A DNA stretch of 27,858 nt from positions 1-27,858 of the IMG/VR virus record IMGVR_UViG_3300042731_003594. One strand, written 5' to 3'. The DNA comes from a virus. Below the pieces are notes generated by a model. It was not told the origin of the DNA, made no database searches, and worked only from the letters and a program-made list of their open reading frames with translations. Shown here one piece after another: positions 1-27,858 of this stretch (position 1 is its first letter; the number at the start of each line of letters is the position of its first letter). The position numbers and the translations under genes are program-made.

Positions 1-366
1 AACTGGTGTTGTGAGCATTGTAGCAACAGTAGATGGAATTATACGTGCTATTGTAGCATCGGATTTAGCAAGCCTATTAACTCCTGCTTCCCAATTTTCT
101 CTTATAGCATCTAATGTTCCATAATTTTCTGCTTCTTGTTGTAATGAATCAAGAATGGAATCGAACCCAGAAGGTACACTTGGCGTTCCAAATCTCTCTT
201 GAATGTCTACATAAATTTCTTGTGGTGTCCATTGTTGATATTTAGGTGAGTTTTGATGGAGGGAAACAACAATTTCCTCATCAGACCAATCTTTCATATC
301 TGGGAAATCGTTTCTTATTTGATCGAACCCACCAACGTTTGGTACGTTTTCATGGGAATTTTGCAT
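1..366 (-). CDS. Putative large internal virion protein, N-terminal part only
   Basis: The reading frame is open from an ATG at 366 to the window edge, giving 122 residues without a stop, so the gene continues leftwards. An AGAGG ribosome site lies 8 bases before the ATG, and the upstream gene's stop codon is 12 bases away. The N-terminus is acidic and contains FDQIRNDFPDMKDWSDEEI, then YQQWTPQEIYVDIQERFG. Short acidic helices of this D-x-SDEE type are common at the N-termini of very large phage ejection proteins, and the position at the end of the structural operon fits. No catalytic domain is visible in this fragment. The family assignment is inference; that it is a real gene is well supported by frame, ribosome site and spacing. 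Confidence 0.7.
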   Translation of the reverse strand, partial: MQNSHENVPNVGGFDQIRNDFPDMKDWSDEEIVVSLHQNSPKYQQWTPQEIYVDIQERFGTPSVPSGFDSILDSLQQEAENYGTLDAIRENWEAGVNRLAKSDATIARIIPSTVATMLTTPV

Positions 367-378
367 ATTTATACCTCT

Positions 379-1692
379 TTATTTACCCGTAACAGTTCTT
401 TTCTTCCTTCCCTTATAAGCTTCTATTGCTTTTAATGATTCATTAATAGCTGTATTTCCGGTTGATTGTGTAGTCGTATCAACTCCATATCGTTTCATTA
501 TATCTGGAGATGGTCTTTGCATACCACCAGATGTATTGCTTTGCCCAGCAAATATATCATAATCTTCTCCATACTTCTGTTTTAATTCAAGATCAGCAGA
601 GGTTGTAGAACCGCCAGTTTGTATCAAAATATCTTGATATTGTGAAGCAGACGCTTTAAGATTATTTGCCGCTTTTTGAATTTGCTCAAGTTGTTTCTTG
701 CCTTCTTCTGTTTGATACATACCAAGAACATTACCATATTTATCTGTTGTTCCTTCTATTAATTTATCCGCAAGATTAAGAATATCATCCGGCTGTGGGC
801 TACTTGTACCGAATATAAGATTCATTTCTTTATCAGACGGAATATGAAAAGTTTCATTTTGCCGTGGTGTCCGTCTCCCAGATAAGTTCCAAGTCATCCA
901 ATTTTGCAAAATACTTGCTTTTACATTATCCATAGTAGGAAGTTTAGACATAGCAGATATTTCTGCTTTTTTAACAGCAGCAGTAGCTTTTAATCTTTCA
1001 GTTCTTTCTTCGTCAATTTTAAGTGCACTTGGTAAAAATTCTTTTGCTTTTGCTTGTATTGCACGTGTAAAACCAGCACGTCTGTATTTATCAGATGCTA
1101 TAGCTCTCATCTCCTTTGCTACGGGGTCATCACCACTTGCAGTAGCAAATCTTTCAAATAATGCTTTTTGTTCGTTGGCATCAAATAAGAAATTATGAAT
1201 ATTCTGATAGCCACCCTTATTAAGCATACCACTAACAGCTTCATCGACAAGTGGACTCATTGCACCAGCTTGGATTCTTCCTATATATTCCTGTTTTTGT
1301 TGAACCTTTTCATTCCAATCCTTAAGTAATGTCATGCTTTCACCGAGTGATTCACGTTGATTTTGAATCCCACGTGATTTACTTTCCATACGTCTTCCAA
1401 GACTTTCTACTATGTCCATATATCCAGAAGTAGCAGACATACTATCATCGCCAACAAGATTTTTGTAAGTTCTTATTTGCTCATTAAGGGCTTCTTCTTG
1501 TTTTTTTAATCCTTCAAATTGATCTTTATAAAAATCAAATTTACGTTCAGCATCTTCACGCATGAGAGTAGCCTGCTGATTCCAAGCGTTTAATCCAAGA
1601 ACAAATTCTTGTTGGCTACGTTGCATCCTTTCTTGACGTGCGGAGCCTAATAATTCATTTGTAAACCCCAAAAATGTAGAACCGTTAGCCAT
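379..1692 (-). CDS. Putative internal virion (ejection) protein, helical
   Basis: 437 residues, start ATG preceded by AAGGA. The protein is almost entirely predicted helix: Gln/Glu/Lys-rich stretches with coiled-coil character at about 35-75 and 95-140, a helical middle (about 170-250), and a Ser/Thr/Gly-rich, basic C-terminus ending in GRKKRTVTGK. There is no signal peptide or membrane segment. It lies 1 base after the 205-residue gene and 12 bases before the next partial gene. In podoviruses the genes after the tail nozzle commonly encode proteins carried inside the head and ejected with DNA, and size, helicity and position fit that role. I recognise no specific family, so the function rests on context. 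Confidence 0.6.
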   Translation of the reverse strand: MANGSTFLGFTNELLGSARQERMQRSQQEFVLGLNAWNQQATLMREDAERKFDFYKDQFEGLKKQEEALNEQIRTYKNLVGDDSMSATSGYMDIVESLGRRMESKSRGIQNQRESLGESMTLLKDWNEKVQQKQEYIGRIQAGAMSPLVDEAVSGMLNKGGYQNIHNFLFDANEQKALFERFATASGDDPVAKEMRAIASDKYRRAGFTRAIQAKAKEFLPSALKIDEERTERLKATAAVKKAEISAMSKLPTMDNVKASILQNWMTWNLSGRRTPRQNETFHIPSDKEMNLIFGTSSPQPDDILNLADKLIEGTTDKYGNVLGMYQTEEGKKQLEQIQKAANNLKASASQYQDILIQTGGSTTSADLELKQKYGEDYDIFAGQSNTSGGMQRPSPDIMKRYGVDTTTQSTGNTAINESLKAIEAYKGRKKRTVTGK

Positions 1693-1693
1693 T

Positions 1694-2311
1694 TTAAAAT
1701 CCTTGTCTATTCATTATATCATATGCTTTTTGTTGTGCAATTCCGGGTAAACTATTTAAAATATTGAATTCTTCATCTGAAACATCTCCACCCTCAAGCG
1801 GAGATTCAGTCCATTTGCTTTTCTTCAAACCAGCACGTTGGACAAGTAAATTCTGACGTTGCATTTCAATATCTTCAAGTCTACTTTGTAAATTAGAATA
1901 AGCAGACAAATCTTCTTCAAGAAATTTTTGAGTTATCCCCTCTACTCCTGTTTGATATCCCTGTCTAAACTCATTCATTTGTCTTTCAAGATCAACACGT
2001 CCTCTACCCATTCCGCTAAAACCAGAAATTCCTGATTGTTCTTGTGCACCTGTTGCAGTAGTATAAACATTACCACTAACGTCTTGCCTTAATCCCTCCA
2101 TGCTTAACCCACGTGATCCTTGAAGCATTTCAACACGTCTATTATATAAACTTTGTGCACTTTCTTCAAGTTCTGGAAGCATAGAAAGTGTTTGATTTAT
2201 AGCAAATCTCTGTGCTCTTGAATATTTATTTTGTTCTCTTTTCGCAGAACTACCAGAAAGTAAATTTGCACCAAAACTTACAACTCCAATTGCAGTAGAA
2301 AGTGGATCCAT
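1694..2311 (-). CDS. Putative internal virion protein with hydrophobic N-terminus
   Basis: 205 residues, ATG preceded by CGGAG at good spacing. It begins with a small-residue hydrophobic stretch (STAIGVVSFGANLLSGSSA, about 5-23) followed at once by KREQNKYSRAQR. Small phage ejection proteins often start this way, with one amphipathic or membrane-active helix and then a charged helical body. The middle (about 70-105) is Gly/Ser/Gln-rich and the 115-165 region is a Gln/Glu-rich helix. The N-terminal segment is not a convincing Sec signal because there is no basic n-region. It is separated by one base from each neighbour, so it is in the same operon. The internal-virion role is inferred from this architecture and from the position behind the nozzle gene. 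Confidence 0.55.
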   Translation of the reverse strand: MDPLSTAIGVVSFGANLLSGSSAKREQNKYSRAQRFAINQTLSMLPELEESAQSLYNRRVEMLQGSRGLSMEGLRQDVSGNVYTTATGAQEQSGISGFSGMGRGRVDLERQMNEFRQGYQTGVEGITQKFLEEDLSAYSNLQSRLEDIEMQRQNLLVQRAGLKKSKWTESPLEGGDVSDEEFNILNSLPGIAQQKAYDIMNRQGF

Positions 2312-2312
2312 T

Positions 2313-2789
2313 TTAAAACTCCGTATAATCTAAGAACATTCTTCTTAATGATTCACCAACAGAAGGTGCTGTCTCTGAAATACGTCCAAGCGTACCAAGT
2401 TGACCAGTAGATATTGATTTAGTTGGAGCCGGAGGCCCAATAAAACCTTCTTCTAATTTTTCAAATGAAACTGGTATCTGCCTTGTAGGACTTGGGCCAA
2501 AAGTATAGTCACTTAATTTACCAAATAAACTTCTTTCTGGCATTTCTATCCCAGCAAATTCCGCACCCTTGCGAATATCACTAACTTCTCTAATATTTTG
2601 TGCAACACCCATACCAAGCTTTGTAAATTCTTTTATTCTTTGTAATTTTTCCTGATGTCGTCTTTCAGATTGTTCCATCTTCTTTTTAATATTAGCAAGC
2701 TTTGGGCCTAAAGAATATGTAGATCTACGCTTTCTACCATATTCACCCAATTCATCTCTTTGAACGCCATAAATATCATACTGATTCAT
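2313..2789 (-). CDS. Hypothetical virion-module protein, basic helical N-terminus
   Basis: The chosen start is the ATG at 2789, giving 158 residues. It overlaps the preceding stop as TAATG and has AAAGGTG at proper spacing. An in-frame ATG 18 bases upstream would place that ribosome site inside the gene and is less likely. The first 70 residues are rich in Lys/Arg/Glu and probably helical (GRKRRSTYSLGPKLANIKKK and following). The C-terminal half is Pro/Gly/Ser-rich and likely extended, including GPPAPTKSISTGQLGTLG. No domain is recognised. Its place between nozzle and ejection proteins suggests a virion component or assembly factor, but the sequence alone does not show it. Confidence 0.55.
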   Translation of the reverse strand: MNQYDIYGVQRDELGEYGRKRRSTYSLGPKLANIKKKMEQSERRHQEKLQRIKEFTKLGMGVAQNIREVSDIRKGAEFAGIEMPERSLFGKLSDYTFGPSPTRQIPVSFEKLEEGFIGPPAPTKSISTGQLGTLGRISETAPSVGESLRRMFLDYTEF

Positions 2790-2998
2790 TATGTCACCTT
2801 TACCCAAGCAATTTTAAATACAATATTGTTTACCTTTGTGTAAGTATAAAGAGTATCACCAACAAGTGCTTTTATTTCTTCGCCATTTCTAAGTTCATCA
2901 TAATTAGGCTCACCAATTGATATCTTAATCCCGGGCTTTCCAGCTTTTTGGTTTATTAAGTTTCTTATTCTTCTGTCTATTATTGGTGTATTAATCAT
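2789..2998 (-). CDS. Small hypothetical protein, 69 residues
   Basis: The ATG at 2998 overlaps the stop codon of the large upstream gene as TAATG, so translation is probably coupled. The protein starts with a basic helix (IDRRIRNLINQKAG) followed by a beta-rich half ending FKIAWVKVT. No signal peptide, membrane segment or known motif is visible. Similar small beta proteins behind tail genes can be tail completion or connector proteins, but this is only a positional argument. Reality of the gene is supported by the TAATG junctions at both ends and by unbroken packing; function is unknown. Confidence 0.5.
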   Translation of the reverse strand: MINTPIIDRRIRNLINQKAGKPGIKISIGEPNYDELRNGEEIKALVGDTLYTYTKVNNIVFKIAWVKVT

Positions 2999-5406
2999 TA
3001 TGAAATTCTTTTATAAATTGGTCTATACTCAATCATAATCTGATCTACTTCAAATGTTCCAGTAGCAGAAATTTTCAATTGTATACTTTGTGCATCAAGT
3101 ATTGTACTAAAATTAATAGCTGCTATATCCCAATCACTTGAAGATGATATTAATGTAGAAGGAATATATGTATTTATAAATCCGCTTGCATCTTCTCCAT
3201 CAAGTATATAACTTAATGTATTATTCATTTGCTGTGCAACACTTGATTTGTATCTTAAATAAATAGCATATACTCTTTTATTAACACTTGGTAAATTAAA
3301 ATCAATATCTTTTGTTGTAAAATATTGAGTTGCAGCAGTTGGTGTATCAGTCCATTTGTAAATACCACTACTATCCCCAAGAGCACCATGATCCATATAT
3401 ATTATAAGTTCATCATCGTGAACTACGAAATTAGAAAGTCCAGCAGCACCATTTGTATAATATGCGTCAGAACTAAAATCAAAAGAATTTGTTTTAATAT
3501 TATACACCCATACATCCGTATCTGTAGAAGATGGATCTGCTATAGAAATTATTTTATCTCCTTCGGGTGTAACGCCAATTATAGAATTGTCCCCAACTGT
3601 CCATGAGTTTGTATCAATTCTTTTGATTATAGCATTATCTATAGAATCGCTAACTAAATTAATAGGCTGATTTTGTCCATTATAAACAAACATACCAAAT
3701 TTATTTATCCACACAACTCCATCTTGAAATGTAAATACTGCATGTTGGTTTGCAACTCCCATTCTATTGTGAACATCTTCAACAAACCAATCATTATAAT
3801 GTGGCTGTGCAACATTTACAATATATAATCTTTCTTTCTTAAACACAAGAAGTCTATCTGCATAAAAAGCAAGTTTAATTATTTCATCGCCATCTTGTGG
3901 TACTATATCAAGAACATAAGATGCTGGAAACGTATCATATTTAAATGGTGGAGTAAACATAACACGATCACCAAATATTTGTTTATCATCGTCATCATTA
4001 ATGGTTACCTTTACATTCCCAATCCACGTTCTACCGTTCCCAACAACGGCTGTTTTATATTTCGCATATATAGAAACCTCATCTGGGCTATAACCATTTA
4101 AAGCATCATATGAAATAGTTGGCGGATCTGCAACATCAAAACTTGAATCAAGCCAGAAATAATTATTGCCAGTTATACTTCCACCTTCATCGGACATGGC
4201 ACGTCTAAAATAATTTGTAAACTCACTTGAATATGGATCACTCCTTACACCACGTTCAAAATCTATATCCGATACAATATACCAAGTAGGTGTCCCCTGC
4301 TCTCTAACGTAAACCCTTGCACCCTTTATTCTTTCATCATAAGGAGATGTTAAGTAAAAATTTAATCTTAACGCTTCGTTGGAGCCGAATGTTATAGTCC
4401 AATTAGCACCAGTTGATGAATACTGTGGTCTATAAATAAGAGATTCTTGATCATCATGGTATACAAATGTATACCCTATTTCCCAAACACTTCCATTTTC
4501 CCATGTCCCCGTCCCGCCATTATATGCGGTCATATTTATTCCAGAACCAGTTGGTGGGAAAATGGCAACATCAAGACCACTTGCACCAGCAGCTTCTCCA
4601 TACCATGTATCTCCTGCACCAAGAGCACCAGTTGTAACATCTCCAGTTGCTCCTATTGTAGAAATTACACGTGCAGGATAATAATCATCACTTGCATCAT
4701 TGTCATCTTGTGTTGCAAGTATATAACTTAAACCATCAATTGGGAACTTATGCATTATCCCAGCCGCAACAGTTTGTGTGTCACCAACACCAGTTGTTGT
4801 GTTTGTCATTAATACTGTCGATTGATTCCCGACTATTCCAGTTGTCGGAGTTAAAACATGTTGTGCATATTCAAACCATCCATCATAATCATCATTTGCA
4901 CCAGATGACGTACCATCAATTATAGATACCGGGAAATGAGTTCTTTTTATATATTGCAATACTCTTGGATTTGCAGTAAAATCTAAATCAAATGATCTAA
5001 GCCCACCGTTTACATAGTAATAATCTATATAATCACTTGAATGATAACTAAAATTTTCCCACGTTTCTGTTGTCCCTGCTGTATCGTGATCACCCCAGAT
5101 GCTAACATAATTTGTATTTTTATCAAATAATGCTAAAAATTTATTACGCCCCTCGGTTATCGTACCAGATGTTGGCATATCTTGATCTGCTGAAAAAGAA
5201 TATAGTCCGTATCCATCTTGATGTTGTTTTCTTGAAGTACCAAAACTTGAGTCAATCGTTTTTGTGCCAAGAGTCTTAATTTTACCATAATATTGAGTAG
5301 TCATATTATCAGAATCAGATTGTGAATATTGCTCGATAGCAGATGGCGTTGGATGATTTTTTAATCCACCATTAAAATTATCAATTATGTAAAACTGTTT
5401 TGGCAT
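2998..5406 (-). CDS. Putative tail nozzle / hub protein, beta-propeller-like
   Basis: 802 residues, ATG with AAAGGG upstream. It opens with PKQFYIIDNFNGGLKNHPTPSAIEQ, the 'x-DNF-x-GG' type of opening seen in podoviral tail tubular/nozzle proteins. The rest is overwhelmingly beta, with many YxxxNG and DDD turns. The segment around residues 510-600 contains IIKLAFYADRLLVFKKERLY and later VVWINKFGMFVYNGQ, typical propeller-blade strands of P22 gp10-like or T7 gp12-like proteins. It ends in a beta domain finishing IMIEYRPIYKRIS. Such proteins form the hexameric tube that extends the tail below the adaptor and gates the DNA. The order nozzle then ejection proteins agrees. The exact family cannot be fixed without a profile search. 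Confidence 0.65.
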   Translation of the reverse strand: MPKQFYIIDNFNGGLKNHPTPSAIEQYSQSDSDNMTTQYYGKIKTLGTKTIDSSFGTSRKQHQDGYGLYSFSADQDMPTSGTITEGRNKFLALFDKNTNYVSIWGDHDTAGTTETWENFSYHSSDYIDYYYVNGGLRSFDLDFTANPRVLQYIKRTHFPVSIIDGTSSGANDDYDGWFEYAQHVLTPTTGIVGNQSTVLMTNTTTGVGDTQTVAAGIMHKFPIDGLSYILATQDDNDASDDYYPARVISTIGATGDVTTGALGAGDTWYGEAAGASGLDVAIFPPTGSGINMTAYNGGTGTWENGSVWEIGYTFVYHDDQESLIYRPQYSSTGANWTITFGSNEALRLNFYLTSPYDERIKGARVYVREQGTPTWYIVSDIDFERGVRSDPYSSEFTNYFRRAMSDEGGSITGNNYFWLDSSFDVADPPTISYDALNGYSPDEVSIYAKYKTAVVGNGRTWIGNVKVTINDDDDKQIFGDRVMFTPPFKYDTFPASYVLDIVPQDGDEIIKLAFYADRLLVFKKERLYIVNVAQPHYNDWFVEDVHNRMGVANQHAVFTFQDGVVWINKFGMFVYNGQNQPINLVSDSIDNAIIKRIDTNSWTVGDNSIIGVTPEGDKIISIADPSSTDTDVWVYNIKTNSFDFSSDAYYTNGAAGLSNFVVHDDELIIYMDHGALGDSSGIYKWTDTPTAATQYFTTKDIDFNLPSVNKRVYAIYLRYKSSVAQQMNNTLSYILDGEDASGFINTYIPSTLISSSSDWDIAAINFSTILDAQSIQLKISATGTFEVDQIMIEYRPIYKRIS

Positions 5407-5424
5407 ATAATCCCTTTAATTATT

Positions 5425-5462
5425 TGACAGGGAGCAGTCGCTATGCGTCCGCCCCCATGTCA
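5425..5462 (-). promoter_or_regulatory. Strong GC-rich hairpin in the leader of the nozzle gene
   Basis: Plus-strand arms TGACA+GGGAGC (5425-5435) and GCCCCC+TGTCA (5451-5462) pair over 11 positions with a single-base bulge and one G-U-type pair. A CGC/GCG mini-stem sits in the loop. It stands out as GC-rich in an A+T-rich genome. There is no U-tract after it on the minus strand, so it is not a standard intrinsic terminator. It could be an RNA processing or stability element, or a translational control, ahead of the 802-residue gene whose ATG is 19 bases downstream. Confidence 0.45.
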
Positions 5463-5466
5463 GTTG

Positions 5467-5488
5467 ATCCAAGAGGAGGAGCTTGGAT
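5467..5488 (-). promoter_or_regulatory. Small hairpin overlapping the stop of the 81-residue gene
   Basis: A perfect 7-bp inverted repeat (ATCCAAG / CTTGGAT) with an 8-base loop. On the minus strand the loop reads CTCCTCCT, an anti-Shine-Dalgarno-like sequence. It begins at the stop codon of the upstream membrane-protein gene and is followed within 5 bases by the larger hairpin. With no T-run following, a terminator role is doubtful. The pair of hairpins makes this 81-base gap one of the few non-coding stretches in the operon. Confidence 0.4.
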
Positions 5489-5733
5489 TAGTCCTTATTC
5501 TTTAAAGAGTTTAAAAATACTTCAAGTTGAGCTTTCATTTCTTTCTTTTCTTCGTCTGTAATTTTACCATCAAGCATAGCAGAAACAACAACAATTAAAA
5601 ATTGTAACCCTTCATTCCCGCTTCCTAAAAATGGTTTGATTTTTGGGAAAATACCAATAACCACAAGTAAAGCAACCACGTAACCAATAATATCTGCCCA
5701 ATCAAAACCTAATCCTTGAATAAAATCTAACAT
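5488..5733 (-). CDS. Small membrane protein, holin-like
   Basis: 81 residues. Two hydrophobic segments are visible: about 14-30 (DIIGYVVALLVVIGIFP) and about 43-54 (LQFLIVVVSAML). They are followed by an acidic/basic helix, DGKITDEEKKEMKAQLEVFL. A hydrophobic core plus a short charged C-terminal helix with DGK-I-T/S-x-EE is common in small phage holins and related membrane proteins. It lies 2 bases after the 153-residue membrane protein gene and within 2 kb of the amidase, so a holin or antiholin role in lysis is reasonable. The holin call rests on topology and context; no specific family was recognised. Confidence 0.5.
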   Translation of the reverse strand: MLDFIQGLGFDWADIIGYVVALLVVIGIFPKIKPFLGSGNEGLQFLIVVVSAMLDGKITDEEKKEMKAQLEVFLNSLKNKD

Positions 5734-5735
5734 AC

Positions 5736-6197
5736 TTAATCTCCTTTTTTAAATATTTTTTTTAATGAATTACATAACTTTACAATTAGTATTATTATTT
5801 CATCTATAGTTGTTTCTTTGTTATTAATGTCTTTATCAACATCTTTTTTTATAATAGCATGAATAACACCAATTCCTAATAATACCCATCCAATTGGCGT
5901 TACAATAGAAGCTGCTTGTGTTGCTCCAGAAATAGAAAGTGTCTGACCAGTCCCAAGTAATACTGCACCTATATTTCTTTTGCTTCCATCAAGATAAACA
6001 ATAATTTGTTTAAATATGTTAGGCTTTTCTTTAAGACTTTCTTCTAATTTTTTTATTTCGTATTCACTTAATTTGTATTCATTAGATACAACTTTATCTC
6101 TAAATACTTTAATAGCACTTGGAATGTGAATACTTGGTGTACATTTTTCTATAGTGACGATCTCTGGCGACCCGAAAATTTTCTCATTACTTTCCAT
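5736..6197 (-). CDS. Membrane protein of the lysis region
   Basis: 153 residues, ATG with AGAGGAACT just upstream, placed 49 bases inside the end of the exonuclease gene. Residues 1-70 are soluble and charged. Residues about 76-116 are a Gly/Ala/Ile/Leu-rich hydrophobic block (IGAVLLGTGQTLSIS and TPIGWVLLGIGVIHAIIKK) that could form two short membrane helices. A charged tail with DKDINNKE and a final basic KKIFKKGD follow. With the neighbouring 81-residue membrane protein and the amidase it probably belongs to the lysis functions, as a holin, antiholin or pinholin-like partner. Its family is not recognised. Confidence 0.5.
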   Translation of the reverse strand: MESNEKIFGSPEIVTIEKCTPSIHIPSAIKVFRDKVVSNEYKLSEYEIKKLEESLKEKPNIFKQIIVYLDGSKRNIGAVLLGTGQTLSISGATQAASIVTPIGWVLLGIGVIHAIIKKDVDKDINNKETTIDEIIILIVKLCNSLKKIFKKGD

Positions 6198-6841
6198 AGT
6201 TCCTCTGTTGATATAACATCCTCTCTATTATGTTGTAAGATTGTGGCCAGTGCTTTTTCATCACCAGTAGAAGCATCCATCCATAATTGCGGTTCAATAG
6301 GTGTATCTTTTGCATTAATCCCTAAATGCCTACACGCTGACAATAATGAATTACGCCCAAGTCTTAGCTTACTTTTCACTGAATCATACAAATCAGTAAC
6401 AAATAATTCTTTGTATCCCGGGAAATCAATACCATGTCTTAAGCATCTACTCCTCAAAAATGGTATATCAAATCTATAATTTTTTCCCCAATACACCACA
6501 ATTCTATCAAAATTTTTAAAATCTTTAATAAGCTGTTCCATTATACGCTTATCAAAAATCTTATTATGTATATCTTTTCGTGTTACAGTTCTTTCAAGTA
6601 TTTTTGGATTATCTAATTCTTTAATACAATATGTAAATACATATCCAAATGATGCATTTAAATTACTCGACTCAATATCCAGAAATCCAATACGTTCTAT
6701 ATCCACAGGACAATTGTCCAGAGAAGCTCTTTCCATCTCGAAACATTTTAGGTGTTCTGTATAACGATGTCCATGCTTCTTGCAATGATGGTTGTACAGC
6801 CATAAAATTTCCGATTTCTTCAATCTGTTTAAATTCAACAT
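6149..6841 (-). CDS. RNase H-like 3'-5' exonuclease (DEDD superfamily, RNase_H_2/YprB-like)
   Basis: 230 residues. The start at 6841 is decided by a strong TTTAGGAGGAAACA ribosome site. The DEDD metal-binding motifs are visible in order: FLDIES (Asp55, Glu57), RFDIPFLRSRC (Asp125) and HNREDV (His204, Asp208). Before the catalytic core, residues 20-33 (C-x2-H-x6-H-x2-C) could bind zinc. Known members of this superfamily hydrolyse DNA or RNA from the 3' end with two metal ions. Its location among lysis and membrane genes in a late operon is odd; it may act in genome processing, host nucleic acid degradation or mRNA turnover. Its first 57 codons overlap the upstream gene in another frame, and its last 49 bases overlap the downstream gene. 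Confidence 0.8.
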   Translation of the reverse strand: MLNLNRLKKSEILWLYNHHCKKHGHRYTEHLKCFEMERASLDNCPVDIERIGFLDIESSNLNASFGYVFTYCIKELDNPKILERTVTRKDIHNKIFDKRIMEQLIKDFKNFDRIVVYWGKNYRFDIPFLRSRCLRHGIDFPGYKELFVTDLYDSVKSKLRLGRNSLLSACRHLGINAKDTPIEPQLWMDASTGDEKALATILQHNREDVISTEELWKVMRKFSGRQRSSL

Positions 6842-7145
6842 TGTTTCCTCCTAAAGAATTATTTTTCTGATATATAGAAAGCTTACCATTAATTCCAGCG
6901 ATATCAACCTTAACATCGGATACCTCTGTTTTAAGTGTTTCAACTGAACTTTTTAATTCAACAACGGAAGTATTTATATAATCAAGCTTTTCAAGTTTTC
7001 TTCCAACATGAAAAGCACCTAAAAATATATAACCAATAAGAGTAAGAATAACACCAGAACCAATCCAACTTATAGCTTTAACAATAAAAGGTTTAACCGT
7101 AGGAAGATTAGTTCCACCATTTCCGTCACTGAATGCCTTTACCAT
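6672..7145 (-). CDS. Single-pass membrane protein with coiled coil, spanin/XhlA-like topology
   Basis: 157 residues, joined to the amidase stop by TAATG with AAGGA before it. Residues about 24-46 form one transmembrane helix (AISWIGSGVILTLIGYIFLGA). It is followed by a heptad-type region at about 50-92 (LEKLDYINTSVVELKSSVETL and on). This topology, directly after the endolysin, resembles accessory lysis proteins (inner-membrane spanins, XhlA-like proteins) but no family is certain. The last 57 residues are encoded in the same 170 bases as the exonuclease N-terminus in another frame, so this C-terminus is either a genuine overlapping product or a read-on tail of a shorter ancestral protein. 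The N-terminal 100 residues are the more reliable part. Confidence 0.55.
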   Translation of the reverse strand: MVKAFSDGNGGTNLPTVKPFIVKAISWIGSGVILTLIGYIFLGAFHVGRKLEKLDYINTSVVELKSSVETLKTEVSDVKVDIAGINGKLSIYQKNNSLGGNNVEFKQIEEIGNFMAVQPSLQEAWTSLYRTPKMFRDGKSFSGQLSCGYRTYWISGY

Positions 7146-7702
7146 TATAAATTCCTTGTCTCTTTCAATACATTGAATATATCAGAATGTATATCTAACA
7201 TTTTTAAATGACTATATAAAAGTTTTAAATATTCATTATTAATATTTTCACCGGGACATCTTGTGTTTGTATAATGTCTATGAAACGATATAGGTAACTT
7301 CTTTTTAATAGCAAGATTAATTCCGTGTATAGTCATAGCCAAAGATACTGTCTGTTCGTCTGTTGGCTCGTCAAGCATCATGTTCCCAAACATACAGATT
7401 CCAATTGTATTATTATTATGTCCCTTACAATGAGCACCATTAATTTGCTGTTTCCATCTATTAGAATACCACACTCTTCCAGATGGCATAATAATAATAT
7501 GATAGCCTATGCCATTCCAGCCTTTATTCTCGTGACCGTCCTCAATCAGTTCGAGAAATTTACGTTCATCTTCCACACTATAATCGACACCCTTAATACT
7601 TTTCTTAGGTGGATCGTAAGTGTGGTGTAGGATAAAACTTTTCCATCTTGACGTTGTGACTAACTTATATAGTTCGTCCTCATCGTTCATTCGATACAGC
7701 AT
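7145..7702 (-). CDS. N-acetylmuramoyl-L-alanine amidase endolysin (Amidase_2/PGRP fold)
   Basis: 185 residues, start ATG with AGGAGGAGTC directly before it. Family motifs are clear: FILHHTYD (25-30, first Zn ligand His26), GWNGIGYHIIIMPSGRVW (61-78), GAHCKGHNNNTIGICMFGN (89-107) and FHRHYTNTRCPG (140-151, ligands His141 and Cys149). This is the zinc amidase arrangement of T7 lysozyme and related phage endolysins, which cut the bond between MurNAc and L-alanine of peptidoglycan to release progeny. There is no signal peptide, so it needs a holin, which fits the membrane protein genes downstream. The length covers a single catalytic domain with no separate wall-binding module. Confidence 0.92.
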   Translation of the reverse strand: MLYRMNDEDELYKLVTTSRWKSFILHHTYDPPKKSIKGVDYSVEDERKFLELIEDGHENKGWNGIGYHIIIMPSGRVWYSNRWKQQINGAHCKGHNNNTIGICMFGNMMLDEPTDEQTVSLAMTIHGINLAIKKKLPISFHRHYTNTRCPGENINNEYLKLLYSHLKMLDIHSDIFNVLKETRNL

Positions 7703-7710
7703 GACTCCTC

Positions 7711-9054
7711 CTATTCTACATCATACACACTATTCAGATCTTCAAGTTTTACCTCGTATATCTTTAATGCATCTGTAATTCCAAAGGGATTGGTCGCTGG
7801 CCCGGAAGGTGGCGACGGGCCACTTCCACTCGGTACATCTATAACATATGCCCTTGTATAGTTATCTCCCCTCTGTTCAGCCACCTGTACATACTTACCA
7901 TTCGTGAGATATAACAGCTTCGATGACACTGAAAGGTTATTTATCGTTAAACTGTCACGCTGAGTAATCGGATCTCCATCCGCAAGATCAATATGAATTT
8001 GTCTCAATTTGTAATCATCATAGGCAATATTATCCACTGTCACCCAAAGCATAACAGAATCATTATCCCAATGTTGAGCAAATGATGGATACCCACCATA
8101 AGACGGTGACGCCACTTGTATTGAATCAATCGGACTGCCAAAATTGCCACTTGTTGTATCACCATCAAATGAGACAAATTTATATCTATTCCTTGTATTT
8201 GTCGTCATCCCAGCAAGCCAATATTCACTTCCCCTATAATGCTTTGCTCCGATATACTGATATGGATTAAAATTCGACGAGATTTCAATCGTATCCACTG
8301 GAACTGGATTCACGTCTCCATCTGAGGGATCAACATAATACTTTTCAACCTGTGCACTTAACGCACCAACGCCGGGCCCGGCCGTGACATAGTAAGGGAT
8401 ATAGAAATATCCACCTGATAAGTATTCAATATACTGAGGCTGGAAACCAGCGTCATATTGCTCTATCGTTTCAATCTCAGTCACACTGCCATCGGACGAA
8501 CTTACAGAGAACGAATAAAAGTTTTTACTGGAAACGATACCACCGGAACTTGTACCCATGAAATAATCAGTTCCATCAATTGCAATGAGATATGGGCTCC
8601 TACCCTCATATGTAAGAATTTCAGTAGAGTCTATCCATGCCGTGCTTCCAATTATTCCGGCATCGGTTATGCTTATTGAAGCAATCCACATATCCTCATC
8701 AACGTCTCTGTAGATAACACCCCAATAATTTGTTCCAGATCTCCGTGCAAGACCAAACTTTTGTCCGGTATGGGGTTGTCCTGAAGATCCGGCTGCCTTT
8801 GACATTGAATCGAGAGCGGCATGTTCAACAATTCCATCACTGCCAATCCTTATTGTCTTCATATGGAATGTGTTTGGCGATGCCGTTGTATAAGTGACAA
8901 CAATCGTCGAATCATTTATTTTCTCTGCAAGCTGAACAGATCCATTCAAGCTTTCAATATTACAACTATCGACGAGAGTTATAGCACCGAATGCCTCAGT
9001 ACCAAAATATAAGCAATATGATAATAATACAAAAGTTAATAATTTTTTTATCAT
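7711..9054 (-). CDS. Secreted beta-propeller-like protein with Sec signal peptide
   Basis: The chosen start is the ATG at 9054 (447 residues): it overlaps the preceding stop as ATGA and places a classic signal peptide at the N-terminus (MIKKLLTFVLLSYCLYFG..., cleavage probably near EAFGA). An ATG 15 bases earlier has no ribosome site. The mature protein is all beta. It shows repeated strand patterns such as YWGVIYRDVDEDMWIASISI and YWLAGMTTNTRNRYKFVSF, suggesting a propeller of several blades. A Gly/Ser/Pro linker (SGSGPSPPSGPA) and a short acidic C-terminal tail follow. Its sequence is visibly richer in G+C than its neighbours. No enzyme motif is seen. It could be an exported adhesin, a receptor-binding accessory or a captured host surface protein. 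Confidence 0.6.
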   Translation of the reverse strand: MIKKLLTFVLLSYCLYFGTEAFGAITLVDSCNIESLNGSVQLAEKINDSTIVVTYTTASPNTFHMKTIRIGSDGIVEHAALDSMSKAAGSSGQPHTGQKFGLARRSGTNYWGVIYRDVDEDMWIASISITDAGIIGSTAWIDSTEILTYEGRSPYLIAIDGTDYFMGTSSGGIVSSKNFYSFSVSSSDGSVTEIETIEQYDAGFQPQYIEYLSGGYFYIPYYVTAGPGVGALSAQVEKYYVDPSDGDVNPVPVDTIEISSNFNPYQYIGAKHYRGSEYWLAGMTTNTRNRYKFVSFDGDTTSGNFGSPIDSIQVASPSYGGYPSFAQHWDNDSVMLWVTVDNIAYDDYKLRQIHIDLADGDPITQRDSLTINNLSVSSKLLYLTNGKYVQVAEQRGDNYTRAYVIDVPSGSGPSPPSGPATNPFGITDALKIYEVKLEDLNSVYDVE

Positions 9055-10556
9055 TGAATTTGCACCCATGTTAAGTCAGGTTTAAAGTAAACTGTATCGT
9101 CATCGTATACCCAACCTATAGCCTGTAAAATATCTCTTGAATCACTTGGCTTATTAGCTTCCTGAACTATAGCACCGGCAGTTCCATCATCTACGAATAA
9201 CACATTTGCTATTCCGTTACCAACACTCCAAGTCCATGCGTCTCTATGGACATAGCCCTCTCTTATACATAGACCAGATGCATCTGCTAATATTGTAGCA
9301 ACAGCCATTGCCTCTGCAAGCATTTGTATATTTGTATCTGCATCACATTTCCAATACTTTCCATCTGATTTTTTATATAACACTTCACCTGCAAATACGT
9401 TTTCACCAACAGTCAACGTATCAATTTTACCAGAGAAACTGCCGTTAGTTGTTGGAATTGTATACCCACCAAACGAAACAACAAATCTATTCCCCTCCTC
9501 TGTGTTATGATAATATTGATTGGCTGTTCCGCCCTGCAACCCAACTAATTCATTATGTCTCGTTATCTGAGGCGTTTTAAAATTAGTATAATGCTCAGTA
9601 CCGTTATGAGTGAATATTACATTCGTAGTATTGTTCGATATACCGAATGGAATCTCACCAAGTCTTGCAGAATCAGTAATCGTTATTGATTGCTGCGTAG
9701 ATGGTGTAACTATGTAAGAATAATTAGGAGAAAGATTTAATATTGCACCAGTATTTATCTCAAATTCCCTATGCCATACGTCATACCCAACACCAGATTC
9801 ATTTGTATAAGTAGAAGGGGTTACTATTGTGACAGTAGAATCGTTTGTAAACCCTGTAATTCTATAAAGCCCCTGCGGTGTTTCAAGGTGACTACTTCTT
9901 GTTAATGTTGCACTTGAATCATTTACAGAAAATGGTGCAGCGGCCTTTCCTGAGATTGTAGCAGTTCTTGAAATACCAGATCCAGTCGTAGTCACGCTGC
10001 CACCATATCCCTCGATTATATAAATAACTCTCGTAATTGATGATAACCTTCCACCAAGTGTAGATGTCACAGCACAGTATGTAGCGAAGTCCCACTCCCC
10101 TCCATTAATTTCTGTACCACCAAGTGCCTGATTGTATTTATAGGCCTCTATATAAGCAGTATCGCTATCACAAGAAATAGTATCGGCATCGAGAGGGCCA
10201 CCACCCGGGCTTCTAAGTAACTCATTGATCTCATAATCATTGTTTACGCCAGACCCTACAAGCTCAGAATCATCCATATAGTAAGTTATACCAGACCCAC
10301 CGCTAACAGCTAAACTTGGTGCATTCACCCACCCGCTTCCAATATACTTGATAACATCATCAACGGCGGGAGTTGTAGTTGTAACTGTAAGTTTTTGGTT
10401 TATTCTTGTATTGTGTTGTGTAAGCGTATCTTGAATAGTATTTATCGTGTCGACATAAGTGCTTGAAAGTGCGTCAACGCCAGCTCTTTGTTGCCCCACC
10501 TGTGCGAATACAAGAGATGATGTTAGTGCTAATACAGCTAATATTTTCTTAAACAT
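9051..10556 (-). CDS. Tail-fibre-like protein carrying a Sec signal peptide
   Basis: The start at 10556 is chosen because GGGGGGTGA lies just before it and because it gives a signal peptide (MFKKILAVLALTSSLVFAQ, cleavage after FAQ or FA). The ATG 15 bases upstream would contain that ribosome site. The mature part carries fibre hallmarks: an oligomerisation-like helix (about 30-55), KYIGSGWVNAPS (about 70-81), and HNELVGLQGGTANQYYH (334-350), a motif known from many phage tail fibres. A C-terminal beta domain follows with GIANVLFVDDGTAGAIVQ and a final DTVYFKPDLTWVQIQ. Fibres normally fold in the cytoplasm, so an export signal is unexpected. It sits between two other signal-peptide genes. The fibre likeness is from recognised motifs; the cell location is inferred. 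Confidence 0.65.
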   Translation of the reverse strand: MFKKILAVLALTSSLVFAQVGQQRAGVDALSSTYVDTINTIQDTLTQHNTRINQKLTVTTTTPAVDDVIKYIGSGWVNAPSLAVSGGSGITYYMDDSELVGSGVNNDYEINELLRSPGGGPLDADTISCDSDTAYIEAYKYNQALGGTEINGGEWDFATYCAVTSTLGGRLSSITRVIYIIEGYGGSVTTTGSGISRTATISGKAAAPFSVNDSSATLTRSSHLETPQGLYRITGFTNDSTVTIVTPSTYTNESGVGYDVWHREFEINTGAILNLSPNYSYIVTPSTQQSITITDSARLGEIPFGISNNTTNVIFTHNGTEHYTNFKTPQITRHNELVGLQGGTANQYYHNTEEGNRFVVSFGGYTIPTTNGSFSGKIDTLTVGENVFAGEVLYKKSDGKYWKCDADTNIQMLAEAMAVATILADASGLCIREGYVHRDAWTWSVGNGIANVLFVDDGTAGAIVQEANKPSDSRDILQAIGWVYDDDTVYFKPDLTWVQIQ

Positions 10557-10570
10557 TAAGTCACCCCCCA

Positions 10571-11035
10571 TTAAAATTGGTATCCAGTTGCAGTGACTAC
10601 AGCAGATCCGCTTTCCAATTTAACCGCTATTGAATCAGCAGCAACAGGTAAATTAACTATAGCACCAGCAGCACATCTTGTGTCTGATGTTGCCTGATCA
10701 ATTCCGATCCAAAATGGTTTTGTTAGATCATCACAAAAAATAGACACATAATCAACAGCCGTGGCAAACGTAAGCACAACATCAGTTGTCGATACAGTAG
10801 ATGTGTCCGTTAATGATTCAGTAAATGGTGCATCTGATCCAACTAAATTACCATCGGAATCAACAGAAAATATATGATACTTTCCATCAGATCCTTTACC
10901 AGCAATAACAGTACCATAACGATGTTTTGCATTTGTTGGAAGTGTACTATCATCTTGCCTTATTGTATTAAGAGATGGCTGTGCAAAAGCAGACACGCAA
11001 AGCAAAAACATTAAAACAATAAATTTTTTAAACAT
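10571..11035 (-). CDS. Small secreted beta protein, virion-appendage-like
   Basis: The start is the ATG at 11035 (154 residues) with GGGGA at correct spacing; a TTG two codons earlier is unlikely. The N-terminus MFKKFIVLMFLLCVSAFA-Q is a signal peptide with an AxA-type cleavage site. The mature protein contains KGSDGKYHIFSVDSDGNLVG (47-66), a pattern seen in phage decoration and appendage proteins. A compact beta-sandwich-like half with two cysteines (Cys101, Cys121) follows, ending SGSAVVTATGYQF. Two cysteines in an exported protein could form a disulfide. It lies just before the fibre-like gene and may be its partner. No family is certain. Confidence 0.55.
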   Translation of the reverse strand: MFKKFIVLMFLLCVSAFAQPSLNTIRQDDSTLPTNAKHRYGTVIAGKGSDGKYHIFSVDSDGNLVGSDAPFTESLTDTSTVSTTDVVLTFATAVDYVSIFCDDLTKPFWIGIDQATSDTRCAAGAIVNLPVAADSIAVKLESGSAVVTATGYQF

Positions 11036-11045
11036 TTTCAATCCC

Positions 11046-12269
11046 CTATTTTATTGCATATACTTTTCTTGTTGTTATTATTCTCGGACTTCCACTTAAT
11101 GCGTTTTTCGATTTGCTAAGTTTTTCATAAAATAATCTCTTAAGATATTCTGACTCATCATATTGTTTATTATCAAACGCAATTCTATGTCTTACGAATT
11201 CTATAATAGCATCAACATTATACTTTCTGTCTTTTATTATAGATGATTCGCTTGGATCTGTTTCTGGAACGCCAGAAGATGAATAAAAAATCGCATCACC
11301 AGTCATATATTCTATACGTAAACCATTATTTATATTAACAGTTGGTGGAACAAAATGATTTTCAAGCAATTCCACAGGATAGCCATTTTCCTGCGATTCA
11401 TTAGCATTGTATTCATATAAAAATAGCTTGTTAGCTCTTATCTGATATCCCCACATTCTTGAAAATACATAATTACTTGCATCTGAAAAATCATTAACAG
11501 CTGTTGAATTATCAGTGTCTAACATATTTGCAAGTCTATCTTCATTTTTAATATTTGATACAGATAAATCATTAGTCCACTGTTCTAAGCTTTCCTCTTT
11601 TTCATTAAAGTAAGAATAATTTAAGTCACTAACAATTCTTGGTATTGGTTTATATTTATCTCTACTTGAACGTTTCAAACTAATATCGGTAACATGTAAC
11701 GTTCCTACTGTAGATGCAGAAATTCTAAGTTTATCTCCAGTTCTTTTTGCTATAAATTCAAATCTATGTATACCAGCCGATGATAATATAGTATGTAAAT
11801 CTTCACCAGTGCTCAACTCGAATATAAAAGTTCCAGTATGCCCGGTGCGTGTGGTATATTCTATTGTATATCTTTGTCCTGCGACTAAAATAGAATCATT
11901 ATCAAGCTCAACATATTCAGTCCCAATAGGTGCTATACCATACAATCCATTATAATATGATCCCCCATAGCCATTATATTCAAAACTTGTTAATCCGTTA
12001 TTAGTCCAGTATCCAATAGCAAAATAATCAGAATTCATCAATTCACTACCGTACACAACATTTTTAGAAAATACACCGATATTTGTTGTGCAATCAGAAG
12101 GAAGATCATATGCTATTCTTCCAGTTACTATATGATAATCCTTTGTAATAGATGGAACATTTTTTTCTATAGCCATTTCTCTATATGCTTCTTGAATATA
12201 TTGAATGGCAAACCCGGGTCTTGTTTCACCCGTTATTTCCATTAACTTTTCTACTGTATAATAACTCAT
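11046..12269 (-). CDS. Putative head-tail adaptor / tail tubular protein with inserted beta domain
   Basis: 407 residues, coupled to the previous gene by TAATG. The N-terminal 60 residues (helix EKLMEITGETRPGFAIQYI, then strand TGRIAYDLPSDC) and the C-terminal helices (DAIIEFVRHRIAFDNKQYDE, then EYLKRLFYEKLSKSKN) look like the split helical core of podoviral adaptor/tail tube A proteins. Between them, about residues 115-200 form a beta-sandwich-like insertion (LVAGQRYTIEYTTRTG to LHVTDISLKRSS) that resembles a carbohydrate-binding-type module. It has no signal peptide. It probably belongs to the neck that joins portal to nozzle. The adaptor role is inferred from fold pattern and context; no profile search was possible. 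Confidence 0.5.
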   Translation of the reverse strand: MSYYTVEKLMEITGETRPGFAIQYIQEAYREMAIEKNVPSITKDYHIVTGRIAYDLPSDCTTNIGVFSKNVVYGSELMNSDYFAIGYWTNNGLTSFEYNGYGGSYYNGLYGIAPIGTEYVELDNDSILVAGQRYTIEYTTRTGHTGTFIFELSTGEDLHTILSSAGIHRFEFIAKRTGDKLRISASTVGTLHVTDISLKRSSRDKYKPIPRIVSDLNYSYFNEKEESLEQWTNDLSVSNIKNEDRLANMLDTDNSTAVNDFSDASNYVFSRMWGYQIRANKLFLYEYNANESQENGYPVELLENHFVPPTVNINNGLRIEYMTGDAIFYSSSGVPETDPSESSIIKDRKYNVDAIIEFVRHRIAFDNKQYDESEYLKRLFYEKLSKSKNALSGSPRIITTRKVYAIK

Positions 12270-12766
12270 TAATCAACCACCAAAAATTTAACAGCTAAAT
12301 GTCCAGCAGAAGCATTATCACTTCCATCATTATCAACGGTTCTAACGTGTATATTTGTACAATCTATACCAGAATTTGGATCGACAAATGCAACTCCAGC
12401 TCCAGATGGTAATATTGATATATTTGTAGTGCCAAACATTACTTTAATTGATTTATCGAGGGATGAACCAAGAACAGTTGCACTTGAATATTCATACCCT
12501 GTATTCTCTATATATACAAAATTTGCTGTTGTCTCCGAAGATACATCAGTAGTATTTGCACTATCTATAGCTTCACGATAATTTACCTCACCATCTTTAT
12601 ATCCCTGAACATTTGCATCTCCAGAATAATCCGTAATATCTATATTAAATGTTGCACCAAGAGAACGTCCAACTTCACTTGCAAGTATATCTTTTGTTGT
12701 ATTGTTCTCACTTGTAAGCTCCTCACGTGGTTCAACGTAAACACCTATTCTAATTTGGTCAGACAT
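12269..12766 (-). CDS. Small beta-rich appendage protein, paralogue of the upstream gene's C-terminal domain
   Basis: 165 residues, ATG with TAGGAGTATAA upstream. Its whole length aligns by eye with the last about 158 residues of the preceding 545-residue protein. Shared anchors in the same order are VEPxE, ASEV, GYxxxxxYxEA, (N)TGxEY, LGxxxxxxxK(V/I), LPSxxGxxxxDPNSxI, VDxxG and KFL(A/V)V. This indicates domain duplication inside the operon. The domain is beta-rich without catalytic motifs, so a virion-surface or fibre-attachment role is likely. No known family name is recognised. The chromosomal order long protein then stand-alone domain suggests both bind the same partner or form a mixed complex. 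Confidence 0.6.
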   Translation of the reverse strand: MSDQIRIGVYVEPREELTSENNTTKDILASEVGRSLGATFNIDITDYSGDANVQGYKDGEVNYREAIDSANTTDVSSETTANFVYIENTGYEYSSATVLGSSLDKSIKVMFGTTNISILPSGAGVAFVDPNSGIDCTNIHVRTVDNDGSDNASAGHLAVKFLVVD

Positions 12767-12774
12767 TTATACTC

Positions 12775-14412
12775 CTAAACAGCTAAAAATTTAATAGCAT
12801 TCCCATTGCCGGATGATATTACATTTCCTTCTAAATCTACCGTTTCAAAATCAAGACTACCAAAATTAATACTACTATTTGGATCAATAAGAAATAATCC
12901 AGATTTCGATGGCAATACAGATAACGTTCCGCCTGATGCTATTTTTACAAGATTTGTGTTTTTGACACCAAGCGATGTAGAATTTACATATTCACATCCA
13001 GTATTGTATATAAAAATAAGTCCCTTACTGCCACTTCCTATCGTCCCGGCAGTAGCGATAGCAGCCTCTTTATAATAAGGAATCTTATTTGAATATCCAT
13101 TTGAATCGCCATTTATATTAAAATTAAAATCAGATAGTACAGCGTACCCCATAAAATGCACATCAACCTCAGAAGCGGTAACATAATTACTATCACTGTC
13201 AGCACTTTGTATATCTTCTTGTGGCTCAACAGTTATTCTTATATGGGCATCTCCTACACCACTTCCTATAACCTCAATATATGCTATTTTAGTTTCCGTA
13301 TCTTCTGATAATCCATCTGAAACTGTTAATGATACTGTATAATTTCCAGCCTCCGTATATTCATGTGTCGGATTTTGTTCATCTGATACGCCACCATCAC
13401 CAAATGTCCAGCTCCATGATATCGGAGAACCAGTAGATAAATCAGTAAATGTTATAGAATTATATACTTTTATTGAAAAAGTATCTGCAATGAAATCTGC
13501 AACAGTAAATTCTAATTCATCACCAAGAGATACTGTTAACTTGCCTTCACCACCAGATGGTAATGTTATAATACGTATATTATCTATAACACATTCACCA
13601 GTCCTTGTTGGTTGCGATGCAGATCCAACTGTAAATGAAAAACCCTCATTTGAATCAAATGTTACAGAATGTGGCCCATATACATTTCCATCTATTGTTG
13701 TTGTTAACTGCCCACCAGCAGGTCTATTAAATAATACTGTATGCAATGATGCGTCTGAAATGCTTGGAGATACGGATACATAACTTGATCCATCGTAATA
13801 ATATTTATCACCATATAATGCAGATGGAACTACTCTTGATTCTGTTGGTGATGTAGAACCATTTACACCTATGCCGAATTCCCATAAAGAATATACTTCA
13901 TAATCTGTAAATTGAAATTCAAAATATGCCTCAAATCCATCACTATCATCAAGAAGAAATTCTGATGTTTTAGACCATGCTCTACTATATTTACTCCCAT
14001 AAGATATACCACTTGTTTCAAGGACAAGTTTTTCATCTTCTATTCTTGTCTCTCCAGCAATATCCCACTTAGAAAGATCTCCAGAAAAATCATCATAAAA
14101 TAAGTATGTATCATCTGGCTCACTTAATAATGTTGCAGATGGATTTCCATATACACAATATATAGTTTTACCAGCAGCAGGTTTAGATGGAATCTTAACA
14201 ATCCAAAGCGATGTTACACCACTTGTATAAGATTGTCTACACTGACTCAATAATGTAACGCCATCAGAATCTACAAAACGTATATCAGAAAAATCAGACT
14301 TCATGTCAGAATCGTAAGTTACTGTTATTTCTGCGTTTATATCAGTTTCTAATTGAGACGTTGCAGGAACAGTACCTATTTTATATTTTGTCCAACCATC
14401 TGGAAACGCCAT
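12775..14412 (-). CDS. Multidomain surface protein: DUF2341-like, lectin-like, PKD, appendage domain
   Basis: 545 residues, coupled to the upstream stop by TAATG, with GGGGA upstream. Domains by eye: about 15-100 DUF2341-like (DFSDIRFVDSDG, LWIVKIPSKPAAGKTIYCVYG); about 104-285 a concanavalin/LamG-like jelly roll starting YDDFSGDLSKWDI; about 305-383 a PKD domain with the signature SWSWTFGDGGVSDEQNPTHEY; and 388-545 a domain paralogous to the next gene. DUF2341 and PKD are typical of prokaryotic cell-surface proteins, and PKD modules often mediate carbohydrate or protein contacts. There is no signal peptide, so the protein most likely sits on the virion as an appendage or adhesion factor. The PKD call is firm; the virion role is inferred. 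Confidence 0.7.
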   Translation of the reverse strand: MAFPDGWTKYKIGTVPATSQLETDINAEITVTYDSDMKSDFSDIRFVDSDGVTLLSQCRQSYTSGVTSLWIVKIPSKPAAGKTIYCVYGNPSATLLSEPDDTYLFYDDFSGDLSKWDIAGETRIEDEKLVLETSGISYGSKYSRAWSKTSEFLLDDSDGFEAYFEFQFTDYEVYSLWEFGIGVNGSTSPTESRVVPSALYGDKYYYDGSSYVSVSPSISDASLHTVLFNRPAGGQLTTTIDGNVYGPHSVTFDSNEGFSFTVGSASQPTRTGECVIDNIRIITLPSGGEGKLTVSLGDELEFTVADFIADTFSIKVYNSITFTDLSTGSPISWSWTFGDGGVSDEQNPTHEYTEAGNYTVSLTVSDGLSEDTETKIAYIEVIGSGVGDAHIRITVEPQEDIQSADSDSNYVTASEVDVHFMGYAVLSDFNFNINGDSNGYSNKIPYYKEAAIATAGTIGSGSKGLIFIYNTGCEYVNSTSLGVKNTNLVKIASGGTLSVLPSKSGLFLIDPNSSINFGSLDFETVDLEGNVISSGNGNAIKFLAV

Positions 14413-16478
14413 TATTTAGTATCCCCATCTGTTTGATACATTATAAAACCACGTTCATATTGTGATAAATACATATTATATAATGCATTAAGCTTTGCTA
14501 TTTCTGCTTGATATTTCCCAAGTAATGCATTAAATTCTCCAATAACAGATTGTACCTGTGAAGAATAAACTTGTCCTTGATTTAAATATTTATATAAAAC
14601 CCTTTGATTTACTTCTGATATTTTGGCAAGGTCAAGTTGATATTTTTCAATATTAGATTTAAATTCTGATACGGAATTATTTATATCGCCATTATATTTA
14701 TTTATAACTGCATTTATTTCAGCAGCATATTTATTAACATCATATCCAGTTTCCGATTGATATTCTTGTAATGCCTTGTTAATTAATGTTTGCCAAATTT
14801 GCAAATCTGCTGTATATTCTTGAACAGACTCATTCAACTCATTTGCAAATTTCTGAACTGCATTAGATGAATCAATTTGAAATTCCTGTATTCTATCCTT
14901 ACGCTTTGTAGTCCATTCGGTTATTTCTGAATTAACTATTTGCAAGTATTCTTGAACTTCATAATTAACATCTATTTGATATTGATTTATTTTTGCAGCA
15001 TATGCATCAAGGTTACCACGCATCTCAGCAGTATCCGATGTAATTTGATTTGAAGCTTCTGTTATATTTTTTTGAATTGTTGCCTGATATTCAACATTAG
15101 ATGCATTAAACTCATTAAGTTCATTTTGTATATCAAGTTGAAATTGTTGTAATTCGCTTGATATTTGATTTTTCCATATTTCTAAATCAACTTGTGCGTT
15201 CTGCAAAAATTCCTGAACAGCAGAATTTATCTCAGCAGCATAAGCTTGGATCTCAGAACTATACTTACCAAGTTCAGATGAATATTCTTGATATTCTTTA
15301 TCTTTATTAATAGTAGCCTGTTGAATATTAACCTGCGTTTCACCTTGATATATGGCCAATTCATTATTAAATTCATTTAATTCATTTTGAACGTCCGACA
15401 AATAAGCTTCAATATTAGAATTCATTTGTGCTATTTTAGCCTGTGCAAGCTCAACATCTTCATTAGTATCAAGATGCGTATCAATATCACTCATTATTGT
15501 AGTAAAAACCTCTGGAGGTGTTGGCTTTGTATATGTTGGTGATGTGCCATCTACTATACTTATAGCAGAAAAAGATGGAGCCGATGGAGCCGATGGTACA
15601 CTTATACCACTCAAGTCAAGATCGGTAATTGTTGGAGCAGATGTTAATGATATTGTTGGCTTTGTATATACAGGAGCAGAACCAAAATCGCTAATAGTTC
15701 CATCATCAACTGAGATAGATGGAGCAACAGGTGGTGTAGCCGAAATAGTTAAAGAACTAATTGATAAATCTGGCTCTTCGTACCAAACTGGCAATAATAA
15801 CGGATCTGGACTTGTAAACGTTGGAGTGCTTCCTATTCCACTAAAATCAACATCAGCATCATCTGGCGGTACAGGTAATACAAGTAATGGAATACTTGTA
15901 TATGTAGGTAATGACTCAGATACAGTTTCAAAACTATCAATTACTGGAGGAACTGGCATACTTGGATCATTTGGAGCATTCTTATCGTTTATCTGGGAGG
16001 CTATATTGTTATATGAAGCATACAAAACAACAAGATACTCAAGCTCATCTGGGAAATTATCAATAGTAGAATCAGATGCAGATACAGTATATGGCCCAAC
16101 ATAACTTATATATGCCGATTCTGAAACGGTTGGATCTGGTAAAACATAAATTATATTATTCAACACATAATGCAACGGATAGCTATCTGTTGCTCTAAAT
16201 AAACTCGATGACCTTTCAGCTCTATGTCTTGCATTAGAATTTATTAATCTTGATTCATATCCATTTCTTGAAACATCAGTTAGTTCAATAAATCCATCTG
16301 CATCAATACCATTTGCATCCTTAAGATATGTACCTTGAGAAAATCTTGGTAATATAGAACGATTTATAATAGCCATTCTACGTATAATATCAATAGTCGC
16401 ATCAGACAGCCAAGTACCTAACTCTGTTAAATTAGCCGATCCAGAATATGCAGTTACTCTTTCATTAAACGTTGCCAT
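14412..16478 (-). CDS. Adaptor-like N-terminus fused to a long hendecad coiled coil
   Basis: The start at 16478 (688 residues) is decided by AGGTGA at 8 bases; a GTG four codons upstream would use those bases as coding. Residues about 1-165 look like a podoviral adaptor or tail-tube-A-type domain (ERVTAYSGSANLTELGTWL, then a helical FPDELEYLVVLYASYNN). Residues 170-325 are a Pro/Ser/Thr-rich stalk with recurring PxYTKP units. Residues about 330-680 are helical, with aromatics exactly 11 residues apart (Tyr413, Phe424, Trp435, Phe446, Phe457; then Tyr500, Tyr511, Trp522, Phe533, Phe544, Tyr555, and Tyr573, Tyr584, Tyr595, Phe606). That is a hendecad, right-handed type of coiled coil. It is probably a neck-attached fibre or whisker; the function is inferred. 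Confidence 0.6.
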   Translation of the reverse strand: MATFNERVTAYSGSANLTELGTWLSDATIDIIRRMAIINRSILPRFSQGTYLKDANGIDADGFIELTDVSRNGYESRLINSNARHRAERSSSLFRATDSYPLHYVLNNIIYVLPDPTVSESAYISYVGPYTVSASDSTIDNFPDELEYLVVLYASYNNIASQINDKNAPNDPSMPVPPVIDSFETVSESLPTYTSIPLLVLPVPPDDADVDFSGIGSTPTFTSPDPLLLPVWYEEPDLSISSLTISATPPVAPSISVDDGTISDFGSAPVYTKPTISLTSAPTITDLDLSGISVPSAPSAPSFSAISIVDGTSPTYTKPTPPEVFTTIMSDIDTHLDTNEDVELAQAKIAQMNSNIEAYLSDVQNELNEFNNELAIYQGETQVNIQQATINKDKEYQEYSSELGKYSSEIQAYAAEINSAVQEFLQNAQVDLEIWKNQISSELQQFQLDIQNELNEFNASNVEYQATIQKNITEASNQITSDTAEMRGNLDAYAAKINQYQIDVNYEVQEYLQIVNSEITEWTTKRKDRIQEFQIDSSNAVQKFANELNESVQEYTADLQIWQTLINKALQEYQSETGYDVNKYAAEINAVINKYNGDINNSVSEFKSNIEKYQLDLAKISEVNQRVLYKYLNQGQVYSSQVQSVIGEFNALLGKYQAEIAKLNALYNMYLSQYERGFIMYQTDGDTK

Positions 16479-16653
16479 TAGATACTTCACCTGTAAGTTT
16501 ATTTATATGCTTATTCAATCTTTCTATTTTCTTATAAAGCTCGTTTGCAGCAATAAAATCTTTTTTTACAAGCCTTCCATGTTTTGCTCTTAATTTTCTC
16601 TTTCTATCAATAAGCAAAATTATTTGTTTTTGTTTATCTATACTATTAACCAA
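16465..16653 (-). CDS. Small basic coiled-coil protein
   Basis: 62 residues, with no internal Met, so the start must be non-ATG: TTG at 16653, which has GGA about 7 bases upstream and lies 16 bases inside the end of the preceding gene. It is Lys/Arg-rich with a regular Leu/Ile spacing (IILLIDRKRKLRAKH, then LYKKIERLNKHINKL), so it is one helical hairpin or coiled coil. It overlaps the next gene by 14 bases. It may be a small assembly chaperone or nucleic-acid-binding helper; nothing more can be read from it. Confidence 0.45.
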   Translation of the reverse strand: MVNSIDKQKQIILLIDRKRKLRAKHGRLVKKDFIAANELYKKIERLNKHINKLTGEVSNGNV

Positions 16654-17390
16654 TTTTTTCCAACATCTAAAAAATTATATAATAATTTAGCATCATTATC
16701 ATAAGGTTCCTTGCCAATATTCTTCGCCTCTTTTTCTATATGTCTAATTATATCTTTTTCGTTTTCCCATGATATTGATGTTGGTGTACGAGCATTACTT
16801 ATTGTTTTTCTTCCCATTAATCCCATCTCATGAATAGATGCTGGACTTCCATCAAATTGTCTTAATCTTAATCCAACAAAAGAATCTTTATATAGTTCTT
16901 TAAGTTGAGATCTGGTATAATCTTTACAGCTATCAATAAGTACTACATCATATTTAACTAACTTAGATATTTTTTCAACAAGAGATCTTCCATAAATTTC
17001 ATTCGGAGCATAGCTATATATTTTATTACCAAGCTTACATGGTTTCCAGTAGTCTATATCTGTATTGGGAAGCATTAATAAATGAGAATCTATGTTATGA
17101 AGTCTCAGACTATCAAAAATATAACTCGATATTGATATATGTCTTATATTTTCATCACAACCTAAAAACTCTACTATTTTATCTCTCGTAGCATCTATGC
17201 CCATCCAAACAAGTACAACAGGAGCATAATGTTCTTTTATATTAATTGCTTCTTCAAGTGTATAACACCCAATAAAAACAGTTGGTTCATCTTTATCTAT
17301 TGCATCAACAGCTTTAAGGTTATACATTTTTTCATATGCTTTTGTAAAATGCTTAACCCCAACAGAAACATACATATTTTTTATTTGCAT
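16638..17390 (-). CDS. Glycosyltransferase-like protein (GT-B C-terminal-like)
   Basis: 250 residues, ATG with AAGGAGGTATT; this ribosome site is made from the last codons of the first glycosyltransferase gene, which overlaps by 10 bases. The N-terminal part is a Rossmann-like half (DEPTVFIGCYTLEEAINI, VVLVWMGIDATR). The C-terminal half contains VGLRLRQFDGSPASIHEMGL and GRKTISNA (172-200), which matches the acceptor/donor loop of GT-B enzymes where a Glu contacts the nucleotide sugar. It is shorter than a full GT4 enzyme (about 350-400 residues). It may act with the adjacent full-length enzyme, possibly as a sequential transferase. Substrate unknown. The family likeness is moderate. Confidence 0.55.
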   Translation of the reverse strand: MQIKNMYVSVGVKHFTKAYEKMYNLKAVDAIDKDEPTVFIGCYTLEEAINIKEHYAPVVLVWMGIDATRDKIVEFLGCDENIRHISISSYIFDSLRLHNIDSHLLMLPNTDIDYWKPCKLGNKIYSYAPNEIYGRSLVEKISKLVKYDVVLIDSCKDYTRSQLKELYKDSFVGLRLRQFDGSPASIHEMGLMGRKTISNARTPTSISWENEKDIIRHIEKEAKNIGKEPYDNDAKLLYNFLDVGKNWLIV

Positions 17391-18427
17391 AATACCTCCT
17401 TATACAAACTCATAAGTCTTGGAATATACGTTTCCATCGAATATTTCTCTCTTACATTCATAACATTAACACGTTTATCAGAATGTTCATTCCATCTATC
17501 AAGTAATTCTTCTGGAGTATCAACAACAATTCCTATGTCTGCATCTTCGATAAACTTTGCAGCTTCTTTCGCTCCTATACATACACTTGGAGTTCCAGCG
17601 GCCATTGCATCAAACATTTTATTTGGCCATGCAAAATCCCAAACACGTGCATTATTGCTTGCATGATAGTTTCCAACAAGATTCCATGTGTGGCACCCAA
17701 CCGTATCTATCACACTTTGAGAATTAAAAGACCCAAGCTTACAACCAATAGATAAATAATGTTTTTCAACTGGACTTTCTGGGTCATATTTTACAGATGC
17801 AGAATATATCCATACTTGGTGATGTGGAATAATTTTTGTAAATAATTCGGTGTAATCTCTCCAATGATCAGACACATCTTCATTTGGTTGTACATGTCCA
17901 CCTTGTGATACAAGCCCACCTCGAAATGAATGTTGTTTGTAAGTATACATTCTTAAAGGACAAGCAGATGGTATAATAGCTATAGGCTTATCTGGTATTC
18001 TCTTTTTTAACTCTTCATGACATGCTGGAGAAACAACAATAAATGAATCACATACAGAATTTGCCGCATCCTCTTCAAACCATCTTATTTCTTCTTTTGA
18101 TTTCTTTTCATCTTCTTCACTTACACGCCAATAATAAGAATCATGCATGTCCATAATAATTTTAGCAGATGGATGTACATTTCTTATAATATTAGCCATA
18201 TAAGATGGCTCGTTATGAACTTGAAAAATATCAATTCCACTCATTCGTTCTAATATAGACTTTAATTGATATGGATTTTCATAATAACTTATACTATCGA
18301 AAAGCCAATTATTATAAAGCCTTGATGTTATTAAATGGATTTTAACATTATTGTATAAATTTTTTAAAGCTATAGCTTCCTTCGAAACCCTTATACAATT
18401 TGCCTGTGTTACAAAAGCTATGTCCAT
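17381..18427 (-). CDS. Glycosyltransferase, GT-B fold (GT4-like)
   Basis: The start at 18427 (348 residues) is chosen because AAAGGAGGAGTA lies immediately before it. An earlier in-frame start at 18460 would begin inside the upstream terminator hairpin. The N-terminus MDIAFVTQANC begins a Rossmann strand; IDIFQVHNEPSYMANII (65-81) and IIMDMHDSYYWR (90-101) are typical acceptor-side motifs. The donor-side signature is PNKMFDAMAAGTPSVCIGA (268-286), the usual P-x-K-hhE/D-x-MA-G-x-P-V of GT4 enzymes. Known members move a sugar from a nucleotide donor to glycan, lipid or protein. In a phage late operon it could glycosylate a virion protein or alter the host surface glycan. The target is not shown by the sequence. 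Confidence 0.8.
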   Translation of the reverse strand: MDIAFVTQANCIRVSKEAIALKNLYNNVKIHLITSRLYNNWLFDSISYYENPYQLKSILERMSGIDIFQVHNEPSYMANIIRNVHPSAKIIMDMHDSYYWRVSEEDEKKSKEEIRWFEEDAANSVCDSFIVVSPACHEELKKRIPDKPIAIIPSACPLRMYTYKQHSFRGGLVSQGGHVQPNEDVSDHWRDYTELFTKIIPHHQVWIYSASVKYDPESPVEKHYLSIGCKLGSFNSQSVIDTVGCHTWNLVGNYHASNNARVWDFAWPNKMFDAMAAGTPSVCIGAKEAAKFIEDADIGIVVDTPEELLDRWNEHSDKRVNVMNVREKYSMETYIPRLMSLYKEVLCK

Positions 18428-18439
18428 TACTCCTCCTTT

Positions 18440-18473
18440 GAAAAACAGCAGGGGCTTCAATGCCCCTGCTGTT
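18440..18473 (-). terminator. Rho-independent terminator after the capsid/decoration genes
   Basis: A perfect 12-bp stem (AACAGCAGGGGC / GCCCCTGCTGTT, 18444-18455 and 18462-18473) with a 6-base loop, followed on the minus strand by a run of T. It starts 5 bases after the decoration gene stop and ends just before the ribosome site of the glycosyltransferase gene. It probably gives partial termination, keeping capsid and decoration mRNA high and downstream genes lower. Confidence 0.85.
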
Positions 18474-18478
18474 GTAAA

Positions 18479-18904
18479 TTAAGTCATTGTGTACCAAACA
18501 AGTAATTTACCAGAACCAGCCGTAGAACTTGCATTTACTTTAACATCAATAGTATCATTTGACGCATAATAATGCCCACCAACTTCATCAGCAGCAGCTC
18601 CAGTTGCAACATTAGGAGCAATTGCCATATCTCCATCGGCTAATGTAGTCAAACCATCAATAAATCTATCAGTACTAACACCATCACCAACATCAATATC
18701 GGCAGTAGCTATAGCACCAACAGCAAGTAATGCAACTTTATAAACGTAAGCACCAGCAGGTACCTCAATCGCTTGAGTTGTTCCAGTAGATGCAACGCTA
18801 AACTCAGCACTGATAACAGGAGACTTATTAAAAGCCTTATACTTGTCAGCATCGAATTGTAGTCGCTCTACGCCTACTGGATATTCTCTATTGCTTCCAG
18901 ACAT
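18479..18904 (-). CDS. Putative capsid decoration / head-stabilising protein
   Basis: 141 residues, ATG with AAGGAGG, 12 bases behind the major capsid gene. It is beta-rich and dominated by small residues: SVASTGTTQAIEVPAGAYVY, then DIDVGDGVSTDRFIDGL, YYASNDTIDVKVNASST, ending SGKLLVWYTMT. This pattern resembles small phage head proteins that bind the capsid surface. There is no signal peptide or enzyme motif. Its place between the capsid gene and a strong terminator suggests a need for high copy number, as expected for a decoration protein. The family is not certain; the role is inferred from position, size and composition. Confidence 0.6.
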   Translation of the reverse strand: MSGSNREYPVGVERLQFDADKYKAFNKSPVISAEFSVASTGTTQAIEVPAGAYVYKVALLAVGAIATADIDVGDGVSTDRFIDGLTTLADGDMAIAPNVATGAAADEVGGHYYASNDTIDVKVNASSTAGSGKLLVWYTMT

Positions 18905-18916
18905 AAGTTAGCCTCC

Positions 18917-20464
18917 TTATGTTGATCTTAACCAGAGAGCATGAGCTTCTGGCACGTTAAATTGCATACCACCTTCGGTAATAATAAGGTCAACACGAGC
19001 GTCAACACCGGGTGTTTGAACACCAACTTTAATGTGAGTATCACGGTTGATTCCATTGCCAACAAGTGGTCGCCACTTGATATAATTCATATTTACACCC
19101 ATCATTTGAATAGGTGAATTATCAAGGGCAATCTCACGAGCAACAAACATATCACCATAAAGTGTACTAATTTTAGAAATATCAATACCAAACATTTTCT
19201 TTTTCTGATCAAGTTGCATTGTATAATGAGCAGCATAAGGGCTTGATCCAGAATCACCAAGCTTAAGGTTGCTAAACGCATATCCAGCAATTTTATTTAA
19301 CCAGTGATAAACCTCAGTATTGACAAAAAATACCATACTATTTGTATTTGCATATCGTGGATCTGACAACACAGCCATATCTTCCATAAAATCATCAACA
19401 GTTTTAGTTGATGTATTTAATGTAAATACGTTTGCAGCAGATAACAAGTAATCAATTACACCTTGAGTATAACGATATCCATCATCATCAGTATGTAATG
19501 CACCAAATAAACAGTCATAATTAATATCCCATTTATGTTCAACAAGTTTCATTGCCCATAAACGTGCCCATTCATTAGGTTTAATTTTTGTCACAGTTGC
19601 ACGAGCAGTCTCACTCATTTGCAACGTTGTCTTCCATATTTGAGTTTGTCCATAAGTTGTAGAATATGGATCATCTTTCCAAGTATCTGGATAACCAGAA
19701 GCTTCAAGAAATGAAGTACCAACAACATATGTACGCATATGTTCAAGAGGTGCTATAGTTCCATCTGCACTATGACCATTTGCATAGTTATAAGTACTTG
19801 ATATTGGAGTAGTAGCATCTGTAAATGAACATAAATATTTATTTGTTGACGTATTCAAAGCACGAACAACTTTAACTGTGGCATATACAGCAGTACCACT
19901 TGCCTGTACTTCCATTACACGTACAACAAAATAATCATCAAGAGTAACGCCAGTAGCAGAACTCTTTGTATTAATTTTTAATAGTTGGTTTTGCAGTAAG
20001 AAAATAGGTGTTGTACCAGAATCTCCAACTGAAATAGCATTTGTACTTTGCCCAAAAACATTTTGAATATTTCCAGCGGACTTATAATCTGTTTGCAATT
20101 TAATAGCGAATGTACTATTCAATGTTTGAGGTGTCAAAGTTGAAACATCAGCACTATTTTCTGTATATCCAGTAGTTGGTACAGAACCAGCTGACCACGC
20201 TTTCCAACCAGTTACATAAGCATAGCGTTTATGCCATGATGGTCTTGCCTCAGTATATTTATATTGTGGATCATCAGTAGGAAGCTTGCTGAATTTTGTC
20301 ATCAAGCGGAAAAAAGGTGTTTGGTCTACCGATAACTCAGCAACATTTTGAGAACCAAAATTATACTGTCGTCTAAGATCACCAGTGTTTAACGCTGAAC
20401 CTGCCCCTGTGTCGGTCTGATTTAAATCAGTAAGAATAATAGGGGTTTCATAAGTTCCAGCCAT
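18917..20464 (-). CDS. Major capsid protein (HK97-fold type, inferred)
   Basis: 515 residues, ATG with AAAGGG. It follows the scaffold gene by 13 bases. The N-terminal arm (PIILTDLNQTDTGAGSALN) is followed by a region like those of large podoviral capsid proteins: VDQTPFFRLMTKFSKLPTDD and WHKRYAYVTGWKAWSAG. The core has QIWKTTLQMSETARATVTKI, EWARLWAMKLVEHKWDINYD, MVFFVNTEVYHWLNKIAGYA (a typical P-domain helix and strand) and IKVGVQTPGVDARVDLIITE near the C-terminus. There is no signal for protease cleavage, and a separate scaffold gene precedes it. The assignment rests on gene order (portal, scaffold, capsid, decoration), length and pattern; the HK97 fold should be confirmed by structure prediction. 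Confidence 0.8.
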   Translation of the reverse strand: MAGTYETPIILTDLNQTDTGAGSALNTGDLRRQYNFGSQNVAELSVDQTPFFRLMTKFSKLPTDDPQYKYTEARPSWHKRYAYVTGWKAWSAGSVPTTGYTENSADVSTLTPQTLNSTFAIKLQTDYKSAGNIQNVFGQSTNAISVGDSGTTPIFLLQNQLLKINTKSSATGVTLDDYFVVRVMEVQASGTAVYATVKVVRALNTSTNKYLCSFTDATTPISSTYNYANGHSADGTIAPLEHMRTYVVGTSFLEASGYPDTWKDDPYSTTYGQTQIWKTTLQMSETARATVTKIKPNEWARLWAMKLVEHKWDINYDCLFGALHTDDDGYRYTQGVIDYLLSAANVFTLNTSTKTVDDFMEDMAVLSDPRYANTNSMVFFVNTEVYHWLNKIAGYAFSNLKLGDSGSSPYAAHYTMQLDQKKKMFGIDISKISTLYGDMFVAREIALDNSPIQMMGVNMNYIKWRPLVGNGINRDTHIKVGVQTPGVDARVDLIITEGGMQFNVPEAHALWLRST

Positions 20465-20477
20465 TTCTTAGCCCTTT

Positions 20478-21428
20478 CTATTTAGCGGATTCAAAAACTT
20501 TAGAAAAATCATTAGCTTTATCAAGATTTAAAATGGCATTGAACAATTTTTGATCTGATGTTATTGAACTATTAGAACTATTTGTACCGCTTAAACTATT
20601 TGGAATATCAGCAGCTATTTTACGTTGCCGTCTCGATTCATCACCAGAAATTTTATTCTGTACATTAACATTAGCCTTATTCGTTTTAGTTTTAGTACCA
20701 TTTTCAAGTTCCATAAGTTTCAATACTTTGTCCCAAGTAAGTTTTAAATTTTCAGCGTATGAAGCAATTTCATTAAATTGATCGTTAGATATATTATTTT
20801 CGGTTTTAAACCTTTCAATATCAAGATAATCTTTTACTGTTTTTAAAACAGCATTCTCTGATTCATTTGCTCTTTTACTTGCAACAATATCAATAAGTGC
20901 TCTAAATACCTTACCCGAAGCAGATTTTTCATTAGCCACCGCTTCTTCGGCATCAAACTCGAATTCTTCTCCAAGACCTAAATTATTAAGAATATCATCA
21001 TAACTAACAGCCTTAGATTTATCACTTTCAGAATAATTTTTGACCATCTCTGCGAATTGTTTGTCAGTGTTCATTGCGTCTATGAAAGGTAAATATCTTT
21101 CATATTGTTGTAATCTGTCCATTAGGACTTGATTTTGACGAGTTGAATCACCATATCTTTTTTTGTAATCGTGTCCATCACCGAGGTCATTTTTATTTGT
21201 GCTTTGCTCTATTTCAGGGCCATTATTTTGGGTTGCCTGATTATCTTCCTGCAACGCACCTTGCACATCATTTGTAACACTTCTGTCAAGTTGATTAAAA
21301 AAATCAACCATATTATCAATGCTACCATTTTCTACATTATTAGACTCATTAACGGCAGCATTAGTGTTGTTGCTTCCGTTAGAAGAGTTAGCGTCTGCTA
21401 AGTTATCTTCTTCCAAGAAGTGTGTCAT
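20478..21428 (-). CDS. Scaffolding protein
   Basis: 316 residues, between portal and capsid genes, with its own promoter. The first 85 residues are low-complexity and rich in Asn, Ser, Asp and Glu. They are followed by a basic helical stretch with KKRYGDSTRQNQVLMDRLQQ and acidic helices around 120-240. The short C-terminal domain is charged and helical (QKLFNAILNLDKANDFSKVF), in line with scaffolds whose C-terminus binds the capsid protein. The pattern of disordered acidic N-terminus, central coiled helix and small C-terminal head is typical. The GGAG ribosome site is almost at the predicted transcription start. Confidence 0.75.
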   Translation of the reverse strand: MTHFLEEDNLADANSSNGSNNTNAAVNESNNVENGSIDNMVDFFNQLDRSVTNDVQGALQEDNQATQNNGPEIEQSTNKNDLGDGHDYKKRYGDSTRQNQVLMDRLQQYERYLPFIDAMNTDKQFAEMVKNYSESDKSKAVSYDDILNNLGLGEEFEFDAEEAVANEKSASGKVFRALIDIVASKRANESENAVLKTVKDYLDIERFKTENNISNDQFNEIASYAENLKLTWDKVLKLMELENGTKTKTNKANVNVQNKISGDESRRQRKIAADIPNSLSGTNSSNSSITSDQKLFNAILNLDKANDFSKVFESAK

Positions 21429-21443
21429 AATTCAATCTCCTAT

Positions 21444-21472
21444 AATATACGAATTTTTTTTATTAAAGTCAA
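21444..21472 (-). promoter_or_regulatory. Sigma70-like promoter for scaffold and capsid genes
   Basis: On the minus strand TTGACT (21472-21467), 17 bases, TATATT (21449-21444, extended to TATATTATA). The -35 box contains the portal stop codon TGA. The segment CTTGACTTT ... TTCGTATATTATA is shared almost base for base with the rightward promoter at 27678, which argues against chance. The start site would fall about at the GGAG of the scaffold gene, giving an unusually short leader. Confidence 0.75.
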
Positions 21473-23718
21473 GTATTTTTATTAGCACGAGAATCTTTTT
21501 TAGATGCTTGTATTTCTTGCTTTAATTTTAATATTTCAGCATTAGCTTTTATTAATGCTTCTTCAATTCTTTCTGTAGCTTCTATATCAGATTTTGATTC
21601 CTCCTTTTGAGTTTGGATTTCTGTGTTTGCAACAAGAATTTTATTCTTTATTTCTGTTTGTACAATTTGTCTTTGAAGAGTTTCTATTGTACCATTTAAA
21701 TCTTTAATATTATTTTCAAGCCCATCAATTGTTGAATGTGCTTTAGCAAGTGCAGATTTTCGTTCTATAATTTTATCTTTATTTGCTATCTCTGCATGAG
21801 TTAAAAATTCTATATCATCAATTATTCCAGATTCATACCAATTATAATATTCTTTTAATAAAGCCCACTTATTTACTGGCATTGTAGCTCCGCCAACAAT
21901 TTTTATATCAAATCTTGTAGATTGATAATCGTTATATCTCTCTACAACATTTCCATAATCATCATACAGCGGAACATTAATTTCAAAAGATTCCACTTGT
22001 TCTGGCTGAACAATTCTAAATACTTTGTGTGTCGTATATAATGCCTGTGCAAGTTTCATATGTACACGTCCAATTTGCTCAAGAGCCGGCTCAACTGTAG
22101 AAATCATCCAATCTCTTACACGGCGAGTACTATATTCTTCATTTGCAAGCATGCCTTTATATGTATCATGCTGTGTTGTTATATCTCCCTGCATTGAAGA
22201 ATAAATACCAGCAATATATTCCATTTCACGTTCACCATACTGAACAATATTAAAAAATGCATTATTTAATGGAGCTGGTAAGATTTCTTTTGGTTCTTCA
22301 AATCCCTTCCTATATGGAAGTAATGCACCGGGAGCAGAAGAATATTTTTCCCAATAGTCTTCATCAATTGCTCCCTGTTCATATTTATATCTTAAGCTTG
22401 AACCAAGACTTGCATTATGAATTAATATTTGATGTGATTTATTAATTTCTCTTTGTTTTCCCTTTAAAAATGTTACATCGCTAAGAGGAAATGGAGTCCC
22501 AGTATGCTTAAAACAAATTGGAACTATTGGATATTCAGATAATGTTGGAAATTCTTTTTCATATAAATATGTATCAGCACCAATAGAAACACATACATTT
22601 ATTCTATTTTCATAATATGGAATAGCGTCAACAACAATTTCCATAAAATCTTTAACTTTTTGTAATTTCTTCCATTCTTTTTCGGTTACAGATTTTTCTT
22701 CTATAATAGTAATTCTATTTATTTCATCAGACATCATCATTTGATATTGTCTTTCAAGATTTTCTTGGCTTTCTTTTTTAAACTTTTCAAGTTCAAATTC
22801 AGCCCTTTCAATAATCATGTCTCCATCAGAAATAAGTTTTTTAAATTCTGCTTCCATCTCTTTATAGCGAACTTCATTTTCCAATTGTATTTCTTGAATA
22901 CGAATATCTACACCAGACTTAATCCCATTTATTTGTTCTTGAGTTGGATCTTGTCTTGTATAAACACTAATAAATTTAGTTGGAGATTTCGTATATGTTT
23001 CATAATAATCTATTATTTCATCTTGAGATCCATCAGATAAAAATGTTTCCATAATATCTTCACGATAAATTATTTCGCTGCTTTCTATGTCTCTCATAGA
23101 ATGATAATCAATACTTGAATTACCAGATGCTTTTTTTATTTTATCCTCAAATTGTGGCAATTTCTCTATTAATTTAGACTTCGATAAATTCTTTTTTATC
23201 TGAATCCAAGCAGCATCTCTAAATAAAAAATCAGTTGATGCTGGATCAATATATACATCAAGAGGATAAATTCTTCTAAATATTACTTCACCCTTCCCCC
23301 TATCCAACGAACTATCAATGTCAACATGAAAAAAGCCAACACCCTCAACAAGAGAATCTTGAATAACCTGAGAATACAAACTTTTCCCTTGAGATAGTTC
23401 CCAAGAATAATCTGCTATTTTATTATGAATTTTACATATATCAGTATCGTCTTCTGTTCTCCCTATCGCTTCCCATCTTGGATTATTAGCCGTAGCAAAA
23501 TATCTTTTAAGCTCAACAATTGGTGTTAATCTGTTAACAATAAATGTTGGCATTCCAGCAGATTCAAGTGCTTTTATCTCTTCAATATCTAATTGATCAT
23601 TATTAAAAAAATCACGATTACTTTTAGCATTTATAGCCCATTTAAATCTATTTCCTGTATTTGCTTTTTTGAATAATGCTGCATTATTTTCAGCCTTACG
23701 TCTCAATGCTTCACTCAT
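21469..23718 (-). CDS. Portal protein, P22-like
   Basis: 749 residues, ATG with AAAGGAACACAAA, overlapping the lipoprotein gene by 8 bases. P22-type portal features are present: an N-terminal helical wing (FNNDQLDIEEIKALESAGMP, PTFIVNRLTPIVELKRYF), then QVIQDSLVEGVGFFHVDID and YPLDVYIDPASTDFLFRDA (about 119-170). The central core contains VPICFKHTGTPFPLSDVTFL and EREMEYIAGIYSSMQGDI. A long C-terminal coiled coil (about 655-745) corresponds to the helical barrel of P22-like portals. Residues about 258-345 are an extra charged coiled coil inserted in the wing. The portal is the dodecameric DNA channel at the special vertex, and length agrees with the family (about 700-750). Confidence 0.88.
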   Translation of the reverse strand: MSEALRRKAENNAALFKKANTGNRFKWAINAKSNRDFFNNDQLDIEEIKALESAGMPTFIVNRLTPIVELKRYFATANNPRWEAIGRTEDDTDICKIHNKIADYSWELSQGKSLYSQVIQDSLVEGVGFFHVDIDSSLDRGKGEVIFRRIYPLDVYIDPASTDFLFRDAAWIQIKKNLSKSKLIEKLPQFEDKIKKASGNSSIDYHSMRDIESSEIIYREDIMETFLSDGSQDEIIDYYETYTKSPTKFISVYTRQDPTQEQINGIKSGVDIRIQEIQLENEVRYKEMEAEFKKLISDGDMIIERAEFELEKFKKESQENLERQYQMMMSDEINRITIIEEKSVTEKEWKKLQKVKDFMEIVVDAIPYYENRINVCVSIGADTYLYEKEFPTLSEYPIVPICFKHTGTPFPLSDVTFLKGKQREINKSHQILIHNASLGSSLRYKYEQGAIDEDYWEKYSSAPGALLPYRKGFEEPKEILPAPLNNAFFNIVQYGEREMEYIAGIYSSMQGDITTQHDTYKGMLANEEYSTRRVRDWMISTVEPALEQIGRVHMKLAQALYTTHKVFRIVQPEQVESFEINVPLYDDYGNVVERYNDYQSTRFDIKIVGGATMPVNKWALLKEYYNWYESGIIDDIEFLTHAEIANKDKIIERKSALAKAHSTIDGLENNIKDLNGTIETLQRQIVQTEIKNKILVANTEIQTQKEESKSDIEATERIEEALIKANAEILKLKQEIQASKKDSRANKNT

Positions 23719-24622
23719 TTTGTGTTCCTTTAATATTATAAATAAAAACTTCTATAGAATATGGACTTTCATTTGAATACTTATCATATGCCGTTACTAC
23801 AAAAAACCAATTTAAATCATATGATAATCCATAAAATGTATATTCAGTTTTTTTACAAATTATAACATTATCATAGACACCACTGCTATTACCATAATAT
23901 ATTTTGTACCCACTTAAATCTTCTTCGGTATTTGCATCCCAAGATACTTTTATACCAGATTCTCCAAAATTAACATCCCATTCCATACCACAAGTATCAG
24001 CTGTAATCCATTCATTTGTACTATATTCAAATCCCATTAATGTAACAAATGGTGCAACACTATTAGTTTCTATTGTATCAATAAAACATTCATTACATTT
24101 TAATGTATCCATCTTAAAAAACAAAACATCGTCTGTATCGTATGTTCTCCACATTCTAAAATCAGAACCATTTGAATATTTAGCATTTGTAAATCTTATA
24201 TAAAAATTAGTTATATATGTATTTAAATTATTTTTTAATTTTACTTGATATTTATAATTACTTATTGGATCTATTGATATACAAGAATTACCAGAAATAC
24301 CAGTTTTCGCTATAATATTAACTGGAGCAGAGACATGCAAAGTATCAATAATAATTATATTTTCATATGTTATATTTTTAGGAATTTCAATTTTCGCTGC
24401 GAGGCTGTCGTTAATAAATATATTAACTCCAAATGAAGTGGAATCATCAAAATTGTAAATATCTAATTTTGGTGTAATGCCGTCTACTCCATCTTTTCCA
24501 CTTTCCCCTTGAATCCCCTGATCACCAGTTTCTCCTTTTTCTCCCTGAATTCCCTGAGGCCCTTCGATACAGCTACAAAATAATAATACAAACAAACAAA
24601 GTATTTTTAAGCAATTACCCAT
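23711..24622 (-). CDS. Collagen-like and FN3-containing lipoprotein
   Basis: 303 residues, with AAAGG before the ATG and 16 bases of overlap with the terL end. The N-terminus is a lipoprotein signal (MGNCLKILCLFVLLFCSC, probable lipidated Cys18 with Ser at -1). Immediately after it is a run of Gly-x-y triplets (GPQGIQGEKGETGDQGIQGE and on, about 21-47), i.e. a short collagen-like stalk. The middle is beta-rich; the C-terminal 85 residues are a fibronectin type III domain with VSWDANTEEDLSGYKIYYG and FVVTAYDKYSNESP. Predicted result: a trimeric, membrane-anchored surface protein. Such proteins are unusual between terminase and portal. It may alter host adhesion or block superinfection. Family elements are clear; function is inferred. 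Confidence 0.75.
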   Translation of the reverse strand: MGNCLKILCLFVLLFCSCIEGPQGIQGEKGETGDQGIQGESGKDGVDGITPKLDIYNFDDSTSFGVNIFINDSLAAKIEIPKNITYENIIIIDTLHVSAPVNIIAKTGISGNSCISIDPISNYKYQVKLKNNLNTYITNFYIRFTNAKYSNGSDFRMWRTYDTDDVLFFKMDTLKCNECFIDTIETNSVAPFVTLMGFEYSTNEWITADTCGMEWDVNFGESGIKVSWDANTEEDLSGYKIYYGNSSGVYDNVIICKKTEYTFYGLSYDLNWFFVVTAYDKYSNESPYSIEVFIYNIKGTQNE

Positions 24623-26202
24623 GATTTAACCTTTGGTCTATATTTATGATATTCACCATCTTTTTCATTTTTTGTCATATTTGGAGGAAATGCATTTTTT
24701 GCACAAAACGCAAGTGTTTCAATTGTATCGTCATGCCCCATCCTTGGCCCAAACATAATGATTTCGTCAATTAAGTCTACATGTCCTTTTCTAAGGAATA
24801 TAGTTCTAAGAGAAAATCTTCCATTTAAAATACTATAAATTTTATTGCGTTTTTCACGGCCACCCGGTTTCTCTGATATAATAGAAATATCAAATCTATT
24901 TCTCAAGATACGCTGATCATCAAGTGATTGCATTACACTACGTGTCATAGCAACGTCTTCAACAGTTCCAGATTCACAATGATATTTATCATACATTTCA
25001 AATATATAATCAACAACGCCTTTATTAAATAATGTACCATCTGGATTTCTTCTTCCACTTGTTGGAATTGATCTATGTCTTTCATAGTCAAGTACATATA
25101 AATTATTTAATGAATCAACCGCACAAACCATTATAACACTAAAATCTGATTCTTTCGTGTCAATATCAGTAGCAGGATCACAACCAAGAAATATATTTAC
25201 TGGAAATTTTTCACCATTCCATATTAAATAATTTATACCAGTATTTTCATCGTAATTATATATAGCTTCATGATATTGAATCATATCACGTGTAAATAAC
25301 GCATCTTCTTCACTTTGAACTTCCATTTGATATTCTTGGAAGAACTTTGCTGGTTGTCCAGAATCTCTATAAAATCTTTTCTTTTCTTCAATTATTTCAG
25401 GAGTGAAAAATGATGGCCATAATAAAGATCCATCTTGCTGAATACATTTTCTTGTATATACAGTCCATTCAAATGGTTCTTCTTTTTCACATGCACGTTT
25501 ATAGTTTATTAACATATTATTAATAAAACTATCAAAATGAACAGGTGTACCATTAACTCTTAATCTTCCAGTATGCGGTTCAAGTGCAGGATAAACAACA
25601 GCCGTAATTAATGAAGAATTTTTATCACGTGCCTCCTTTGTAATTGTATTCGCTTCGTGCTCAAAATCATCCAAACAAAGGAGATCATATCTTCTATGAA
25701 GTTTAGCCCCACCACGTATACCAGAAATATTTGATCTGCTTACAAGCTTATTGGGTTCACAATCATAACCAAGCGGATTTTTAAATGAACGTGTTTCAAT
25801 ATCCTCTCCAGTCCATTTATCTTTACTTCTTATATCCCCGAAATAATATAATATTTTTTCATTATATTGTATATGATATTTAATATAATCAACAAGACCA
25901 AGTGCAAGTTTTTGCGTTGCAGAAACAAACCCATAAAAATGATAATCCTCATCAAATAGAAAATCTTTTATGACACTTGCTTTTGTTAAAATACTTTTAC
26001 CGTGTCCTCTTGGAATAAATATACCAAGCTTTCTAACATTCTTATCATCAATTAAATCAGAAATCTCATAATGAAACGCAGGAGTTTCGGATCTCATGTA
26101 ATCATCGGGCAAAAATAATTTACCAAACGCTATTAAATCATTTTTGGCTAACAATAAAGCTTCTTCTGCCTTTGATATGTTTTGAGAATTTATATTAAAC
26201 AT
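24607..26202 (-). CDS. terL: Terminase large subunit
   Basis: 531 residues, coupled to the upstream gene by TAATG. The ATPase half shows Walker A PRGHGKS (64-70), Walker B YDLLCLDDFEHE (172-183) and the coupling motif RVNGTP (215-220). The nuclease half shows GCDPATDIDTKESDF (340-354, Asp342 and Asp353 as candidate metal ligands) and MGHDDTIETLA (488-498, Asp491/Asp492), the RNase H-like endonuclease that cuts the DNA concatemer. This is the motor that pumps DNA through the portal. Length is typical (about 480-600). Together with the putative small subunit upstream it forms the packaging complex. The identification is firm. Confidence 0.95.
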   Translation of the reverse strand: MFNINSQNISKAEEALLLAKNDLIAFGKLFLPDDYMRSETPAFHYEISDLIDDKNVRKLGIFIPRGHGKSILTKASVIKDFLFDEDYHFYGFVSATQKLALGLVDYIKYHIQYNEKILYYFGDIRSKDKWTGEDIETRSFKNPLGYDCEPNKLVSRSNISGIRGGAKLHRRYDLLCLDDFEHEANTITKEARDKNSSLITAVVYPALEPHTGRLRVNGTPVHFDSFINNMLINYKRACEKEEPFEWTVYTRKCIQQDGSLLWPSFFTPEIIEEKKRFYRDSGQPAKFFQEYQMEVQSEEDALFTRDMIQYHEAIYNYDENTGINYLIWNGEKFPVNIFLGCDPATDIDTKESDFSVIMVCAVDSLNNLYVLDYERHRSIPTSGRRNPDGTLFNKGVVDYIFEMYDKYHCESGTVEDVAMTRSVMQSLDDQRILRNRFDISIISEKPGGREKRNKIYSILNGRFSLRTIFLRKGHVDLIDEIIMFGPRMGHDDTIETLAFCAKNAFPPNMTKNEKDGEYHKYRPKVKSWVIA

Positions 26203-26348
26203 TAACGCCTTTTGGCTCTTTTCCCTTTATCATGTATTCTTTTTTCAATTCTTGAAAGCGTACCATAAATATATGCATCAAGTCTTTTACCTTTAAGCCC
26301 CTTATTCCTGCCCTGTTTCTCCAATTTCTTGTGTAGAACTTCTGGCAT
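26202..26348 (-). CDS. Small basic protein between terminase genes
   Basis: The start at 26348 (48 residues) is decided by GGAGAG 7 bases upstream; two earlier in-frame ATGs (26366, 26363) lack a ribosome site and lie deeper in the TerS gene. Sequence MPEVLHKKLEKQGRNKGLKG and on is highly basic and ends KRIHDKGKRAKRR. Small proteins starting MP-x-x-LxKKLxKxGxxKGLKG are common in phages near packaging genes and are generally unnamed. The charge suggests nucleic acid binding. It overlaps the putative TerS gene by 47 bases. Confidence 0.6.
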   Translation of the reverse strand: MPEVLHKKLEKQGRNKGLKGKRLDAYIYGTLSRIEKRIHDKGKRAKRR

Positions 26349-27129
26349 TTTCAGTCTCTCCATCATTGCTAATAATTTCAAAATCTGCATCTTTTGGCCT
26401 TTGTGCTAATGTTAAATCACCGCCAGAAAAACCATGAAATGCACCAAGCAATTGTCCTGTTTCTTTTTTTACGTCTCCTTTTGTACCAATAATTTCACCA
26501 ATATTATTAACAGCTTCTAATTTAACCTTATCACTTATAGAGGTTTCTGCAATTGATTTTAAATTATTCAAAACCCATTCATGGTTTAGCCCAAGAGACT
26601 TCGCAACATCTTTAGCACTTTCACTCAAAGCCTTAAGTATCCTTTCTTGTTTTAATAGAAACACAACTTTATCTTTTGTGTTTCTAATATCTTTTGGTTT
26701 ATATACTTGATTATAAGCATCCTCAAAATTATTTCCAATTATAGACAATGCAATCCATTTTGCTTCCGCTCTGCTTAATCCTTTTCTATTCAATTTTGCA
26801 TCATGTGAATTTTCATAATTAATTGAGAACATGTATCTGTTTTTATGTTTATTTAAGTCCGTATCCATTTCTTTTGAATACGTACAATTGAATGTTCCTA
26901 CTGCTGTTCCAACATAATAAGATTCATCGTATACTTTTTTCATGTGACCCTTACGCAATATTTGACATATACGATTATCATCTGAAATTACCCAATCATA
27001 TCTATCTGCTATTCTCCAATTATCTTTTATTTCTGGTAATTTTTTCCCGAGATATCTATAATGTTCCTTCATTTCATCAAGAGAATCATATATGTAATGA
27101 CGTATATTTTTTATATCAACATAGTCCAT
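26302..27129 (-). CDS. Putative terminase small subunit
   Basis: 275 residues, start coupled to the first gene by TAATG. Position directly before the large subunit is typical for TerS. The C-terminal half contains a likely DNA-binding helical segment: LSESAKDVAKSLGLNHEWVL (about 172-191) then VKLEAVNNIGEIIGTKGD, a pattern frequent in TerS proteins whose helix-turn-helix recognises pac or cos. The first 130 residues contain RYDWVISDDNRICQILRKGH and are of unknown family; they include a Tyr-rich beta region. The end is acidic and Ser/Thr-rich, probably the tail that contacts TerL. TerS families diverge strongly, so this is a context-based call with a modest motif. Confidence 0.65.
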   Translation of the reverse strand: MDYVDIKNIRHYIYDSLDEMKEHYRYLGKKLPEIKDNWRIADRYDWVISDDNRICQILRKGHMKKVYDESYYVGTAVGTFNCTYSKEMDTDLNKHKNRYMFSINYENSHDAKLNRKGLSRAEAKWIALSIIGNNFEDAYNQVYKPKDIRNTKDKVVFLLKQERILKALSESAKDVAKSLGLNHEWVLNNLKSIAETSISDKVKLEAVNNIGEIIGTKGDVKKETGQLLGAFHGFSGGDLTLAQRPKDADFEIISNDGETENARSSTQEIGETGQE

Positions 27130-27365
27130 TATCTTAAAACCTTATTTTTAATTTTTTTATACTTATATCTATTCTCTTGTAATTTAGGACATCCAATCAT
27201 ATCTTTTATTTTATTTGTATGTAATCCATTTTTATCCATACCTTTTAAATTGCTACCGCAATATAATAATTTTATATCAACATTTTCTTCATAACTATGG
27301 TCACCATTCTTTGTTGCACAATGTGCACATTTATTTTTATTGTTAAGCGGACACGCTATAAACAT
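27129..27365 (-). CDS. Cys-rich small protein, first gene of the leftward operon
   Basis: 78 residues, ATG preceded by AAAGGAGGATAT, 17 bases downstream of the predicted transcription start. Cysteines at 5, 13, 16, 36 and 59 (including C-x2-C at 13-16), with His15 and His23, suggest a small zinc-binding fold. The C-terminus is strongly basic (NRYKYKKIKNKVLR). No family is recognised. As the leading gene of the structural operon, with packaging genes behind it, it may be an HNH-like remnant, a regulator or a packaging accessory. The HNH guess is weak: the catalytic His-Asn-His triad is not visible. Confidence 0.6.
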   Translation of the reverse strand: MFIACPLNNKNKCAHCATKNGDHSYEENVDIKLLYCGSNLKGMDKNGLHTNKIKDMIGCPKLQENRYKYKKIKNKVLR

Positions 27366-27388
27366 ATATCCTCCTTTGGTTACAGTAC

Positions 27389-27417
27389 AATATACAAAAT
27401 TTTTAATTAAATGTCAA
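27389..27417 (-). promoter_or_regulatory. Leftward sigma70-like promoter for the structural operon
   Basis: Minus strand TTGACA (27417-27412), a 17-base spacer, TATATT (27394-27389). This is a consensus -35 with a near-consensus -10 at ideal spacing. The start site would be near 27382, leaving about 17 bases of leader containing AAAGGAGG before the ATG at 27365. No other gene lies between. Confidence 0.85.
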
Positions 27418-27446
27418 TAGAAAATATTAACATGCTGAAAAAAATC

Positions 27447-27469
27447 GGCCCAATTACGCTAACGGCGGG
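27447..27469. promoter_or_regulatory. GC-rich imperfect dyad between divergent promoters
   Basis: A short GC-rich patch, GGCCCAATTACGCTAACGGC and following, with a TTA-CGC-TAA core and flanking CC/GG. It lies in an otherwise A+T-rich control region, about 30 bases upstream of the leftward promoter -35 and 42 bases upstream of the first rightward -35. It could be an operator for a divergent regulator. It is not a clean terminator because no long stem forms. Confidence 0.3.
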
Positions 27470-27510
27470 AAAAGCTGGTTAATAAAAAACAAACAACTCA
27501 AAAAAAATAC

Positions 27511-27539
27511 TTGACTTTTTAAAAAATATTTTGTATTTT
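27511..27539 (+). promoter_or_regulatory. Rightward sigma70-like promoter 1
   Basis: TTGACT (27511-27516), 17 bases, TATTTT (27534-27539). It has the same ACTTGACTTTT start as promoter 2. Its -10 region overlaps the first TTATAAA element of the 27-bp phased array, so a protein bound there could block it. A transcript from here would cross the array before reaching the gene at 27734. Confidence 0.6.
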
Positions 27540-27653
27540 ATAAAGTTTAAACGTTTATAAAAGATTATAAACTATTTAAACTTTTAAAAGATTATAAACG
27601 TATGTATTATAATATACTTTATAAACTATTTAAACTTTTAAAAGATTATAAAC
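27538..27653 (+). repeat. Five TTATAAA elements at exact 27-bp spacing
   Basis: TTATAAAG at 27538 and TTATAAAC at 27565, 27592, 27619 and 27646: four successive steps of exactly 27 bp. An inverted GTTTATAA at 27553 pairs with the second element as GTTTATA-n6-TATAAAC. The longer form AAAAGATTATAAAC occurs at 27559, 27586 and 27640. Such a regular array between two promoters looks like an iteron set (replication initiator) or tandem operator sites. Confidence 0.75.
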
Positions 27654-27658
27654 GTATG
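27565..27658 (+). repeat. 40-bp perfect direct repeat, period 54 bp
   Basis: The 40 bases at 27565-27604 and at 27619-27658 are identical. Each contains the 10-bp palindrome CTTTTAAAAG (27581-27590 and 27635-27644) between two TTATAAAC elements. The 54-bp period is twice the 27-bp phase, so the array arose by doubling of a two-element unit. Confidence 0.9.
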
Positions 27659-27677
27659 CAAAAAAATAAAAAAATGC

Positions 27678-27706
27678 TTGACTTTTACATTTTTTTTTCG
27701 TATATT
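27678..27706 (+). promoter_or_regulatory. Rightward sigma70-like promoter 2
   Basis: TTGACT (27678-27683), 17 bases, TATATT (27701-27706, part of TATATTATA). It is nearly identical in its boxes and the preceding TTCG to the scaffold promoter at 21444-21472. The start site near 27713 leaves about 20 bases of leader with GGAG before the ATG at 27734. Confidence 0.85.
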
Positions 27707-27733
27707 ATAAGTGTTGATAAAATTGGAGATTTT

Positions 27734-27858
27734 ATGAAAACCCTTGAAGTAAAAACATTTTTAGCTAAAGGACTTCCAGAAAAAAAAGAAGTATATCAAG
27801 TTCCAAATGAAGTATATTCTTATGTAACAAATTTAATAAGACAAGTTACTGCTTTAAA
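27734..27858 (+). CDS. First gene of a rightward operon, N-terminus only
   Basis: The only plus-strand gene supported here: ATG at 27734 with TTGGAGATTTT before it and a strong promoter about 30 bases upstream. 41 complete codons are visible, beginning MKTLEVKTFLAKGLPEKKEV; the frame is open to the window edge. The piece is Lys/Val/Tyr-rich and has no recognisable motif. Being the first gene of the divergent transcript it probably belongs to the early or replication module. The frame is also open upstream to 27551 through the repeats, but no ribosome site supports a longer protein. Confidence 0.7.
   Translation, partial: MKTLEVKTFLAKGLPEKKEVYQVPNEVYSYVTNLIRQVTAL

Follow-up and report, generated by a model that had tools for sequence, protein, structure and literature searches.

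Three adjacent genes for predicted Sec-exported proteins, one of them fibre-like, in an uncultured podovirus

Three consecutive genes of an uncultured podovirus, referred to as P1, P2 and P3, encode proteins that start with classical Sec/SPI signal peptides, as judged by rules, E. coli controls and shuffles, and one of them, P2, is fibre-like at its C-terminus. We see about an even chance that the three form a late-expressed cassette of Sec-exported proteins acting at the surface of the infected cell or within its envelope, and the phage probably remodels the envelope of its host instead of fitting its particles with unusual fibres. The window, i.e. the whole stretch of DNA that was analysed, comprises the 27,858 bases of one IMG/VR record (IMGVR_UViG_3300042731_003594), a fragment assigned to a podovirus on the basis of its TerL, portal and major head protein (PHROG profiles), a stabilization-like protein and an amidase endolysin.

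Nearly all genes are carried by the minus strand (Table 1), in the order TerS, TerL, lipoprotein, portal, scaffold, capsid, two glycosyltransferase-like genes, proteins of 692, 545, 165 and 407 aa, P1, P2, P3, amidase, spanin-like, exonuclease-like, two small genes and the stabilization protein, with the amidase gene directly after P3. The glycosyltransferase-like pair (16638-18460) encodes a protein of 359 aa (Pfam Glyco_transf_4) and one of 250 aa (no match), and no counterpart was found in the relatives examined. The 545-aa protein (12775-14412) contains DUF2341 and PKD domains, and its C-terminus resembles the adjoining 165-aa protein when judged by eye (12269-14412). Promoter-like sites were not more numerous in the window than in shuffles.

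Table 1 Features of the window, with positions counted from its first base.
Feature	Position	Strand	Remarks
P1, 154 aa, predicted exported, fold not assigned	10571..11035	−	Signal peptide MFKKFIVLMFLLCVSAFA↓Q at 10982-11035
P2, 501 aa, predicted exported, fibre-like	9051..10556	−	Signal peptide MFKKILAVLALTSSLVFA↓Q at 10503-10556
P3, 447 aa, predicted exported	7711..9054	−	Signal peptide MIKKLLTFVLLSYCLYFGTEAFG↓A at 8986-9054
HN motif of P2, HNELVGLQGGTANQYYH	9507..9557	−	Occurs in phage fibres and exported bacterial proteins
P2 C-terminal domain	9057..9407	−	Similar to C-terminus of Flavobacterium phage vB_FspM_immuto tail fibre
Large terminase (TerL)	24607..26202	−	PHROG terminase 1e-54; query for finding relatives
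Tail stabilization-like protein	2998..5406	−	Anchor of the interval in relatives
N-acetylmuramoyl-L-alanine amidase (endolysin)	7145..7702	−	Pfam Amidase_2 7e-12, PHROG amidase 1e-20
Spanin-like, one transmembrane segment and likely coiled coil	6672..7145	−	PHROG Rz-like spanin E 0.005, weak
Probable lipoprotein, collagen-like repeats and FN3 domain	23711..24622	−	N-terminus MGNCLKILCLFVLLFCS↓C

An earlier note on this DNA had proposed three adjacent genes with Sec signal peptides, their starts chosen by ribosome sites for P1 and P2 and by ATGA coupling for P3. The N-termini are found in the DNA as it gave them, the rule test, controls and shuffles agree with the proposal, and the starts are all as it described: P1 begins at ATG 11035 with AGGGGA upstream, P2 at ATG 10556 with GGGGGGTGA upstream, and P3 at ATG 9054, overlapping the P2 stop codon in ATGA (translational coupling). 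Downstream in-frame start codons near the three signal peptides lack a clear Shine-Dalgarno site. The rule called for a charged n-region, an uncharged hydrophobic 10-mer and a small residue at position −1, its thresholds being set after the window proteins and E. coli controls had been seen, and relaxed for a survey of ORFs of at least 250 aa in relatives. Six exported E. coli proteins showed the features of the rule and the cytoplasmic ones did not. Among the annotated-scale proteins of the window, only P1, P2, P3 and the lipoprotein-like protein passed; a short ORF at the end of the window (27602-27856) passed only from an internal start. The rule was passed by 1.7% of shuffled N-termini and by 19 of 1215 coding-strand ORFs of relatives (1.6%), the latter taken from loci of which many were short fragments picked by similarity to the window, with simple ORF calling (longest, non-overlapping). 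As the pass rates are this low, three signal peptides in a row are not a matter of chance, and the predicted Sec export of P1, P2 and P3 is well supported. The lipoprotein-like gene, located between TerL and portal, encodes a fourth exported-looking late protein; in several relatives the TerL-portal gap instead holds a small membrane protein and a peptidase-like gene.

The hydrophobic N-termini could alternatively be uncleaved membrane or virion anchors, as P2 and P3 have moderately strong h-regions and the signal peptides were judged by rules only. However, clear small-residue sites are predicted behind the h-regions (SAFA↓Q, LVFA↓Q and EAFG↓A), and the h-regions of all three proteins are short, unlike most transmembrane anchors, which makes this explanation distinctly unlikely.

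The fibre-like character of P2 appears in its C-terminal 117 aa, which share 30% identity with the immuto tail fibre (E 0.02 in the collection, 2e-9 pairwise). A probable coiled coil starts right behind the signal peptide, and the HN motif gave a weak match to another phage fibre (27 aa, E 0.2). No fibre hit was obtained in PHROG or Pfam and, apart from the immuto and HN-motif matches, no relative of P2 was found among the IMG/VR relatives, GenBank phages, PHROGs, Pfam or the PDB. The motif had been described as a known tail-fibre motif; it is indeed present but proved not to be specific, occurring also in exported bacterial proteins. A DNA-pattern scan for HN[DE]LxGLQGG across 257 billion bases of cellular genomes returned 14 stretches, comprising three spurious frames, three cut or open at the 5' end and eight intact ORFs. 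Five of these eight start with a signal peptide, three of the five being from Patescibacteria; the remaining three do not, one of them lying within a phage-like gene run and two coming from related Algoriphagus species. Since most of the intact cellular ORFs with the motif thus encode exported bacterial proteins, the HN motif alone cannot mark a tail fibre, and a "tail fibre" label given to an HNxLxGLQGG protein needs a prior check for a signal peptide. The C-terminal match to immuto is better evidence of fibre ancestry than the motif, yet modest.

For P1 and P3 a fibre relationship was not detectable, so that of the exported fibre-like proteins envisaged earlier, export is well supported for all three and fibre character only in part, for P2. 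P1 had no significant relative in PHROGs, Pfam, NCBIfam, phages or the PDB, and none was found for P3 in the records of the IMG/VR relatives, GenBank phages, PHROGs, Pfam or the PDB. Searches for P2 and P3 in cellular genomes of one phylum (17 genomes) gave nothing convincing. Single-sequence AlphaFold2 runs on the mature parts gave no usable structure (pLDDT 34.5 for P3, 32.6 for P2). An impression from the sequence that P3 might be a beta-propeller was dropped, as its internal repeats were not above shuffles.

GC3 was highest among the tabulated genes in P3 (0.33), followed by the amidase (0.31), P2 (0.27) and the exonuclease-like gene (0.26), while most other genes, P1 and the structural genes included, had values of 0.14-0.22. 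The raised values suggest that the stretch from P2 through P3 to the amidase was acquired, a signal not specific to the exported genes; because the GC3 of the amidase is likewise raised, composition alone cannot single out P2 and P3. As features of accessory genes, P1-P3 are absent from the relatives examined and GC3 is raised in P2 and P3, not in P1.

Relatives of the phage were found only by an alignment-based TerL scan of IMG/VR. Among the matches listed, no GenBank phage TerL exceeded about 24% identity to that of the window, IMG/VR single-protein searches with TerL, P3 or P2 returned no relative, and no TerL relative was found in cellular genomes. A related TerL was recovered by the scan in at least 452 IMG/VR stretches. 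In the best 80 it is 60-63% identical to that of the window; as these are all about equally distant, the window represents a separate lineage. A pattern aimed at this lineage was passed by the marine clade too and gave no closer TerL. Among the named phage records searched, none has a TerL close to that of this podovirus clade, which comprises more than 450 IMG/VR contigs. TerL, portal, scaffold, capsid and TerS were common to most of the 20 records examined, and the stabilization protein was present in seven of them, while no relative was found there of P1, P2, P3, the lipoprotein or the glycosyltransferase-like genes. One 111-kb contig (G011; L059, L172) carries two TerL-related and two stabilization-like genes and may therefore join two phages.

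Although the proteins differ, exported proteins beside tail and lysis genes recur in the clade, as far as sequence features can tell, and it is the fibre-like cargo that is special to the window lineage. Three marine relatives (G010, G012 and G013) encode a thioredoxin-like protein (weak Pfam match, below cut-off) and a signal-peptide protein of 356-364 aa before the holin and stabilization protein. From its aromatic C-terminus the latter looks like an outer-membrane barrel, and it had no significant match in Pfam, PHROGs, phages or the PDB (L111:846-1916, L108:4340-5434). The barrel-like proteins of the three contigs are 80-84% identical overall, with more divergent leaders that meet at a common AQ↓DFF junction. 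G013 spans TerL, capsid, fibres, exported genes and stabilization protein in one stretch, whereas G010 and G012 end within the fibre region, the link from capsid to interval there being drawn from circular permutation. A further relative (L180) has the thioredoxin-like protein without a barrel-like partner. Small lipoprotein-like genes occur in G006, L150, L157, L160, L166 and L171, and L150, L157 and L160 encode a signal-peptide protein besides; that of L150 is 38% identical to a G005 protein without signal peptide, which we read as lysozyme-like from its sequence (no Pfam match). In the survey of ORFs of at least 250 aa, located after the capsid or before the stabilization gene, three of 86 were signal-peptide-like, all three being the barrel-like proteins. 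As many loci are short fragments, ORF calling was simple and thresholds were post hoc or relaxed, these counts are minimum examples, not frequencies. The arrangement of signal peptide plus fibre, for which the earlier note proposed a search in related contigs, did not appear: the fibre-like ORFs of relatives, including large ones, have no signal peptide. Its premise that tail fibres lack export signals held for these ORFs and for the immuto and Manatee fibres, and the fibre-like P2 differs from them in its predicted signal peptide.

On the simplest reading, that of action at the envelope, P1-P3 would be translated late, with the endolysin, from one coupled message, cross the membrane by SecYEG, have their signal peptides removed and reach their folded state in the periplasm or further out. 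The fibre-type modules of P2 would then attach to some component of the envelope, the phage's own receptor perhaps, a step made likely by its fibre-like C-terminal tip, and binding could keep superinfection down or curb re-adsorption to debris. The sequence is compatible alike with receptor blocking, with infected cells being held together and with a supply of fibres to virions after lysis. What we infer is the export in the real host, its timing, the location of the products and their binding role; the signal peptides, the coupling, the neighbours, the unusual composition of P2 and P3 and the recurrence of other exported proteins near the corresponding place in relatives were seen in the sequences themselves. 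Counting in favour of envelope action are the strong signal peptides in three adjacent genes, the unrelated exported proteins that relatives encode between fibre genes and stabilization protein, the raised GC3 of P2 and P3, and the signal peptides of the cellular HN-motif ORFs. Against it counts that the interval from the 407-aa protein to the endolysin holds no other fibre gene, while several relatives keep their fibres there, so P2 could be a virion fibre. P2, with P1 and P3, would then form the genuine tail fibre of the phage, assembled in the periplasm once exported and attached to particles at lysis or later. P2 is similar to a phage tail fibre in its C-terminal part and occupies the usual fibre place, which keeps virion incorporation a real alternative; however, the fibre-like ORFs of relatives lack a signal peptide, the 545-aa protein could be the binding protein of the virion, and we know of no described tailed phage that assembles fibres in the periplasm after export. 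We regard this assembly as improbable.

A narrower version of envelope action, also rather unlikely, would make P2 a decoy that blocks receptors: as an exported fibre tip, it would sit on the phage's own receptor and exclude other phages. Predicted export and the fibre-like C-terminus are consistent with it, and exclusion by small exported phage proteins is known from T5 Llp and Cor, but this would require P2 either to arrive at the outer surface or to work from the inner side. We hold out a similarly slim prospect for a tail-fibre-derived P2 that, with two partner proteins, serves either as a surface decoy on the receptor or for virion attachment outside the cytoplasm; either would be a use of fibres that we did not find described for tailed phages.

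The usual view of lytic phages is that, lysis aside, they change little in the envelope of the cell they infect. In the present podovirus clade, which is large and has no close named relatives, differing Sec-exported proteins turn up repeatedly next to tail and lysis genes. Should they block receptors or label infected cells, phage competition at the surface of dying cells would exceed the current view. Our literature search found no described system of Sec-exported fibre-like phage proteins. A Roseovarius phage protein annotated as "structural, host-like" was considered as a precedent and rejected, having no signal peptide, and phage DGR proteins are stated to lack signal peptides (PMC6199706). 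The Manatee Spring podovirus fibre shares the HN motif with P2, and the Flavobacterium phage immuto fibre its C-terminal domain, but neither has a signal peptide. Exported bacterial HN-motif proteins ("INYQGKLTD" type L294 and L296; Patescibacteria L299, L302 and L307) combine signal peptide and motif as P2 does, but have other N-terminal domains and no overall similarity to it, and L294 and L296 are not surrounded by a phage late operon. The related marine podoviruses share with the window a comparable late interval and the export habit, whereas their exported proteins have no sequence relationship to P1-P3. Among phage-encoded envelope proteins, lambda Lom, the PA-2 porin, T5 Llp and Cor are exported or membrane-targeted and alter the host envelope. 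P1-P3 are like them as phage proteins with an export signal, here predicted from sequence, but those proteins are small barrels or lipoproteins, whereas P2 is fibre-like and multi-domain, and the window carries three genes for predicted exported proteins consecutively between its tail and lysis genes.
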